Shown here in pieces: positions 1 to 64,000 of a DNA stretch of 64,000 bases; the first letter of the stretch is position 1, and each line of letters opens with the position of its first letter. The DNA is from Synechocystis sp. PCC 7509. Lineage in GTDB: Bacteria; Cyanobacteriota; Cyanobacteriia; Cyanobacteriales; Chroococcidiopsidaceae. The notes beneath the pieces were generated by a model. The model saw only the letters and a program-made list of their open reading frames with translations. It was not told the DNA's origin and made no database searches. The DNA lies in NCBI RefSeq assembly GCF_000332075.2, contig NZ_ALVU02000001.1:3670324-3734323 (forward strand), in the 5' to 3' direction. Both the position numbers and the translations under genes were made by a program.

Positions 1-854
1 GGTTTTGGCGCTGGCGATCGCGCTGGTTGTTTAACGGGGGGCGCGACGTTAGTTTTCCGCACAGGCTGCGGCGGCGCAAAATTGCGCCGCGTGTCGCTAC
101 TAGAAGGATTGTTGTAGGGCTTCTTTCTCAAGACTGGTTTTGATGTTAAAGCCGCGATCGCTTCTCCATTACTCAAAATTAACTTCTCTGCTTGCCTTTG
201 AACTTGCAGATCCCAAAACTGTCCTACAGCTTTAGTCGCCAAATCGCCGAAAATTTTGAGCTTGAAATACTTGGGTTTATCGGCTTCAGTGCGGGTTGCT
301 TGCCTAATTTTGACAATGAAATGTCCCTCGGCGGTAGATTGATATACTATTTCCCCGCGCACAGAAAAATAATTATCTACTACTTCTAGCTCTAAGGCAG
401 TTTCGGCGCTCGGCTTGTCGCTTTCTGGCTGCTGGAGAGTTAGTTTTTCTGGCTCCCATACCCCCACAATTTGCAGGTGTAAATTATCTTCTTTTTGACC
501 AGTACGGGGATAAACTACCCATAAATGTTCTTGGGCTAAATCGATATGATTTTTGATTAAACTAATAATTCGCCCTAGTAAAACTGCACTAATTTGGGTT
601 TCATCTGTAGTTGACAGCGTACCTTGAGTAAATTGATCGCTGCTAGCAACATAACGACCGCGTACTAAGCCAATAGCTCGGTACTGCATGGGTTCGCTAG
701 GAGGTGGAATTGGTTGCAGCCGTTGCCCATTGAGCAATTGGGTATCGGTAGAGGCAGGATTGGAAGACGGATTTTGAGCCTCTATTGCCTGCATAGGTGT
801 TTGCGGTTGGTTGGGAGCAGAATTTGATTCGGACGGATTGAGAGAGGAATTCAT
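1..854 (-). CDS. Conserved cyanobacterial hypothetical protein, partial at the window edge
   Basis: An open frame on the minus strand starts at the ATG at 854-852 and is still open at base 1, so about 284 residues are visible and the C terminus is missing. The start has a good ribosome site (AAGGAG, 5 nt upstream). After a proline/serine/asparagine-rich N-terminal 50 residues comes a conserved-looking globular part containing the stretches YRAIGLVRGRY, LWVVYPRTGQ and QIVGVWEPEK. The visible C-terminal end is again low-complexity and rich in Pro, Ala, Arg and Lys. The globular part resembles a family found across cyanobacteria with no known function. I recognise no catalytic motif. Confidence 0.75.
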   Translation of the reverse strand, partial: MNSSLNPSESNSAPNQPQTPMQAIEAQNPSSNPASTDTQLLNGQRLQPIPPPSEPMQYRAIGLVRGRYVASSDQFTQGTLSTTDETQISAVLLGRIISLIKNHIDLAQEHLWVVYPRTGQKEDNLHLQIVGVWEPEKLTLQQPESDKPSAETALELEVVDNYFSVRGEIVYQSTAEGHFIVKIRQATRTEADKPKYFKLKIFGDLATKAVGQFWDLQVQRQAEKLILSNGEAIAALTSKPVLRKKPYNNPSSSDTRRNFAPPQPVRKTNVAPPVKQPARSPAPK

Positions 855-1243
855 AAAAACTCCTTGCGGCGGAGACTTATCCCTTTTTAGGATTGAAATA
901 AAGTAGGACACTTTAACTAGAAATCGGGACAAGCTTAAGAAATAAGCTGATCTTTTGACCTTTTTCCGTTAACCTTTACTCAGCCTATAACAAAAAACAA
1001 ATTTGCTCTAGTTATACTGATTTCAAGGGATTGCTAGTAACAAGCGTAGCAAAAGCTTCCTATTACAGAGCATAGTGTGGGCAGCATAGCATAGCTACAG
1101 GCTTTATTGGCTGTAATTGACCAAGCAAAATAGTTACTGCTCTAAATGCAAAGTTTTGTGGAGAAAAGCTTTACTCCTTTGCTTGTTAGGGGCAAATAAT
1201 TCTATTTTGGTCAAAGATAATACTATACATTCAAGGCAGTTTT

Positions 1244-2209
1244 GTGTCTCAACCCCGCAATCGCTGGTTAATAAATATTATATTAGTGGTGGCAGCTATT
1301 GCTTTAGTAGGAGCTTCTATGCTGCCATTGTTGACAAGCACTATTGAGCAAAGCCAGCCACCTACCGCCACACCGTTACCTTCAGGACAAACAGCGCTTA
1401 CAGACCAAAAATCGCAATTGGCAGACCAAGCAAGGGGTTTTGAGTTGGTTTTGCAGCGCGAACCAGAAAACCTCACAGCCTTACAGGGATTGGCTGATGC
1501 TCGGATTAAATTAGGAGATATTAAAGGCGCAATCCCGTCAATTGAGAAATTGGCGGCTTTAAACCCTACGCAAACCCAATATGCGCTTCTCCTTGCCCAA
1601 GCCAAGGTAAGAACAGGGGATATTGAAGGGGGACAAAATGCTTATCGTTCAATTTTGAAAACAAAACCCGGCGATAATCTAGCCTTACAAGGATTAGTGT
1701 TAACTCTACTACAGCAACAACGCGCCGATGAAGCGATCGCCTTGTTGCAAGACACCTTGAACCAGGCAAATAAGTCTAAAGATGCAAGGGTAGATACAAC
1801 CTCCGTACAGTTGCTTTTAGGGGAAGTTTACGCCAATCAAAAACGCTACGATGAAGCGATCGCAACTTACGATCGGGCAATCGCCGCAAATCAACAAGAT
1901 GTACGTCCTTTTTTAGCTAAAGGTAGCGTTTTAGCAGTTCAAAAACGTTACGACGAGGCAATTTCTCTTTACGATCGCGCTATTAGTGTAGATAACAAAG
2001 ATTTTCGTCCCGTACTTGCCAAAGCCAGCGTTTTCAAAGAGCAAGGCAAAAACGATCTAGCTAAACCATTGTTTGCAACGGCGGCGACTCTCGCCCCACC
2101 AGAGTACAAGGCGCAAATTCAGCAACTCGCCCAAGCAAGTCCTACCCCTTCTATTGCACTGCCTTCTACCGCGCCTAGCGCCACCCCATCGCCGACGACA
2201 AAGCCCTAA
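1244..2209 (+). CDS. Membrane-anchored TPR repeat protein
   Basis: 321 residues starting at GTG. Residues about 9-30 form one hydrophobic membrane anchor or uncleaved signal, preceded by a short basic N terminus. Residues about 60-280 are tetratricopeptide repeats. Two adjacent near-identical units (KRYDEAIATYDRAIA and KRYDEAISLYDRAIS) sit near residues 195-250. The C-terminal 25 residues are Pro/Thr/Ser/Ala-rich and probably disordered. TPR arrays act as protein-interaction scaffolds, and the specific partner cannot be told from sequence. A strong intrinsic terminator follows immediately, so this is probably monocistronic. It converges with the GDT1-like transporter. Confidence 0.85.
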   Translation: MSQPRNRWLINIILVVAAIALVGASMLPLLTSTIEQSQPPTATPLPSGQTALTDQKSQLADQARGFELVLQREPENLTALQGLADARIKLGDIKGAIPSIEKLAALNPTQTQYALLLAQAKVRTGDIEGGQNAYRSILKTKPGDNLALQGLVLTLLQQQRADEAIALLQDTLNQANKSKDARVDTTSVQLLLGEVYANQKRYDEAIATYDRAIAANQQDVRPFLAKGSVLAVQKRYDEAISLYDRAISVDNKDFRPVLAKASVFKEQGKNDLAKPLFATAATLAPPEYKAQIQQLAQASPTPSIALPSTAPSATPSPTTKP

Positions 2210-2211
2210 CT

Positions 2212-2246
2212 ATGTAGGCATACTCTTGGGTATGCCTACATTTTTT
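2212..2246 (+). terminator. Intrinsic terminator of the TPR gene
   Basis: A 12-bp perfect stem (ATGTAGGCATAC paired with GTATGCCTACAT, loop of 6) is followed by a run of T on the plus strand, two bases after the TPR stop codon. The end of the convergent transporter gene overlaps it. On the minus strand there is no T run, so it serves the plus strand. Confidence 0.85.
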
Positions 2247-2856
2247 CAAATAAGCTCAAAACACCAAACAATAAAAATAACCCACCACCAGCAAAAGTAA
2301 GAGTACGTTCAGAAATTCGCCCCGCCAGCATTCGTCCCCCAATAACTGCGATCGCACTACAAATAGCGTGACCGACAATTGCCCCAATAGTTACGCCAAC
2401 GGGGTTGTTTGCCGCCGATAGGGCGATAGTAGCAATTTGAGTGCGATCGCCCCATTCGGCGATAAAAGTGAGGACAAAGGCTTCTATATAAATGGTGGCG
2501 GCTACTTGTTTTTTAGACAATATCAATTCAGCTTTGTCTACGGCGATCGCTGCTTCTTGGACTACTTCTACATCGCAAGCATCTTTAGGCATCCGACTAG
2601 CTGAGTACAGTAACTTAATGCCAAACCCAATAAATAAAATAATTTCGCCATAATGGACGTACTTTGCAGGTAGCAAAGAAGCAACTTGTCCGACTAGGAC
2701 GGAAATTATCGTCATTGCCGCTAGAGCGGCTAGTACCCCAGCAAATACAATTCTACGGGAGTGACGCATAGCCAAAATTACAGCGATAAAAAAGGTTTTA
2801 TCTCCTAGCTCCGAAACTGTAATTAGCGATAAACCTTTACTAAAAGCAGTTAGCAC
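2236..2856 (-). CDS. UPF0016/GDT1 (TMEM165) family manganese transporter
   Basis: 206 residues, about six transmembrane helices arranged as two homologous halves. Each half carries the family signature E-x-G-D-[KR]-[TS]: ELGDKT at residues 16-21 and EWGDRT near residue 135. Family members move Mn2+ (and Ca2+) against H+. In cyanobacteria the Mnx member exports Mn2+ from cytosol to thylakoid lumen and is needed for photosystem II assembly and Mn tolerance. The GTG start at 2856 is supported by GAGGAG six bases upstream. The gene lies under a yybP-ykoY type Mn2+ riboswitch, which independently supports manganese as substrate. Membrane location (thylakoid or plasma) is not decided by the sequence. 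Confidence 0.9.
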   Translation of the reverse strand: MLTAFSKGLSLITVSELGDKTFFIAVILAMRHSRRIVFAGVLAALAAMTIISVLVGQVASLLPAKYVHYGEIILFIGFGIKLLYSASRMPKDACDVEVVQEAAIAVDKAELILSKKQVAATIYIEAFVLTFIAEWGDRTQIATIALSAANNPVGVTIGAIVGHAICSAIAVIGGRMLAGRISERTLTFAGGGLFLLFGVLSLFEKM

Positions 2857-2888
2857 CTTTCACTCCTCAAAACTTACATTACCTGTTT

Positions 2889-2927
2889 TGGGCTTGATAA
2901 AGATGCGATCGCACTTCACCAAGCCCA
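2889..2927 (-). promoter_or_regulatory. Hairpin between Mn riboswitch aptamer and start codon (putative expression platform)
   Basis: TGGGCTTG pairs with CAAGCCCA, and an inner stem is built on a HIP1 palindrome. It lies between the aptamer and the GTG start. No U tract follows on the minus strand, so it is not a standard intrinsic terminator. It could form part of the switching structure or stabilise the leader. The role is inferred. Confidence 0.4.
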
Positions 2928-2943
2928 CATTTTGCTGTGAACT

Positions 2944-3077
2944 TAGTGAAAGTCTCGCTGCCAAATTGCTGAAATTAGTTACTAATTTCTAACTTGTCAT
3001 CAGAACCAGGCAAGATTGTTGCCAGTATGTTGATTCCGATGGACTGGCAAAATAATTACCAGTAGCTACTCCCCTTC
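2944..3077 (-). ncRNA. yybP-ykoY manganese riboswitch aptamer
   Basis: Read on the minus strand, the leader begins with AAGGGGAGTAGC and contains the conserved internal segment TCAACATAC. It ends with AGCGAGACTTTCACT, which pairs back with TGAAGG at the 5' end to close P1. This is the layout of the yybP-ykoY Mn2+ aptamer (conserved 5' GGGGAGUAGC and 3' AGCAAGACCUUU in characterised members). It sits about 90 nt before a UPF0016 transporter, one of the two standard gene classes controlled by this riboswitch. Mn2+ binding would be expected to turn the exporter on. Boundaries are approximate. Confidence 0.88.
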
Positions 3078-3090
3078 ATTAGTTGTAAAG

Positions 3091-3120
3091 ATTATACATT
3101 TTTCCTGGCTGGTAATACAA
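3091..3120 (-). promoter_or_regulatory. Sigma70-type promoter driving the Mn riboswitch and transporter
   Basis: On the minus strand, TTGTAT (3120-3115), an 18-bp spacer and a consensus TATAAT (3096-3091) precede the riboswitch aptamer by about 14 bp. This is the expected distance for a leader that starts just before the aptamer. Confidence 0.65.
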
Positions 3121-3136
3121 GCCCAAAATATAAGCA

Positions 3137-3161
3137 AGACGTTCCACTGGAACGTCTCTAC
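3137..3161. repeat. Palindromic repeat, family B (AGACGTTCCA type), intergenic copy
   Basis: AGACGTTCCA and TGGAACGTCT form 10-bp arms around a single C and are followed by CTAC. The same design (GAGACGTT core, CTAC tail) recurs inside the NRPS gene at 17455-17480. This copy lies just downstream of the sdhA stop codon, so a transcript-end role is possible, but no T run follows. Confidence 0.7.
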
Positions 3162-3197
3162 ATTTACAATTGAATATAGGTAACAAATCTTTCCCTG

Positions 3198-4925
3198 TTA
3201 ATACTTACGCTCTTTTGGCTCAAACATTGTAATAGTTACCGGGCGGTGTTGAATATCAATGCCTGCGGGGGAGTAGTAAGCCATTGTATGCTTGAGAAAA
3301 TTCTCGTCGTCTCGTTCGGTGTAATCTTCACGACAATGAGCGCCTCGGCTTTCGGTGCGACTCAAGGCTGAAGTTAAAATTATCTCTCCCACTACTAATA
3401 AACTCTGTAATTCCAACGCTTCTACAAGTTCTGAGTTCCAGCAATCGCCCTTATCGTCTAAATATATCTCTTGGTATTGCTGTTGAATTTGCTGCAACTG
3501 TTGCAAACCAGAGCGCATTACTTCCTCTGTCCGAAAAACTCCGCAACACTCGGTCATGCAATCTTGAAAAGCTTGGCGTACTTGAGCAATACGGTATTTT
3601 CCCTCTTGGGCGATTAATTGCTGCATTTGTTTTGCTGCCCCTTGAACATAGCGTTGCTCGTCTACAACGGGTAATTTGCGATTTTGGACAAATTCAGCGA
3701 TCGCTTTTCCAGTCCTGCGCCCGTAAACGACGCATTCTAATAGCGAATTGCTTCCCAATCGATTCGCGCCGTGTACCGATACACAGGCTGATTCTCCCGC
3801 CGCAAAAAAGCGATCGATAAACCCATCCCCACTGCTGCGGACTTTGCCATCAGTGTTTACAGGAATTCCACCCATAGAATAATGAATCGTTGGGCGCACA
3901 GGCATCGGTTCATGTACGGCATCAATGCCTACTAATCTATGGGCTTCTTCCCAACAAAAAGGAATCCGACTCATAATTTTTTCCTTGCCCATGTGCCTTA
4001 AATCGAGGTACACAAACTTACCTCCGGCGCTGCCATCGTGATTAGCACCGCGTCCGGCGGCAATCTCACGAGCGATCGCGCGGGATGTAATATCGCGGGG
4101 GGCTAGTTCCAGGCGACTAGGGGCGTAGGTATTCATAAAGCGATCGCCCAGGGCATTAATTAAGTACGCCCCTTCTCCCCGTACCGCTTCCGAAATTAGT
4201 ACACCCACCGGATAAAGCCCTGTAGGGTGAAATTGCACAAATTCCATGTCTTCTAGAGGTAAACCCGCTTGCGCCGTCATCGCCAGCCCGTCACCCGTCG
4301 AAGCGTAGTCATTTGACGTGGTATTGTAAGCCCGTCCATAGCCCCCAGTAGCAAACATTACCGCTTTGGCGCGGACAACTTCAATATGACCGTCCAAAAT
4401 CCGGTACATCACAACGCCTTTTGCTTCTTCGTCTTCCACAATTAGCCGCATTACATACCATTCATCGTAAATATGTACGCCGTAGCGTCTTAAGTTGCTG
4501 ACTAATTCGTGTAAGATAGCGTGACCTGTTTTATCGGCGGCGTAGCAAGTACGGTTGTGGGAATGTCCGCCAAAAGCCCTTTGGGCGATGCGTCCATCCT
4601 CCAGGCGAGAAAACATTACCCCCATGTGTTCTAGATCGATTACCACGTCTGGCGCTTCGCGGGTGAGGATTTCTACCGCATCTTGATCGGCTAAATAGTC
4701 AGAACCTTTGACTGTATCAAAAGCGTGAGCTTCCCAACTATCGGCAGCATCTACGTTTTTTAAGGTTGCCGCAATTCCCCCTTGTGCTGCTACAGAGTGG
4801 GAACGAATGGGGTGAGTTTTGGCAACTACCGCAATATTTAATTTTGGATCAGTACGGGCAATCTCAACGGCGGCACGGCATCCAGCCAAACCACCACCAA
4901 TAATAATTACATCGTGTTCTAGCAT
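3198..4925 (-). CDS. sdhA: Succinate dehydrogenase/fumarate reductase flavoprotein subunit
   Basis: 575 residues, full length for the family. The FAD dinucleotide-binding motif IIGGGLAG is at residues 8-15, and SHSVAAQGG contains H43, the histidine that carries covalently bound FAD. HxxGxNRLGSNSLLE and the HYSMGG region of the substrate site are present. It oxidises succinate to fumarate on the cytoplasmic face and passes electrons to an iron-sulfur subunit and the plastoquinone pool. No sdhB or membrane anchor gene is adjacent, which is normal for cyanobacteria, where sdh genes are scattered. The ATG at 4925 is the only sensible start. Confidence 0.95.
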   Translation of the reverse strand: MLEHDVIIIGGGLAGCRAAVEIARTDPKLNIAVVAKTHPIRSHSVAAQGGIAATLKNVDAADSWEAHAFDTVKGSDYLADQDAVEILTREAPDVVIDLEHMGVMFSRLEDGRIAQRAFGGHSHNRTCYAADKTGHAILHELVSNLRRYGVHIYDEWYVMRLIVEDEEAKGVVMYRILDGHIEVVRAKAVMFATGGYGRAYNTTSNDYASTGDGLAMTAQAGLPLEDMEFVQFHPTGLYPVGVLISEAVRGEGAYLINALGDRFMNTYAPSRLELAPRDITSRAIAREIAAGRGANHDGSAGGKFVYLDLRHMGKEKIMSRIPFCWEEAHRLVGIDAVHEPMPVRPTIHYSMGGIPVNTDGKVRSSGDGFIDRFFAAGESACVSVHGANRLGSNSLLECVVYGRRTGKAIAEFVQNRKLPVVDEQRYVQGAAKQMQQLIAQEGKYRIAQVRQAFQDCMTECCGVFRTEEVMRSGLQQLQQIQQQYQEIYLDDKGDCWNSELVEALELQSLLVVGEIILTSALSRTESRGAHCREDYTERDDENFLKHTMAYYSPAGIDIQHRPVTITMFEPKERKY

Positions 4926-5069
4926 AAGTAAATCTGTTATTTAAAATATTTATTATTGTATTTTGACTTAATAAAAGAATCATTACCAGCAATTTTAGAG
5001 GATGTGCAGGCAGGACAATTTTATGTCATAACTTAGCTAGACACTCTTAATAACAAACCAGTTAACGAT

Positions 5070-5834
5070 ATGAACACAGATATCGAATGGGAAAAGTGGG
5101 GCAAGAAAGATCCTTATTTTGCAGTATTAATAGACAAGAAGTTTCGCAACGATAACATTACTAGCGATATAAAATCAGAATTTTTTGAGTCTGGGAGAAA
5201 GCATATAAGTCATGTATTACAAGTCTGTAGGGACTACCTCAACCCTGACTTTTCTCCAAAGAAAGCTTTAGATTTTGGTTGTGGAACTGGACGACTTGTA
5301 ATCCCACTTGCAGAAGTTGCCGACCATGCTGTAGGGATGGATATTTCTGATTCGATGCTGAAAGAGGCTCAGAAGAACTGTGAAGAATACTCTGTGAAAA
5401 ATGTCAGTTTACTTAAGTCAGATGACGATCTTTCTGCCTTAGATGGACGACGTTTTGACTTTATTCATTCTTACATCGTTCTTCAGCATATACCTGTTGC
5501 TAGGGGGCGACGTATTTTTACGAACCTCCTTAATCACTTGGAAGATTCAGGTATTGGTGTTATTCACTTTACCTATGCAGAGACTATTTATAGTGAGAAT
5601 TATGGTGCGTCTCCTAGTGGAATAGGGCAACTGTTTAAGATTTTGAAAAAACTTCTAAGAAGATCGTTCTTATTTAGGCATCTAGAGCCAGAAATGCAGA
5701 TGAATTCCTACAATGTGAATGAGCTTTTGTTCTTAATGCAAAAAGTAGGGATACGTAACTTTCATGTTGAGTTTAAGGATCATGCAGGTGCGTTAGGTAT
5801 TTTTGTGTATTTTATGAAGCCCCAGAAAGTATGA
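5070..5834 (+). CDS. Class I SAM-dependent methyltransferase
   Basis: 254 residues. The Rossmann-fold SAM motif I, LDFGCGTGRLVIPLAE, is near residues 68-84. An acidic residue at the end of strand 2 (GMDIS) and a motif IV-like region (FDFIHSYIVLQHI) follow. The substrate cannot be read from the sequence. No neighbour shares its strand closely, and base composition is like the rest of the window. Confidence 0.85.
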   Translation: MNTDIEWEKWGKKDPYFAVLIDKKFRNDNITSDIKSEFFESGRKHISHVLQVCRDYLNPDFSPKKALDFGCGTGRLVIPLAEVADHAVGMDISDSMLKEAQKNCEEYSVKNVSLLKSDDDLSALDGRRFDFIHSYIVLQHIPVARGRRIFTNLLNHLEDSGIGVIHFTYAETIYSENYGASPSGIGQLFKILKKLLRRSFLFRHLEPEMQMNSYNVNELLFLMQKVGIRNFHVEFKDHAGALGIFVYFMKPQKV

Positions 5835-5929
5835 CAAAACGCTCATTTATTTGTTGAGAGAACCCACAATAGACAAAGAGCAACTTTTTTGTCCCTGCCC
5901 ATAACTATTGGGACAACATATAAAAAAAC

Positions 5930-6011
5930 AAGCCTCTTGCGTAAATTGCCAATTTAGGTAGGTCAACTTATGGGCGACGCATACCAAAATATTGATTCAT
6001 GCAAGAGGTTT
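5930..6011. mobile_element. Short MITE-like element with 17-bp imperfect terminal inverted repeats
   Basis: The left end AAGCCTCTTGCGTAAAT and the reverse complement of the right end AAACCTCTTGCATGAAT agree at 14 of 17 positions and enclose only 48 bp, with no ORF. The loop is far too long for a terminator. The structure resembles a non-autonomous derivative of an insertion sequence. No clear target duplication is visible, so this is moderate evidence only. Confidence 0.5.
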
Positions 6012-6110
6012 AATTTTGTTAAGAACTTTAACAGAAAGATAATAACAAGCCTACAAGACTTGCTTTTTGTTCGCTGGCGCTGATTTTAGATCAATCTGGC
6101 GAACGAGTAG

Positions 6111-6422
6111 CTAACTTGTTGCTTCTACAGGGCGCTGGTTTGAGACATTACCAGGCATTGGCTCGTACTGGGTTTGAGCATCGACGGCGATTAATTCAAT
6201 GTGATTGAATAATGTCGTAACGAACGCAAACAGCAAAAATGGCAGCGACAGCAATACAATTAGTCCAACGGTAGCTAGGGCGTAGTAAGGTCTTCTTGCT
6301 CCCATCATCGCCATCGCTGAAGCTAAACTAAGGGTAATGGTAATCAACCAAACAATAATTTGACCGTAGATATCACCAAAGGTTAGAGTGCAGGCTAGAC
6401 GGTATTTGCGTAATTTATCCAT
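6111..6422 (-). CDS. Small conserved-type membrane protein, function unknown
   Basis: 103 residues with two hydrophobic segments (about 22-42 and 49-72) and a hydrophilic tail ending in PVEATS. The ATG at 6422 has a strong ribosome site (GGAGGAAA) 5 nt upstream, which supports a real gene. It stands alone on the minus strand between two methyltransferase genes. I do not recognise the family. Confidence 0.75.
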   Translation of the reverse strand: MDKLRKYRLACTLTFGDIYGQIIVWLITITLSLASAMAMMGARRPYYALATVGLIVLLSLPFLLFAFVTTLFNHIELIAVDAQTQYEPMPGNVSNQRPVEATS

Positions 6423-6711
6423 AATATTTCCTCCAGGACGTGCTTAAACTTTTAGATTAAGGGTCTAATTTTGTTTTAGACAATTTTTAAAGGATTTTGA
6501 TCATTTCGCAACAGTAATTTACAGTTCTTACGATATTTTTCAGCAAAGGCGCGATCGCACAGTTATCTTTGGCATAAGGCAAAAAACTTTACTTATTTAC
6601 TGTTTTTATAAAACCCTTACTCCTCACAATTAATAATCATAATAATTTCTGCGTAAAAGGTAACTATATATTTACTGATTTTGTGTTAAGCATTTAGGCT
6701 AAATTGTAGTT

Positions 6712-7566
6712 GTGGTAGAAACCTTAATGAAAAAACAGCTTAACTTAGAAATGTATAAGCAAGAAATAGCAGACTTATATACTGGTAGAAGCCAAACTTA
6801 TGACAATAGCAATTGGCATTTGCAGATTGCTCATCGCCTTGTTGAGTATGGACAAGTTAGTTCTGGTCAGTATATTTTAGACATTGCAACGGGAACAGGT
6901 CATGTTGCGATTTCTGCTGCTCAGTTAGTGGGTGTTGAAGGTAAAGTAATTGGTATAGATATTTCTTCTGGAATGCTGGAACAAGCAAGACATAAGACTG
7001 AAAGATTAAATCTCAAAAATATTGAATTTCAGCTTGCAGACGCTGAATTACTTAATTTTGCTACTAATAGTTTTGACCGAGTTTTCTGTTCATCTGCGTT
7101 TATCTGGATGTCCAATTTAAGTGCGGCGTTACGTCTTTGGCATAACTGTCTTAAACCTGGTGGAATTATAGGATTCCATGCTTTTGCTGATACCGCTTTT
7201 ATAAGTGGAGTGGTTACACAGAAAGTTGCTCAAAAGTACGGTATTTCATTTGTGAATAATAAGCCAACAGGTACAGTTGAAAAATGCCAAAACTTGCTTC
7301 AGCAGGCAGGATTTGAGACAATTGATATCAAAGTTGAACAAGATGGTAGTTATATCAGTTTAGATGAAGCTAAAAAAATGTGGCTTGGGGTTTCGCATCC
7401 TACACCTGGACAATATCCGCCTCCTTTATCACAACTTTCATTAGAGCAGTTGGCACAAGCTAAGGCTGAATTTGAGACAGAATTAGAGGCACTACAAACC
7501 GAGCAAGGAGTCTGGAATGATATTACTATCTTTTATGTATATGGTCGCAAACCAAAGATTCAATAG
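6712..7566 (+). CDS. UbiE/COQ5-like SAM-dependent methyltransferase
   Basis: 284 residues from GTG; an ATG five codons later (6727) is an equally possible start. SAM motif I (ILDIATGTGHVAISAA, about residues 60-75), an acidic D at GIDIS and the motif FCSSAFIWM are typical of small-molecule C- or O-methyltransferases of the Methyltransf_11/UbiE group. It is unlikely to be the menaquinone/phylloquinone enzyme itself, because it lacks a closely matching N terminus. The substrate is unknown. Confidence 0.8.
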   Translation: MVETLMKKQLNLEMYKQEIADLYTGRSQTYDNSNWHLQIAHRLVEYGQVSSGQYILDIATGTGHVAISAAQLVGVEGKVIGIDISSGMLEQARHKTERLNLKNIEFQLADAELLNFATNSFDRVFCSSAFIWMSNLSAALRLWHNCLKPGGIIGFHAFADTAFISGVVTQKVAQKYGISFVNNKPTGTVEKCQNLLQQAGFETIDIKVEQDGSYISLDEAKKMWLGVSHPTPGQYPPPLSQLSLEQLAQAKAEFETELEALQTEQGVWNDITIFYVYGRKPKIQ

Positions 7567-7692
7567 CTCAACTTCTCTTTAACAGAAAGTAAAAAACTAT
7601 ATTTATCTACGGTTTTACTCCAAAATCCCTAGCTTTCAAAATAGATAGCACTAATTTTATGCATAAACTGTAACTATTTACTTACTTATTTT

Positions 7693-10600
7693 GTGGTAAA
7701 TAATTTTCTATTTTCGCCTAGTAATGGGGATTATCAAGTCGGGGGAAATCTCCCGGTTGATGCTCCGACTTATGTTAAAAGACACGCTGACATCGAACTG
7801 TATAACAAGTTGCTGGCGGGAGAATTTTGTTATGTACTTAATTCTCGCCAAATGGGAAAATCTAGCTTGCGAGTGCAGGTTATGCACCAATTGCTTACTA
7901 ATAATATTGCTTGTGCGGTGGTCGATTTAACTACTATTGGCATAGAACAAGTTACTGTTGAGCAATGGTACGCTAGTTTAATCGCACTTTTAGTTAATAG
8001 TTTCAATTTAAAACTAAATTTGTCTGTTTGGTGGCGCGATCGCACTTTACTTTCTCCGGTACAACGTTGGAGTGAATTTGTAGAAACAATCCTATTAGTT
8101 GACATTAGTCAATCTATTGTAATTTTTATTGACGAAATTGATAGTGTTTTAAGTTTAAGGTTTCCGATTGAAGACTTCTTTGCGGCTATTCGTGCTTGCT
8201 ACAATCAACGCGCCGAAAAACCCGCTTATAATCGCTTAACTTTTGTCATGCTTGGGGTAGCAAATCCCGCCGACTTGATGCAAGATAAAAAGCGCACTCC
8301 TTTTAATATTGGACAAGCTATTGAACTACGAGGTTTTGAACTTGCAGAAGTTGAACCTTTAGAGAATAAAGTAATAACTAAATCGGTACTTCAAGCCCTA
8401 TTAAATTGGACTGGTGGGCAACCTTTTTTGACTCAAAAGCTATGTAAGTTAGTTGTACATTCTTCGGTAGTAATTACCGTAGGCGAGGAAGAATTAGCAA
8501 TTGAAAAAATAGTGCGATCGCAATTGCTCGAAAACTGGGAATCTCAAGACGATCCCACTCATTTGAAGACTATACGCGATCGCGTTTTAAAATCATCAAA
8601 ATCTGGTCAACTACTTGGACTTTACCAGCAAGTTTTAGTCAATAATACTGTGTTAGCTGATGATAGCTTTGAACAAATAGAATTGCGTTTATCGGGTTTA
8701 GTTGTTGAGAATAAAACGCATAATCAATCTGTAATTATAGTCTCTAATCGCATTTATGAAGAAGTTTTTAATAATAATTGGATATTAAAAGCTTTAGCAA
8801 ATTTGCGTCCTTACGGGGAAGCAATAGCCGTTTGGCTAACTACAAAAAATGAATCTTGGCTATTAAGAGGAAAAGCTTTACAGACGGCTCAAATTTGGGC
8901 AAAAAGCAAGAGTTTGAGCGATCAAGATTACTGGTTTTTGGATGCCAGCCGCGAGTTAGAAAACCGTGAATATCAAAAAGCTTTAGAAATAGAAAGACAA
9001 GCTAATCAAATATTAACTCAAGCACAGGAAAAAGCTCAGTTAGCTTTGATAGCAGAAAAAGAGTCAAATCAAAGATTAATTGCCACTCAAAAACAAATTA
9101 GACGTACAATTAAAGTTGGTTTTAGCATTTTGGTAGTAATTTCTACGATATCGGTAATTGTAGGTGGGCGAAGTTTATTATTATTAAAGCAAGCCGAAAA
9201 TCAAAACAGATTAGCAGAAGTTTCAAGATTGGTAGCAGCATCGCAATTGCTGCTGTTAAAACACGATCGCTTAGGAGCATTAATTGCCAGCATCAAAGCC
9301 GGGAAAAATGTTCAAAATACTGCTACAGATGATAATTTAAAAAATGAAATTATAAACACGCTACAACAAGCTGTTTACAGCATTCAAGAATTTAATCGTT
9401 TAGAAGGACATCTTGATAGTGTTAACGATGTTTCCTTTAGTCCTAATGGTCAAATTATTGCTTCTAGTAGCGCCGATGGCACAATTAAAACTTGGCGAAC
9501 TAATGGCAGTTTATCTAAAACTTTAATTGGTCATACGGGAGGCATAAATAGCATTAGTTTTAGTCCAGATAGTCAAGTAATTGCTTCCGCTAGTGATGAC
9601 AATACTATTAAACTTTGGCGCAACGATGGAATCAAAACTAAAACTCTGATTGGACACAAGCAACCCGTTGATAGTATTAGTTTTAGTCCTGACGGAAAGT
9701 TTATTGTTTCTGGTAGTTGGGATAATACAGTTAAACTTTGGCGTAGTAATGGCGAAGAAATTAAAACTACAATTCCTTTAAAACATCGCGGTGCAATATA
9801 TAGCGTTAGTGTTAGCGCGGATAGTGAAATTATTGCAAGTGCGGGACAAGCTGGCGATATTAAATTATGGACTCTTGACGGTAAAAATCGCACCACTTGG
9901 CAGGCACACAAAGACCAAGTTAATTATGTTAGTTTCAGTAAAAATCGCCAATTAATCGCCTCCGCTAGTAATGATGGCACAGTTAAACTATGGAAACTAG
10001 ACGGCACGTTGGTTAAAGTTTTAACTGGACATAAGGGCGCAGTTTATAGTAGTGCTTTTAGTCCCGACAATCAAACCATAGCCACCACAGGTAAAGATGG
10101 CACAGTTAAAGTGTGGCGGATGAAAGATTATACACAAATTAAAAATTTTCAAGCGCAAGGTAGAATTTATAGCGCAGGTTTTAGTCCAAATGGTGAAATA
10201 ATTGCTTCTGCAAGTTCCGATAATATAGTTAGACTTTGGAAATTAAATAACTTTTTGCGTCAAGACTTAGTAGGACATCGTGCGGAAGTCAATAGTATTG
10301 ATTTTAGTCCCAATAGTCAAAACCTCATCTCTGCAAGTCAAGACGGAACAATTAAACTTTGGCGAAGTAACGGGACTTTTGTCAAAACTATTGCCAAAGA
10401 TTCTAACTGGTTTACAAGCGTTAGTTTTAGTCCTAATGGTCAATTAATAGCCGCCTCCAACCGCAACAAAGCCGTGAAACTGTGGGATTCTCAAGCAAGA
10501 AGATTGTTAAAAACCCTAAATGGACACACTGCACCCGTTTATAGCGTTAGTTTCCATCCTAATAATCAAATATTGGCTTCAGGAAGCTACGATCGCACAA

Positions 10601-11220
10601 TCAAATTATGGAATACCAACGGCAAACTAATTCGTACCTTAACTGGTCATTTGGGACGAGTTTACAGCGTTGATTTTAGCTCGGACGGGCAGCTACTAGC
10701 GTCAGGAAGTAGCGATCGCACAATCAAATTATGGAGTACCAACGGCAAGCTAATTCGTACCTTAACGGGTCACAGAGGGCGGGTTTATAGCGTTGATTTT
10801 AGCCCCAATAGTCAGTTACTCGCTACCGTCAGCCAAGACGGTACAATCAAAATCTGGAATACTCGTAACGGCAAAGAAATTAGTAATTTGGTAGGACATC
10901 GAGGCGCGATTTATGGGGTTAGGTTTAGCCCGGATGGTGAAACGATTGCTTCTGGTGGTGACGATCGTATGGTTAAGCTTTGGGACTATCGTCAAGGTAA
11001 ATTACTAAAAACCTTTAGCGGACATCGTGCTGAAGTTAATAGTGTAAGTTTTAGCCCAAACGGTCAAATTTTAGCTTCCGTTGGTAGAGATAATATAGTA
11101 ATTTTGTGGAACTGGGATGTAGAATTTGAGCGCCTTTTGGAGCATAGTTGCAACTGGTTAGAGGACTATTTAGAGCATAATCCTAGCGTGGAAACGCGCG
11201 ATCGCTTTACTTGTAAATAG
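7693..11220 (+). CDS. AAA-like (AAA_35) ATPase with transmembrane segment and 14 WD40 repeats
   Basis: 1175 residues. Residues 1-370 are an AAA-like NTPase domain of the cyanobacterial family that opens with a conserved [15 protein letters not shown] block. Walker A (SRQMGKSS) is near residues 50-57 and Walker B (IVIFIDEID) near 141-149. A charged, coiled-coil-like stretch (about 425-470) leads to one transmembrane helix (about 474-496). WD40 repeats follow from about 569 to 1150; I count 14 GH-to-W/KLW units, enough for two seven-bladed propellers. The layout is that of a STAND-like sensor/switch ATPase with a propeller ligand-binding half on the other side of a membrane. The signal and effector are unknown. 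The following PPTase gene starts about 50 bp later. Confidence 0.88.
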
Positions 11221-11268
11221 TAGTCTTACCCAAAAATGGAGATATTTAGAAAAGAGGAAAGTTTTGCA

Positions 11269-11979
11269 ATGGTAATGCTCGATTGCAAGTGGCAGTTATC
11301 ACCAAGCCAGTTAGTAGCTAATAAAAATGAAGTTCATATCTGGCGCTCTAACCTCAATTTACCTACTGAAAAAGTAGATATACTAGCTCAAACTTTATCT
11401 ACCGACGAGCGCCAAAGATCAAAAAAGTTTCACTTTGAGCAAGATAGGCAAAGGTTTACTGTGGCGCGGGGATTGCTGAGGACGATTTTGGGTAACTATT
11501 TGAGCATACCCGCCGATCTTATAGAGTTTAGTTATGGGCAACACGGGAAGCCGGAAATTAAAGCTACTCCGTTGCGGTTTAACTTGTCGCACTCCCAAAA
11601 TTTAGTTTTGTATGCCATAACGTGCGATCGCAATTTGGGGATAGATTTAGAATTTATCCGCCCAGTTACGGAAGCTGAACACATTGCCAAGCGGTATTTT
11701 TCACCGCGCGAAAATGCAGGTTTTCAAGCTCTTTCCCCCGATCAAAAACCTACAGGCTTTTTTCACCACTGGACGCGCAAAGAAGCTTATTTAAAGGCTG
11801 TAGGGGCTGGTTTAGCGGCGGGTAACGATGATTTTGACGAAACTGTAGCCACAGAGAGCGATCGCGCCCATCGTTGGTTTTTGCGCTCTTTTGTTCCTGC
11901 CCCAAATTACTTAGCTACGGTAGCTGTAGAAGGCAACGGTTGGGATATTTTCTATCTAGAACCATCCTTCTTGCTCTAA
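11269..11979 (+). CDS. Sfp/HetI-type 4'-phosphopantetheinyl transferase
   Basis: It transfers the phosphopantetheine arm of CoA to the serine of carrier proteins. The motifs GIDLEFIRP and WTRKEAYLKAVGAGL, with the Mg2+-binding D and E residues, are present. I place the start at 11269, because AGAGGAAA lies 8 nt upstream; an in-frame ATG at 11236 lacks a ribosome site and would add 11 residues. The resulting 236 residues match the HetI-like group. It is the only such enzyme in the window and is the likely activator of the NRPS carrier domains encoded 4-16 kb downstream. Its last 24 bases overlap the convergent HEAT gene. Confidence 0.9.
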   Translation: MVMLDCKWQLSPSQLVANKNEVHIWRSNLNLPTEKVDILAQTLSTDERQRSKKFHFEQDRQRFTVARGLLRTILGNYLSIPADLIEFSYGQHGKPEIKATPLRFNLSHSQNLVLYAITCDRNLGIDLEFIRPVTEAEHIAKRYFSPRENAGFQALSPDQKPTGFFHHWTRKEAYLKAVGAGLAAGNDDFDETVATESDRAHRWFLRSFVPAPNYLATVAVEGNGWDIFYLEPSFLL

Positions 11980-12714
11980 AGTTTCAATTAGCTGCAAGCC
12001 ACGCGGATCGCCCACGCCTAATAAGGAAGCTTTGGCATCTTCTCTAACTCCCAAGTCTTCATCTTCGGCAAAAGCTTGAATTAAAGCATCGATTGCAGTA
12101 GCGTAAACAACGTTAGAAGGCAATTCGCGGCACAGTTGCCCGATCGCCCAGGCGCAATTACTCCTTACTGCACCTACAGGATCTGTTACTAAAGCTTCAA
12201 CTAAGGGCGGAATTGCGCCGACAACCCCCTCATAACTTACCAGTGCCATCTGCGCCAACGAACTCGCCGCCCACAAGCGCACGGCAGAAATATCAGTTTT
12301 TAAGGCAACAGCAAGAGGCATTAAGGATCGGCGATCGCGGCAGTTTCCCAAAGCCCACACGATGCCTTTACGGACGTAGCCATTCCAATCAATGTTTAAC
12401 TGCGCGATTAGCGGTTCTACAGCGTCCGGGTGGGGGTTGCGCCCAATTGCGTAAGCTGCACTAACTCTAACTAAAGGGCAAGTATCGGTTAAAAGGTGAA
12501 TAAGATGAGGGGTAGCGCGTTTGTCTTCTAGTTCACAAAAAGCCCGTGCTGCTAACATCCTTTGCTGAGTTTGCGGATCTTCTAGCAGGGCTAACATTGC
12601 GTCAGGATTTGGTTTATATTCCTCAACTTCTGCTGTTAGAGGTTCAAGGCGATCTAGAGGGCTTTCTAAGTCTTCCCCGTCAAGTAAGCTGATTAAATCT
12701 TCGTCGTCATACAT
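11956..12714 (-). CDS. HEAT-repeat protein (PBS-lyase HEAT-like)
   Basis: 252 residues. A short acidic N terminus (DDEDLISLLDGEDLES) is followed by five or six HEAT-like helical pairs from about residue 45 to the end (for example VRVSAAYAIGRNPHPDAVEPL). The repeats resemble the CpcE/PBS-lyase type, but the protein lacks anything that identifies a phycobilin lyase. Such proteins act as scaffolds. It shares 24 bp with the 3' end of the convergent PPTase gene. Confidence 0.8.
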   Translation of the reverse strand: MYDDEDLISLLDGEDLESPLDRLEPLTAEVEEYKPNPDAMLALLEDPQTQQRMLAARAFCELEDKRATPHLIHLLTDTCPLVRVSAAYAIGRNPHPDAVEPLIAQLNIDWNGYVRKGIVWALGNCRDRRSLMPLAVALKTDISAVRLWAASSLAQMALVSYEGVVGAIPPLVEALVTDPVGAVRSNCAWAIGQLCRELPSNVVYATAIDALIQAFAEDEDLGVREDAKASLLGVGDPRGLQLIETLEQEGWF

Positions 12715-12764
12715 AACTATTCAAGCTACCACAACCAAAGCGCTGTTAGCTTTGTTTAGTATAT

Positions 12765-13220
12765 CTATTTCAGTGGTTTTACCATCGATAGCGATCGCGT
12801 TTGATAGCCCAACTGGTTGTAAAGATTTTTGGCAAAGTCATTAGTTTGAAATACTTGCAACTCAATTGCGGGAAATCCTTTAGTAATTGCCCAAGTTTCT
12901 ACTTGGTTCATTAAAGCTCTAGCAATGCCTTTTCGTCTATGTTCTGGGTTGACGTAGAGTAAAAAAATATGAGCAATGCGATCGCTTGTTATTTGATCTA
13001 TCGCGTTTCCTGCCCATACACAAGCTACCGCAGCATCGCTATCTGAACTTACCCACCATAAAGGCGTTTCTCTAGATAAATATTGCTCCACTGTTAGGGC
13101 TAAATGAGAAAAATCTTGCTTTGGGGCTAGTTCCTGGTAAGTTTTTTGCATAAACTTGGCTAGCAATGCTCGATCTAAGCTCGATCCAGCCCGAACTTGA
13201 TAACCTGATATTAGTTCCAC
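12765..13220 (-). CDS. GNAT family N-acetyltransferase
   Basis: 151 residues. The acetyl-CoA binding loop is HRRKGIARALMNQVE (about 113-127), preceded by the beta-4 strand IAHIFLLYVNPEH, and NDFAKNLYNQLGYQ is a standard GNAT C-terminal motif. The acceptor substrate is unknown. It lies 5 bp downstream of a small membrane-protein gene on the same strand, so the two are likely co-transcribed. Confidence 0.88.
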   Translation of the reverse strand: MELISGYQVRAGSSLDRALLAKFMQKTYQELAPKQDFSHLALTVEQYLSRETPLWWVSSDSDAAVACVWAGNAIDQITSDRIAHIFLLYVNPEHRRKGIARALMNQVETWAITKGFPAIELQVFQTNDFAKNLYNQLGYQTRSLSMVKPLK

Positions 13221-13225
13221 ATTAT

Positions 13226-13465
13226 TTAGTTAATAGTCATGCGGAATTGATCGGACAGTGCCAAATCATCCGGTATGCCTTTTACCAACATAGAAAGCCC
13301 TGGAGGTAATTGCACGTTGGCTTTTTGGGGTGAATTAATTTCTTCAATTGGCGCGGGTGCAGCCATATCGCTAGGAAGAAAGATCCGGGCGCTAACTGCT
13401 ACAAGCGCTACAAAAAACACAAACACGATCGCAAAAGGAAGCACGTATTGACGGAAGATAGCCAT
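13226..13465 (-). CDS. Small single-pass membrane protein, function unknown
   Basis: 79 residues. An N-terminal hydrophobic helix (about 8-30) is followed by a Pro/Ala-rich linker and a short hydrophilic tail. It lies 5 bp before the GNAT gene and about 80 bp after the AmpG-like transporter, all on the minus strand. It looks like one of the short single-helix proteins conserved in cyanobacteria, but I cannot name the family. Confidence 0.7.
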   Translation of the reverse strand: MAIFRQYVLPFAIVFVFFVALVAVSARIFLPSDMAAPAPIEEINSPQKANVQLPPGLSMLVKGIPDDLALSDQFRMTIN

Positions 13466-13546
13466 GTTGGTAGCCGAGGAAAAGCAATAATATGAGAACT
13501 TAGCTAAAGAATTGTTAAGCCTTCTTTTATCCTACAACTTAATTTA

Positions 13547-15040
13547 TTAATAATCATCATCATTTAAACCTGGTTTTGCCATAGCAATCGGCGGAGAATT
13601 CCAAGGCGCAATAAAAGGTAAAAGTACCAACCCTGGCAAAGCAGCTACGATAGAAAGTAAGAAAAATGTTGACCATCCGGTAACAACGGCTAATTGTCCG
13701 GCGGGGGCGGAGATGATATCACGACTAATAGCGACTAAGCTTGAAAATAAGGCAAATTGGGTTGTTGTAAAGCTGTGGTTGCAAAGACTCATCAAATAGG
13801 CAACGGTAACAACGGTAATTAAACCCGCACACAAATTCTCAATGTTGATTGCTAAAACTAGCAAAGAATAATTTTTTCCGGCGATCGCCAAAGCATAATA
13901 ACCTAAGTTACTAACTAACTGGAGAATCCCAAAAATCCACAAGGCGCGATTCATACCAATTTTAGTTAGAATAGCGCCCCCGGCTAACACCCCTACTGTT
14001 GTAGCAAAAAAGCCCATTCCGCCTTGAATTGCGCCAATGTCAGTTTTTGAAAAGCCGATTTCTTGGAGAAATAAGTTTGCAGTAATTCCAACTAAAGAGT
14101 CCCCCAGTTTGTAAAGCAAGATAAAAGCTAAAATTAAACTTGCTTGAGTGACTCCAAAACGCCCGAAAAACTCTTGAAAAGGTAGAACCACCGCGTCTTG
14201 TAAGGATTGTGGCGGGCGACTTTCGGTAACGTTATTAAGTTGCTTTTTCGGTAATATAAAAGCTGCAACTATCCAAAAAACGAGTAAACCTGCGATCGGC
14301 AAATATAATTTATCTAAAGAGAGATAGCCTGTAATTAATCCGCCGATTAAGCCTGCCAGGAGTAAAGCAAATAATAAAAGAAAAATTCCATCTTTGGCTG
14401 ATATAGGTGCAGAACTTTGTTCGCCTTCTAGCACGGGTTCGGTAGGCGCAAATAAAGTCGCAATTATGCCAATGCCCATAAAAGCCGCCATGATTAAGTA
14501 AACGGCATTCCAAGAAATATAATCGGCTAAAACAAAAGCTAAAAAGCCCGTTACTAGCAGCGCCATCCGGTAGCCTAGCACCCAAACCGATGCACCTGCA
14601 CCCGCCTCAAGGGGCGATAAAACATCTGTGCGGTAGGCATCGCCAGCAATGTCTTGAGTAGCGCTTAAAAATGTAATGATTAGGGCGATAATTGCCAGTA
14701 TTTGTAAGGATTGAAGGTTTTGGGAGGGTTGTTGTAATGCCATAGTGGCGATCGCTAATACTAACCCGATTTGAGTTATGATTAGCCAACTGCGTCTTCG
14801 TCCTAGAAATGGTGGCACAAAGCGGTCTAATAACGGCGACCATAAAAACTTAAGGGAGTAAGGAACGCCAACTAGACTAAATAGAGTAATTGTCCCTAAG
14901 TCAATCTTCGCGTCTTGCATCCATAGTTGCAGAGTTTTACTGGTGAGAAATAAAGGTAAACCAGAGGAAAAGCCCAAAAATAGCAAAACTGCCATTTTGC
15001 GGCTTTGAAAAACTTGTAAAAAATTGCGCGTTGGATTCAC
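13547..15040 (-). CDS. AmpG-like major facilitator superfamily permease
   Basis: 497 residues with 12 or more hydrophobic helices. The N-terminal block LGFSSGLPLFLTSKTLQLWM and the loop LKFLWSPLLDRF followed by GRRRSWL are the hallmark of AmpG-type MFS proteins, which import anhydromuropeptides released during peptidoglycan turnover. Cyanobacterial members have not been assigned a substrate with certainty, so muropeptide recycling is inferred. The start ATG at 15040 fits the family N terminus. Confidence 0.85.
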   Translation of the reverse strand: MNPTRNFLQVFQSRKMAVLLFLGFSSGLPLFLTSKTLQLWMQDAKIDLGTITLFSLVGVPYSLKFLWSPLLDRFVPPFLGRRRSWLIITQIGLVLAIATMALQQPSQNLQSLQILAIIALIITFLSATQDIAGDAYRTDVLSPLEAGAGASVWVLGYRMALLVTGFLAFVLADYISWNAVYLIMAAFMGIGIIATLFAPTEPVLEGEQSSAPISAKDGIFLLLFALLLAGLIGGLITGYLSLDKLYLPIAGLLVFWIVAAFILPKKQLNNVTESRPPQSLQDAVVLPFQEFFGRFGVTQASLILAFILLYKLGDSLVGITANLFLQEIGFSKTDIGAIQGGMGFFATTVGVLAGGAILTKIGMNRALWIFGILQLVSNLGYYALAIAGKNYSLLVLAINIENLCAGLITVVTVAYLMSLCNHSFTTTQFALFSSLVAISRDIISAPAGQLAVVTGWSTFFLLSIVAALPGLVLLPFIAPWNSPPIAMAKPGLNDDDY

Positions 15041-15148
15041 TTGCGAAAAACCCCTGACTGAGCATAACTTTAGGCTGAAGTCATGATGCCATAGTGGGGG
15101 TTAATTGAATAATGCAATACTTGGAGATCCCCTAACCCACGACAATAT

Positions 15149-15178
15149 AGTAGGGGCGCAGTGCATTGCGCCCCTACT
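15149..15178. repeat. Palindromic repeat, family A (GTAGGGGCGCA type)
   Basis: AGTAGGGGCGCA and its complement flank a short centre and form a near-perfect 30-bp palindrome. A second copy is at 60566-60591, and a variant lies inside nrtC at 49121-49146. It lies in the gap between thf1 and the AmpG-like gene. It is a REP-like dispersed palindrome rather than a standard terminator, as no T run follows on either strand. Confidence 0.8.
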
Positions 15179-15200
15179 CTTAAAAATGGGGGGAAATGTT

Positions 15201-15926
15201 TTAAGAGGCGGTATCTTGAGGTTTATCGGAGGATTTAGCAGCAAGCGCCGCTTGTTGTTCATCGGCTTTTTTTTGTCGCTTTTTGCGTTCGGCGGCTAAC
15301 ATATCTTCCATGACAATTAAAGCTTGGTTCATTTTTTCGACGTTAGCGCGATACAACTCTAGGTCTTTGTTGAGTTTGTCTTCGGGTAAGTGCAAGCTAC
15401 TAGAAATTTGCTTGAAAGCTTCTACACGCTTAGTTTCATCTTTAACTAATTCGGGGTCGGATAATTCTAGTAAACTAAATACACCGATCGCAAATAAACG
15501 GCTGTATTTGAATTTTTGATTGGTGGCAATTTGTTTAATTTGTTCTTGTAAGTCGCTATAACCATCTATAGGCTTTTCACTACTTAGCCATTGCATTAAG
15601 TCTTGGGATGACAAACTTTTAGCAAAGCTTCCTAATCTTTCCGCATCTTGGCGATATTGATGAGGATCGGTATTTATAGCTTGACATAGAGCTTGAAAAA
15701 TTGAGTCTTTATCCCGTTCTGGTTGATAGCCTTGCATAAAGCGCTCGTAGGAAGTCACCACACCTAGCGCGTATATGGGGTTGTAGCTAAAATCAGCGTT
15801 GACAGAGAGTAAGTGCATTTCTACCATTAATTCCTCAACCACGCGGCGATAAATAGTGTTTATCGGGCGAGTGTGAGTAGAATAGAAAGCTCTTTTGGTA
15901 TCGGAAACAGTACGAACGGTATTCAC
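15201..15926 (-). CDS. thf1: Thylakoid formation protein Thf1 (Psb29)
   Basis: 241 residues. It opens with VRTVSDTKRAFYSTHTRPIN and the conserved block YNPIYALGVVTSYERFM, both diagnostic of Thf1/Psb29. The C-terminal third is a charged helix (LYRANVEKMNQALIVMEDML) ending in a Lys/Gln/Ala-rich tail. The protein associates with photosystem II and FtsH proteases and is needed for PSII repair and thylakoid biogenesis. Single gene, full length. Confidence 0.95.
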   Translation of the reverse strand: MNTVRTVSDTKRAFYSTHTRPINTIYRRVVEELMVEMHLLSVNADFSYNPIYALGVVTSYERFMQGYQPERDKDSIFQALCQAINTDPHQYRQDAERLGSFAKSLSSQDLMQWLSSEKPIDGYSDLQEQIKQIATNQKFKYSRLFAIGVFSLLELSDPELVKDETKRVEAFKQISSSLHLPEDKLNKDLELYRANVEKMNQALIVMEDMLAAERKKRQKKADEQQAALAAKSSDKPQDTAS

Positions 15927-16001
15927 AGGTTGAGAATTAACGGGAGACGTATATATTATTGTCTCGCTTTAGGGCGACTTTGCCAAGGGAAGATGTTTTA
16001 C

Positions 16002-19000
16002 TCAAGCAGTCAAATACTTGTTCAATTGTTTGGCTAAGGCTTGGACGTTGGGAGTTTTGAGCATTGTTAGATGATTTCCAGGTATAGAGTGTAATTCAAC
16101 AGAGTTTGTCAGTTGACTCCAGCCTAAAGTTGTGTCAGTCGTGGTTAGGGGTTCGTTGCTTTTGAATAATGCGATCGCGCCTGGGTAACTTTGGGGTGCA
16201 TAATTTACTGTAGCTTGGCTATTTGCCCAAAAAATCCGCATTATCCGCTCAATTGTTAGTTCGTCTAGCATTCGCAATCTAGTTTCTTGGGGGAAAAGGC
16301 TATTAACAGTTGCTTTTTCTAGTAAGGAAGTCCAACCATGAGGAGAAAAAATTTGCTTGAGGTAGGAATCGCAAATTAGCTCCCAGTAATCTAGTACAAA
16401 GGGATAAATAGAACCGGGTACAGTGGTAATAAGAAAATTCAAACTCTCCCAAATTGACGGTTGATTGCTGGGTATTGGTGCAAGGGTATCGAAAATTGCC
16501 AGTTTACTTACTGTTTCTCCTGCTTGGTGCAATTGTTGCGCCATTTCAAACGCAACTAAACCGCCAAAAGACCAGCCACCTAGTTGATACGCGCCTTTTG
16601 GTTGAATTTGACGCAAGGCTTTAATATAACAAGTTGCCATTTCTGCAATGCTGGTTAGTGGTGGCTGCAAACCGTCTAAACCGCAGGGTTGGAGGGCGTA
16701 AAATGGTTGATTTTTGCCTAAATGGGTTGCTAATTCGTAGTAGGGTAAAACAACGCCGAAAATAGGATGAATGCAGAAAAATGGTGTTTTAGCGCCTTGG
16801 GGTTGAAGCGGGACTATAGGCGACCAAATATAGTTTTTCTCGATATTTGGCGCGAATTGTTCGACGGTTGGCGCACTAAAAAGGGCGGATAAAGGTAGGT
16901 TTTGATGGAAATGTTGGTTTATTTGGTCTAATAGTTGAATTGCTAGTAGAGAATCTCCACCTAGTTCAAAAAAGCTGTCTTGTATTCCTACTTGCTCAAG
17001 TTTAAGAGTTTGCGCCCAAAATGTTGTTAAGGTCGATTCTGTGGCATTGCGAGGCGCTACAAAAGATTTGTTTGTAGAGATATTTGGGCTTTTTAGAGCA
17101 TTTCGGTCTACTTTCCCGTTGGGTGTTAAGGGTAGCGATGACAGGATAACGAAAGCTGAAGGGATGGAATAATTGGGTAATTTTTCTTTGAGAAAGTCGC
17201 TTAATTGAGCGGTGGAAAGGTTTAAGTTGGGATGAAAGACTATATAAGCTACCAGTTGAGTATTAGCAGCAGTTTCTTGAGTAATTACGGTGACGGCTTG
17301 AATTGCTGGATGTTGTAGCAACAAGCTTTCAATTTCTCCTAACTCTATCCGATAGCCGCGAATTTTAACTTGGTGGTCGATGCGTCCTAAAAATTCTAAT
17401 TTTCCGTTAGGGAGATAGCGGACTAAATCGCCAGTTTTGTAAAATTTTGGCGGTGAGACGTTGCATTGCAACGTCTCTACAAAAGGGTTGGGAATAAAAC
17501 TTTTAGCGGTTAATTCAGGACGATTGAGATAGCCTCGCGCTATACCTACTCCACCGATATATAATTCGCCGGGAATGCCTATAGGGACGGGTTGATAATT
17601 AGAGTCTAGAACGTAAACTTGGGTGTTAGCGATCGCATTTCCTATAGAAATACTATCCCCAATCTCTGCAATAGTTGACCAGATACTTGTCTCTGTTAAT
17701 CCGTAAGCATTAAATAATCGTCTGTTTTTTGTCCATTTCTCTATGTCTCCCGTCCAAGCTTCCCCCGCTAAAATTAGGGTTTGCAATGCTGGTAATTGTT
17801 CCGCTACAAGGGTTGTTAGGACTGCTGGGGGCAAGGTAGCGTGGGTAATGGAGTGGTAACGCAAATAAGTAGTTAAAGATGCTCCTAGACGCGATTTCTC
17901 TGGGATTAAGTAAAGACTTGCGCCGTTAGCTAATCCCATAACTATTTCAAAAATAGACGCATCAAAGCTAATTGAGGCAAATTGTAAAATCCGATGTTGC
18001 GGTTTGAGGTCAAAAGTCTGTCTCTGTGCGTGGATTACATTACTTAGTCCTCGATGTTCGATTAAAACACCCTTGGGTTGTCCTGTTGAACCAGAAGTAT
18101 AGATTGCATAAGCAAGATTTGCCGCTTTTACAGGACTTGTAGGATTATATTTATTTTGGAGTGCGATCGCCAAATCCTCAATAAAAACTAATTTATGCTC
18201 CCACTCCTCGGTAAATAAAGAGTTTTGAGTTATTAAAATAGTTATTTGCGAATCTTCCAGCATAAAGCGCGATCGCGCTTTGGGATATTCTGGATCTATT
18301 GGTAAATAAGCACCCCCAGCTTTGAGTATTCCTAAAATTGCGATAATTATTAACGGCGACTTTTCTAAACAAATCCCGACAATTACATCGGGTACAACTC
18401 CTAGGTTTTGTAAGTGATGGGCGATTTGGTTGCTTTGTTCGTTTAATTGCTGGTAGGTAATTTGCTCGTTATTGTGTACAAGTGCGATCGCACTAGGATT
18501 ATTATTTACTTGTTCCTCAAATATTTGCTGGATGCACTTATCGGGATAGTTTTGTTGCGTATTATTCCAGTCAATAAGTAACTGTTGGCGTTCGGTGGCG
18601 GTTAAAATGGGTAATTCGGCTAGTGTTTGCTGGGGATTATAAATAATTCCTGCTAGTAGAGTTTGCAAGTGTCCAGCCATGCGGAGGATTGTAGAGCGAT
18701 CGCATAAATCGGTACTATAAGTTATCTGTGCCTCTAATCCGGCGGAACTTTCCCAAAAATTCAACTCTAAATCTAACTTACTTGTGCCATTTTCAATCTC
18801 AAAGGGATTTAGGGTAAGTTCAGGTAATTCTAAGGCTGTAATCGGCGTGTTTTGCAGAGATATCGCTACTTGAAATAAGGGATGTTTGCTTAAATCTCGC
18901 GCTGGTTGAAGTTCTTGTACTAGCTTCTCAAAGGGTAAATCTTGATGGGCGTAAGCGTCTATTGTTACTTGTTTTACTTTTGCTAATAATTCTAAAAAAG

Positions 19001-19943
19001 TAAGATTACTAGATAATTGAACCCGCAAAACTAAAGTATTGACAAAAAAGCCAATTAATGGCTCTAGTTCGGCTCGATTTCGATTAGCAATGGGAGAACC
19101 TACAGCAATATCTGTTTGTCCTGTGTAACGATATAACAGTGTTTGCAAGGCTGCTAAAACCGTCATAAATAATGTAACCCCCTTTTGCTGGTTAAAGGCG
19201 GATAAAGATGCGCTGAGGCTGTGTGAAAGAGCTAAAAAGTTGTAGGTTGCACCTTTGTAAGTTTGGGTAGAATTACGAATGCGATTGCACGGTAAATTTA
19301 AACTTGGTAAATCGGCGAGTTGTGTCTTCCAGTAAGGTAATTGTGACTCGATTATTTTTGGTAACTCTTGTTTTTGCCAAGCGGCGAAATCAGCATATTG
19401 GATTGGCAAATCGGGCAATAACGAAGTATTTGTACAAAAAGCAGCGTAAAGCGCGGTAATTTCCTTAATTAATACGCCAATTGACCAACCATCAGCAATA
19501 ATGTGATGCAGACTTAGCAATAAAATAGAATCGCTGGAATCTAGTTGAAATATCGTTACTCGTAGCAGCAAATCTGTACTAAGGTTGAAGGGAAGATGAG
19601 AAAATGCGATCGCTCTTTGTCTTGCAGTATCTTCTCGCTCAAGTATAGGTAAATGTTGCAAGTCTACAAGTTTCAGATTTATACTTGCACTCTCAGCAAT
19701 TACTTGATTTAACTCTCTTTTCTCCATTGCAAAGGTTGTCCGCAAAACTTCATGACGGCGGATTATTTCGTTAAAGGTTTGTTTTAAAGCGGTTAAATTT
19801 AAGTTTCCAGTTAGACGAATCGCCGCAGAGACGTTGTAAAAAGGATTATTTGGTACTAATTGGCTGAGAAACCAAAGCCTTTGTTGAGCAAAAGAAGCCG
19901 GAAAAACAAAAACTTCATCGGTAGAAATAGGATGAGTATGCAA
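16002..19943 (-). CDS. NRPS terminal module: C-A-T-TE
   Basis: 1313 residues. The condensation domain (HHIIADG near 148) is followed by an adenylation domain (A3 TSGSTGQPKG near 612; A10 NGKVDRNAL near 942) and a carrier domain (GGDSLL near 1000). A type I thioesterase follows, with GWSFGG near 1121 and catalytic His in GNHLTML near 1290, so this is the last and releasing module. By eye the specificity code is D-A-F-T-I-A-A-I-W-K, closest to aromatic (Phe-type) codes but with an unusual W. It starts at TTG, three bases after the stop of the previous gene; its ribosome site (GGGAG) overlaps that gene's last codons, which indicates coupling. About nine residues near 821-829 come from an inserted palindromic repeat. 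Confidence 0.93.
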   Translation of the reverse strand: MHTHPISTDEVFVFPASFAQQRLWFLSQLVPNNPFYNVSAAIRLTGNLNLTALKQTFNEIIRRHEVLRTTFAMEKRELNQVIAESASINLKLVDLQHLPILEREDTARQRAIAFSHLPFNLSTDLLLRVTIFQLDSSDSILLLSLHHIIADGWSIGVLIKEITALYAAFCTNTSLLPDLPIQYADFAAWQKQELPKIIESQLPYWKTQLADLPSLNLPCNRIRNSTQTYKGATYNFLALSHSLSASLSAFNQQKGVTLFMTVLAALQTLLYRYTGQTDIAVGSPIANRNRAELEPLIGFFVNTLVLRVQLSSNLTFLELLAKVKQVTIDAYAHQDLPFEKLVQELQPARDLSKHPLFQVAISLQNTPITALELPELTLNPFEIENGTSKLDLELNFWESSAGLEAQITYSTDLCDRSTILRMAGHLQTLLAGIIYNPQQTLAELPILTATERQQLLIDWNNTQQNYPDKCIQQIFEEQVNNNPSAIALVHNNEQITYQQLNEQSNQIAHHLQNLGVVPDVIVGICLEKSPLIIIAILGILKAGGAYLPIDPEYPKARSRFMLEDSQITILITQNSLFTEEWEHKLVFIEDLAIALQNKYNPTSPVKAANLAYAIYTSGSTGQPKGVLIEHRGLSNVIHAQRQTFDLKPQHRILQFASISFDASIFEIVMGLANGASLYLIPEKSRLGASLTTYLRYHSITHATLPPAVLTTLVAEQLPALQTLILAGEAWTGDIEKWTKNRRLFNAYGLTETSIWSTIAEIGDSISIGNAIANTQVYVLDSNYQPVPIGIPGELYIGGVGIARGYLNRPELTAKSFIPNPFVETLQCNVSPPKFYKTGDLVRYLPNGKLEFLGRIDHQVKIRGYRIELGEIESLLLQHPAIQAVTVITQETAANTQLVAYIVFHPNLNLSTAQLSDFLKEKLPNYSIPSAFVILSSLPLTPNGKVDRNALKSPNISTNKSFVAPRNATESTLTTFWAQTLKLEQVGIQDSFFELGGDSLLAIQLLDQINQHFHQNLPLSALFSAPTVEQFAPNIEKNYIWSPIVPLQPQGAKTPFFCIHPIFGVVLPYYELATHLGKNQPFYALQPCGLDGLQPPLTSIAEMATCYIKALRQIQPKGAYQLGGWSFGGLVAFEMAQQLHQAGETVSKLAIFDTLAPIPSNQPSIWESLNFLITTVPGSIYPFVLDYWELICDSYLKQIFSPHGWTSLLEKATVNSLFPQETRLRMLDELTIERIMRIFWANSQATVNYAPQSYPGAIALFKSNEPLTTTDTTLGWSQLTNSVELHSIPGNHLTMLKTPNVQALAKQLNKYLTA
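17455..17480. repeat. Palindromic repeat, family B, inserted in frame within the NRPS adenylation domain
   Basis: GAGACGTTGCA and TGCAACGTCTC form perfect 11-bp arms around one base and are followed by TAC, matching the intergenic copy at 3137-3161 in design. It encodes roughly VETLQCNVS between the conserved NPF and FYKTGD segments. The sister modules in this operon have only a few residues, or unrelated ones, at this point. Confidence 0.75.
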
Positions 19944-19946
19944 GAA

Positions 19947-22900
19947 TTATCTCCCTAAGTTTTCAGGATTTTTGAGAGACGATCGCAAACGGCGATGAGC
20001 ATCACGAGAAAGCGGTACAATCCCTATGTCTGGCTGAGTTTTTTGGCTGCTTTGTAAGGTTTCGATAGTTTTAGCTAAAGGCACAATTTGAGGAGTTTCA
20101 AAGACTTTTTGCAAAGGTAACTCGACGCCGAAAGTCTCGCGGATGCGGGAAGTTAGTTGAGTAGCGAGTAAAGAATGTCCCCCCAACTGAAAGAAATTAT
20201 CGTCAATACCAACATTTTTTAGTCCTAGCAATTCTGCCCAAATATTTGCTAGTTTTTGTTGAGTAGGTGATGTAGGTGAAACTGCATTTTTGCCCCAATT
20301 TGGTACAGGAAGGGCGCGACGATTGACTTTACCATTAGTTGTTAAAGGTATTTTCTCTAACACTACAAAGGCAGCAGGTATCATATAATCGGGTAGATTT
20401 TGCTGGAGATAATGTTGTAACTGGGGGATGATTTGACGCGCCAATTGTGCTTGTAAAGGATTATTTGCGTCGGTTTTAGTTATATGTCTTTCTTTTATAA
20501 CTCCTGGAGTCGCTTTTTGACTAATACTTTGAAAAATCACATCATAGCAACCTGTAGCATCGGTATTTATCCAACTAACTTCGACAGTATAAGGAAGTTT
20601 ATTTAACTTATACCAATCTTCCGGCTCAATTCCCGATGTTTCTAACTGTTGCAATTCTTCGCGCATTTGATGGGCGTTTTGAGGCGATTCTGTATCATTA
20701 GTTAGCCATTGAGCGGTTTTAACGGCGGTTATAACACGAGAATTGGGAATTTTTGTTACTTGTAGAATAGCTGGCTGATTTTCGAGTAAATATTGACTTA
20801 CTTTGGAAATGCTTAGGTTATCTTGCTCCCAATCAAGTTGACAATCGGGAGTTGGGGTTTTTTGAGATTCAATATGCAAGATGGCGTTGTAGCGAAATTG
20901 GGTTAGTTCATTGCGATCCGCGCGATCGCATTCCCGTGTAAGCTGTACTTGGACGTGACTAATTTTTTTAAAGCGCTGTTTCAATGCGGGAAAGAAAGCC
21001 GGATCGATAACTAATTCCGTCTCTTGAAATAATGCTGCTTGTAACTGTTGCTGTAACTGCTCTTTAGACGAATCCCCCTCCGAATGTTGTAGTTGTACGG
21101 CGGCGTGAAAAGCTGACAATAGTTGTAAGTTTCGTACATCTCCAATAAATATAAATCCTCCAGGGGTGACGGTTTCAATTGCTTTCTCTAATACTTGCAA
21201 TAGGTAATCGAGGCTAGGAAAATATTGGATTACAGAATTAAGAATCACTGCATCAAAAGAGTTTGCAGCTATTCCAGTAAAATCTGTTGCTAGTTGTTGC
21301 AGCAATTTAACTTGTGGTAAGGGTTGCAATAAAGGCTTTAAATATTGAATGGATGCGGCGGAAAAATCGGTTGCTACATATTCGCTGCAATGAGGCGCAA
21401 TTTTAAACAGCAACAAACCCGTACCGCAACCAATCTCTAACACTCGCTCTGGTTGTAATGCTAAAATTTGCTCTACGCGACTATTTACCCATGTCTGCAT
21501 TTGCTCGGTAGGTATGGGAAGCCCTGTATAACTACTATTCCAACCGATAATATTAAAATTAGATTCCTTTGCAGATTGGCTATAAGTGCGATTGTAGAGA
21601 TTTTCCCATTGTAATACTAGCTCTAATTGCAACTGCTGTTCTACTGTTGTTTGAGGGACAATGTAGGCAATAATGCGATCGCTATTAACAAGTGCGATCG
21701 CATTTTCAACCATTGGATGCTGTTTTAACACTGTTTCTATTTCGCCTAACTCTATCCGAAACCCGCGAATTTTTACTTGCTCGTCAATGCGCCCAATAAA
21801 TTCTAAACTTCCATCATGACGATAAAGGGCGAGATCCCCAGTTTTGTATAAGCGATTATTTGCAAAAGGATTGTTAATAAACCTCTCTGCTGTTAATTCT
21901 GCTTGATTCAAATAACCCCGCGCTATACCATCCCCAGCAATGTAAATCTCGCCAACAACGCCAATGGGGACGGGAAAAAGGCGATTGCTTAATAAATAAA
22001 TCTGTGTATTCGTTACAGGACGACCGATAGAGGGATTTTCATCCGAAACCATCAATTTAGTCGTCGTCGCCCATATAGTCGTCTCTGTCAGTCCGTAGGC
22101 GTTAAATAGACGGCGATCTGTTGCCCATTGTTGGACAATTTCTGTTGTACAAGCTTCACCACCAGCAATAACCGTTTGCAGTAAAGGTAATTTGGACGCG
22201 GGTAAAACGGCTAAAACTGATGGAGAAATGATCGTTGTATTGATCGCGTTTGTCTGCAAAAATTCTATTAAATCTTTTCCTGGTAACTGGGCTTTTTTGG
22301 GGGGAATGTAGAGAGTTGCACCAACGCCAAAAGCAAGTAATATTTCAAAAATAGAAGCATCGAAGCATAAAGAGCTAAATTGTAAAATCCGGTTATGCGA
22401 TCGCAATTCAAAAGCTTTTATCTGTCCTACAACTACATTACACAATCCGCGATGCTCAATTAAAACTCCTTTTGGTTGTCCTGTCGAGCCAGATGTATAA
22501 ATAATGTAAGCAAGATTATCTAGATTTGCGCTGCTGGTGGGATTTTCGGTGCTGTAAGCGTCGATATTTTCGTCTGTATCCAAGCAGATTAGTTTGATGT
22601 CTGCAAATAGCGATGTTAAAGACTGCTGAGTTAAAACTACTTTTACTTGTGTATCGGTAAGCATAAACTCTCTACGGCTTTGGGGATAATTTGGATCTAT
22701 TGGTACATAAGCGCCACCCGCTTTAAAAATCCCTAGTATCCCGACAATCATTTCTAGCGACTTCTCAACGCAAATCCCTACTAAACTTTCTGGCTTAATT
22801 CCCAACTCTTGCAAGTAATGCGCTAATTGATTAGCTCTATGATTCAATTGTTGGTAGGTTAGTGTTTGATTGTCGAAGACTAGAGCGATCGCATTTGGTG

Positions 22901-24512
22901 ATTTTTCGGCTTGCTCCTCAAACAGTTGATGAAATAATTTATCGCTATAACTACAGCTAGTTTGATTCCATTCTTCTAATAACTGATGGCTTTCTGCATC
23001 ACTCAATAAAGGTAAATCGGCTATGGGAATATCAGGATTTGCCACAATTGCTGTAAGTAATGTTTGAAAATGAGCGAGAAACTGAGAAATTGTGTTTTTA
23101 TCGAATAAATCGGTATTGTAAGCCAAAAAACCGCTAATTCCCTCGCTTTTTTCCTCCCATAATCCACTTAATCCGTAACTTTGCTCCCACAAATGCAACT
23201 CTAAATCGAATCTTGTAGTAGTAACCTCAAACTGCAAAGGATTTAAGGTTATTCCTGGTAACTCCAAAGGTTGCATTGGGGCATTTTGGAGCGCGAAAAC
23301 CACCTGAAACAAAGGGTTTCGGCTCAAATCTCTTTCAGGGTGCAATTCTTCTACTAGCTTCTCAAAAGGTAAATCTTGGCGATCGTAAGCTTCTATTGTC
23401 TTCTCTCGCACTCGTCCTAGCAATTCCCTAAAGGTAGGATTGTTAGATAAATCTGTGCGTAATACTAAACTATTCACAAAGAAGCCAATCAAAGGTTCTA
23501 ATTCTGCTCGATTGCGATTTGCGATCGCAGATCCAACTACAATATCTTCTTGTCCTGTATAACGACTCAGCAATACTTGAAAAGCTGCAAGCATTGTCAT
23601 AAATAAGGTTGAGCCTGTTTGCTTGCTTAAAGTTTTTAATCCCGCGCTCAAAGCTGGAGATAAAGAGATATTTTGTGTCGCACCTTTATAGCTTTGCACT
23701 CCTTTTCGTGGTTTTGTAGGCAAATTTAGCATCGGAAGGTCAGCAAGTTGAGCTTTCCAGTAAGATAATTGACTTTCTAAAACTTCTCCTTGCAAATACT
23801 TTCTTTGCCAAAATGCGAAGTCTGCGTATTGAATAGCTAAGGGTGGTAAAGGTTGATTTGTATACAGTAGTCCAATTTCCCGAATTAATACCCCCAGTGA
23901 CCAACCATCAGCAACGATATGATGGAGATTGAGCAGTAAAACATATTCATCTTCGCTTAACTGCAATAGTTTGACGCGCAACAACAACTCTTTGGCTAAG
24001 TTAAACGGATGCTGGGCTTCTTGTGTAGCAATGTTTTGAGCGGCGGCTTGTCTTTCTGTTACGGGTAAATGCTGCAAATCTACTACAGGCAAAGATACAT
24101 CAATTTGGGGAGATGCGATCGCTATTGGTTGTCCGTTAACTTCAACAAAGTTGGTACGCAAAGCTTCATGACGTTGGACAATTTTATTAAAGGCTTGTTT
24201 TAAAGCTAAATAATCTAGCTTTCCACTAAGACGCAAAGCCGCAGGTATATTGTAAAAAGGATTTTCGGGAATAAGCTTGTCTAAAAACCACAACCTTTGT
24301 TGAGCGAAAGATAAACAAGTGCGATTAGTTTGGGGTATTAAAGGAGGAGATGGACTAAGTAAAGCAATTAACTGTGACTTGTATTTGATGATATGCGATC
24401 GCATTTCCTCTGTTAAAATTCCTTGAGGAGCGTTACATTGCAAGCTTTCCCCTTCTACAAACACCTGAATATCTAAACGTCGTAAATCCGCCAATAATTC
24501 AATAGCACTCAA
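19947..24512 (-). CDS. NRPS middle module with TubC-like docking domain and embedded methyltransferase: C-A(MT)-T
   Basis: 1521 residues. Residues 1-55 resemble a TubC N-terminal docking domain. A condensation domain (HHIVADG near 197) is followed by an adenylation domain (TSGSTGQPKG near 670) that is interrupted after A8 (FRIELGEIE) by a SAM methyltransferase (VLEIGCGTG near 1024). A9-A10 (NGKVNRRAL near 1397) and a carrier domain (GGHSLLA near 1445) follow. Methyltransferases in this position usually N-methylate the bound amino acid. The code read by eye is D-A-F-I-I-G-A-I-W-K, hydrophobic but not clearly assignable. The start ATG overlaps the previous stop by 4 bp. The docking domain should recognise the C terminus of the upstream subunit. 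Confidence 0.93.
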   Translation of the reverse strand: MSAIELLADLRRLDIQVFVEGESLQCNAPQGILTEEMRSHIIKYKSQLIALLSPSPPLIPQTNRTCLSFAQQRLWFLDKLIPENPFYNIPAALRLSGKLDYLALKQAFNKIVQRHEALRTNFVEVNGQPIAIASPQIDVSLPVVDLQHLPVTERQAAAQNIATQEAQHPFNLAKELLLRVKLLQLSEDEYVLLLNLHHIVADGWSLGVLIREIGLLYTNQPLPPLAIQYADFAFWQRKYLQGEVLESQLSYWKAQLADLPMLNLPTKPRKGVQSYKGATQNISLSPALSAGLKTLSKQTGSTLFMTMLAAFQVLLSRYTGQEDIVVGSAIANRNRAELEPLIGFFVNSLVLRTDLSNNPTFRELLGRVREKTIEAYDRQDLPFEKLVEELHPERDLSRNPLFQVVFALQNAPMQPLELPGITLNPLQFEVTTTRFDLELHLWEQSYGLSGLWEEKSEGISGFLAYNTDLFDKNTISQFLAHFQTLLTAIVANPDIPIADLPLLSDAESHQLLEEWNQTSCSYSDKLFHQLFEEQAEKSPNAIALVFDNQTLTYQQLNHRANQLAHYLQELGIKPESLVGICVEKSLEMIVGILGIFKAGGAYVPIDPNYPQSRREFMLTDTQVKVVLTQQSLTSLFADIKLICLDTDENIDAYSTENPTSSANLDNLAYIIYTSGSTGQPKGVLIEHRGLCNVVVGQIKAFELRSHNRILQFSSLCFDASIFEILLAFGVGATLYIPPKKAQLPGKDLIEFLQTNAINTTIISPSVLAVLPASKLPLLQTVIAGGEACTTEIVQQWATDRRLFNAYGLTETTIWATTTKLMVSDENPSIGRPVTNTQIYLLSNRLFPVPIGVVGEIYIAGDGIARGYLNQAELTAERFINNPFANNRLYKTGDLALYRHDGSLEFIGRIDEQVKIRGFRIELGEIETVLKQHPMVENAIALVNSDRIIAYIVPQTTVEQQLQLELVLQWENLYNRTYSQSAKESNFNIIGWNSSYTGLPIPTEQMQTWVNSRVEQILALQPERVLEIGCGTGLLLFKIAPHCSEYVATDFSAASIQYLKPLLQPLPQVKLLQQLATDFTGIAANSFDAVILNSVIQYFPSLDYLLQVLEKAIETVTPGGFIFIGDVRNLQLLSAFHAAVQLQHSEGDSSKEQLQQQLQAALFQETELVIDPAFFPALKQRFKKISHVQVQLTRECDRADRNELTQFRYNAILHIESQKTPTPDCQLDWEQDNLSISKVSQYLLENQPAILQVTKIPNSRVITAVKTAQWLTNDTESPQNAHQMREELQQLETSGIEPEDWYKLNKLPYTVEVSWINTDATGCYDVIFQSISQKATPGVIKERHITKTDANNPLQAQLARQIIPQLQHYLQQNLPDYMIPAAFVVLEKIPLTTNGKVNRRALPVPNWGKNAVSPTSPTQQKLANIWAELLGLKNVGIDDNFFQLGGHSLLATQLTSRIRETFGVELPLQKVFETPQIVPLAKTIETLQSSQKTQPDIGIVPLSRDAHRRLRSSLKNPENLGR

Positions 24513-27500
24513 AACTCTACCTCCTCTCGATTAGTAGTATTTTTGCTACTGGCTATATATTCCGCAAGTCCTAAAATAGTTGGAGTTTCAAACACTCTTT
24601 TTAGCGGTACTTGTACGCCAAAACTCTCGCGGATTCTAGAAACTAGCTGTGTTGCAAGTAGTGAATGTCCACCTAATTCAAAAAAGTTATCGCCAATCCC
24701 TGCGTTAACGCCTAATAATCCATTCCATAACTCTAATAATTGGACTTCAACGGAGTTACGCGGAGTTTTGTTAGAGATATTTTGTGTAAAATCTGGTGTA
24801 GGAAGGGATAAGCGGTCTACTTTACCATTGATTGTTAAAGGTAATTTCTCCAAAAATACAAAAACCGCCGGAATCGAATAGTTTGGTAACTTTGCTTGCA
24901 AAAACTCTTTCAATTGCGAGCTTTTTAGTTGTACCGAAGCAACGATATAAGCAACTAAACTCTCATCTTTAACTACAACGACACTTTCTTTTACTTGGGG
25001 ATGCTGATTAATTACCGTTTCAACTTCCCCCAATTCAATCCGAAAACCCCGCAACTTTACTAAATCATCTTTACGTCCAATAAATTCTAAATTCCCATCG
25101 GGTAAATATCGCCCAAAATCGCCAGTTTTGTACAAACGCGCTGATTTAAGCCAAGGATGAGCAATAAATTGTTGCGCTGTTAATTCAGGGCGATTAAAAT
25201 AACCTTGCGCCAAACCATCGCCACCAATATAGATTTCTCCTGCAACTCCTACAGGTACAGGGTTTAAATAGTTATCTAATAAATATATTTGCGTATTTGC
25301 GATCGCCTTTCCAATCGGTATAGTCTTTAATTGTGTTACATTCTCCACCTCGTACCAAGTAGTAAAGGTAGTATTTTCTGTAGGGCCATAGACGTGCAAC
25401 AAGTGCTGAGGCTTGCTTTCAAACACAGATTGCACCGATTTCACATCTACAACTTCACCGCCAAACAGCAAATATTTCAAATCTTTAAAAGCTGAGGGAA
25501 TTTCTCGCGCAATCTGGTTAAATAAAGCTGTAGTCAAAAATAAAATATCAATCTCTTGCTGTTGGAGAGTTTGAGCAAAATCTGGAGGAGAAAGCAAAGT
25601 TTCTCTATCAATCCCCACTAACTGCAATCCGTTTAAAAGTGCGCCCCAAATCTCAAAAGTCGCCGCATCAAAGGAAATATTGGCACATTGAGCAACTTTG
25701 TTGCATCCTTTCCAGGTGATGTAATTAGAATTAATTAATCTATTTACCGCTTGATGAGTTACAGCAACACCTTTAGGAATGCCTGTAGAGCCAGAAGTAT
25801 AAATTATATAAGCTAGAGTTGCGGCGGTGGATTGGTTAGGGAGATTTTCATGGCTTTGCAGTGCTAATTTTTGCCAATCTTTATCTAAACAAAGGATTTG
25901 CGTATTAAAAAAAAGGTGAGAAAAGCTACTATGGGTAACGATCGCACTTAAGCCCGTATCTTCTACCATAAACTGAAGTCGCTCTACAGGATAAGCTGGA
26001 TCTAATGGTACATAAGCGCCTCCAGCTTTAAGAATACCCAGCATTACAGATACCATTACAGGCGTTGATTCTAAGCAAATTCCAACTAATGAATCTTTAC
26101 CCACACCGAGTTTTTGCAAATAACGCGCCAGTTGATTGCTACCGTTATTTAGCTGCTGGTAAGTAACTTGACGATCTTTATAGTTAAGGGCGATCGCATT
26201 TGGATTATTATTTACCTGAATCTCAAACAACTGTTGAATAGACAGATGTTTTTGATAATCGCGCTGCGTCTGATTCCATTCCACCAAAATCAGATTTTTT
26301 TCAGCAACGCTCAATAAAGGCAAATCGGCTAACTTAGTATCAATATTCTCAACCGCGCCAGTTAACAGGGTTTGAAAGTGTTGAAGTAATAAAGCGATCG
26401 CATTCCCATCAAATAAAGCAGTATTGTAAACTAAAACTCCCCGCAATCCTGCCGATTGTTGCCATTTATCCCCCCACAAGCTTCTAAAATCTTCGCCGCA
26501 CTCCCACAAATAAAACTCCAAATCAAACCTAGCTGTTGTCGTCTCGATTTCTTTAAAAGGTGCAAGAGTCAACCCCGGCAACTCTAATTGCTCTATAGGG
26601 GCATTTTGCAGAGCAAACACGACCTGAAACAAAGGATTTTGATTTAAACTTCGTTCGGGGTGCAATTGCTCTACCAGCTTCTCAAAAGGCAAGTCTTGAT
26701 GAGCGTAAGCGCCTACAGCAACTTGCTTAACTCTGGCTAATAACTCTTTAAAACTAGGATTATTTGATAAATCAGTGCGAATAACTAAACTATTAGCAAA
26801 AAAACCGATCGCATCTTCCAATTCTCGGCGATTGCGGTTAGCAATGGGAGATCCGACAGCAATATCTGTTTGTCCAGTATAACGACACAACAAAGCCTGA
26901 AAAGCTGCAAGCAATGTCATATATAGGGTTACACCTTCTTGCTGACTAATAAAGGCGATTTTCTGCGCCAACTCTTGAGGTAATTCTAATAACTCCGTTG
27001 CACCCTTATAACTATGTTGTAAAGGACGATAGGGAGCAATTTCTAGCAAAGGTAGATTTTTTAACTGTGATTTCCAGTAAGTTAACTGTTTTTGTAACAC
27101 ATCTCCTTGCAAATATTCTTGCTGCCAATGGGCAAAATCTGCATACTGAATAGTTACTTCTTCCAGGGGGGAAGGTAAACCTTTACAAAAAGCAGTGTAA
27201 ATTATGCCCAATTCTCGAATTAGTAAAGCGCTTGACCATTCATCAAAGATTATGTGGTGTAATGCGATCGCTAATATATATTCTCCCGCCCCAATTTGCC
27301 ACAAATTTACCCTTAATAGCGTTCCCTGCTCTAAATTAAAAGGTTTTTGACTAAATACCGCGATTTCTTGCTGCGCTGCGGCTTCTCTTTCCCCTATAGG
27401 TAAAGGTTGTAAATCAATTAATTGTATAGATATTTGTAAATCCGGTAAAACAATCTGTACGGGTTTTCCGTCTACAGTGTCAAAATTAGTACGTAATACT

Positions 27501-27709
27501 TCATGACGACGGACAATTTCATTAAAGCTTGCTTCTAAAGCGGCAATATCCAGCAAACCAGTTAGCCGCAAGACATTCACCACGTTGTAGCAGGCAGAAT
27601 TAGGAAATAGGCGATCGAGAAACCATAGCCGTTGTTGTCCAAAGGATGCCGGAAAAACAAAAACTTCTTCGTCAGAAACATTGCACCGATGCGATCGCGC
27701 TAAAGTCAT
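24509..27709 (-). CDS. NRPS first module: C-A-T
   Basis: 1066 residues and the promoter-proximal gene of the operon. The condensation domain has HHIIFDEW near residues 150-157 instead of HHxxxDG: the catalytic second His and the Asp are kept but Gly is Glu. The adenylation domain follows (TSGSTGIPKG near 640, NGKVDRLSL near 960), then a carrier domain (GGHSLLA near 1014). The specificity code by eye is D-A-F-F-L-G-V-T-F-K, of the branched aliphatic (Val/Ile) type. A leading C domain in the first module suggests acylation of the first residue or docking to an upstream partner not encoded here. Its N terminus (EEVFVFPASF) closely resembles that of the terminal module, suggesting duplication. 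Confidence 0.92.
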   Translation of the reverse strand: MTLARSHRCNVSDEEVFVFPASFGQQRLWFLDRLFPNSACYNVVNVLRLTGLLDIAALEASFNEIVRRHEVLRTNFDTVDGKPVQIVLPDLQISIQLIDLQPLPIGEREAAAQQEIAVFSQKPFNLEQGTLLRVNLWQIGAGEYILAIALHHIIFDEWSSALLIRELGIIYTAFCKGLPSPLEEVTIQYADFAHWQQEYLQGDVLQKQLTYWKSQLKNLPLLEIAPYRPLQHSYKGATELLELPQELAQKIAFISQQEGVTLYMTLLAAFQALLCRYTGQTDIAVGSPIANRNRRELEDAIGFFANSLVIRTDLSNNPSFKELLARVKQVAVGAYAHQDLPFEKLVEQLHPERSLNQNPLFQVVFALQNAPIEQLELPGLTLAPFKEIETTTARFDLEFYLWECGEDFRSLWGDKWQQSAGLRGVLVYNTALFDGNAIALLLQHFQTLLTGAVENIDTKLADLPLLSVAEKNLILVEWNQTQRDYQKHLSIQQLFEIQVNNNPNAIALNYKDRQVTYQQLNNGSNQLARYLQKLGVGKDSLVGICLESTPVMVSVMLGILKAGGAYVPLDPAYPVERLQFMVEDTGLSAIVTHSSFSHLFFNTQILCLDKDWQKLALQSHENLPNQSTAATLAYIIYTSGSTGIPKGVAVTHQAVNRLINSNYITWKGCNKVAQCANISFDAATFEIWGALLNGLQLVGIDRETLLSPPDFAQTLQQQEIDILFLTTALFNQIAREIPSAFKDLKYLLFGGEVVDVKSVQSVFESKPQHLLHVYGPTENTTFTTWYEVENVTQLKTIPIGKAIANTQIYLLDNYLNPVPVGVAGEIYIGGDGLAQGYFNRPELTAQQFIAHPWLKSARLYKTGDFGRYLPDGNLEFIGRKDDLVKLRGFRIELGEVETVINQHPQVKESVVVVKDESLVAYIVASVQLKSSQLKEFLQAKLPNYSIPAVFVFLEKLPLTINGKVDRLSLPTPDFTQNISNKTPRNSVEVQLLELWNGLLGVNAGIGDNFFELGGHSLLATQLVSRIRESFGVQVPLKRVFETPTILGLAEYIASSKNTTNREEVEF

Positions 27710-27881
27710 TAGTTAGTTTACTGTTTTCTTAGCTAACTCTTTTTAACGGAGCGGCAACAAAAATAGCTCTACACTCAGACAGATTAACCAAAAACAAATT
27801 AAGAATTGTAGGTAAAGCTTTATAGGAAGCAATTTTAGTAACTTTTGGCTTTTGTAAATGTTAAATTCAGGTATTTTTAAA

Positions 27882-28919
27882 ATGCAAGCGGTTTTATGTG
27901 GCTACTACGGTAAAGGAAATGGTGGCGATGAGGCGTTACTAGCAACACTATTACAAATGTTGCCTGATAATGTAACCCCCTTAGTGCTTTCCGGCAATCC
28001 TGAAGCCACAAGTAAGAGTTATCAAGTAAAATCGTGCGATCGCAATTCCTTACCCCAAGTTATCAAAGCCTTGCACCAATCGGATGTATTTATCTGGGGT
28101 GGTGGTAGTTTAATGCAAGATTCCACCAGCGCCATTAGTCCTTTTTACTACGGGGGATTAATGACTTTAGCGCAAGTTATGGGACTAAAAACTATTGCTT
28201 GGGCGCAGGGTATTGGGCCATTAAAGCGTCCTGTAACAAAATTTTTGGCACAAAAGAACTTTAGTAACTGCAACGCGGTCAGCGTCCGCGATCGCGCATC
28301 TGCTGCATTATTAACTAATTGGCAAGTTTCTTGTACTTTAGCTCCCGATCCCGTATGGGCGCTTGAATCGGTTGCTGTACCTGGATTATGGAACTTACCC
28401 GCCCCCAGAGTTGCTGTAACATTGCGATCGCATCCTTTATTAACTCCCGCGCGTTTAGCTACCTTTACCCGCGCCTTAGTAGACTTTCAAACAGCCACCC
28501 AAACTTGTATTTTACTCGTACCATTTCAGAAAACTCAAGACTTGGCGATCGCGCAAGCAATTCAACCACAGTTACCAGGAAAAAGCGAAATATTTAGCCT
28601 AGAAGATCCCAAAGCATTAAAAGGATTGTTTCGCGGCGTTGAAATGGCGATCGGTATGCGCTTACATAGCTTAATTATGGCAGCAAGTGAAGGTTGCCGA
28701 TGTTTTGCACTTAGTTACGATCCCAAAGTTAGCCAATTGATGAGCGACTTAGATATGCCAGGATGGGAATTAGCCCAAATGCCAGAAAATGCGAATGTAA
28801 TTAGCAAAACTTGGATAGAGCATTTTGTTAATGGCGAAGCTACTTCGCCTGAAACAATAGAGTCACTGATAGATAGAGCCTTGCTACATCAGGAGTTATT
28901 AAAAGAACTACTAACCTAG
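27882..28919 (+). CDS. csaB: Polysaccharide pyruvyl transferase CsaB
   Basis: About 345 residues. The N terminus MQAVLCGYYGKGNGGDEALL and the motif FIWGGGSLMQD are characteristic of CsaB, which pyruvylates cell-wall polysaccharides so that S-layer-homology proteins can bind. GMRLHSLIMA near the C terminus is the conserved fold-B motif. I chose the ATG at 27882, where the family's N terminus begins; an in-frame ATG at 27858 would add eight unconserved residues, and neither has a clear ribosome site. It is divergent from the NRPS operon and unlikely to belong to it. Confidence 0.88.
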   Translation: MQAVLCGYYGKGNGGDEALLATLLQMLPDNVTPLVLSGNPEATSKSYQVKSCDRNSLPQVIKALHQSDVFIWGGGSLMQDSTSAISPFYYGGLMTLAQVMGLKTIAWAQGIGPLKRPVTKFLAQKNFSNCNAVSVRDRASAALLTNWQVSCTLAPDPVWALESVAVPGLWNLPAPRVAVTLRSHPLLTPARLATFTRALVDFQTATQTCILLVPFQKTQDLAIAQAIQPQLPGKSEIFSLEDPKALKGLFRGVEMAIGMRLHSLIMAASEGCRCFALSYDPKVSQLMSDLDMPGWELAQMPENANVISKTWIEHFVNGEATSPETIESLIDRALLHQELLKELLT

Positions 28920-28947
28920 ATTAGTATTCTTGCGGGTAGGTTAAATA

Positions 28948-29592
28948 ATGCTTCAAGGCTTTAGCTCATCAAAAGTTTTAGTCCCTTTATGCCATGTGGA
29001 AAAAATGTTATCTGAAACAGAAGATCCTACGCCGATTTATAAAGTAGAAGTTATAAATCATTCAGGAATAAAAATAAACGCGTGCTTAGAGCCTGCGAAG
29101 AAAGAGGATATGCCACCTGTACAGTCACTTGACTTTACATTCGCTTGGCGTGAGTTTTGGCAAAAGAGCGACTTTGACTGTGAAGCGATTATTAAGCTTT
29201 CCTGTCAGGGAGAGATTTTAGGTTTAATTCGGTTTGGACTTTACCCTTATGGTCTTGGGGACTACACTCCTGAGTACATAGAAGTTTTGCATCTTCAATG
29301 CGTTTCCAAAGAAAGAAGATCGGTTAATCCTGTTGGCTTTTGGCTGCTTTGGTATGCTATTCAGATTGGGTTTAGTTACTGTATCGGTGAAACTGACGGT
29401 ACACTGCTTAAGCTCGATTCTCTAGAAGATGCCATACCTTATTACAGAGATAAAGTTAAAATGGATGGACTAGGATGGATTAACACACCTTCAGGAGAGG
29501 CAAATTATGCTTTCAAGTTTACGCAAGAGAGAGCAAAAGAGTTCTGCATCAGAATCGAGCAAGAATACGGTTATCCCGTCAGACTCGGCTGA
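28948..29592 (+). CDS. Unrecognised protein with possible GNAT-like fold
   Basis: 214 residues, soluble, no signal or membrane segment. The middle (GEILGLIRFGLYPYG, then YIEVLHLQCVSKERR and GFWLLWYAIQIGFSYC) has the strand-helix rhythm of a GNAT acetyltransferase but lacks a clear R/Q-x-x-G-x-G/A loop, so the assignment is tentative. It starts 28 bp after csaB on the same strand. A second ORF with a good ribosome site begins inside its 3' end, so the two may be translated together. Confidence 0.65.
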   Translation: MLQGFSSSKVLVPLCHVEKMLSETEDPTPIYKVEVINHSGIKINACLEPAKKEDMPPVQSLDFTFAWREFWQKSDFDCEAIIKLSCQGEILGLIRFGLYPYGLGDYTPEYIEVLHLQCVSKERRSVNPVGFWLLWYAIQIGFSYCIGETDGTLLKLDSLEDAIPYYRDKVKMDGLGWINTPSGEANYAFKFTQERAKEFCIRIEQEYGYPVRLG

Positions 29593-29713
29593 TAGCTCTT
29601 GGAAAGAAACCTCTGATGATGTAGTTACGGCTGGCTCTAAGCAGTTTATGAGCCATCAAGAAAGATACGAGTTTGTCAAAAATAGGACTTACTCTCCTGT
29701 TAAACCTTCTTAA
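29507..29713 (+). CDS. Small overlapping ORF with strong ribosome site, function unknown
   Basis: 68 residues in another frame, overlapping the last 86 bp of the GNAT-like gene. The ATG has AGGAGAGG 7 nt upstream, better than most starts in this window, and the ORF runs 120 bp beyond the upstream stop. It is Ser/Lys/Glu-rich and polar, and ends MSHQERYEFVKNRTYSP. The overlap and ribosome site argue for a translationally coupled partner. Without homologues it could still be chance. Confidence 0.45.
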   Translation: MLSSLRKREQKSSASESSKNTVIPSDSADSSWKETSDDVVTAGSKQFMSHQERYEFVKNRTYSPVKPS

Positions 29714-29760
29714 ACTATCAACTAAAATCAGATTGGTTGTGAAGCGATCGCCAAATTGAC

Positions 29761-30519
29761 TTAAACAGTAAAATCCTTACTAAAAATACCTGACCACTGA
29801 ACTTTTTTCAATTTGTCGCGGCGGTAGGAAAAAAAATGATCTGGTTGAGAGTAAGTGCAATGAGGAGAAACGGCTACTTGTTCGGGATTAACACCCAAGT
29901 TTTCTAACTGTAAAGCAATAACTCGTCGCACATCTAGCCGCACTCGTCCGGGATGGGGATCGGGTAATATTGGCGGATTGGGCAATTCTTGCAATGTCTG
30001 CATTAAATTAGCATCATTGGCAATAATACTAGAACCTACTTCCGCCGCTACTTGCTCAGATACTTGATAAACAGAGCCAGAAATCGCAGGCCCTAAAGCA
30101 AATTTTAAATTCTCAAGCTTGCTACCAAAAGATTGTAACTTGGCGATCGCTTCTGGCACAATTTTCGCCGCCGTCCCCCGCCAACCTGCATGAAGTGCCG
30201 CCACTTGTCCTGTAGTAGAATCAGCAATAAGTACGGGCGTACAGTCAGCGCTTGCTACCCAAACTGCTTGTTTTGGAAGTTCTGTAATTAAACCATCGGC
30301 TTCAGCTAAGGTATCGCCAATTTCCCTAGGACTAAGTACAACATTACCGTGTACTTGTTTGACTCGATAAGCCTCAGCTTGAGGTTGAAACATTGAGGTA
30401 ATTTCGGCAGGAGTGCGGGGGGAAAATTGCTGAGTAAAAAAACCGTGTTTCCAATCTTTCAAAAGGCTGCAAGTCAAGTAAGGTAAATCTTCGCAGGTGC
30501 GCCAGTTCCAAGTGTGCAT
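29761..30519 (-). CDS. pgeF: YfiH/PgeF-family copper/zinc-dependent protein (purine nucleoside phosphorylase/laccase domain)
   Basis: 252 residues. The metal-site motifs are all present: VASADCTPVLIAD near residue 90, AALHAGWRGTA near 108, and SPHCTYS near 220. Members have been described as polyphenol oxidases, as purine nucleoside phosphorylases and as editors of peptidoglycan precursors (PgeF), so the exact role is open. It is convergent with the preceding gene pair and divergent from birA. Confidence 0.9.
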   Translation of the reverse strand: MHTWNWRTCEDLPYLTCSLLKDWKHGFFTQQFSPRTPAEITSMFQPQAEAYRVKQVHGNVVLSPREIGDTLAEADGLITELPKQAVWVASADCTPVLIADSTTGQVAALHAGWRGTAAKIVPEAIAKLQSFGSKLENLKFALGPAISGSVYQVSEQVAAEVGSSIIANDANLMQTLQELPNPPILPDPHPGRVRLDVRRVIALQLENLGVNPEQVAVSPHCTYSQPDHFFSYRRDKLKKVQWSGIFSKDFTV

Positions 30520-30580
30520 TGCAGTATGTAATTATTTAGTAATAATAAGTGTTGATTTATATTAACTTGAGTAGCAAATC

Positions 30581-31309
30581 TTGAGCTTAGACAGGCAAAA
30601 GTTAGAGGCATTAGTTGCCCAAAATATCACACTGCATATTTATGAAACTCTCCCCTCTACAAATCAAACTTTATGGAAGTTAATTAAACAAGGTGCAAAG
30701 CCAGGAAGCGTTGTAATTGCTACACAGCAAACCGCAGGACGCGGACAACGAGGGCATCAATGGTATTCTGCCATTGGGGGATTGTATTTGTCTTACGCCC
30801 TTGCACCCAATATCCCAGTATCTGAAAGCTTCCAATTAACTTTACGCACCGCTTGGGGAATTGCTACTACTCTGCAAACTTTGGGCATTCCCGTACAATT
30901 AAAATGGCTTAACGATTTAGTTATAGATGGGCGTAAACTAGGCGGTATTCTTACAGAAACTAAAGTTAACCAAGGAATTATTACTAAAGCAGTGGTTGGC
31001 GTAGGGATTAATTGGACTAACCCCGTACCAGAAACAGGGGTCAATTTAAGCTCGTTTATAAACATAATTCCCGATTTAGAAATGCTTGCGGCTATTACTA
31101 TCCAAGGTATAGAAACGGGAATCAATAAACCCATCGCATCTTTAATCCCATCTTACGAACAATTATTGCTAAATATTGGGCAAAAAGTAACTGTGGGCGA
31201 TCGCCCTGGAGTTATTATCGGCATTACTGATACTTGTTGTTTGCGAGTACAAATAGAAGATGCAGAAGTACACCTCAAGCCAGGTAGCATTAGTCTGGGC
31301 TATAAATAA
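30581..31309 (+). CDS. birA: Biotin-[acetyl-CoA-carboxylase] ligase
   Basis: 242 residues starting at TTG. GRGQRGHQWYS near 47-57 is the ATP/biotinyl-adenylate loop and KWLNDLVIDGRKLGGILTE near 108-126 the catalytic core. There is no N-terminal DNA-binding domain, so this is a group I ligase that biotinylates the acetyl-CoA carboxylase carrier protein without acting as a repressor. Confidence 0.93.
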   Translation: MSLDRQKLEALVAQNITLHIYETLPSTNQTLWKLIKQGAKPGSVVIATQQTAGRGQRGHQWYSAIGGLYLSYALAPNIPVSESFQLTLRTAWGIATTLQTLGIPVQLKWLNDLVIDGRKLGGILTETKVNQGIITKAVVGVGINWTNPVPETGVNLSSFINIIPDLEMLAAITIQGIETGINKPIASLIPSYEQLLLNIGQKVTVGDRPGVIIGITDTCCLRVQIEDAEVHLKPGSISLGYK

Positions 31310-31381
31310 TTCATTGAACTTTACAAAATAAGATATTAAAATTACGAGAGCTTAGTAATTAAGCAATACTTTAGGGGGAAC

Positions 31382-32569
31382 ATGACTCAGCACAACGATC
31401 GCCAGCAGCCTAGAAGCCAGAAGTCGCTATTATTTAAGAGCCTTAGTTGGATAAGCGTTATTAGTATTCTTAGCTGCAATCAAGTATTGGCTCAAACTGA
31501 AAGCGCCTCAGATAATATTGTCCCCTTACCCACCGCCGAAGTTGCACCGCCTCCCGCTACTCCTTCTCAACCATCAGTAGTTAGATTGCAACGCGCTTTA
31601 GCCAAACCTAAAGTTGTCCGTCCTGAAGCTGTGCCGCAGCCAAGAGTATCTACTTATGTTGCACCAAAAGCGAAGTCTCCAGTTAGAAAAACTGCTATTC
31701 AAAAAACTCAAGACTACAACGGCGCATTTATCGATCCTACCGATTACAATACGGGCGCAACTAGCACCTACGAAGCACCTAGCCAAGTGATATTTTCCCA
31801 ACGCTCCCCAAGCGGCAAATCCCAGCGTCAAACAATAATTACAACTAACGGTAATTCCGTCCAGCTATCTACGCCTCAAAAGCCTCAACAAAACGCAAGT
31901 TGGGTAAGAAATAGCCGTGTAGCTACCGCCGCCATATTCCCAGTTCGAGCTAATACAAGTAAAATTCGTTATACAAATAGATTGCGATCGCCTATAAACC
32001 GCCAAAAAGCTGTAAATAATGTCGTAACTTTGCCCAAAATCCCTGTAAGCAGCTACTACAACCGCACCATTAGACCTACAGGAATGCTAGGTAACGATAA
32101 TACAAATATGATATTTCCGTTACCAATACCTGCAACTATTACCTCGTTGTTTGGCTGGCGGATTCATCCTATTACCGGAGATCGGCGCTTTCACTCAGGT
32201 ACAGACTTCGGCGCTAGTATGGGTACGCCCGTTGTCGCTGCTTACAGTGGGAATGTAGCGACAGCCGACCTCATGGGTGGCTATGGGTTAGCGGTGGTTT
32301 TAGACCATCAAAAGTTTGGTCAACAAACCCTTTACGCTCACTTATCCGAAATATTTGTGCAACCTGGTCAAGTGGTGGAACAAGGTACAGTTATCGGGCG
32401 TGTAGGTAGTACGGGCAATTCTACCGGCGCTCATCTGCATTTTGAAGTTAGACAACTAACTAATCAAGGATGGGTAGCCACAGACCCAGGAGTACAAATA
32501 CAAAGTGCTTTCGCTCAATTAGTAGAAGCCTTGCGCGTTGCTGATGCTAGGACGCAAAAACCAGGCTAA
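31382..32569 (+). CDS. Secreted M23 (LytM-type) metallopeptidase
   Basis: 395 residues. A signal peptide (hydrophobic stretch about 20-38, ending VLAQT) is followed by 200 residues of Pro/Ser/Thr/Ala-rich linker. A C-terminal peptidase_M23 domain covers about 260-375. Zinc ligands are visible in FHSGTDFG (His, Asp) and HLHFEVR (His). The enzyme cuts peptidoglycan cross-bridges in the periplasm or acts in cell separation. Start codon: ATG after GGGGGA. Confidence 0.92.
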   Translation: MTQHNDRQQPRSQKSLLFKSLSWISVISILSCNQVLAQTESASDNIVPLPTAEVAPPPATPSQPSVVRLQRALAKPKVVRPEAVPQPRVSTYVAPKAKSPVRKTAIQKTQDYNGAFIDPTDYNTGATSTYEAPSQVIFSQRSPSGKSQRQTIITTNGNSVQLSTPQKPQQNASWVRNSRVATAAIFPVRANTSKIRYTNRLRSPINRQKAVNNVVTLPKIPVSSYYNRTIRPTGMLGNDNTNMIFPLPIPATITSLFGWRIHPITGDRRFHSGTDFGASMGTPVVAAYSGNVATADLMGGYGLAVVLDHQKFGQQTLYAHLSEIFVQPGQVVEQGTVIGRVGSTGNSTGAHLHFEVRQLTNQGWVATDPGVQIQSAFAQLVEALRVADARTQKPG

Positions 32570-32655
32570 ACTTGAATTGCAAATCGCTTATAGGGCGATC
32601 GCTGGCGCTGGGAGAAAATCAGCCAAAGATATATCTTTGGCGCGAATAAGTACCT

Positions 32656-34507
32656 AAACCGCTCGTAAAAAATGCCCTCCCAACGTAAAGAAACTGTCAT
32701 CTATCCCCACAGGTTCAATCCCAAGAAACTACGCCCAAATTTCTGCTAGTTTTTCCTCAATTAGGTTTGTGGGGGTAACAAATTCCTCAGTCAAATTTGG
32801 TCGAAATCGGTTTGATTCTGGTAGCGCTCGACGATCAACTTTGCCATTAGAAGTTACTGGTAGAGCCTCCAAGACAACAAAAACTGACGGGATAGCGTGT
32901 TCGGGTAGTTCTTCTCTTAGCAAAGCTTGTAGCTGTCTTACTAGCTTGTTAATATTTTGTTTTTCTTCCGGATGATTAGCGTAAGTATGCCAGAGTTGAA
33001 TAGCTTTGTACTGATCTTTTGGAAAAAATTGCGATTCTAAAACCAAATAAGCAGCTAAGTATTTGTCTCCCTGCGCCAAATCTTCCCGCGCCACAACCAC
33101 AGTTTCTCTAACGGCACAATGTTGAGCAAGAGTAGTTTCAATATCCTCTAGATCAACACGGAAACCGCGAATTTTTACTTGATTGTCGATACGTCCGATA
33201 AATTCAATTGTCCCGTTAGGTAGATAACGCGCCAAATCTCCAGTTTTGTATAAGTACTTAGGTTTATCGCTAAAAGGATTAGGTACAAATTTGTCTACCA
33301 TTTGTTCCCGATTAAAGTAGCCGCAAGCCAAACTTGCGCCACCAATCCACATTTCCCCTACTACACCCACTGGTACAGGTTTAATAGGGTCACTTTTGCG
33401 CCTTAGCAAGTGATCTAGTAAATATATTTGAGTATTAGCAATTGGTCTACCTATAAAAATTTGTGTTTGATTAGGCTTTACTTGGCAAATAGTAGACCAA
33501 CTTGTGGTTTCAGGAGCGCCGTACATATTCCATACGGAGCGTACCTTTGTTAATAACTGCTGTGCTAGTCTTTTGGGCAATACTTCGCCGCCACAGAGAA
33601 CTTTTAGCTGTTTATTTCCTTGCCAACCAGAGGCTAAAAGACTCCGCCAAGTGCTAGGAATTGCCTGCATAACTGTAATGCCTTGAGCGAGGCTTTGGGC
33701 TAGTTTTGCACTATTGGCAGCAACTTCGCGGCTAACTAAAACAATTTCCGCCCCGACAATTAGCGGTAAGTAAATTTCTAAGCTGGCAATATTAAAACTC
33801 ATTGTAGTTGTAGCAATCATTACATCTTGGGCGTTCATTCCTGGCTCGTCACGCATGGAAGATAAAAAATTGACTACTGCTTGATGGCTAATTTGTACGC
33901 CTTTGGGTTTGCCCGTACCAGAATTGTAGATAGTGTAAGCTAAGTTATTTGCAGTAACGTTACTGTCTAGGTTGGAGTCTCTACAAAGCGCGATCGCGCT
34001 CTCCTCCTCGTCCATGATTACCGTATGGGCTGCGTGAACAGGTAGGCGCTCTAAGCAACCAAGTTCTGTTAATAAAACTGGAAGTTGCAAGTCTTGCAAC
34101 ATAAACGCCAAGCGATCGTAAGGATAGGCGGGATCTAATGGTACGTAAGAGCAACCAGCTTTGAGAATGCCGAGTAATCCCACAATTAAATCAAGACTTC
34201 GCTCTAAGCAAATACCTACCATAGTTTCTGGTACAACATTTGCTTTTTGTAAGTATCGAGCCACTTGGTTTGCGCGTTGATTTAACTGTTGGTAAGTCAG
34301 TTGCCGATCTTCAAATCTAACAGCTATTTTTTGAGGAGTTTTTTTTACTTGTTCTTCAAATAGTTGATGAATACATTTGTTTTGAGGGTAATTAGTTTTT
34401 GTGTTATTCCATTTTTTTAGTATCTGTTCTTTTTCCCTGGAACTAAGCAAAGAAAAATCTATAACTTGTTCTTGTGTTAGCGAAAAATTACCTTTGATAT
34501 TTTTCAT
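32656..34507 (-). pseudogene. Decayed stand-alone NRPS module (A-T) with premature stop and lost carrier serine
   Basis: The open frame from 34507 to 32729 encodes an adenylation domain with its C-A linker but no condensation domain. Four lesions are visible. The A3 loop reads NSGTGKPKG, one codon shorter than TSGSTGKPKG. The A4 core has Asn (FNIASLE) where Asp should bind the amino group. A TAG stop at 32729-32731 follows EIWA, where Gln or Glu is expected. Reading through the stop gives FLGIEPVGIDDSFFTLGGHF, a carrier domain whose phosphopantetheine serine is Phe, and a second stop comes soon after. The remaining code (N-I-L-Q-L-G-M-S-W) resembles glycine-type codes. It is probably a relic of a larger synthetase. 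Confidence 0.88.
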
Positions 34508-34903
34508 AAGTTAATTGCTGAATTTTTTTAATTAAATATTTTTAAACCCAAATTAAAGTTATTACTATGCTTGACTGGTTAGTTTTGTAGTTCTTAGATT
34601 AATTACCTAAATACATTGAAGATTTTTTATAAGTAGTTAACGCTCTGATATTAATATTGTTCTACTTCTGGTTGTTTTTGCTAGTTATTACCTTATTTAT
34701 TAGCAAATTCTTATGGGTTTACGCAATACGTATAAACACAGAAATTTTTAACCTAAGTTGTTTTTAGGTAGTTAAAATACCGTATTTACTCCGATTTGTA
34801 TTGTTTTGAATAAAATTGCAAAAATTTACTATGAAGATATCAAATATTTGCTGACAACTTTCCGTTTTAAGTAAGCGATCGCACCAGAGAAAATTTTTAG
34901 TTG
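34508..34903. other. AT-rich intergenic region, no gene seen
   Basis: 396 bp upstream of the decayed NRPS module and downstream of narM. No ORF with a ribosome site, no tRNA and no convincing terminator. It presumably includes the old promoter of the NRPS fragment. Confidence 0.5.
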
Positions 34904-35353
34904 TCAAACTAGATGAAACTCTTGCAGGGCGGGAAGAAAATTTTTATTTTCGTGGCTGGGGCGACTGAGTTTGATTAAAGCAAATCTTTGTAAAGGAGTC
35001 AAAGCCTGCCATTGTTGTATTGTTAAACCTGCGCCTAATTCTTGCACCTTTGCTTGCAAACTAATCGGAATATTCGTGTCATCCATCCATTCGGGGTAGG
35101 CTTCTACAGCTAAATCTTTGGCTTGGCTACCCGTATATTTTTGTACGAAAGTTTGCAACCTTTGGCGATAGGCTTGAATTTCAGTAGTTGTAATGCAAGG
35201 TTGCAGAGCGATTGCTTGACGCTCTGCTTCGCTAAAATGCGTCCAATCTGCTAATTTTAGCTTAATTCCACAAGTATCTAGCTTCAAACGTACCTGCATG
35301 GGAATACAACGAAGATTATCAACAAAATCGGCTTCAAATTCAAAAAAAGTCAT
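34904..35353 (-). CDS. narM: Nitrate reductase-associated protein NarM
   Basis: 149 residues. FFEFEADFVDNLRCIPMQVRLKLD at the N terminus and WQALTPLQRFALIKLSRP near the end fit the Nitr_red_assoc family (NarM). This protein is required in cyanobacteria for active ferredoxin-nitrate reductase, probably as a maturation or assembly factor for NarB. It lies 12 bp downstream of a psiE-like gene on the same strand, about 9 kb from the nitrate operon. I saw no NtcA box immediately upstream. Confidence 0.85.
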   Translation of the reverse strand: MTFFEFEADFVDNLRCIPMQVRLKLDTCGIKLKLADWTHFSEAERQAIALQPCITTTEIQAYRQRLQTFVQKYTGSQAKDLAVEAYPEWMDDTNIPISLQAKVQELGAGLTIQQWQALTPLQRFALIKLSRPSHENKNFLPALQEFHLV

Positions 35354-35364
35354 AGGATTTTTAG

Positions 35365-35826
35365 TTAGGATGGTTTAGTATTACTGCGACGGACAATCCA
35401 ATAACTCACAGATAAGGCAAAAATTGCGATCGCAAGTCCGATTAATTGGCTACCAGAAGTTTTGTCCAAGTCTAGAATAATCAATTTTCGCGCCACCGCA
35501 ATTAAAGACGTAATTATCACTAATTCAACTTGAATAACATTTTTTTCTAAGTAAGCTGTAATATTTGCTAGTAGTTCTAAAGCAATCAAAATATTTAAAA
35601 ACAAGCCAAATAGTTCAATTAGCGTTGTATTAAAAAATCCTATAGGTTCAGTAAATAGTTCTCTAAATAAAAGTATCCCTAAGTCAACTATGGCAACAAT
35701 AATTACAATTAACATTGCTATAGCCAGCAATTTAGAAGCTATTTTTTCTATGTAGTGAACTAGGTGAAGAAAGTTCTCATCTTTACCCGTCGCTAGAATT
35801 TGCCTGAATAGGTTTCTTAGTCTCAT
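35365..35826 (-). CDS. PsiE-like phosphate-starvation-inducible membrane protein
   Basis: 153 residues with four hydrophobic helices. The charged motif AYLEKNVIQVELVIITSLIAVARKLI fits the PsiE family. The biochemical role is unknown; in E. coli psiE is induced by phosphate starvation. It is probably co-transcribed with narM and divergent from ppa. Confidence 0.8.
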   Translation of the reverse strand: MRLRNLFRQILATGKDENFLHLVHYIEKIASKLLAIAMLIVIIVAIVDLGILLFRELFTEPIGFFNTTLIELFGLFLNILIALELLANITAYLEKNVIQVELVIITSLIAVARKLIILDLDKTSGSQLIGLAIAIFALSVSYWIVRRSNTKPS

Positions 35827-35991
35827 AACTTATACCTGCGTCAAATTGCATGGTACAGCTAAAATATGGGCGATCGCTTATAAAATCGGCATTGGATACT
35901 TATTCTATTTTCGCAAGTGTCCATTTTATCTTAGAATGCGATTCCAAGGGAGCGATCGCACCTGTTACCTAATCTCAAGTGGAGAAATTTT

Positions 35992-36534
35992 GTGAATTTA
36001 GACCGCATTCCAGCCCAACCTAAGCCAGGGTTAATCAACGTATTGATTGAAATTGCTGCGGGAAGCAAAAATAAATACGAGTACGATAAGGATTTACAAG
36101 CCTTTGCTTTGGATCGGGTGCTTTATTCGTCGGTAAAATATCCTTACGACTATGGCTTTATCCCCAATACTTTAGCTGATGATGGCGATCCCCTTGATGG
36201 CATGGTACTAATGGATGAGCCAACTTTTCCCGGCTGCGTCATTGCCGCAAGACCGATTGGAATGTTAGAAATGATTGATGGTGGCGATCGCGATGAGAAA
36301 ATTCTTTGCGTCCCCGATAAAGATCCTCGCTATGCTCATGTAAAGTCTCTTAAAGACATTGCACCGCACAGGTTAGATGAAATTGCTGAGTTTTTCCGCA
36401 GTTATAAAAATTTAGAGAAAAAAGTTACAGAGATTCGCGGCTGGCAAGATGTAGAATTCGTTATGCCTTTAGTAGAAAAGTGTATCAAAGCTGGTAGCGA
36501 ACAAGGTAGAGATTCTGATTCGGAAACGACTTAA
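35992..36534 (+). CDS. ppa: Soluble inorganic pyrophosphatase
   Basis: 180 residues from GTG. The family I signature [10 protein letters not shown] with its metal-binding aspartates is near residues 63-72, together with YDYGFIPNT and the RD/K loop DKDPRYAHV. It hydrolyses pyrophosphate to drive biosynthesis. The final 10 residues ([12 protein letters not shown]) are a polar tail. Confidence 0.95.
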
Positions 36535-36616
36535 ATTAAGTCAATTGCCCCGACAAGTTTAGAATGTAAGAGGAGAGAAATTACTTTTTCCTCTTGCTCT
36601 CTCGCCCCGTGACACA

Positions 36617-37000
36617 ATGCAACGAACATTTCTTAGTGCCAAAATTCATAGTTGCACGCTCACGGCTGCTTATCTTAACTATGTAGGTAGTATTAGTATC
36701 GATCGCACTCTACTAGACGCTGCGGGAATTTTACCCTACGAGCAGGTGCAAGTAGTGAATATCAATAATGGCGAACGATTAATTACTTATGCGATCGCCT
36801 CTCCCCCTAATTCTGGCGCGATAGAATTAAATGGAGCCGCCGCTAGGCTAGGTATGGCTGGCGATCGCGTTATTATTATGACCTATGCTCAATTTAACGA
36901 GCAAGAACTTCAAACCTACTGTCCTACCGTTGTTTTGGTAGATAAGCATAACAAAATCCAAGAAGTGCGTCGTTATGACGATTTGCTGGCTCAAGTTTAG
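36617..37000 (+). CDS. panD: Aspartate 1-decarboxylase
   Basis: 127 residues. The self-cleavage site Gly24-Ser25 (YVGSIS) generates the pyruvoyl cofactor. [17 protein letters not shown] and the conserved [12 protein letters not shown] are present. It makes beta-alanine for pantothenate and hence the phosphopantetheine used by carrier proteins. It follows ppa by 82 bp on the same strand. Confidence 0.96.
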
Positions 37001-37218
37001 GCAAAAAGCTAAATTTATTCGTAATCCTGGTTCTAATTCTAAAGACGGCAAAAAAATACGAGCTTTTGTAGAAAAAATCATCTATCTTAAGGAATAAGAT
37101 CCACAGAGTACGATTAATACAGCCGTTGTAACCTTTGTCATAGTAAGCTACTAGCAACATAGCTGCAAAAACCTAAGTTGCTAATACCTAAATAGTAGCT
37201 GGAAGTATGTAGAGCCTG

Positions 37219-39747
37219 ATGATTAAGCAACACCGCACAGTTTTGATAATTGATGATTTTTCCCCCGACCGGGAGACATATCGCCGCTATCTGCACGCTG
37301 ATAGGGAGTATGACTACACAGTATTAGAGGCTCAGTCGGCAAAAGATGGGTTGATCGCGTGTGAAGTGCAGCAAGTTGATGGAATTCTATTAGACTTTTC
37401 TTTGCCAGACCTAGACGGATTGGAATTTTTGGCAGCATTGAAAAAAATGCCCTTAAGCTGCCGCCCTACAGTAGTAATGATTACGGGACAAGGCAATGAA
37501 ACCGTTGCCGCCAAAGCAATTAAAAGCGGTGCAGAAGATTATTTAGTCAAAGATCGCATAACTCCCCTAATGTTGCAAGTGGCGGTAGGAAGTGCGATCG
37601 CATCTTCCAAATTACAGCAGCAGTTGCAGCAAAAAATTGAGCAAGAAAAAATTGTCAGCCAAATTGCCTTGCAAATTCGTCAATCGCTGGATTTGGCAGA
37701 AGTTTTGCAAACAACGGTGAACCAAGTAAGGCAATTTTTGCAAACCGATCGCGTAGTTATTTTTCAAACGCAACCAAACGGGGACGGAGCAGCAATTGTT
37801 GAATCGGTAGGCAGCCAATGGCGGAGTATTTTAGCCACAAATTTTTACGATCCATGCTACATCGATCGCTACAACGACCAATACCGCAAAGGGCTAATTG
37901 TCGCTAGAACTGACATATATAATGCTGGGGTGAAGCAGTGTTATGTTGACTTGTTAGCGCCGTTGCAAGTTCGAGCTTGTCTTATTGCGCCCTTGTTTCG
38001 GGGCGAAGAATTGTGGGGATTATTAATTGCTCATCATTGCTCGTCGCCGCGAGCGTGGCAAGAATCGGAAATAGATTTAATCAAGCAACTATCAACTCAA
38101 ATTGGGATTGCGATCGCCCAATCAGAACTTTATCAAAAAGTCCAAAGGGAACTAAGCCAAAGGCAACGGGTAGAAGCAGAGCTTAGTGCCAGCGAAGCAG
38201 GGTTGCGTCTGGCTCTAGAGGCAGCCAAAATGGGAACGTGGGACTGGAATATCCTCACAAATCAAGTTCAATGGTCTGCCAATATGGAAGCTTTATTTGG
38301 CTTGCAACCAGGGGAGTTTGATGGCTCTTACGCTATGTTTGTTTCTAGACTGCACCCGGAAGATTGCGATCGCGTCCTCGATGCCATTAACCAATCAGTA
38401 GCCACAGGGGCAGAATACAATATTGAATTTCGAGTTGTGTATCCTAACGGTTACATTCGGTGGGCGTTATGTAAAGGGCAAGTCTTTTATAATCAAACCG
38501 GGCAACCCGTCCGCATGGCTGGAGTTGACTTAGATATTACCCCCTCTAAGCAATTGAGAGAAGAAAAGGAAGTATTGCTATTACGAGAACAAGCAGCAAG
38601 AGCCGAAGCCGAAGCCGCTAACAATAGTAAAGATGAATTTTTGGCGGTGGTGTCTCATGAATTGCGATCGCCCCTCAATGCCATTTTAGGTTGGGCGCGG
38701 CTACTGAGGACGCGGGAACTAGATAAAGAGACGACTAACAAAGCCTTGGAAACCATTGAGCGTAATACCCAAACCCAAGTTCAACTAATCGAAGACTTGT
38801 TAGACGTTTCGCGGATGATTCGCGGCGAGTTGCAGCTAACTATAACTCCGGTGAGATTGGCTACTGTTATAGAAAATACCATTAGTAGTATGAGCTTGAC
38901 TGCCGAAGCCAAACAAATCCAACTAGAAGTAACTCTTAGTTGCGATTGTCAAATTTTGGGCGATCTTCGCCGTTTGCAACAAATTATTACTAATTTATTG
39001 ACAAACGCCATTAAGTTCACTCCAGCAGGCGGGAGAATTGAAATTTGTCTGCACAAATATGATGATCAAGCACAAATTCAAGTAATTGATACTGGAATTG
39101 GAATTAGTCAAGAATTTTTGCCCCATATATTTGATCGCTTTCGTCGTGCCAACAGTTCCACCGAACGCTCGAATGATGGGCTAGGTTTGGGACTTGCGAT
39201 CGCCAGTCAATTAACGGCGTTGCATGGCGGCACAATTACAGTTAGTAGTCTTGGTGTGGGAAAAGGAGCTACTTTTAGCGTTTTATTGCCAATTTTTGAG
39301 CCAATTATTAACGTTAAGCCAGAAATTAGCCCCGAAATAACGCCACCATTACCCCTAGCTGATATTCGCATTTTGGTAGTAGATGACGAAATTGATAGTT
39401 TAGAATTATTAGCCTTTACTTTGGAAGAATCCGGCGCTATGATTAAGCCCGTTAGCTGCGCCTCCGATGCCCTAGAAGCGATCGCACAGTTTGAACCAGA
39501 TATTTTGATTGGTGACATTGCCATGCCCCAAGTGGACGGTTACACGCTGTTGAGTAAAATTAGAGAAATAAAAGGAGTTGGACAAATACCTGCGATCGCC
39601 CTATCAGCCTTTGCCAAAGAAGAAGATGTCCAAAAGTCTCTTGAGGCTGGGTTTTCGCGCCATTTGACCAAGCCCATAGAACCCACTGAGTTAGTTAAGG
39701 CGGTTTCCGAGGTGTTAATTGAAATTAATACTGTTATAAATAAATAA
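37219..39747 (+). CDS. Hybrid sensor histidine kinase: REC-GAF-PAS-HisKA-HATPase-REC
   Basis: 842 residues, no membrane segment, so cytoplasmic. An N-terminal receiver domain (phospho-acceptor D59 in LLDFSLPDLDG) is followed by a GAF domain (about 150-310), a PAS/PAC domain (about 330-445) and HisKA with His480 (VVSHELRSPLN). The HATPase domain has NAIKFTPAGG and DTGIGI. A C-terminal receiver has D766 (IGDIAMPQ). The GAF domain lacks an obvious bilin-attachment Cys-His pair, so a light-sensing role is unproven. The bacteriophytochrome gene follows 59 bp later, suggesting a shared signalling unit. Confidence 0.93.
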   Translation: MIKQHRTVLIIDDFSPDRETYRRYLHADREYDYTVLEAQSAKDGLIACEVQQVDGILLDFSLPDLDGLEFLAALKKMPLSCRPTVVMITGQGNETVAAKAIKSGAEDYLVKDRITPLMLQVAVGSAIASSKLQQQLQQKIEQEKIVSQIALQIRQSLDLAEVLQTTVNQVRQFLQTDRVVIFQTQPNGDGAAIVESVGSQWRSILATNFYDPCYIDRYNDQYRKGLIVARTDIYNAGVKQCYVDLLAPLQVRACLIAPLFRGEELWGLLIAHHCSSPRAWQESEIDLIKQLSTQIGIAIAQSELYQKVQRELSQRQRVEAELSASEAGLRLALEAAKMGTWDWNILTNQVQWSANMEALFGLQPGEFDGSYAMFVSRLHPEDCDRVLDAINQSVATGAEYNIEFRVVYPNGYIRWALCKGQVFYNQTGQPVRMAGVDLDITPSKQLREEKEVLLLREQAARAEAEAANNSKDEFLAVVSHELRSPLNAILGWARLLRTRELDKETTNKALETIERNTQTQVQLIEDLLDVSRMIRGELQLTITPVRLATVIENTISSMSLTAEAKQIQLEVTLSCDCQILGDLRRLQQIITNLLTNAIKFTPAGGRIEICLHKYDDQAQIQVIDTGIGISQEFLPHIFDRFRRANSSTERSNDGLGLGLAIASQLTALHGGTITVSSLGVGKGATFSVLLPIFEPIINVKPEISPEITPPLPLADIRILVVDDEIDSLELLAFTLEESGAMIKPVSCASDALEAIAQFEPDILIGDIAMPQVDGYTLLSKIREIKGVGQIPAIALSAFAKEEDVQKSLEAGFSRHLTKPIEPTELVKAVSEVLIEINTVINK

Positions 39748-39806
39748 AATATATTAATTGTTTAGTTGTTCCCCAACTAATTATTTATTTAAAAGCAACT
39801 TAACCC

Positions 39807-42044
39807 ATGACTACGCCCGTAAATATTACCGCAGAAACCTTAGACTTAACTAATTGCGATCGAGAACCTATACACATACCTGGATTGATTCAGTCTCACG
39901 GGGTTTTGCTCGTTTTAAAAGAACCAGAATTACAAATTATCCAAGTAAGCAGCAATACCAAAACGTTTTTAGGACAAGAACCAGAGCAATTGTTAAACAC
40001 TAAACTTCAGCAATTGCTTGATGAAGACCAAATTCAAGTAATTGCTCAATGTTTAGACAAAGACTTTGAAAGCGTTAATCCTTTAAAGATATCAGTAAAT
40101 AATATTGTTTTTGATGGAGTGATTCATCGCTTTGACAATAATCTAATTTTAGAACTAGAGCCAACCCAAAACACAAACAAAACTGAGTTTTTAGATTTTT
40201 ATAAATTAGTTGTAGGTAGTGTAAACAAATTACAAGTTGCTTCCACACCAGAGCAAATTTGTCAAGAAATTGTTAAAGAGATTCGCGTTTTGACTCAGTG
40301 CGATCGCGTGATGGTTTATCAACTAGATCCTGAAGGATCGGGAAAAGTAGTAGCAGAAGATAAGCAAGAGCATTTAACACCTTTTTTGGGCTTAAAATAC
40401 CCAGCTACCGACATTCCTAAGCAAGCAAAACATCTTTATACCCTCAACTGGTTGCGCTTAATTCCAGACATTAATTATCAAACTATTGAACTTATTCCTC
40501 CGTTAAATCCGCTTACAAATTCTCCTACAGATTTAAGCTTATCTGTTTTAAGAAGTGTATCGCCGTTGCACGTAGAATACTTACATAATATGGGCGTAGC
40601 TGCTTCTATGTCGGTATCGCTAATTAAAAATGGACAACTTTGGGGTTTAATTGCTTGTCATCATCATTCACCTAAATATATTCCCTACGAAGTGCGGACG
40701 GCTTGCGAGTTCTTGGGTAAAGTAACCTCAATGCAGTTAGTAGCAAAAGAAGAAAATCAAGACCTTGACTATAAAGTTAAATTAAAGTCAATATCATCAA
40801 AGTTCGTTGAATCTATAGGACTGCAAAAAACTCTACTTGAGGGTTTAGTAGCTGCCAAAAACGATTTATTAGGACTTACTAGCGCCCAAGGAATTGCTAT
40901 TTATTGGCAAGACGAAATTTTTGCTATTGGGAAAACCCCAGATATCGACCAATTGCAAGATTTAGGTAATTGGATACAAACAAAACTTCAAGACAATCTT
41001 TTTCATACAAATACCTTAGCTAAAGAGTATCCCATTGCTGAAAAATATACTGATGTTGCCAGTGGAATTGTAGCTTTAGCAATATCGAGAACTAATAAAA
41101 ACTATGTTTTATGGTTTCGCCCAGAAGTAGTACAAACAGTAAGTTGGGGGGGGAATCCTGATAAGCCTGTAGAAGTAGATGAAAAGGGGGGAATGCGACT
41201 ATCGCCGCGTAAATCCTTTGAATTATGGCAACAAACCGTCAAAAATCAGTCTTTACCTTGGAAAAAGTGGGAAATTGAAGCAGTTTTAGAACTTAGAGGG
41301 GCAATAGTTAGTACGGTATTGCGCCAAGCTGACGAACTTGCCAAAATCAACATTGAGTTGCAACAAAGTAATACTGAACTTGATGCCTTTGCTTATGTTG
41401 CGTCTCATGACTTGAAAGAACCATTACGAGGCATTCATAACTACTCTAACTTTTTAATCGAAGATTACGGCAATATTTTGAACGAAGACGGCGTATCAAA
41501 GCTGCAAACCTTGGTGCGTCTATCTCAGCGCATGGAAGACTTAATTAATTCCTTGCTGCATTTTTCCCGGTTAGGACGGGTAGAACTGGCGATTTCTCGG
41601 ACAAATCTAAATGATATTTTACAGCAGGTTTTAGACTTATTACGCGCTCGAATTGAAGAAACTGGGGTAAGTATTTCAATTCCTAGACCTTTACCAATTA
41701 TTAATTGCGATCGCATTCAAGTAACCGAAGTATTTACCAATTTAATTAGTAATGCCATTAAATATAGCGACAGACCGGAGAAATGGGTAGAAGTTGGCTA
41801 TCTTGACCACCAGGAAGAAGCAACAGTATTCTACGTCCGCGACAATGGTATTGGCATCAAAGAGCAATATTTAGATAATATATTTCGGATATTTAAACGG
41901 TTACACGGTCACAACCATTATGGCGGCGGTACAGGAGCGGGTTTAACAATTGTCAAAAAAATTGTAGAACGTCATGGGGGTAAAATCTGGGTAGAATCTA
42001 CCTTTGGACAAGGTAGTACGTTTTATTTCACATTGCAGGCATAA
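39807..42044 (+). CDS. Bacteriophytochrome histidine kinase (PAS-GAF-PHY-HisKA-HATPase)
   Basis: 745 residues. The N-terminal NCDREPIHIPG contains Cys17, the position that binds biliverdin in BphP photoreceptors. The GAF cysteine used by Cph1-type phytochromes is absent (SPLHVEYL, with the conserved His kept). PATDIPKQA is the DIP motif and SPRKSFE the PHY-tongue PRxSF motif. HisKA has His534 (VASHDLKEPL) and the HATPase has NAIKYS and DNGIGI. It should be a red/far-red sensor with biliverdin, signalling to the response regulator encoded 6 bp downstream. Confidence 0.94.
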   Translation: MTTPVNITAETLDLTNCDREPIHIPGLIQSHGVLLVLKEPELQIIQVSSNTKTFLGQEPEQLLNTKLQQLLDEDQIQVIAQCLDKDFESVNPLKISVNNIVFDGVIHRFDNNLILELEPTQNTNKTEFLDFYKLVVGSVNKLQVASTPEQICQEIVKEIRVLTQCDRVMVYQLDPEGSGKVVAEDKQEHLTPFLGLKYPATDIPKQAKHLYTLNWLRLIPDINYQTIELIPPLNPLTNSPTDLSLSVLRSVSPLHVEYLHNMGVAASMSVSLIKNGQLWGLIACHHHSPKYIPYEVRTACEFLGKVTSMQLVAKEENQDLDYKVKLKSISSKFVESIGLQKTLLEGLVAAKNDLLGLTSAQGIAIYWQDEIFAIGKTPDIDQLQDLGNWIQTKLQDNLFHTNTLAKEYPIAEKYTDVASGIVALAISRTNKNYVLWFRPEVVQTVSWGGNPDKPVEVDEKGGMRLSPRKSFELWQQTVKNQSLPWKKWEIEAVLELRGAIVSTVLRQADELAKINIELQQSNTELDAFAYVASHDLKEPLRGIHNYSNFLIEDYGNILNEDGVSKLQTLVRLSQRMEDLINSLLHFSRLGRVELAISRTNLNDILQQVLDLLRARIEETGVSISIPRPLPIINCDRIQVTEVFTNLISNAIKYSDRPEKWVEVGYLDHQEEATVFYVRDNGIGIKEQYLDNIFRIFKRLHGHNHYGGGTGAGLTIVKKIVERHGGKIWVESTFGQGSTFYFTLQA

Positions 42045-42050
42045 AAAATC

Positions 42051-42503
42051 ATGGCAGGCGACTTAATTGATTCATTACTTACAATTGAAGACAGCGATGA
42101 AGATTTCACAGCCTTCGAGCGTGTAGTCCGTAAGTTATCTATTAATAAGCCAATTTTTCGTTGTACTGATGGAGAGGATGCAATAGAATTTTTGCACCAC
42201 ACTGGTAAATATAAAGATACCCCTCAAACACCCCTTCCAGCAATGATTTTACTAGACCTCAATTTGCCCGGAATGGATGGGCGCGATGTACTATTGCATA
42301 TAAAACAAGACCAAAATTTGCAAAATATACCTGTGGTGGTGTTCACAACCTCATCTAACCCCACAGACATTGAAGTTTGCTATCAACGGGGCGTAAATGG
42401 CTACATTGTTAAGCCCATCGACACCAGTAAACTGATATGGACTATTAAATTATTTATGTCTTATTGGTTTGACGTTACTACTTTGCCCCATCAATTAGAT
42501 TAA
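42051..42503 (+). CDS. Single-domain Rcp1-like response regulator
   Basis: 150 residues, receiver domain only. The predicted phospho-acceptor is D69 (ILLDLNLPG), with acidic DSDED near 14-18, TTSS near 104 and YIVKP near 122. It lies 6 bp after the bacteriophytochrome gene and matches the usual phytochrome-Rcp pair of cyanobacteria. The N-terminal acidic triad starts as IEDSDED rather than VEDNxxD, which is normal variation. Confidence 0.93.
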   Translation: MAGDLIDSLLTIEDSDEDFTAFERVVRKLSINKPIFRCTDGEDAIEFLHHTGKYKDTPQTPLPAMILLDLNLPGMDGRDVLLHIKQDQNLQNIPVVVFTTSSNPTDIEVCYQRGVNGYIVKPIDTSKLIWTIKLFMSYWFDVTTLPHQLD

Positions 42504-42509
42504 TTTTTT

Positions 42510-43472
42510 ATGAACTCAAATCCCAGTATTAGTTTAATTCGCGCCGACTCCTACGAATTAGAATCTCTGCAAAATCATGTAACTAAGTTACTAGAACCAA
42601 TGGGAGGAATGGCAACTATAGTCAAAAAAGGCGATCGCGTTTTACTTAAACCAAACTTGTTAACCGGGGCGCGTCCTGGTAAAGAATGCACTACTCGTCC
42701 CGAATTAGTCTATATTGTCGCCAAAATGGTAATGGAAGCGGGGGGTAAACCTTTTTTAGGTGATAGTCCAGCTTTTGGGACTGCAAAGGGAGTGGCGACA
42801 GCTAGTGGTTATTTACCTTGGATAGAAAAACTAAACTTACCAATTATCGATTTTCACGGACAACGTTACCAAACTTTGGGGCAAGAATTTAACCATCTGT
42901 TGCTTTCCACCGAAGCAATGGAGGCGGATGTAGTGATTAATTTACCCAAAATTAAGTCTCATATGCAGCTAACTTTAACAATGGGTGTAAAAAACTTATT
43001 TGGTTGCGTCCCTGGCAAGATGAAAGCATGGTGGCACATGGAAGCGGGGAAAGATAGCGCTAGGTTTGGACAAATGCTAGTAGAAACCGCAAGAGCAATT
43101 AATCCAGCTTTAACAATAGTTGATGGCATTATTGCCCACGAAGGCAATGGACCCAGTGGAGGAGAACCCCGTCAGTTGGGGATTTTGGGGGCAGCAAGTA
43201 ATGTATTTGCTCTTGATCTAGCGATCGCACATATCCTAAAAGTTGATCCTTCTGCTATTCCGACAATCGCCGCCAGTCAACGGTTAGGACTGGTGGGAGA
43301 TTTAGATAGTATTAGTTTTCCGCTTCTGCAACCCAATGAACTGCAAATTAATGATTGGCGGCTACCAGATACTTTAATGCCGATTGATTTTGGAATGCCT
43401 CGCGTTTTGAAGTCTACCTTTAAGCATTTTTACATCCGGTTCATCAAAGAGCCAATGAGCGCTTATTTGTAG
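42510..43472 (+). CDS. DUF362 family protein
   Basis: 320 residues. The family motifs VLLKPNLL, INLPKIKSH and GVKNLFGCVPG are present, followed by IVDGIIAHEGNGPSGG. DUF362 proteins are often linked to iron-sulfur metabolism, but this copy has no ferredoxin-type cysteine cluster. The function is unknown. It starts 6 bp after the response regulator and is probably the last gene of that operon. Confidence 0.88.
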   Translation: MNSNPSISLIRADSYELESLQNHVTKLLEPMGGMATIVKKGDRVLLKPNLLTGARPGKECTTRPELVYIVAKMVMEAGGKPFLGDSPAFGTAKGVATASGYLPWIEKLNLPIIDFHGQRYQTLGQEFNHLLLSTEAMEADVVINLPKIKSHMQLTLTMGVKNLFGCVPGKMKAWWHMEAGKDSARFGQMLVETARAINPALTIVDGIIAHEGNGPSGGEPRQLGILGAASNVFALDLAIAHILKVDPSAIPTIAASQRLGLVGDLDSISFPLLQPNELQINDWRLPDTLMPIDFGMPRVLKSTFKHFYIRFIKEPMSAYL

Positions 43473-43495
43473 GTTTGCCACTTTTCGCCCCCTAA

Positions 43496-43546
43496 CCCCC
43501 AACTTTGGGGGAACTGGAGTTGAAAGTCCCCAGAATTTGGGGATTT
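43496..43546. repeat. Double G/C-rich hairpin between convergent genes
   Basis: CCCCCAA/TTGGGGG and TCCCCA/TGGGGA form two adjacent stem-loops between the stop codons of the DUF362 and Rieske genes. Similar CCCCCAACTTTGGGGG units are common dispersed repeats in cyanobacteria. It may also end transcription from both sides, but lacks a long T run. Confidence 0.55.
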
Positions 43547-43561
43547 ATGGAAAAGGTTTAT

Positions 43562-43987
43562 TTATGAACTAACTAATACCGAATCGCCTTCAATTTTAGC
43601 TTTGTAGGTTTTCAGTGGCTTGGTAGCTGGCCCTTTTAAGACTTTGCCATCGATGCCAAATTCGGAAGCATGGCAAGGACAAACAAATTTTTGTGACTTA
43701 GCTGCCCAATCTACCGTACAACCAGCGTGAGTACAGGTAGGATTTACAGCGCTAAGATTGCTCGTTGAACTGGTGCGAACTACTAAAACTGCACCCACAG
43801 GAGAATTTTTGTTAAGTAATTGATTATTTTTGCTTAACTGTGATAATTTCCCTACAGACTGAAACCCACCTTTGTTATTAGTAGATTCGGCTTGAGTAGT
43901 TTGGGAAGAACAGGCAGCGATCGCAACGGGCAAAGAACTAGCCAACCAACCTACACCCACCCAATTTAAAAAAGTTCGACGATCCAT
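43562..43987 (-). CDS. Tat/lipoprotein-like Rieske [2Fe-2S] protein
   Basis: 141 residues from the ATG at 43987, chosen because AAGGAAAA precedes it; an upstream ATG at 44071 would put 28 extra residues before the signal. The N terminus MDRRTFLNWVGVGWLASSLP is a twin-arginine-type signal, with AIAAC as a possible lipobox. The cluster ligands are in CTHAGC and CPCH, the Rieske pair. It is not petC, as it lacks that protein's length and membrane helix. Its partner is unknown; the position upstream of nirA, in divergent orientation, is suggestive only. Confidence 0.87.
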   Translation of the reverse strand: MDRRTFLNWVGVGWLASSLPVAIAACSSQTTQAESTNNKGGFQSVGKLSQLSKNNQLLNKNSPVGAVLVVRTSSTSNLSAVNPTCTHAGCTVDWAAKSQKFVCPCHASEFGIDGKVLKGPATKPLKTYKAKIEGDSVLVSS

Positions 43988-44144
43988 AGTATTTTCCTTA
44001 ACTTTGATATAAAAAACTTTGCAAAATTTAATGACTTTTCCAGACTTTGAGCTTTTATTTCCTTGAGGCATCTGGCTATAGACAGGTATTTAATGACAAA
44101 AATACATATAATTTATGCGTTTTAGTCATATTCCTCAATATTTT

Positions 44145-44186
44145 GTTACGAAAGATACGAACTTAATAGTTAATTAATCCTAACTT
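44145..44186 (+). promoter_or_regulatory. Upstream NtcA-type promoter of nirA (imperfect box)
   Basis: GTT-N8-TAC (44145-44158), one base from the NtcA consensus GTA-N8-TAC, is followed after exactly 22 bp by TAACTT (TAN3T). The spacing fits NtcA-activated class II promoters. It lies about 110 bp upstream of a second, perfect site. Confidence 0.55.
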
Positions 44187-44257
44187 GAATACTAACAAGC
44201 ATTTAACGATTGTCTAACCGACTTTACCCAAATCTAAGCCGTACCGCCGCAGGTGGT

Positions 44258-44299
44258 GTAGCGACTGATACGAAAGGAGTGCTTGAAGTCTAATAACCT
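44258..44299 (+). promoter_or_regulatory. NtcA-activated promoter of the nirA operon
   Basis: A perfect GTA-N8-TAC box (44258-44271), 22 bp, and TAACCT at 44294-44299 (TAN3T) form the full canonical NtcA-dependent promoter. The expected start site is about 44306, some 68 bp before the nirA ATG. Confidence 0.82.
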
Positions 44300-44373
44300 A
44301 GCAGCAAATAGCAATTATTTTAATGTATGCGACTTCCAGCAAAGCTAGATAAAGGAAATATAGGGTCTAGTCC

Positions 44374-45927
44374 ATGATAGAAGATGCGATCGCCAAGACA
44401 AGCCTAAATAAATTTGAGAAGTTTAAAAGCGAAAAAGATGGGTTAGCGGTAAAAGCAGAATTGGCTCAATTTGCGTCGATAGGCTGGGAAGCTATGGACA
44501 GCACGGACAGGGAACATCGGCTAAAATGGCTGGGCGTATTTTTTCGTCCCGTCACCCCTGGCAAATTCATGATGCGTCTGCGCTTACCCAATGGAATTAT
44601 CAATAGCCAGCAGTTGCGAGTATTAGGCGAAATAGTCGAACGCTACGGCGATGATGGTTGCGCCGATATTACCACTAGACAAAACCTTCAACTGCGCGGC
44701 GTAAGAATAGAAGACTTGCCAGATATTTTTGACCAAATGCAGCAAGTAGGCTTAACTAGCATTCAGTCAGGAATGGACAATGTACGCAACATTACCGGAG
44801 ATCCAATTGCAGGATTGGATGCAGAAGAACTATTTGACACGCGGGAACTCGCAAGTCAAATTCAGGACATGATTACAAGAAATGGCGAAGGTAATGCAGA
44901 ATTTACCAACTTGCCAAGAAAGTTTAACATCGCCATTTCCGGCGGACGAGATAATTCAATTCACGCCGAAATCAACGATTTAGCATTCATTCCCGCCTAT
45001 AAAAACGAGCAATTTGGCTTTAACGTGCTTGTTGGCGGCTTTTTCTCCGCCAAGCGCTGCGATGCGGCGATTCCTTTAAATGCTTGGGTAGCACCAGAGG
45101 AGGTAGTAGCCGTATGCAGAGCAGTTCTAGAAGTTTACCGCGACAATGGACTAAGGGCGAATCGGCAAAAATCCCGGTTAATGTGGCTAATTGATGAATG
45201 GGGAATTGAGAAATTTCGCGCCGAAGTCGAAAAGCAATTAGGTAAAACCTTAATTAACGCCGCCGAAAAAGATGCAATAGATTGGGAAAAACGCGACCAT
45301 ATTGGCGTTTACAGCCAAAAGCAACCGGGATTGAACTATGTAGGCTTGCATATTCCCGTTGGGCGCTTGGAAGCCCAAGATATGTTTGAATTAGCGCGGG
45401 TAGCAGAAGTGTATGGGAGTAGCGAAATTCGGTTTAGCGTCGAGCAAAATGTTATTATCCCCAATATCTCCGACTCGCGCTTAGAAACATTCCTTGCTGA
45501 ACCCGTATTAGCAAAGTTTTCTGTCAATCCCGAACCACTAACGCGGGGATTGGTTTCTTGTACGGGAGCGCAATTTTGCAACTTTGCCCTAATTGAAACC
45601 AAAAATCGCGCCTTAAAAGAAATCGCATCTTTAGCCCAAGAAGTTCAACTAACTCGCCCCGTCCGCATTCACTGGACAGGTTGCCCAAATTCCTGCGGAC
45701 AACCCCAAGTAGCTGACATCGGCTTGATGGGAACTAAAGCCCGGAAAAATGGCAAGCCTGTAGAAGGAGTGGACATTTATATGGGTGGTACGGTGGGCAA
45801 AGACGCACATTTGGGAACTTGCGTAACTAAGGGCATTCCCTGCGAAGATTTGCAACCCGTATTACGAGACTTGTTAATCGAGCATTTCCAAGCAAAACCA
45901 AGAGAAAAAGCTTTAGTTTCTACCTAA
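44374..45927 (+). CDS. nirA: Ferredoxin-nitrite reductase (first copy)
   Basis: 517 residues. The siroheme/4Fe-4S ligands are in CTGAQFC and CPNSC near residues 396-445. The N-terminal ferredoxin-binding half and the TTRQNLQLRG substrate-site motif are present. It reduces nitrite to ammonium with six electrons from ferredoxin. It is the first gene of the operon nirA-nrtABCD-cynS-narB and has a canonical NtcA promoter. A second, diverged nirA (54490-56118) closes the cluster. Confidence 0.96.
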   Translation: MIEDAIAKTSLNKFEKFKSEKDGLAVKAELAQFASIGWEAMDSTDREHRLKWLGVFFRPVTPGKFMMRLRLPNGIINSQQLRVLGEIVERYGDDGCADITTRQNLQLRGVRIEDLPDIFDQMQQVGLTSIQSGMDNVRNITGDPIAGLDAEELFDTRELASQIQDMITRNGEGNAEFTNLPRKFNIAISGGRDNSIHAEINDLAFIPAYKNEQFGFNVLVGGFFSAKRCDAAIPLNAWVAPEEVVAVCRAVLEVYRDNGLRANRQKSRLMWLIDEWGIEKFRAEVEKQLGKTLINAAEKDAIDWEKRDHIGVYSQKQPGLNYVGLHIPVGRLEAQDMFELARVAEVYGSSEIRFSVEQNVIIPNISDSRLETFLAEPVLAKFSVNPEPLTRGLVSCTGAQFCNFALIETKNRALKEIASLAQEVQLTRPVRIHWTGCPNSCGQPQVADIGLMGTKARKNGKPVEGVDIYMGGTVGKDAHLGTCVTKGIPCEDLQPVLRDLLIEHFQAKPREKALVST

Positions 45928-45981
45928 AGTCAATATCCAAACCCCTCATACAACTTACCGAACTTAAATTACTACCAGATC

Positions 45982-47313
45982 ATGAGCAACTTTTCTAGAA
46001 GACAATTTATTATCACCGCCGGCGCAGCTACCGCAGGGTCTTTACTGGCTCATGGCTGTAGCTCTGGGCCAACGGAAACCGCGAGTAGTGGTGGTGCTGC
46101 AAGCCCCGTTGCTAGTGTTGGTGCGGCGGCTAATGCTCCAAAAGTAGAAACAACTACCGCTAAGTTAGGCTTTATTGCTCTTACAGATTCCGCTCCCCTA
46201 ATTGTGGCGCTAGAAAAAGGTCTTTATGCCAAGTACGGCATGACCGATGTGAAGGTAGAAAAACAAGCATCTTGGCCCGTAACCCGCGATAACTTGGTAC
46301 TTGGTTCTGGCGGCGGCGGTATTGATGGAGCGCATATATTATCGCCCATGCCTTACTTAATGGCGTTAGGGAAAATTACTCAAGGTAAGCCAATTCCCAT
46401 GTACATTTTGGCGCGGCTAAATACCAACGGGCAAGCAATTTCGGTTGCCAATGCTTACAAAGATATGAAAGTGGGTTTAGATAGTTCGCCCTTAAAAGCA
46501 GCTTTTAGCAAATCTAAATCCTCTGGAAAAGAAATCAAAGCCGCCGTTACCTTCCCCGGTGGTAATCACGACCTTTGGATGCGCTACTGGTTGGCTGCTG
46601 GAGGGATCGATCCTAATGCAGAAATCTCTGTAGTTCCCGTACCACCACCCCAAATGGTTGCCAATATGAAAGTAGGTAACATGGAAGCATTTTGTGTTGG
46701 CGAACCTTGGAACGCCCAGTTAGTCAACCAAAAAGTGGGTTACTCAGCTTTAGTTACAGGCGAACTTTGGAACGACCACCCTGAAAAAGCTTTTACAATG
46801 CGCGCCGATTGGGTAGACAAAAATCCTAATTCCGCCAAAGCGATGTTAATGGCAGTTCAAGAAGCTCAACAGTGGTGCGAAAAAGCCGAAAATAAAGAGG
46901 AGATGATTGAAATTATCTCTAAGCAAAAGTGGTTTAAAGTTCCTGCTAAAGATATTATCGAACGCTCCAAAGGCAATATTGACTACGGCGACGGTCGTAC
47001 TGTTCAAGACTTCCCTTACAAAATGAAGTTTTGGGCAGATAATGCTTCTTATCCTTACAAGAGCCACGATTTATGGTTTTTGACTGAAAATATCCGTTGG
47101 GGTAATCTTCCCGCCGATACCGATACTAAGAAAATTATCGACCAAGTAAACCGCGAAGATTTGTGGAAAGAAGCCGCTACAGCGTTAGGAGTTCCCGCCG
47201 CCGAAATTCCGACAAGTACGTCGCGTGGAGTAGAAAAGTTTTTTGATGGTGTCACCTTCGACCCGGAAAACCCCGCCGCGTATTTGAAATCTCTCAAAAT
47301 TAAGAAAGCCTAA
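45982..47313 (+). CDS. nrtA: Nitrate/nitrite ABC transporter substrate-binding lipoprotein
   Basis: 443 residues. SRRQFIITAG is a twin-arginine-like signal and LAHGC a lipobox, so it is a periplasmic lipoprotein. The mature part (KLGFIALTDSAPLIVALEKG, PPPQMVANMK, GEPWNAQLV) matches NrtA, which binds nitrate and nitrite. It lies 54 bp after nirA. A strong hairpin follows the stop codon and may raise its dose relative to the permease. Confidence 0.95.
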   Translation: MSNFSRRQFIITAGAATAGSLLAHGCSSGPTETASSGGAASPVASVGAAANAPKVETTTAKLGFIALTDSAPLIVALEKGLYAKYGMTDVKVEKQASWPVTRDNLVLGSGGGGIDGAHILSPMPYLMALGKITQGKPIPMYILARLNTNGQAISVANAYKDMKVGLDSSPLKAAFSKSKSSGKEIKAAVTFPGGNHDLWMRYWLAAGGIDPNAEISVVPVPPPQMVANMKVGNMEAFCVGEPWNAQLVNQKVGYSALVTGELWNDHPEKAFTMRADWVDKNPNSAKAMLMAVQEAQQWCEKAENKEEMIEIISKQKWFKVPAKDIIERSKGNIDYGDGRTVQDFPYKMKFWADNASYPYKSHDLWFLTENIRWGNLPADTDTKKIIDQVNREDLWKEAATALGVPAAEIPTSTSRGVEKFFDGVTFDPENPAAYLKSLKIKKA

Positions 47314-47321
47314 ATCCTTTG

Positions 47322-47355
47322 TCAGTACCGGAGTTCTGTTAAACTCCGGTACTGA
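47322..47355 (+). promoter_or_regulatory. Strong intercistronic hairpin between nrtA and nrtB
   Basis: TCAGTACCGGAGTT and its complement form a 14-bp perfect stem with a 6-base loop, 9 bp after the nrtA stop. No T run follows, so it is not an intrinsic terminator. A processing or stabilising role for the binding-protein message is inferred. Confidence 0.6.
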
Positions 47356-47400
47356 TACTCAGTCATTGCCGAAAATTACTACCGTAGGAGAAGTTAAAGG

Positions 47401-48240
47401 ATGACCGTCACCCTTCCCAGTCGCACTAAAAGTAGAAAGAAAACTGCTCAAAAAGAAATTTCAACAATTGTCACTAAAAAAATTCTGCCGCCCTTAATTG
47501 CGATCGCAATTTTTGCAATTATCTGGCTGTTGCTAACTCTAGGTGACAGCCCCAGATTACCATCGCCGATTACGATGGTCAAAGAAACTTGGGACCCTTT
47601 TATTATCAAGCCTTTCTTTGATAACGGCGGTACAGATAAAGGCCTCGGCTGGCAGCTATTGGAAAGCTTAAAGCGGGTAGCTGTGGGCTTTTCCTTGTCG
47701 GCTATTGTCGGCATTACCCTAGGTATTTTAATCGGGGCAAATGTCTGGGTTTATAACGCTGTAGACCCTTTGTTTCAAGTATTGCGGACTGTTCCACCTT
47801 TGGCATGGTTGCCGATTTCTTTGGCAGCATTTCAGCAATCTAACCCTTCAGCCATTTTCGTTATTTTCATTACGTCAATTTGGCCCATTATTATCAATAC
47901 AACCGTAGGCGTTCAGCAATTGCCCCAAGACTACCGCAATGTGGCTAGAGTATTGAAATTGTCAGGTTCTAAGTATTTCTTTAAAATTCTATTTCCGGCT
48001 ACTGTTCCTTATATATTCACTGGTTTAAGAATTGGCATCGGTTTATCTTGGTTAGCGATCGTTGCGGCGGAAATGTTAGTTGGTGGTGTGGGTATTGGCT
48101 TCTTTATTTGGGATGCTTACAATAGTTCGCTCCTCAGTCAAATTATTTTGGCACTAATCTATGTTGGGATTGTGGGTCTAATTCTAGATCGCCTAGTAGC
48201 TTTTGTTGCCAGCAAAGTAGTTCCCGAAGAACAGAAATAA
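47401..48240 (+). CDS. nrtB: Nitrate ABC transporter permease
   Basis: 279 residues, about six transmembrane helices. The cytoplasmic EAA-type loop (YRNVARVLKLSGSKYFFKI) that contacts the ATPases is near residues 180-200. The length and the leading basic segment match NrtB. It works as a dimer with NrtC and NrtD. Confidence 0.95.
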   Translation: MTVTLPSRTKSRKKTAQKEISTIVTKKILPPLIAIAIFAIIWLLLTLGDSPRLPSPITMVKETWDPFIIKPFFDNGGTDKGLGWQLLESLKRVAVGFSLSAIVGITLGILIGANVWVYNAVDPLFQVLRTVPPLAWLPISLAAFQQSNPSAIFVIFITSIWPIIINTTVGVQQLPQDYRNVARVLKLSGSKYFFKILFPATVPYIFTGLRIGIGLSWLAIVAAEMLVGGVGIGFFIWDAYNSSLLSQIILALIYVGIVGLILDRLVAFVASKVVPEEQK

Positions 48241-48317
48241 AAGTAGATTACACACTAATATTGCTTGCAAAGTCCGATTTCTGTCAGTAGCCTTTACCCT
48301 TCAGCCTTAAATAAGTC

Positions 48318-50318
48318 ATGTCTGTATTTGTTGAAGTAGACCACATCGATCGCATCTTTCCCTTGCCCAACGGCAACAGCTACACCGCCCTAAAAAATAT
48401 CGAACTCCAGATCCCCCAAGGAGAATTTGTTTCCTTGATTGGACACTCTGGTTGTGGCAAATCAACCTTACTTAATATCATTGCCGGATTAGATAGAGCA
48501 ACTTCCGGCGGCGTAATTTTAGAAGGGCGCGAGGTAAGAGAACCAGGGCCCGATCGCATGGTAGTGTTTCAAAACTACTCTTTATTGCCTTGGTTGAGCG
48601 TTTCAGAAAATATCAGCTTGGCAGTAGATGAAGTTTATCAAAATAAACCTAAAGGCGAACGCAGATCGATTGTAGAGCATCACATCGATTTAGTGGGATT
48701 ACGCGCCGCCGCAAATAAGCGCCCAGGGCAACTATCGGGGGGGATGAAACAAAGAGTTGCGATCGCACGGGCTTTAGCAATACGTCCCAAATTATTACTT
48801 TTAGACGAGCCTTTTGGAGCTTTAGATGCTTTAACGCGGGGTGGTTTGCAAGAACAATTAATGAAAATCTGCAACGAAAGTAACCTAACTTGCGTGATGG
48901 TGACACACGATGTAGACGAAGCATTGCTACTAAGCGATCGCATTGTCATGTTGACCAACGGGCCAGAAGCCCAAATTGGGCAAATTCTCGACGTTGAAAT
49001 TCCTCGCCCCCGCCAAAAACTAGAAGTAGTTAATCATCCCACTTACTACGGCTTACGCAATGAAATAATTTACTTCCTCAATCAGCAAAAACGTGCCAAG
49101 CAGCGCAAAGCAAGGCAGCAAGGGGCGCAAAGCATTGCGCCCGTACGAGCAGCCAATGGTTTAGAAAAAGTAAATTTAGAACTAGGTTTTATTCCCCTCA
49201 CAGATTGCGCCCCGTTAGTAGTTGCTAAAGAAAAAGGCTTTTTTGAAAAATACGGCTTAACAGAAGTAGTTTTAAGCCGCGAACCAAGTTGGAAAGAAAT
49301 TGCTAAAGGAGTGGGTACAGGACGCTTAGATGCGGCGCAAATGGTCGCCGCCATGCCCTTAGCTTTAACGTTGGGTGCAGGGGATAAGCCGCCAATTCCT
49401 ACGGTTAGTGCGATGAATTTGTCGCGCAATGGTAACGCGATTACTTTTAGCAAAAAACTGTACGACCAAGGGGTAAGAACCCTTGCAGATTTTAAAGATG
49501 CGATCGCCCTTACTCCCGATAAAGTCCACACTTTAGCGATGGTGCATCCAGCATCGATGCACAACTTGTTATTACGCTACTGGTTAGCCTCTGGCGGTAT
49601 TGATCCTGATAAAGATGTCAATTTAACAGTAGTTCCGCCGCCTCAAATGGTATCCAACCTCAAAGCTGGCAATATTGACGGTTATTGTTCTGGCGAACCT
49701 TGGAACTCCCGCGCCGTCCACGAAAACTTGGGGTTTGTAATTGCGACCGATTTAGAAATTTGGGCGGGACATCCAGAAAAAGTTTTGGGCGTAACGGAAG
49801 AATGGGCAAATAAATATCCCCAAACTCATCTAGCCTTAGTCAAAGCTCTCCTCGAAGCTTGCGAATACTGCGACGATAGACGCAATCGAGAAGAAATTGT
49901 TGAACTACTCTGCCGCCCGGAATACGTTGGTTCAGCGCCGGAATATACGCGCCCTGGATTTTTGGATGCTTACGATCGCGGTGATGGCACAGAACCCGTG
50001 CAAATGTATACCTTTAACCAATTCTACGTCAACAAAACCAACTACCCAGATCGGGCAGAAAGGTTATGGATGATGACGCAATTAGCCCGTTGGGGTTTAG
50101 CACCCTTTCCCAAAAACTGGCAAGAAATCCTCGATCGCGTTTGCCGTGCGGATATATTTGGTGAAGCCGCTAGAGAATTAGGCTTTTTAGATACTGGACG
50201 CGACCCCCACACAATGATATTTGATGAGATTGTCTTCGATCCAGAAGATCCAATTAAGTATCTCAATAGTCTGGAAATCAAACAGCCTTTACAAATTCAA
50301 GAAATATGTTTGATTTAA
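48318..50318 (+). CDS. nrtC: Nitrate ABC transporter ATPase with NrtA-like regulatory domain
   Basis: 666 residues. Residues 1-255 are an ABC ATPase ([31 protein letters not shown]). Residues about 285-660 are an NrtA-like domain (LELGFIPLTDCAPLVVAKEKG). In characterised NrtC this domain mediates ammonium-promoted inhibition of nitrate uptake. The linker, residues about 268-277, is encoded by a palindromic repeat of the same family as those at 15149 and 60566. Confidence 0.96.
   Translation: MSVFVEVDHIDRIFPLPNGNSYTALKNIELQIPQGEFVSLIGHSGCGKSTLLNIIAGLDRATSGGVILEGREVREPGPDRMVVFQNYSLLPWLSVSENISLAVDEVYQNKPKGERRSIVEHHIDLVGLRAAANKRPGQLSGGMKQRVAIARALAIRPKLLLLDEPFGALDALTRGGLQEQLMKICNESNLTCVMVTHDVDEALLLSDRIVMLTNGPEAQIGQILDVEIPRPRQKLEVVNHPTYYGLRNEIIYFLNQQKRAKQRKARQQGAQSIAPVRAANGLEKVNLELGFIPLTDCAPLVVAKEKGFFEKYGLTEVVLSREPSWKEIAKGVGTGRLDAAQMVAAMPLALTLGAGDKPPIPTVSAMNLSRNGNAITFSKKLYDQGVRTLADFKDAIALTPDKVHTLAMVHPASMHNLLLRYWLASGGIDPDKDVNLTVVPPPQMVSNLKAGNIDGYCSGEPWNSRAVHENLGFVIATDLEIWAGHPEKVLGVTEEWANKYPQTHLALVKALLEACEYCDDRRNREEIVELLCRPEYVGSAPEYTRPGFLDAYDRGDGTEPVQMYTFNQFYVNKTNYPDRAERLWMMTQLARWGLAPFPKNWQEILDRVCRADIFGEAARELGFLDTGRDPHTMIFDEIVFDPEDPIKYLNSLEIKQPLQIQEICLI
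49121..49146. repeat. Palindromic repeat, family A, in frame within nrtC linker
   Basis: GGGCGCAA and TTGCGCCC flank AGCA, and the element carries the GTAC-type end seen in intergenic copies. It encodes GAQSIAPVRA exactly between the ATPase and NrtA-like domains, a site that tolerates length change. Confidence 0.7.
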
Positions 50319-50390
50319 CCGCCAGCAGATCGGCGAACCATCTCCAAAACTTACCTAGCCGCACAATTTAGCATTTAATACTCCAAAACT

Positions 50391-51236
50391 ATGCAAATAC
50401 TTAAAACTAATCAAGCAACTTCTCCAATAACTACGCCAACAACTAAAAACGAACATTTTCTAGTTATTGAGAATGTCTCAAAAATTTATCCCACCCCCAC
50501 AGGCCCTTATACAGTCCTAGATGGCGTAGAACTGAGCGTAGGTGAAGGTGAATTTGTTTGCCTAATTGGTCACTCTGGTTGTGGCAAATCAACGCTGCTA
50601 AACATGGTGGCAGGATTTAACACCCCTTCTGATGGTGAAGTTAGACTAAATTCAAAAGCAATTACTGAACCCGGCCCCGACCGGATGATGGTGTTTCAAA
50701 ATTATTGCTTATTGCCTTGGATGACTGCTTTTGAGAACGTTTATTTAGCTGTAGATTCCGTTTATCCTGACAAGCCAGAAGCACAAAAAAGAGCGATTGT
50801 TAAGGAACATTTGGCAATGGTGGGGTTAACAGAATCCGCCGACAAAAAGCCGACGCAGCTATCGGGAGGGATGAAACAAAGAGTTGCGATCGCCCGCGCT
50901 TTATCAATTCGCCCTCAAGTATTGATTTTAGATGAACCTTTTGGGGCATTGGACGCGATTACAAAAGAAGAATTGCAAGAAGAATTATTGAAAATTTGGC
51001 AAGATTATCAAGTAACAGTGTTGATGATTACCCACGACATCGACGAAGCGCTATTTTTGGCAGATCGTTTAGTAATGATGACTAATGGACCCTCAGCAAA
51101 AATTGGCGAAGTATTAACTATTCCCTTCCCCCGTCCCCGCAACCGCGCCCAGATGTTGGAAGATCCTGAATACTACAACTTGCGTAACTACGCGCTAGAC
51201 TTCCTATTTAGACGTTTTGCTCACGACGATGATTAA
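50391..51236 (+). CDS. nrtD: Nitrate ABC transporter ATPase subunit
   Basis: 281 residues. Walker [12 protein letters not shown], signature LSGGMKQR and Walker [12 protein letters not shown] are intact. It lacks the C-terminal NrtA-like domain of NrtC, as expected for NrtD. The next gene, cynS, starts one base after its stop codon. Confidence 0.95.
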
Positions 51237-51237
51237 C

Positions 51238-51681
51238 ATGACAAGCTTAGAAATTACCGAACAATTATTAAAAGCCAAACAAGTTAAAAGCATGAGCTTT
51301 CAAGACTTGGGTAAAGTATTAGGGCGCGATCCAATGTGGGTTGCCGCCTTAATTTATCGTCAAGCTACAGCATCGGAAGATGAAGCGAGCAAATTAGCTC
51401 AAGCTTTAGATTTATCGCCAGAAATAGCCCAAGAATTAACCGAATTTCCTGTTAAAGGCTCTTTAGACCCAATTATTCCTACAGATCCTTTAATTTATCG
51501 GTTTTATGAGATTATGCAGGTTTATGGAATGCCGCTTAAAGCTGTGATTCAAGAGGAGTTTGGCGACGGAATTATGAGCGCCATAGATTTCACAATGAAT
51601 GTCGAGAAAGAAACAGATCCAAAAGGCGATCGCGTCAAAATTACCATGTCTGGAAAATTTCTACCTTACAAAAAATGGTAG
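51238..51681 (+). CDS. cynS: Cyanate hydratase (cyanase)
   Basis: 147 residues from the ATG at 51238, the start used by the family ([14 protein letters not shown]); an ATG at 51217 would overlap nrtD and add seven residues. The active-site Arg, Glu and Ser sit in LIYRFYE and GIMSAIDF. The enzyme converts cyanate and bicarbonate to ammonia and CO2. Its place between nrtD and narB puts cyanate use under the nitrate operon promoter. Confidence 0.95.
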
Positions 51682-51706
51682 TGGAAGTATAAAGGGGTGA
51701 CAAACG

Positions 51707-53866
51707 GTGACAGATATTATTAAAACACTATGTCCTTACTGCGGTGTAGGCTGCGGTTTGGAAGTGTCGCCCCCTGTAGCGAGTAGTCAAAATCAGAATT
51801 GGAAAGTAAAAGGCGATCGCACACATCCATCAAGTCAAGGAATGGTATGTGTTAAAGGTGCAACCATTGCTGAATCAATGGATTGCGATCGCTTACAATT
51901 CCCCATGATGCGATCGTCTTTAGATGAGCCTTTTCGCCGTGTTAGTTGGGATGAAGCCCTAGAAACCGTAGCTAATCGCCTGAAATCAGTATACGAAAAG
52001 TCCGGCGGCGATGCCGTTTGTATGTACGGATCTGGGCAAATGCAGACTGAGGACTACTACGTTGCTCAAAAACTCCTTAAAGGCTGTTTGGGTACAAATA
52101 ATTTTGATTCTAATTCTCGCTTGTGTATGTCTTCGGCGGTAGCGGGTTACGTGCAAAGCCTGGGATCTGATGGGCCGCCTTGTTGCTACGATGACTTGGA
52201 ACTAACAGATTGTGCTTTTATTATTGGTGCAAATGCCGCAGAGTGTCACCCCATAGTTTTTAACCGCCTGCAAAAGCATCACAAACGCCACCCAGAAGTA
52301 AAACTAATTGTGGTCGATCCTCGGCGTACTCCTACAGCCGAAGTTGCAGACTTACATTTAGCGATTCAACCAGGGACAGATATTGACTTACTCAATAGCA
52401 TTGCTTATTTACTACTGCAATGGAGAAAAATAGACCAAAGTTTTATTGACGAATATACTAACCAATTCTCCGATTTTGCCGAAGTAGTTTCTCACTACTC
52501 ACCCCAAGAAGTTGCTAAACGCTGTGGAATTTCGGCGGCGGATATTGAGCTTGCGGCACGTTATTGGAGTGAATCGGAGCGGGTTTTATCTTTGTGGTCG
52601 CAAGGGGTTAACCAGTCTTCTGAAGGTACGGCTAAAGTATGCAGTCTGATTAATTTACATTTGCTAACTGGACAAATTGGGAAGCCAGGAAGTGGACCTT
52701 TTTCTCTCACTGGTCAGCCTAACGCAATGGGGGGAAGGGAAGTAGGGGGACTTGCGCACCTATTACCCGGTTATCGGTCGGTAAGTAATGCCCAGCATCG
52801 GCAAGAACTAGAACAATTTTGGCAACTTCCCCCCGGACAGGTTTCGCCAAATCCAGGTCGCACCGCTTGGGATATTATTACCGGATTAGAAACGGGGGAA
52901 GTAGAGTTTTTATGGGTAGTTGCAACCAATCCCGCCGTTAGTTTACCCGACTTAGAGCGCGTCAAAGCCGCTTTATTGCGATCGCCCTTTACCATCGTTC
53001 AAGACGCTTACTACCCCACCGAAACCACCGCTTACGCCCATGTTTTGTTACCTGCGGCACAGTGGGGCGAAAAAACTGGGACAATGACAAATTCTGAAAG
53101 AGTAGTAACTTTGTGTTCGGCTTTTCGTCCTCCGGTAGGGGAAGCTTTAGCTGATTGGGACATAATCGCCCAAGTTGCTAAAAGGCTGGGATTTGATGAT
53201 AAGTTTGCGTTTACAAGTTCTGCCCAAGTGTACGATGAATTTGTGCAACTAACGCGCGATCGCCCTTGCGACATGACGGGACTTAGCCATCAAAGGCTTT
53301 TAACGGAAGGTGCAATTCAATGGCCCTGTCCTGATAAAGGTCATATCTCTCCTAAGCGGCTTTACACCGATTTGCGCTTTGCAACGGCTGACAAACGGGC
53401 TAAATTTACTCCTTGTCACTCGCGGGGACTAGCTGAACCCCCCGATCCCGAATATCCTTTTGTCTTGACTACAGGCAGGTTATACGGACATTGGCACACC
53501 CAAACCCGCACCGGACGCATTGATAAAATTAGACAAATGCACCCCGAACCATTTATCGAAATTCATCCCCGCGATGCAAGTAAACTAGGGATTGAAGACA
53601 ACCAATGGGTAGAAGTACGAAGTCGTCGGGGGATAGCTCAGTTTCCTGCTAAAATTACCAGTGCGATCGCGCCTAATACAGTTTTTGTACCAATGCACTG
53701 GGGTTATTTGTGGGCAGAAAAATCGGAAGCAAACGCCCTCACTCATCCCATATCTTGCCCTAGTTCTTTGCAACCAGAATTAAAAGCTTGTGCTGTTCAG
53801 ATAGTTAGTTTAGCCGTCAAAAACGCCGATTACAGTAGTGTTAGTTTGTTGCAAACTCAATCTTAG
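51707..53866 (+). CDS. narB: Ferredoxin-nitrate reductase
   Basis: 719 residues from GTG, full length. The N-terminal 4Fe-4S motif CPYCGVGC is followed by CVKG, and a molybdopterin oxidoreductase core and C-terminal dinucleotide-binding domain ([16 protein letters not shown]) follow. It reduces nitrate to nitrite with ferredoxin. It lies 25 bp after cynS and probably needs NarM (34904-35353) for activity. Confidence 0.95.
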
Positions 53867-53943
53867 AATTAACCGCACCTTTTACTACTTTTTGCTAAAA
53901 ATGCTCAAACTCCTTCTGCCATTACGAGTATCTAATAAAACCT

Positions 53944-54180
53944 TCATAAACCCCAAAAAAAATCTGGCAAAGGATCGTTAAAATCATTACTCATTACCAT
54001 AGAGTCACGATTTAAACCCGCTTTGGGAATTACAGGTTCTTCAGTTTGAGACAAAGGTAAAACCCTTGCCCAAGTTACTCTCTGACAAGTTAGCGTCACT
54101 TCAACATGATTTTGGATGTCTGACAATAAATCAGCTAAATTATCCGACAAGTCAGCAATATCGAAAGTTTTTGGTGACAT
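53944..54180 (-). CDS. Orphan antitoxin-like protein (Phd/YefM- or DUF2281-like)
   Basis: 78 residues. The end SMVMSNDFNDPLPDFFWGL is the typical C-terminal tail of small cyanobacterial type II antitoxins that wrap a VapC-type toxin. The N-terminal half (EVTLTCQRVTWARVLPLSQ) looks like a Phd fold. No toxin gene is adjacent: only about 75 bp separate its stop from narB. It may be solitary or act in trans. Confidence 0.6.
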   Translation of the reverse strand: MSPKTFDIADLSDNLADLLSDIQNHVEVTLTCQRVTWARVLPLSQTEEPVIPKAGLNRDSMVMSNDFNDPLPDFFWGL

Positions 54181-54326
54181 TTTTATTTATGCCCTACTCA
54201 TCACAAGCATTACAACTAATAGACATCTCCAAAATGCCCTAGTCAAATTAAAAAATTACTTGTCTACGTTTTGCGCCTAATGCACTCCAGCAAAATCCTC
54301 TAATTAATTCCTGTACAAGCAAGTAA

Positions 54327-54340
54327 GTACAAACATTTAC
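54327..54340 (+). promoter_or_regulatory. Candidate NtcA box upstream of second nirA
   Basis: A perfect GTA-N8-TAC lies 150 bp before the ATG. The nearest -10-like element at the right distance is TAAAAG after 21 bp, which misses the final T, so activation is less certain than for the first nirA. Confidence 0.5.
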
Positions 54341-54489
54341 AGGTATATCAAAAGGTAGGTTTAAAAGGTTTAAGGCAGCTTTTGTAACTACTTCTACAAA
54401 ACCAAATAACTAAAAGGCATAGCTTAACAAAAAAGATATATTTCAGCACTGCGATCGCGCGTTTAAAAAAATCTATCGTTCTTAAAGCT

Positions 54490-56118
54490 ATGACAGACGC
54501 AAACGGAACTCCAGAAACCGCCGAATTTCAAAACCTGACCCAAGCCGGAGAAAGTAAGCCAACTTTAAACAAATTTGAAAAAATCAAAGCCGAAAAAAAT
54601 GGTTTAGTCCTCAAGCAAGAATTAGACTATTTGGCAAGCATTGGCTGGGAAGCAATGGACGAAGCTGATCGCGATTACCGATTGCGCGATTTAGGATTGT
54701 TTTATCGTACCGTTACTCCCGGTAAATTTATGCTGCGAATGCGCCTAGCTAATGGCATAATTATCGCAAGTCAAATGCGGGCTTTAGGCGAAATTGTCCA
54801 ACACTACGGCGATGAAGGCAACGCAGACATCACCACTAGGCAAAATATTCAGTTGCGCGGCGTTCGGATTGAAGATGTACCAGATATTTTTAAAAAGCTG
54901 CATCAATATGGGCTAACTTCGGTGCAATCGGGTGTAGACAACGTTCGTAATATTACAGGTTCGCCTTTAGCTGGTATCGATCCTGATGAACTAATCGATA
55001 CGCGGGGGTTGTGTCGCATGGTGCAAGACATGATTACAAATAATGGCGAAGGCAACCCAGCAATGGTTAACTTACCACGCAAATTTAATATTGCGATCGC
55101 CGGATGCAAAGATAACTCCGTCCACGCCGAACTTAACGACCTTGCTTTTATCCCTGCTTATAAAAACGATACCATTGGCTTCAATGTCATTGTCGGCGGG
55201 ATGTTTTCCCCCAAACTTTGCGTCGCCGCCGTACCGCTTAATGTTTGGGTTAGTCCTGATGATGTAGTTGCACTAAGTAAAGCTGTTTTACTCACTTATC
55301 GCAATCATGGTTTACGCGCAAATAGACAAAAATCGCGCCTGATGTATCTGATTGACAAATGGGGAATAGAGGAGTTTCGCACTCAAGTAGAAAACCAAAT
55401 TGGTCATCCTCTAGAGATTGCTGCCGAAAAAGACGAGTTTATGTGGAATAAATACGACCATATTGGCGTATCTAAACAAAAGCAACCCGGATTAAACTTT
55501 GCGGGGGTACATATTCCCATTGGGCGCTTGTATGCTCAAGATATGTTTGATTTGGCGCGGATGGCGGAGGTTTATGGGACTGGAGAAATTCGCTTTACTG
55601 TCGAGCAAAATCTAATTATTCCCAATATTCCCAACTCTAGGCTAGAAACATTTTTGCAAGAGCCACTTTTAGAACGTTTTTCCATTAACCCGGAAAACCT
55701 GTCGCGGCGGTTAGTTTCTTGTACTGGGAGTCAATTTTGCGGATTTGCCCTAATTGAAACCAAAAATCGCGCCTTAGCAATGATTAAAGCTTTGGAAGCA
55801 GAAATTACTGTAGAGCAACCTGTGCGTATTCATTGGACTGGTTGCCCTAATTCTTGCGGACAGCCACAAGTTGCCGATATTGGCTTAATGGGAACAAAAG
55901 GACGCAAAAACGGGCAGGTTGTAGAAGCTGTAGATATTTGGATGGGTGGAAAAGTCGGCTTTGAAGCTGAACTTGGTAGCCGAATAATGAAACAAATTCC
56001 TTGCGACGACCTTAAACCAGTGCTAAAAGACTTGTTAATTGAACATTTTGGCGCAAAACTCAAAAAATCGCCCGAAAGCTTTGTCCCCCAAGAATTTTTA
56101 AGTGTTAGCAGTAATTAA
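54490..56118 (+). CDS. nirA: Ferredoxin-nitrite reductase (second, diverged copy)
   Basis: 542 residues. The ligand motifs CTGSQFC and CPNSC and TTRQNIQLRG are all intact, so it should be active. It is clearly a paralogue of the first copy, with many differences along the whole length, an N-terminal extension of about 18 residues and a different C-terminal tail. It follows narB but is separated by 620 bp with its own candidate NtcA site, so it is independently controlled. Confidence 0.93.
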   Translation: MTDANGTPETAEFQNLTQAGESKPTLNKFEKIKAEKNGLVLKQELDYLASIGWEAMDEADRDYRLRDLGLFYRTVTPGKFMLRMRLANGIIIASQMRALGEIVQHYGDEGNADITTRQNIQLRGVRIEDVPDIFKKLHQYGLTSVQSGVDNVRNITGSPLAGIDPDELIDTRGLCRMVQDMITNNGEGNPAMVNLPRKFNIAIAGCKDNSVHAELNDLAFIPAYKNDTIGFNVIVGGMFSPKLCVAAVPLNVWVSPDDVVALSKAVLLTYRNHGLRANRQKSRLMYLIDKWGIEEFRTQVENQIGHPLEIAAEKDEFMWNKYDHIGVSKQKQPGLNFAGVHIPIGRLYAQDMFDLARMAEVYGTGEIRFTVEQNLIIPNIPNSRLETFLQEPLLERFSINPENLSRRLVSCTGSQFCGFALIETKNRALAMIKALEAEITVEQPVRIHWTGCPNSCGQPQVADIGLMGTKGRKNGQVVEAVDIWMGGKVGFEAELGSRIMKQIPCDDLKPVLKDLLIEHFGAKLKKSPESFVPQEFLSVSSN

Positions 56119-56197
56119 TACATTGCTTACTAGACGCACCTTACAATGAAATAAGTGCGATCGCCACAAACATCTGCTACAAAGCCTAACTTAAGTC

Positions 56198-56680
56198 ATG
56201 ATCAACTCAGTATATTTCCAATCTCAACTGTACGAGGCGATCGCACTTATTTGCAAAACAGGCGGCTGGGATTATGGCGAAGCTTGGATTCCTTGCCCAG
56301 AAGGAGTTTTAGAACTTAGTCCTGTTTGGTACAGTCGCCCAGATACCGAAGAAATCGAGAAATTTCGCCTGTGTAGTGAAGCGTTTGTGATTCCGCCAAA
56401 TCAAGGATTGCCTGGTAGAGTTTGGGCAAAAGGTCAACCAGAATGGATTGTAGATGTCTCTGCTAGATCGGAAACATATTTTTTACGCAATCAGATCGCC
56501 AAAGCTTGCGGTGTCAAGGCTGGCTTTGGTATCCCGATTAAATGCGATCGCCAAATCATAGTAGTGCTAGTCTTTTTTATGCAGACTGCTGGCGATCGCA
56601 ATCAGCAAACAGTTGACTTTATTACCGCCGTAGCTGCCGAATTAGAACAAGCTCTAAGCCATAGTCCGGCTTTAATCTAG
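56198..56680 (+). CDS. GAF domain protein
   Basis: 160 residues, essentially a single GAF domain (WDYGEAWIPCPEG, GLPGRVWAKGQPEWIVDV, GFGIPIKCDRQIIVVLVFF). It has no output domain. Position in the nitrate locus suggests a sensory or modulatory role in nitrogen control, but the ligand is unknown. Its last 4 bp overlap the convergent small gene. Confidence 0.82.
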   Translation: MINSVYFQSQLYEAIALICKTGGWDYGEAWIPCPEGVLELSPVWYSRPDTEEIEKFRLCSEAFVIPPNQGLPGRVWAKGQPEWIVDVSARSETYFLRNQIAKACGVKAGFGIPIKCDRQIIVVLVFFMQTAGDRNQQTVDFITAVAAELEQALSHSPALI

Positions 56681-56871
56681 CGCATTTTAGGGGGGCTTTG
56701 GAGGGGATAGGCAACGGGCGAAACAATACTGCTAACGCTATTTGAGGAGTATTGACCAATTACCCAAAGAGGCAAGGTTAGAGTTATTAAAGCGATCGCT
56801 GTGCCGAGAATGTCTGCCAATCTATGAGTCGATCGGGGAGGATTGGCAGACGGTGTACTACTAGAGTCCAT
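56677..56871 (-). CDS. Small single-helix membrane protein, function unknown
   Basis: 64 residues from the ATG at 56871; an upstream ATG at 56910 would add 13 residues. The N terminus MDSSSTPSANPPRSTHRLAD is followed by one hydrophobic helix (about 23-38) and a polar tail. It is convergent with the GAF gene and overlaps it by 4 bp. I recognise no function. Confidence 0.55.
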   Translation of the reverse strand: MDSSSTPSANPPRSTHRLADILGTAIALITLTLPLWVIGQYSSNSVSSIVSPVAYPLQSPPKMR

Positions 56872-57092
56872 AAAAAATTGAAAACCTATTAACTCAACCC
56901 AGCACAACATAAAATTTTTTGGTGTTGTACTGATTCTACTATTTTAACGAGTTATTTTTAGTAAACTGTCTACTAGCAAACAATCTCAATAGAATTGCTG
57001 GAAAAATTGCCCTTTTAGGCAGCCAAACACCATGTTATGAGCTTAAGAAAGCTTTATACTTGAAGCCAAAACTCTGTTTAGGAGTTAATTTA

Positions 57093-58382
57093 ATGCTGTT
57101 TGATAGCAAAACTCAACTTTTACAGCAGGCACAAGCGGCGCAAGAAACAGGTAATTGGGCAATAGTCATTCAATGCTTGCAACAACTAGCACTTGTAGAT
57201 ATTGAACAACAAGCAAGTCAAGTAATAGATTTAGCTATTACGGTTTTGATTGAAGGCGATTTTCATCAGCGTTGGGATATAGCAAAATTGTTTCCCCGTT
57301 TAGGCGCAAATGCCGGAATTGGAATCGATCGAGCGATTTCGCCAATAATTGAAATTGTTACGGGCGATGAAGACGAAGAATTACGCTGGTATGCAGCTAG
57401 GATTTTAGGCGAATTTAATCAACCAAAAGCGATCGCCGCTTTAGTCGATTTACTCAAATCTAATGATAATGAAGAATTAACGTCAATGGCAGCCAGTGCT
57501 TTAGGACAAATTGGCAACGGGGCGGTAGTTGCTCTTAGCGAATTACTACTAGATGAAAATACGCGCCTAATCGCTGTAGAATCCCTCGCTCATATCCGGC
57601 GATCGGAAATCATTGCGCCATTATTAACTGTAGTTAAAGATGCCGATGTAAAGATTAGAGCGACTACTATTGAAGCTTTGGGGAGTTTTCATAACCCAGA
57701 GATCCCGCCTATTTTAATTGAAGCTTTAAATGATATTGCCGCGTCTGTAAGAAAAGAAGCCGTTACAGGTTTAGGTTTTCGCGTTGACGTGCTTGAAAAA
57801 TTAGACTTAGTTAATAAATTAGTGCCGCGATTGTACGATTTTAATATAGATGTTTGCTGTCATGCGGCGGCTTCTTTAGGCAGATTGAAAAGTGAAGGCG
57901 CTGCCGTTGCCCTAAATACGGTGCTAAATTCTCCTCACACACCGATAAACCTACAATTAGAATGTGTCCGGGCTTTGGGAAGAATAGAAACGCCTCTTTG
58001 CTTGCAATATCTGCGCCTTTGTTTAAACGAACATTTTTCCCCCGCCTTGCAGCAAGAAGTTGTCAAAGTTTTAGGACAAGTAGACCAATTAAAAACGATC
58101 GCCGGAGACATTTTGTTGGAAGCTTTGCAATTATCAAATAATTCTACAAGTGCGATCGCTCTATCATTAGGACGATTGGGAGAAATTAAAGCTATAGATC
58201 CGTTAATAAACTTACTTGTTAACCCCGATTCAAAAGTAAGATTACACGCGATCGCCTCTTTACAACAACTAGCCCCAGCCCAAACCTACCAAAAATTACA
58301 GCAACTAAATAATGATGCCGCCACTACACCCGAACTCAAACAAGGAGTAAAATTTGCCTTAAATGAATGGCAACAAATATAA
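57093..58382 (+). CDS. HEAT-repeat protein of the nitrate locus
   Basis: 429 residues. The start at 57093 has AGGAG 8 nt upstream; a TTG at 57060 would add 11 residues. HEAT repeats run from about residue 85 to the end (ELRWYAARILGEFNQPKAIAAL and similar). The type resembles phycobilin lyase or scaffolding HEAT proteins. It lies directly before ntcB-cnaT and may be an accessory factor for nitrite reductase or its regulators. That link is positional only. Confidence 0.82.
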   Translation: MLFDSKTQLLQQAQAAQETGNWAIVIQCLQQLALVDIEQQASQVIDLAITVLIEGDFHQRWDIAKLFPRLGANAGIGIDRAISPIIEIVTGDEDEELRWYAARILGEFNQPKAIAALVDLLKSNDNEELTSMAASALGQIGNGAVVALSELLLDENTRLIAVESLAHIRRSEIIAPLLTVVKDADVKIRATTIEALGSFHNPEIPPILIEALNDIAASVRKEAVTGLGFRVDVLEKLDLVNKLVPRLYDFNIDVCCHAAASLGRLKSEGAAVALNTVLNSPHTPINLQLECVRALGRIETPLCLQYLRLCLNEHFSPALQQEVVKVLGQVDQLKTIAGDILLEALQLSNNSTSAIALSLGRLGEIKAIDPLINLLVNPDSKVRLHAIASLQQLAPAQTYQKLQQLNNDAATTPELKQGVKFALNEWQQI

Positions 58383-58396
58383 GTTACCAGATACTT

Positions 58397-58438
58397 GTAA
58401 CAATTTTTACCAAAACCTAGCGCTAGATCGAGTAACTT
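58397..58438 (+). promoter_or_regulatory. NtcA-activated promoter of ntcB
   Basis: A perfect GTA-N8-TAC (58397-58410), exactly 22 bp, and TAACTT (58433-58438, TAN3T) form the full canonical layout. The expected start is about 58445, 31 bp before the ntcB ATG. Confidence 0.82.
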
Positions 58439-58475
58439 AGATTGGGATACAAATGTAATTCAGGCTACAAACAAA

Positions 58476-59399
58476 ATGCGGCTAGAGCAGTTGCAAGCTT
58501 TTTTGGCGATCGCCGAGACAGGCAGTTTTCAGCAAGCAGCGCGAAAATGTGGGGTGACGCAATCAACCATTAGTCGCCAAATTCAAGCATTAGAAGCCGA
58601 TTTAGGTTTGGCTTTGTTTCATCGCAACGCTGCTACTACTTTAACTTTAGGCGGCGATCGCTTTTTGCCCCGCGTCCGTAAAATTTGCCAGGAGTGGCAC
58701 AATGCAACAGCAGAACTAGCCGATTTAGTAGCGGGAAAGCAACCAGAATTATGTATTGCGGTAATTCATTCAATTTGCTCTCACTACTTGCCGCCGATCC
58801 TGCAACAATTTTGTCGTGACTATCCAGAAGTACAGTTGCGAGTGACTTCTTTGGGGAGCGATCGCGCTTTGAAGGTTCTCAAAGATGGCATGGTAGATTT
58901 GGCGATCGTCATGAATAATCGCTTTTTAACCGCTAGTTCCGAGATGGTAGTACAGGTACTATACGATGAACCGATTGAAGTGCTAATGAGCGCAAATCAC
59001 CCGCTTACAGCCTACGAATGGATACCCTGGGACAAATTAACTTGTTACCCTCAAGTAGTATTTAAAGATGGCTACGGGATGCAACGTTTGGTACAGGATC
59101 GCTTTGAGCGCTTGGAGGCGAAACTTCAGGCAGTTTTAGAAGTAAATACTCTTGATGCTTTCCGAGGGGTAGTACGTCAAGGGGATATGGTGGCTTTGCT
59201 ACCACAATCGGCATTAGTAGAAGCCCGCAACGATCCTACTCTAGCGGTGCGATCGCTCGGTAATGAAAGTTCTAGTTTGACGCGCCGCGTTGTGATGGTG
59301 ACTACTCAAGATCGGCTTAAAATCCCCCCGATTCGCCACTTTTGGGACTTGGTACGAGCGTCTATCCCTGTGCCGGAAAAAATAGAAACCAGCGCTTAA
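58476..59399 (+). CDS. ntcB: LysR-type nitrate assimilation regulator NtcB
   Basis: 307 residues. The N-terminal helix-turn-helix (FLAIAETGSFQQAARKCGVTQSTISRQI) is followed by a LysR effector domain. The sequence, the nitrate-locus position and the downstream cnaT gene identify NtcB, which enhances nir operon transcription in response to nitrite together with NtcA. It has its own canonical NtcA promoter and is co-transcribed with cnaT (19 bp gap). Confidence 0.88.
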   Translation: MRLEQLQAFLAIAETGSFQQAARKCGVTQSTISRQIQALEADLGLALFHRNAATTLTLGGDRFLPRVRKICQEWHNATAELADLVAGKQPELCIAVIHSICSHYLPPILQQFCRDYPEVQLRVTSLGSDRALKVLKDGMVDLAIVMNNRFLTASSEMVVQVLYDEPIEVLMSANHPLTAYEWIPWDKLTCYPQVVFKDGYGMQRLVQDRFERLEAKLQAVLEVNTLDAFRGVVRQGDMVALLPQSALVEARNDPTLAVRSLGNESSSLTRRVVMVTTQDRLKIPPIRHFWDLVRASIPVPEKIETSA

Positions 59400-59418
59400 G
59401 CAAGTAAATTATATAGAT

Positions 59419-60465
59419 ATGAGTACGGCATTTAGAGAGTTATTAAAAAAAGTAGGTAGTGGGGTGCATACGGGGGAGGATTTGACCCGCGCGGAGTCTA
59501 TGGCGGCAACAAAAATGATGCTACTAGCCGAAGCTACCCCCGCCCAAATTGGCGCATTTTTAATCGCTCACCGAATTAAGCGCCCGACAGGAGAAGAATT
59601 AGCCGGAATGCTTGATGCTTACTCAGAATTAGGGGCAAAACTGCAACCAATTAATTTTGCCCGATCGCCAATTGTGTTAGGAATACCCTATGATGGGCGA
59701 TCACGGACTGCACCCATTAGTCCCATAACAGCATTACTATTAATTACCGCCAACCAGCCTGTAATCATGCACGGGAGCGATCGATCGCCTACTAAGTACG
59801 GACTGCCATTAATAGAGATTTGGCAAGGCTTAGGAGTCGATTTTAGTAAACTATCTTTGGCGCAAACTCAACAGGTATTTGAGACAACAGGATTAGGATT
59901 TGTCTACTTACCTCAACACTTTAGTCAAGCACAAGTCATATTTGATTACCGCGATCAAATCGGCAAACGTCCGCCTTTTGCGACAATGGAATTAGTTTGG
60001 TGTCCTTACACTGGGGATGCACATATTATTGCTGGCTTCGTACACCCGCCCACAGAAGGAATGTTTCAAGGCGCTTTAACTTTGCGGGGAACAAGCAATT
60101 TTACAACAGTTAAAGGCTTAGAAGGTAGTTGTGACTTACCGCGCGATCGCACGGCAATAGTAGGCATATTTACTGGCGATGCTTTAGTAGAACACTTACA
60201 CCTATCCGCCCGTGACTATGGTTTTAGTAACAAAAATGTACCTCTAACTTCCACTCCAGAATTAGTTGCTGCTATGCAAACAGTATTGCAAGGTAAACCC
60301 TCAGAATTGATGCAAAGTGCCTTGTGGAATGGCGGTTTTTATCTGTGGCGTAGCGGTATTTGCTCTGATATGCGATCGGGTATTGCTAAAGCCGAAGAAT
60401 TATTAACTAGCGGTGAAGTTGCCCAAAAACTAAAAGAAATTAGTGCTGTTGTCAAAAAGAGTTGA
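59419..60465 (+). CDS. cnaT: CnaT, anthranilate phosphoribosyltransferase-like regulator of the nir operon
   Basis: 348 residues of the glycosyltransferase family 3 fold (GVHTGEDLTRAE, ATPAQIGAFLIAHRIKRPTGEE), with MHGSDRSPTKYGLP in place of the canonical TrpD substrate loops. In Anabaena a gene of this type next to ntcB (cnaT) is required for nir operon expression although its enzymatic substrate is unknown. The context is identical here, so it is not expected to be the tryptophan-pathway TrpD. Confidence 0.85.
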   Translation: MSTAFRELLKKVGSGVHTGEDLTRAESMAATKMMLLAEATPAQIGAFLIAHRIKRPTGEELAGMLDAYSELGAKLQPINFARSPIVLGIPYDGRSRTAPISPITALLLITANQPVIMHGSDRSPTKYGLPLIEIWQGLGVDFSKLSLAQTQQVFETTGLGFVYLPQHFSQAQVIFDYRDQIGKRPPFATMELVWCPYTGDAHIIAGFVHPPTEGMFQGALTLRGTSNFTTVKGLEGSCDLPRDRTAIVGIFTGDALVEHLHLSARDYGFSNKNVPLTSTPELVAAMQTVLQGKPSELMQSALWNGGFYLWRSGICSDMRSGIAKAEELLTSGEVAQKLKEISAVVKKS

Positions 60466-60565
60466 GGATAAAAGATCGTAGCGATCGCATTGGGAAGTAT
60501 TTATCTTTCATTAAATTATCCCTTTGGCTTTGTTACAGACGTAAATAAGCGATCGTATACAACCT

Positions 60566-60591
60566 TAGGGGCGCAATGCACTGCGCCCCTA
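60566..60591. repeat. Palindromic repeat, family A, intergenic copy
   Basis: TAGGGGCGCA and TGCGCCCCTA flank ATGCAC, matching the copy at 15149-15178. It lies between cnaT and the SUKH fragment. Confidence 0.8.
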
Positions 60592-60652
60592 CAAGATTCG
60601 CAATTGATTTAGGATAGTGATTATTTATCCTCAAAAGGTTCAAAATTTTGAA

Positions 60653-60841
60653 ATGATTAAGAACACAGAAGAATTAAGGAAGCGCTTATTTACCAGTGGA
60701 ATAGTAAAAAACGAGCAAGAGTTAAAAGGATGTAACTCTGAAGAAATTGCATATATTGAGAGTAAATATGGTGTTTTACCAAGAGCTTACAGGGAAATTT
60801 TAGTTTTACTTGGACATAGTGCCGAAAAGCTTGTTAAGTAG
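60653..60841 (+). pseudogene. Truncated SMI1/KNR4 (SUKH) family gene
   Basis: 62 residues remain. The block EEIAYIESKYGVLPRAYREIL and LLGHSAEKL is the start of a SUKH domain, usually about 150 residues. The frame is lost at about 60835, where an IS630-type remnant begins. SUKH proteins are often immunity proteins against secreted toxins. No toxin gene is in the window. Confidence 0.7.
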
Positions 60842-60913
60842 GTAGGTGGGCGCGAGATAGCCAAAATGTACAACATTAGATAAAGACAGTGAATATAAGA
60901 AATAAGTATAAAA

Positions 60914-61081
60914 ATGCCAGCACGTCTTAGAGTATTTCTGAACCAAGAAGAAGATAGAACGTTATTTGAGTTAAGGACAGCCCTGGCGGTGTCACAGAAA
61001 GTAAAAGATCGAGCCGAAGTAGTGAGGTTAAATTCTCGTGGATGGTACAAAGAAAAAATGGAGATGTTGTATAAATGTTGA
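60914..61081 (+). pseudogene. IS630-family transposase, N-terminal remnant
   Basis: The frame MPARLRVFLNQEEDRTLFEL continues through KDRAEVVRLNSRGWYKEK, the N-terminal helix-turn-helix part of IS630-type transposases. It is cut off at 61059 by the left inverted repeat of the IS1-family element, and the catalytic DDE domain is absent. Confidence 0.72.
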
Positions 61082-61935
61082 TGCAGAATTAAATGGACAG
61101 TCCAAACTCGTATCTATTAATAAATAGTCCAATCACCAAATCGTGCATAGCAACCGTCTTGGAAAAACAAATTGTTTTTCGAGCTAAACGTTTAATCCGA
61201 GTCCGCAGGAACAAAATGCTTTTTTTCTATCTTTTGAGTGTTTTGTTTTCCGATTTTATGCAAGGATTGAGCTAAATGTCGCGAATAAGCTCCCCAATCA
61301 TCAGTGTAAAAATGGGTAATTCCAAAGGGTTCTAATAAAGCTCTCAATTGTAGAAAAACTTCATCTTTACGTGTCCCAAAAACGTAGGCTAAAACTTTTC
61401 CGCTCTTACGCTCAATAGCGTGCCACAACCATCTCTGATTAGATTTTTTGGTAACGAAACGACCCCTCTTCATCGAGTTCAGATTCCACCCCTGATGATA
61501 TCTCCAAAGGTTTGAATAAGCAAATATCAACCACTATCGACTTGCAATTGCGTTGTTTTAAAACTGATAAATTCACTGATTGCAATTGGTTTTGTTTTTT
61601 TTTAGTTCTTTAATAACAGTGCTAGTGCTAACCTGTAATACTCGTGCTGTATCTCGAATTCCACTGCCGTTAAGTGCCATGTCTACAATCTGTTGTTTTA
61701 CTTTTCGGGACTGACCCGGATAAGCATAATCTAAAATGAATGTTCGACCATCACAAGCTTGTTCCCGACATTGGTAGCGTTGCTTCCCTTGAGGAGTCTT
61801 CCCATTTTTTACAATATCTACTCCTTGACAGTAAGGACAATATAATACTTGTGTAATCATGGCTATTCTTGATGCTGTTTATGCTACTATTTCTTTAATT
61901 GAATCTTAGCATATCAACATTTATACAACATCTCC
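61060..61935 (-). mobile_element. IS1-family insertion sequence, 876 bp, decayed
   Basis: The terminal inverted repeats are 23 bp and identical (61060-61082 and the complement of 61913-61935, beginning GGAGATGTTGTATAAATG). They enclose an insA/insB-type transposase. No 8-9 bp target duplication is present: the left flank is an IS630 remnant and the right flank an ISKra4 remnant. Confidence 0.85.
61089..61860 (-). pseudogene. IS1-family transposase (insA-insB), frameshifted
   Basis: InsA (61860-61573, 95 residues) is intact, with a zinc-binding CPYC...C motif and HTH, and ends at an A9 run typical of the programmed -1 frameshift. The continuing InsB frame (LKKKQNQLQSVN...) has an extra base in TCGTTTCGTTACC, which breaks the frame before KKSNQRWLWHAIERKSG. 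A second shift comes after IEKKHF; reading past it restores RIKRLARKTICFSK and NRYEFG. The transposase is therefore inactive. Confidence 0.8.
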
Positions 61936-62143
61936 GTTTTCTGGTTCTTCCTTTGGTTGTTCCTGTGACTGCTTGAATAAAAAAACACCAATTTCTGGAC
62001 TAACGTGCTGGAGTACCTTTTGCCGCACTGTTTGCTCAATTGCTTCTAAGGTGTTCAATTTTTCTGGTGGGGTTTCCACGCACGAGAATAGCCGCAATCC
62101 CTTGGAGATAGGCTTTTAGTTCTTGAGCTTTCTCTGGAGTCAT
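61936..62143 (-). pseudogene. ISKra4-family transposase, N-terminal remnant, frameshifted
   Basis: The ATG at 62143 has GGAGG upstream. MTPEKAQELKAYLQGIAAIL is the typical ISKra4 N terminus. A one-base shift near 62082 moves the frame, which continues as ETPPEKLNTLEAIEQTVRQK to QPKEEPEN and is then cut by the IS1 element. Confidence 0.65.
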
Positions 62144-62250
62144 ATCCTGTACCTCCTGTCTGTTTTTACTCATCCTACATTCTTGCTTCGATTTTAGTTC
62201 CCTAGTCTCTTAAATACCTTAAGTATTAATACTCATTGCAAAACTGAGAT

Positions 62251-62486
62251 GCTCCCAAGGTATCTGCACAGGGAATCCCGTTAGATAAGGGTAGAAACGT
62301 TGATAGTCAGTCCTGTTTCGCTCTCCCGTATTCTGCCATGTCCCCCCAGCCCTCTGCTCCACTGATTACTGCACATAGAGCAATAGTGATGATATCTAAC
62401 AGCAAATGCTCTTTTCCTCGGATATCACGTATTTCTTCTAGGCTGGCAAAATAGGTCAGTATGCTGGTATCAATTATCTGACTCAC
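62251..62486 (-). pseudogene. ISAs1-family transposase, N-terminal remnant
   Basis: From the GTG at 62486 the frame reads SILTYFASLEEIRDIRGKEH and LLLDIITIALCAVISGAEGW, the conserved ISAs1 N terminus. A TGA replaces the Trp codon after AKQD (Trp-Leu-Ser in intact members), and similarity ends after PCADTLG. Only the first quarter of the gene remains. Confidence 0.68.
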
Positions 62487-62750
62487 TGGGGTTTTCCTAC
62501 TTGCTTTACTTTACCCCATCTTTTTTATGCGGTTGTCCTGAGGATAATACTAATATCGTTGATTGTGATCGATTTAGGTGCTATGATAATGAATCGCCAA
62601 TACTTAGCACAAATAAGGGTAATTACTTGTTGATGCTAACTTGGGGAGCGAATAGCTACCAATAAAAGTTACTATGGCAAAACATAACCTTGGCTGAGTT
62701 AGAAGGTAAAACTTATAATAAAGTCATAGAGTTGGTTTCAGTTACTAAGC
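62487..62750. other. Intergenic region between IS remnants and tRNA-Cys
   Basis: 264 bp. No complete gene. It contains a short frame (LAELEGKTYNKVIELVS) that runs into the tRNA gene and is probably not coding. Confidence 0.4.
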
Positions 62751-62822
<72 letters not shown>

Positions 62823-62893
62823 TGTTTTACTATACCCACAATTACCCCAAACCCCCGACTTATCAAGCATCGCAGGGGTTATTAATAATTGTA

Positions 62894-62957
62894 AATGTAC
62901 TTGAATGTACCCGGATATACCTAAATGTACCCGGAAAATTAGGCACGTTTTAGGCAC
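62894..62957. repeat. Short direct repeats between tRNA-Cys and integrase (possible recombinase sites)
   Basis: AATGTAC occurs at 62894, 62904 and 62924. The longer unit AATGTACCCGGA is repeated at 62904-62915 and 62924-62935 with a 20-bp period. TTAGGCAC is repeated at 62939-62946 and 62950-62957. Such tandem units beside an integrase could be arm-type binding sites or an autoregulatory operator. Confidence 0.55.
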
Positions 62958-64000
62958 TTGGATATCCAATCTAAATTAAACCAGGCAAACGGGCGGCTGC
63001 GATCGGGAAAAGTGGGAGTAACGATCCAGGTTAAAGGCGATCGCTTACATCTTCGAGCTACTTTCCCACCAAAGCCCGGATCTACAAAGCAGCAGCCCTA
63101 TCAACAGCGATTAGCACTAGGCTATCATGCCAATCCTTCGGGGATTTCGGCGGCGGAAGCTCAAGCCCGTAAAATAGGCGCGTTGCTTGACTGCAAGGAG
63201 TTTTCCTGGATTCCTTATTTAGAAAATTCACAATTGCTGCATACAATTGGCAGTTGGATTGAGCGATTCGAGCGCCAGCACTGGGCAGAAGTGATACAGA
63301 ATCAGGCATCGCTAACAACTTGGAAAACTGATTACTTGCAAGTATTTAAAAACTTGCCACCAGACGAACTATTGACGCTGGCAGCGCTGGTTAACTACAT
63401 CACTACTACAAATCCTGATAGCAGAACTAGAAAACGCGCTTGCGATTACTGCTACAAGCTGGCGGAGTTTGCGGATCTTGAGGGCAGGGAGGCAATTAAG
63501 AAACTAACAGGGAGTTATTCGAGCGCTGCGGTCAATCCTCGATCGCTGCCAACTGATGCTCAGATTGCTGCTTGGCGCGATAGTTTGCCTTCTAGCTCCT
63601 GGCGTTGGGTTGTGGGAATGTTGGCTTGCTATGGCTTGCGTGGCCACGAGGTTTTTAGGTTAGACCTGGCTGATTTTCCTGTGGTTCGTGTGCTGGCAGG
63701 GAAGACCGGAGCTAGATTTATTTATCCGCTCTATCCTGAGTGGGCCGAAGACTGGAAGCTGCATCAAATAGATTTACCTAAATTGAGCTTGAATTACAGC
63801 AACGCCAAATTAGGAACTAAGGTCGCGGGTTGGTTTTACGATCGCAAAGCTCCCTTTAATGCCTATGATTTGCGGCACTGCTACGCGAGACGCTGCTTTG
63901 AATTTGGTATGGCTCCTGACTGGGCAGCCGGATTAATGGGGCATTCAAACAGAGTTCATTTGACGACTTACAGGGCTTGGATTGATGAACAGACTTATCG
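62958..64000 (+). CDS. Tyrosine recombinase (site-specific integrase), partial at window edge
   Basis: At least 347 residues, open to the end of the window. TTG at 62958 is the only early start after the stop at 62940. The catalytic residues are visible: Arg in ACYGLRGHEV, His-x-x-Arg in DLRHCYARR, His in LMGHSNRV and the nucleophile Tyr in LTTYRAWI. The N terminus (DIQSKLNQANGRLRSGK) is a family-specific arm. It probably integrates its element at the tRNA-Cys gene just upstream. The far end of that element is outside the window. Confidence 0.88.
   Translation, partial: MDIQSKLNQANGRLRSGKVGVTIQVKGDRLHLRATFPPKPGSTKQQPYQQRLALGYHANPSGISAAEAQARKIGALLDCKEFSWIPYLENSQLLHTIGSWIERFERQHWAEVIQNQASLTTWKTDYLQVFKNLPPDELLTLAALVNYITTTNPDSRTRKRACDYCYKLAEFADLEGREAIKKLTGSYSSAAVNPRSLPTDAQIAAWRDSLPSSSWRWVVGMLACYGLRGHEVFRLDLADFPVVRVLAGKTGARFIYPLYPEWAEDWKLHQIDLPKLSLNYSNAKLGTKVAGWFYDRKAPFNAYDLRHCYARRCFEFGMAPDWAAGLMGHSNRVHLTTYRAWIDEQTY

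Follow-up and report, generated by a model that had tools for sequence, protein, structure and literature searches.

Within the 64,000-nucleotide stretch of DNA analyzed here (the window), which spans 3670324-3734323 of contig 1 of its genome, three adjacent genes on the minus strand, designated A, B, and C, make up what is, judging from the sequence, a real, intact-looking nonribosomal peptide synthetase (NRPS) operon, ordinary in kind. Our preferred reading, in which we place modest confidence, is that of a self-bounded three-protein line whose product would be a probably N-acyl-capped Ile/Val followed by an N-methylated residue and an aromatic residue, with release by a thioesterase (TE). 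The genes, domains, motifs, gene order, and conservation described below were read from the sequence itself, and the residues are predicted from adenylation (A) domain code and lineage. The features on which the reading draws are as follows.

11236-11979, plus strand: HetI-like 4'-phosphopantetheinyl transferase (PPTase), the only PF01648 match in the genome
13547-15040: AmpG-family MFS permease gene, two genes downstream
16002-19943, minus strand: gene C, 1313 aa, TTG start; NRPS module 3, C-A-PCP-TE (Pfam)
19947-24512, minus strand: gene B, 1521 aa, TTG start; NRPS module 2, TubC_N-C-A-nMT-PCP (Pfam)
22008-22445, minus strand: A-core segment of gene B, residues about 690-835, assigned to the aromatic lineage
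24509-27709, minus strand: gene A, 1066 aa; NRPS module 1, C-A-PCP (Pfam)
26288-27664, minus strand: condensation (C) domain of gene A (C1), residues about 16-474, motif HHIIFDEWS

A sequence-only reading of this DNA had described a three-module NRPS operon with one N-methylation domain and a releasing thioesterase, and its coordinates, strand, gene order, and domains all agreed with the open reading frames (ORFs) and the Pfam models. The ORFs of genes A and B share 4 nt, and a 3-nt gap separates those of B and C. Models for C, A, and PCP scored over cutoff in each of the three genes, as did five methyltransferase (MT) models and the TubC_N docking domain in gene B and a thioesterase model at the end of gene C. 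The MT, which carries the SAM motif VLEIGCGTG, is inserted within the C-terminal part of the gene B A domain (MT models at about residues 1009-1142; the match to the AMP-binding C-terminal model picks up again at 1364). HHxxxD is intact in all three condensation domains (C1, C2, and C3), and the A-domain motifs are intact in all three modules. The translations contain the PCP serine motifs GGHS, GGHS, and GGDS (genes A, B, and C, respectively) and, in gene C, the TE motifs GGWSFGG and PGNHLTML, the former kept in 10/10 TEs inspected. The hallmarks of a modular NRPS (C-A-PCP modules in order, a terminal TE, and core motifs) were thus all found, with DEW replacing DGW in C1.

Boundaries of the gene set

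We scanned 17 flanking ORFs between 3198 and 42044. As had been proposed, none of them is a PKS or tailoring gene. The permease nearby belongs to the AmpG family, which imports muropeptides, so the proposal that no exporter lies beside the cluster stands for the ORFs scanned. A condensation-domain search of the organism's own genome returned 18 matches: three in the window (C1 to C3), 14 in another NRPS cluster, and a fragment of 57 residues that lies elsewhere, beyond the window. There is therefore no further condensation or epimerization domain of this family in the window, which bears out the earlier statement that it holds no epimerase. The 14-match cluster is located at 2072274-2108500, 1.6 Mb away. 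The sequence-only reading had allowed for further modules elsewhere in the genome; another NRPS cluster does exist, but it looks separate, because it has its own FAAL-like part at the front and contains E-type domains.

The PPTase gene, which the sequence-only reading had passed over, is about 4 kb from gene C, and its HetI score of 227 bits is below the model cutoff of 370. Its product would presumably activate the PCPs of A, B, and C as well as other carriers. Upstream genes (csaB, pgeF, a lipB-like gene, and an M23 gene) recur beside the trio in some members of the genus, and downstream genes (psb29, ampG-like, GNAT, HEAT, and the PPTase) recur beside it in two genomes. The neighboring psb29 gene marks the host as a cyanobacterium. 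At 17 loci outside the genus, read with short flanks, the only counterparts of genes from the 3 to 45 kb part of the window were a PPTase and A-domain paralogues; the PPTase of genome G049 is 44% identical to that of the window. As the flanks are otherwise unmatched outside the genus, the unit looks like A, B, and C. A promoter scan gave 26 sites against a shuffle mean of 31.9, and terminators numbered 7 against 12.1.

Predicted residues and the module-2 adenylation core

We aligned the A domains and read their codes at the GrsA positions, which gave DAFFLGVTFK for A1 (gene A), DAFIIGAIWK for A2 (gene B), and DAFTIAAIWK for A3 (gene C). The A1 code reads as Ile/Val. An identical code is found in OciB-A5 and OciC-A7 of the oci cyanopeptolin synthetase, where the source gives Ile or Val at those peptide positions and also allows Leu (PMC2533009); that synthetase has seven A domains and makes an Ahp-containing peptide, and we saw no cluster-level relation to the window. 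In aeruginosin-type clusters, DAFFLGVTFK corresponds to L-Ile, or to D-allo-Ile with an epimerase, according to excerpts of PMC13122637. These cyanobacterial precedents uphold the aliphatic first residue that had been predicted from the sequence. Four further codes (DAFTIAAVWK, DAFIIGAIWK, DAFTIAAIWK, and DAFLIGAIWK) had no match in the literature searched by code string, and for this reason the A2 and A3 residues are uncertain. With regard to a match to an already characterized cluster, which the sequence-only reading had considered, the A1 code alone was found in print, while the A2 and A3 codes were without a match.

Lineage provides a second line of evidence on these two domains. In the trees, A3 groups with A domains coding DAWTIAAVCK and DASTIAAVCK, which we take to be Phe and Tyr codes. 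A tree restricted to 152 core columns placed A3 together with the A2 cores of the window's clade, 14 in number, among Phe- and Tyr-code reference domains (support, 100/99). By this placement A3 is a member of the aromatic adenylation lineage, in keeping with the aromatic third residue proposed earlier.

The position of the A2 core was examined across 24 module-2 A domains, comprising the 14 from the window's clade and 10 Nostoc-type domains with DAWFLGNVVK, presumably a Leu code. Residues 721-800 of gene B are only 11-28% identical to three Nostoc-type B proteins and 38-52% identical to three module-3 proteins; the other lowest stretches of gene B relative to the Nostoc-type proteins are at 1281-1360 (26-44%) and in the tail. 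Placing all 24 module-2 A cores in one clade was rejected (log-likelihood 153.7 lower; p-AU 8.6e-69). With the flanking columns, the tree did not join all of the module-2 A domains, and a single clade was compatible with the data (p-AU 0.131). The MT domains of the 24 module-2 rows fell on one side of a branch separating them from nine other MTs (98/98). Taken together, the flank, core, and MT results suggest that the B proteins are one lineage in which the origin of the A core differs between clades; it looks like the module-2 A core was swapped between clades while the surrounding parts were kept. A full-domain FastTree placed the A2 core beside the A3 of the window's clade (0.914). The more careful core tree places A2 beside all of the A3 domains and the Phe/Tyr references, so that module 3 is only one possible donor, and the swap may have run in either direction. 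Swaps of the A-core subdomain are known in NRPS evolution, and exchange limited to the core with the flanks kept is described as typical in the accessible text of PMC8097286; the present case resembles those in its core-limited exchange and would add one more to them, from a family with no linked product.

The N-methylated hydrophobic residue predicted earlier stands as to its N-methylation. The residue itself, in the window's clade, is probably aromatic or bulky on the basis of an A core of the Phe/Tyr lineage, and in the Nostoc-type relatives it is, going by code and lineage, Leu-type.

A family with natural variants

The operon is not unique, as the trio is one of a family with members in other cyanobacteria. 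With gene A as the query, 60/388 genomes of the order, the organism's own included, gave a match of at least 1,150 bits. This count is a lower bound, with orthology judged by score alone and just two candidates scored in each genome, and two of the 60 matches contain stops; in G020 and G056, gene A was read separately, yet the score survey had only another gene. For close comparison we used 23 gene A copies, the window's included, a set that leaves the matches in G015, G022, G029, and G032 outside. The three genes lie together in G002, G003, and G004, as they do in G009, G012, and G016; they are split over contigs in a metagenome-assembled genome (G001 MAG) and accompanied by intervening genes in G020, G049, G050, and G056. 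Three Nostoc plasmids carry the trio in the order C-A-B. Three genomes have gene C apart from A and B: it is about 1.1 Mb away in G010 and on a separate contig in G037 and G043, where the genes are away from contig ends. In G029, a C-type gene and gene A are on different contigs, with no B among the matches listed. None of the 2,723 plasmid records with a match reached 60% identity to gene B.

A two-module form, in which B is fused to the family TE, occurs in four genomes (G007, G013, G017, and G018), with no gene C in the 20 kb read in each. The B-type tail is still readable between the PCP and the TE in 4/4 of these fusions, as would be expected if a three-gene ancestor had lost module 3. 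One gene of Nostoc C052 begins like gene C and continues as the A-MT-PCP of B, an arrangement that a deletion spanning a C-A-B array would produce.

The docking ends are likewise conserved across the family. Every one of the 23 gene A products compared has RE[ED][VIA][EK][FL] at its C terminus (REEVEF in the window copy), and Pfam places TubC_N at the start of gene B, with none in genes A or C. The C-terminal tail of gene B reads LSRDAHRRLRSSL here and LSRESRRIKLSSL and similar in the Nostoc-type proteins. From these ends we infer two pairings, that of the REEVEF end with TubC_N and that of the B tail with gene C. Genes A and C share an N-terminal beginning (...EVFVFPASFAQQRLWF), and we considered it as a docking motif common to both. 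The two-module form weakens this idea: there the B tail is buried between the PCP and the TE and gene A keeps the same kind of N terminus, so the resemblance probably reflects no more than how a C domain begins.

In the literature searched by code, taxon, architecture, docking, recombination, starter domain, and microginin, in which few subscription journals were covered, we found neither a product tied to the cluster nor a description of this widespread cyanobacterial family. The accessible portion of PMC8600333 does not mention the Nostoc plasmids and strains that carry the trio. A broader interpretation, which we offer tentatively and regard as somewhat doubtful as a whole, is that of a widespread peptide family, without a description in the literature searched, made by three separable one-module synthetases, with two-module fusion descendants that retain a fossil docking linker and a C1 whose donor would be unusual: a trans-supplied acyl cap or else the growing chain of the same line. 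The family could be the source of a small peptide in many cyanobacteria from three genes only. It also supplies natural experiments for NRPS engineering: a core-only A swap altering the predicted N-methylated residue, and an intact-looking two-module line that arose by subunit-TE fusion and still has the docking tail in its linker. Decay also occurs in the family; gene C of G006 stops inside its A domain, with a transposase gene adjoining, and the B match of G015 contains 13 stops.

The first condensation domain and the start of the chain

The sequence-only reading had predicted a tripeptide-scale product. Three modules are a fair core for such a product, but C1 calls for a capped or iterated start. 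That reading had overlooked the condensation domain with which gene A opens. We placed this domain in a FastTree of 203 C and E domains, among them 23 C1, 23 C2, and 15 C3 domains. C1, C2, and C3 together formed one clade (0.994) inside the elongation-type domains. C1 lay outside another clade (0.997), which held three N-terminal C domains and three C domains taken as FAAL-fed from their preceding context, with weak or absent model support. The FAAL-fed C domain of the organism's own genome, the only genome in which FAAL was checked by model, and two domains beside FAAL-like genes, labeled, like the other references, from context, fell among LCL-like domains. Among solved structures, C1 scored best with Txo1 and Txo2 (333 bits each), compared with 53 bits for the CDA synthetase I chain, which we take to hold a starter C domain.

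HHxxxD was kept in C1 of 23/23 gene A copies, the window's included, as HHxxxDEW in 14/23 and HHxxxDDW in 9/23; DGW was kept in C2 (23/23, one row of which, L087, is C3-like by tree) and in C3 (15/15). DEW or DDW was also present in 12 other C domains of the reference set, 9 of them internal elongation domains and 3 N-terminal. Because internal elongation domains carry it, the change need not mean that C1 is inactive, and HHxxxD[E/D]W is ruled out as a mark of starter domains. Relative to two genus relatives, omega was 0.154 and 0.156 for C1, 0.108 and 0.139 for C2, and 0.196 and 0.127 for C3. C1 is under purifying selection, to roughly the same degree as C2 and C3. It appears to be kept as a working part, yet unlike a classic starter domain, and its kept motif and constraint suggest that the chain is probably N-capped or that the line is iterative.

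We favor the first of these two options, the capped line. C1 would most likely be functional and would join an acyl cap, supplied in trans, to the first residue. Gene A would load Ile/Val and pass it on where its REEVEF-type C terminus meets the TubC_N of B; gene B would add the N-methylated residue, probably aromatic or bulky and hydrophobic, and hand the chain to gene C through its conserved LSRDAHRRLRSSL-type tail; gene C would add the aromatic residue, and the TE would free the chain, presumably by hydrolysis or cyclization. The predicted product is a small lipophilic N-acyl tripeptide. The 17 ORFs scanned beside the cluster include no FAAL or other gene for an acyl donor, and PF23024, which marks the FAAL-like part here, has one match in the genome, in the other NRPS cluster. 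We also considered the free-standing adenylation protein encoded at 32729-34507 as a loader of C1 and rejected it: Asn occupies the Asp235 position, the A3 loop lacks one residue, and the PCP relic that follows the stop is missing its Ser. The protein is nonetheless constrained. The conservation of C1 frames a clear question, namely, which donor it accepts.

The absence of an acyl donor among the ORFs scanned, the elongation-type placement of C1, and its DEW or DDW in place of the DGW of C2 and C3 would also suit a plain tripeptide, in which C1 would be silent or have only a structural role, A1 starts with free Ile/Val, and the TE hydrolyzes or cyclizes the chain. We regard this as the strongest of the alternatives, although rather unlikely: a C1 that keeps HHxxxD in every copy under constraint about equal to that of C2 and C3 does not make a free-amine tripeptide the natural reading, and the altered motif is shared with the 9 internal elongation and 3 N-terminal domains noted above.

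The second option, an iterative line, would return the B chain to C1 so that A and B are reused before C releases the product, as in rhabdopeptide synthesis. Since A and C begin alike, a B tail that meets C could also meet A, and C1 is LCL-like. Separate monomodular subunits, an N-methyl module, and TubC-type docking are features shared with the rhabdopeptide/xenortide synthetase Kj12ABC in the accessible text of PMC6195595, with TubC_N recognized by Pfam in gene B alone here. Kj12 ends in a stand-alone amine-using C domain; the own-genome condensation-domain search found no such terminal domain in the window, where a TE releases the chain instead. This difference, along with a two-module form that buries the B tail between PCP and TE while leaving the N terminus of A as it was, makes iteration improbable in our judgment, more so than the plain tripeptide.

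The nearest logic that we found is, at the level of domain order, the peptide half of a microginin-type synthetase, with a different C-domain lineage. Locus L174 on plasmid p1 of Planktothrix agardhii No.66, microginin-type by gene order, encodes a module, then a Leu-type TubC_N-C-A-nMT-PCP module, and then a Tyr-type module with a TE, so that, as in the window, an N-methylating TubC_N module precedes an aromatic-code module with a TE. L174 differs in that a FAAL, an ACP, and a PKS-NRPS protein precede these modules and an ABC-cassette gene follows them; none of these is among the window ORFs scanned. In an Antarctic Aliterella, an NRPS region of 22,042 bp has microginin as its nearest known cluster, at 28%, in the part of PMC12587747 available; that region may be the same cluster as the window's, or possibly another. 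Despite this similar module logic and the Aliterella match, we consider it very improbable that the operon is a degenerate or silent microginin-type leftover that has lost a FAAL-PKS-aminotransferase front, given that the NRPS domains are constrained, that no FAAL, ACP, PKS, or aminotransferase was found in the 17 window ORFs scanned or in 17 ORFs scanned around the loci of relatives, and that identity to the L174 proteins is 46% for B and C and 39% for A, with the three L174 C domains outside the C1-C2-C3 clade. The L174 protein that precedes the TubC_N partner ends in DRQEIEI, an acidic hydrophobic stretch, where gene A of the window ends in REEVEF.

The adenylation gene and PPTase gene beside the NRPS block

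Two further genes of the window are considered with NRPS genes A, B, and C:

11236-11979, plus strand: PPTase gene, near the NRPS genes and the sole PF01648 match of the genome
32729-34507, minus strand: stand-alone adenylation protein

In G049, one of the genomes compared, a HetI-like PPTase gene (17331-18083 of locus L074) also directly adjoins gene A. The order of genes here, compared with that in Chlorogloea CCALA 695 and in Chroococcus NPC107, is consistent with a single inversion of 11236-32569, spanning the PPTase gene to the M23 peptidase gene. Such an inversion would have caused the stand-alone adenylation gene to switch sides of the block.

The adenylation protein carries Asn at the Asp235 position and has an A3 loop shorter by one residue. 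Downstream of the stop codon of its gene lies the remnant of a PCP that lacks the Ser. We read five homologues from genus relatives: four share the Asn, and three of these four share the short loop (in the fourth, the loop was not matched), while the G003 homologue is canonical. The selection measure omega was 0.17-0.18 for this gene against three relatives and 0.30 between the copies of two of those relatives. Either the gene encodes a pseudoenzyme that has been conserved, or it is a young pseudogene.

Plasmid-borne, rearranged, and decayed copies of the family

Three Nostoc plasmids (L084, L085, and L086) carry the family in the gene order C-A-B, and on L084 and L085 a phage-type integrase gene lies near the family genes. 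Further features of loci of this family are:

L087 12917-17542: Nostoc C052 plasmid gene with a gene C-like start followed by the A-MT-PCP of gene B
L070 13131-14240, L075 6416-7525, and L084 10468-11577, opposite strand: gene for a 369-amino-acid alpha/beta hydrolase
L082 1-4172: truncated gene C of genome G006, which stops inside its A domain

The gene C-like part of the L087 gene comprises the N terminus and a C3-type condensation domain, and the gene is a natural chimera of genes C and B. The alpha/beta hydrolase gene sits between A and B in all three loci, and its product may be an extra hydrolase for release or editing. In G006, a gene matching DDE_Tnp_1 and Nterm_IS4 lies just past the end of gene C, and the domain sets of A and B are complete.

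Other features of the genome and window

G000:C1:2072274-2108500 (L088-L090): second NRPS cluster of the Synechocystis genome, FAAL-like at its start and containing several E-type domains
7693-11220, plus strand: 1,175-amino-acid protein with many WD40 repeats

The second cluster is likely a lipopeptide line. The WD40-repeat gene lies in a low-G+C stretch of the window (0.36-0.37 at 6001-10000).
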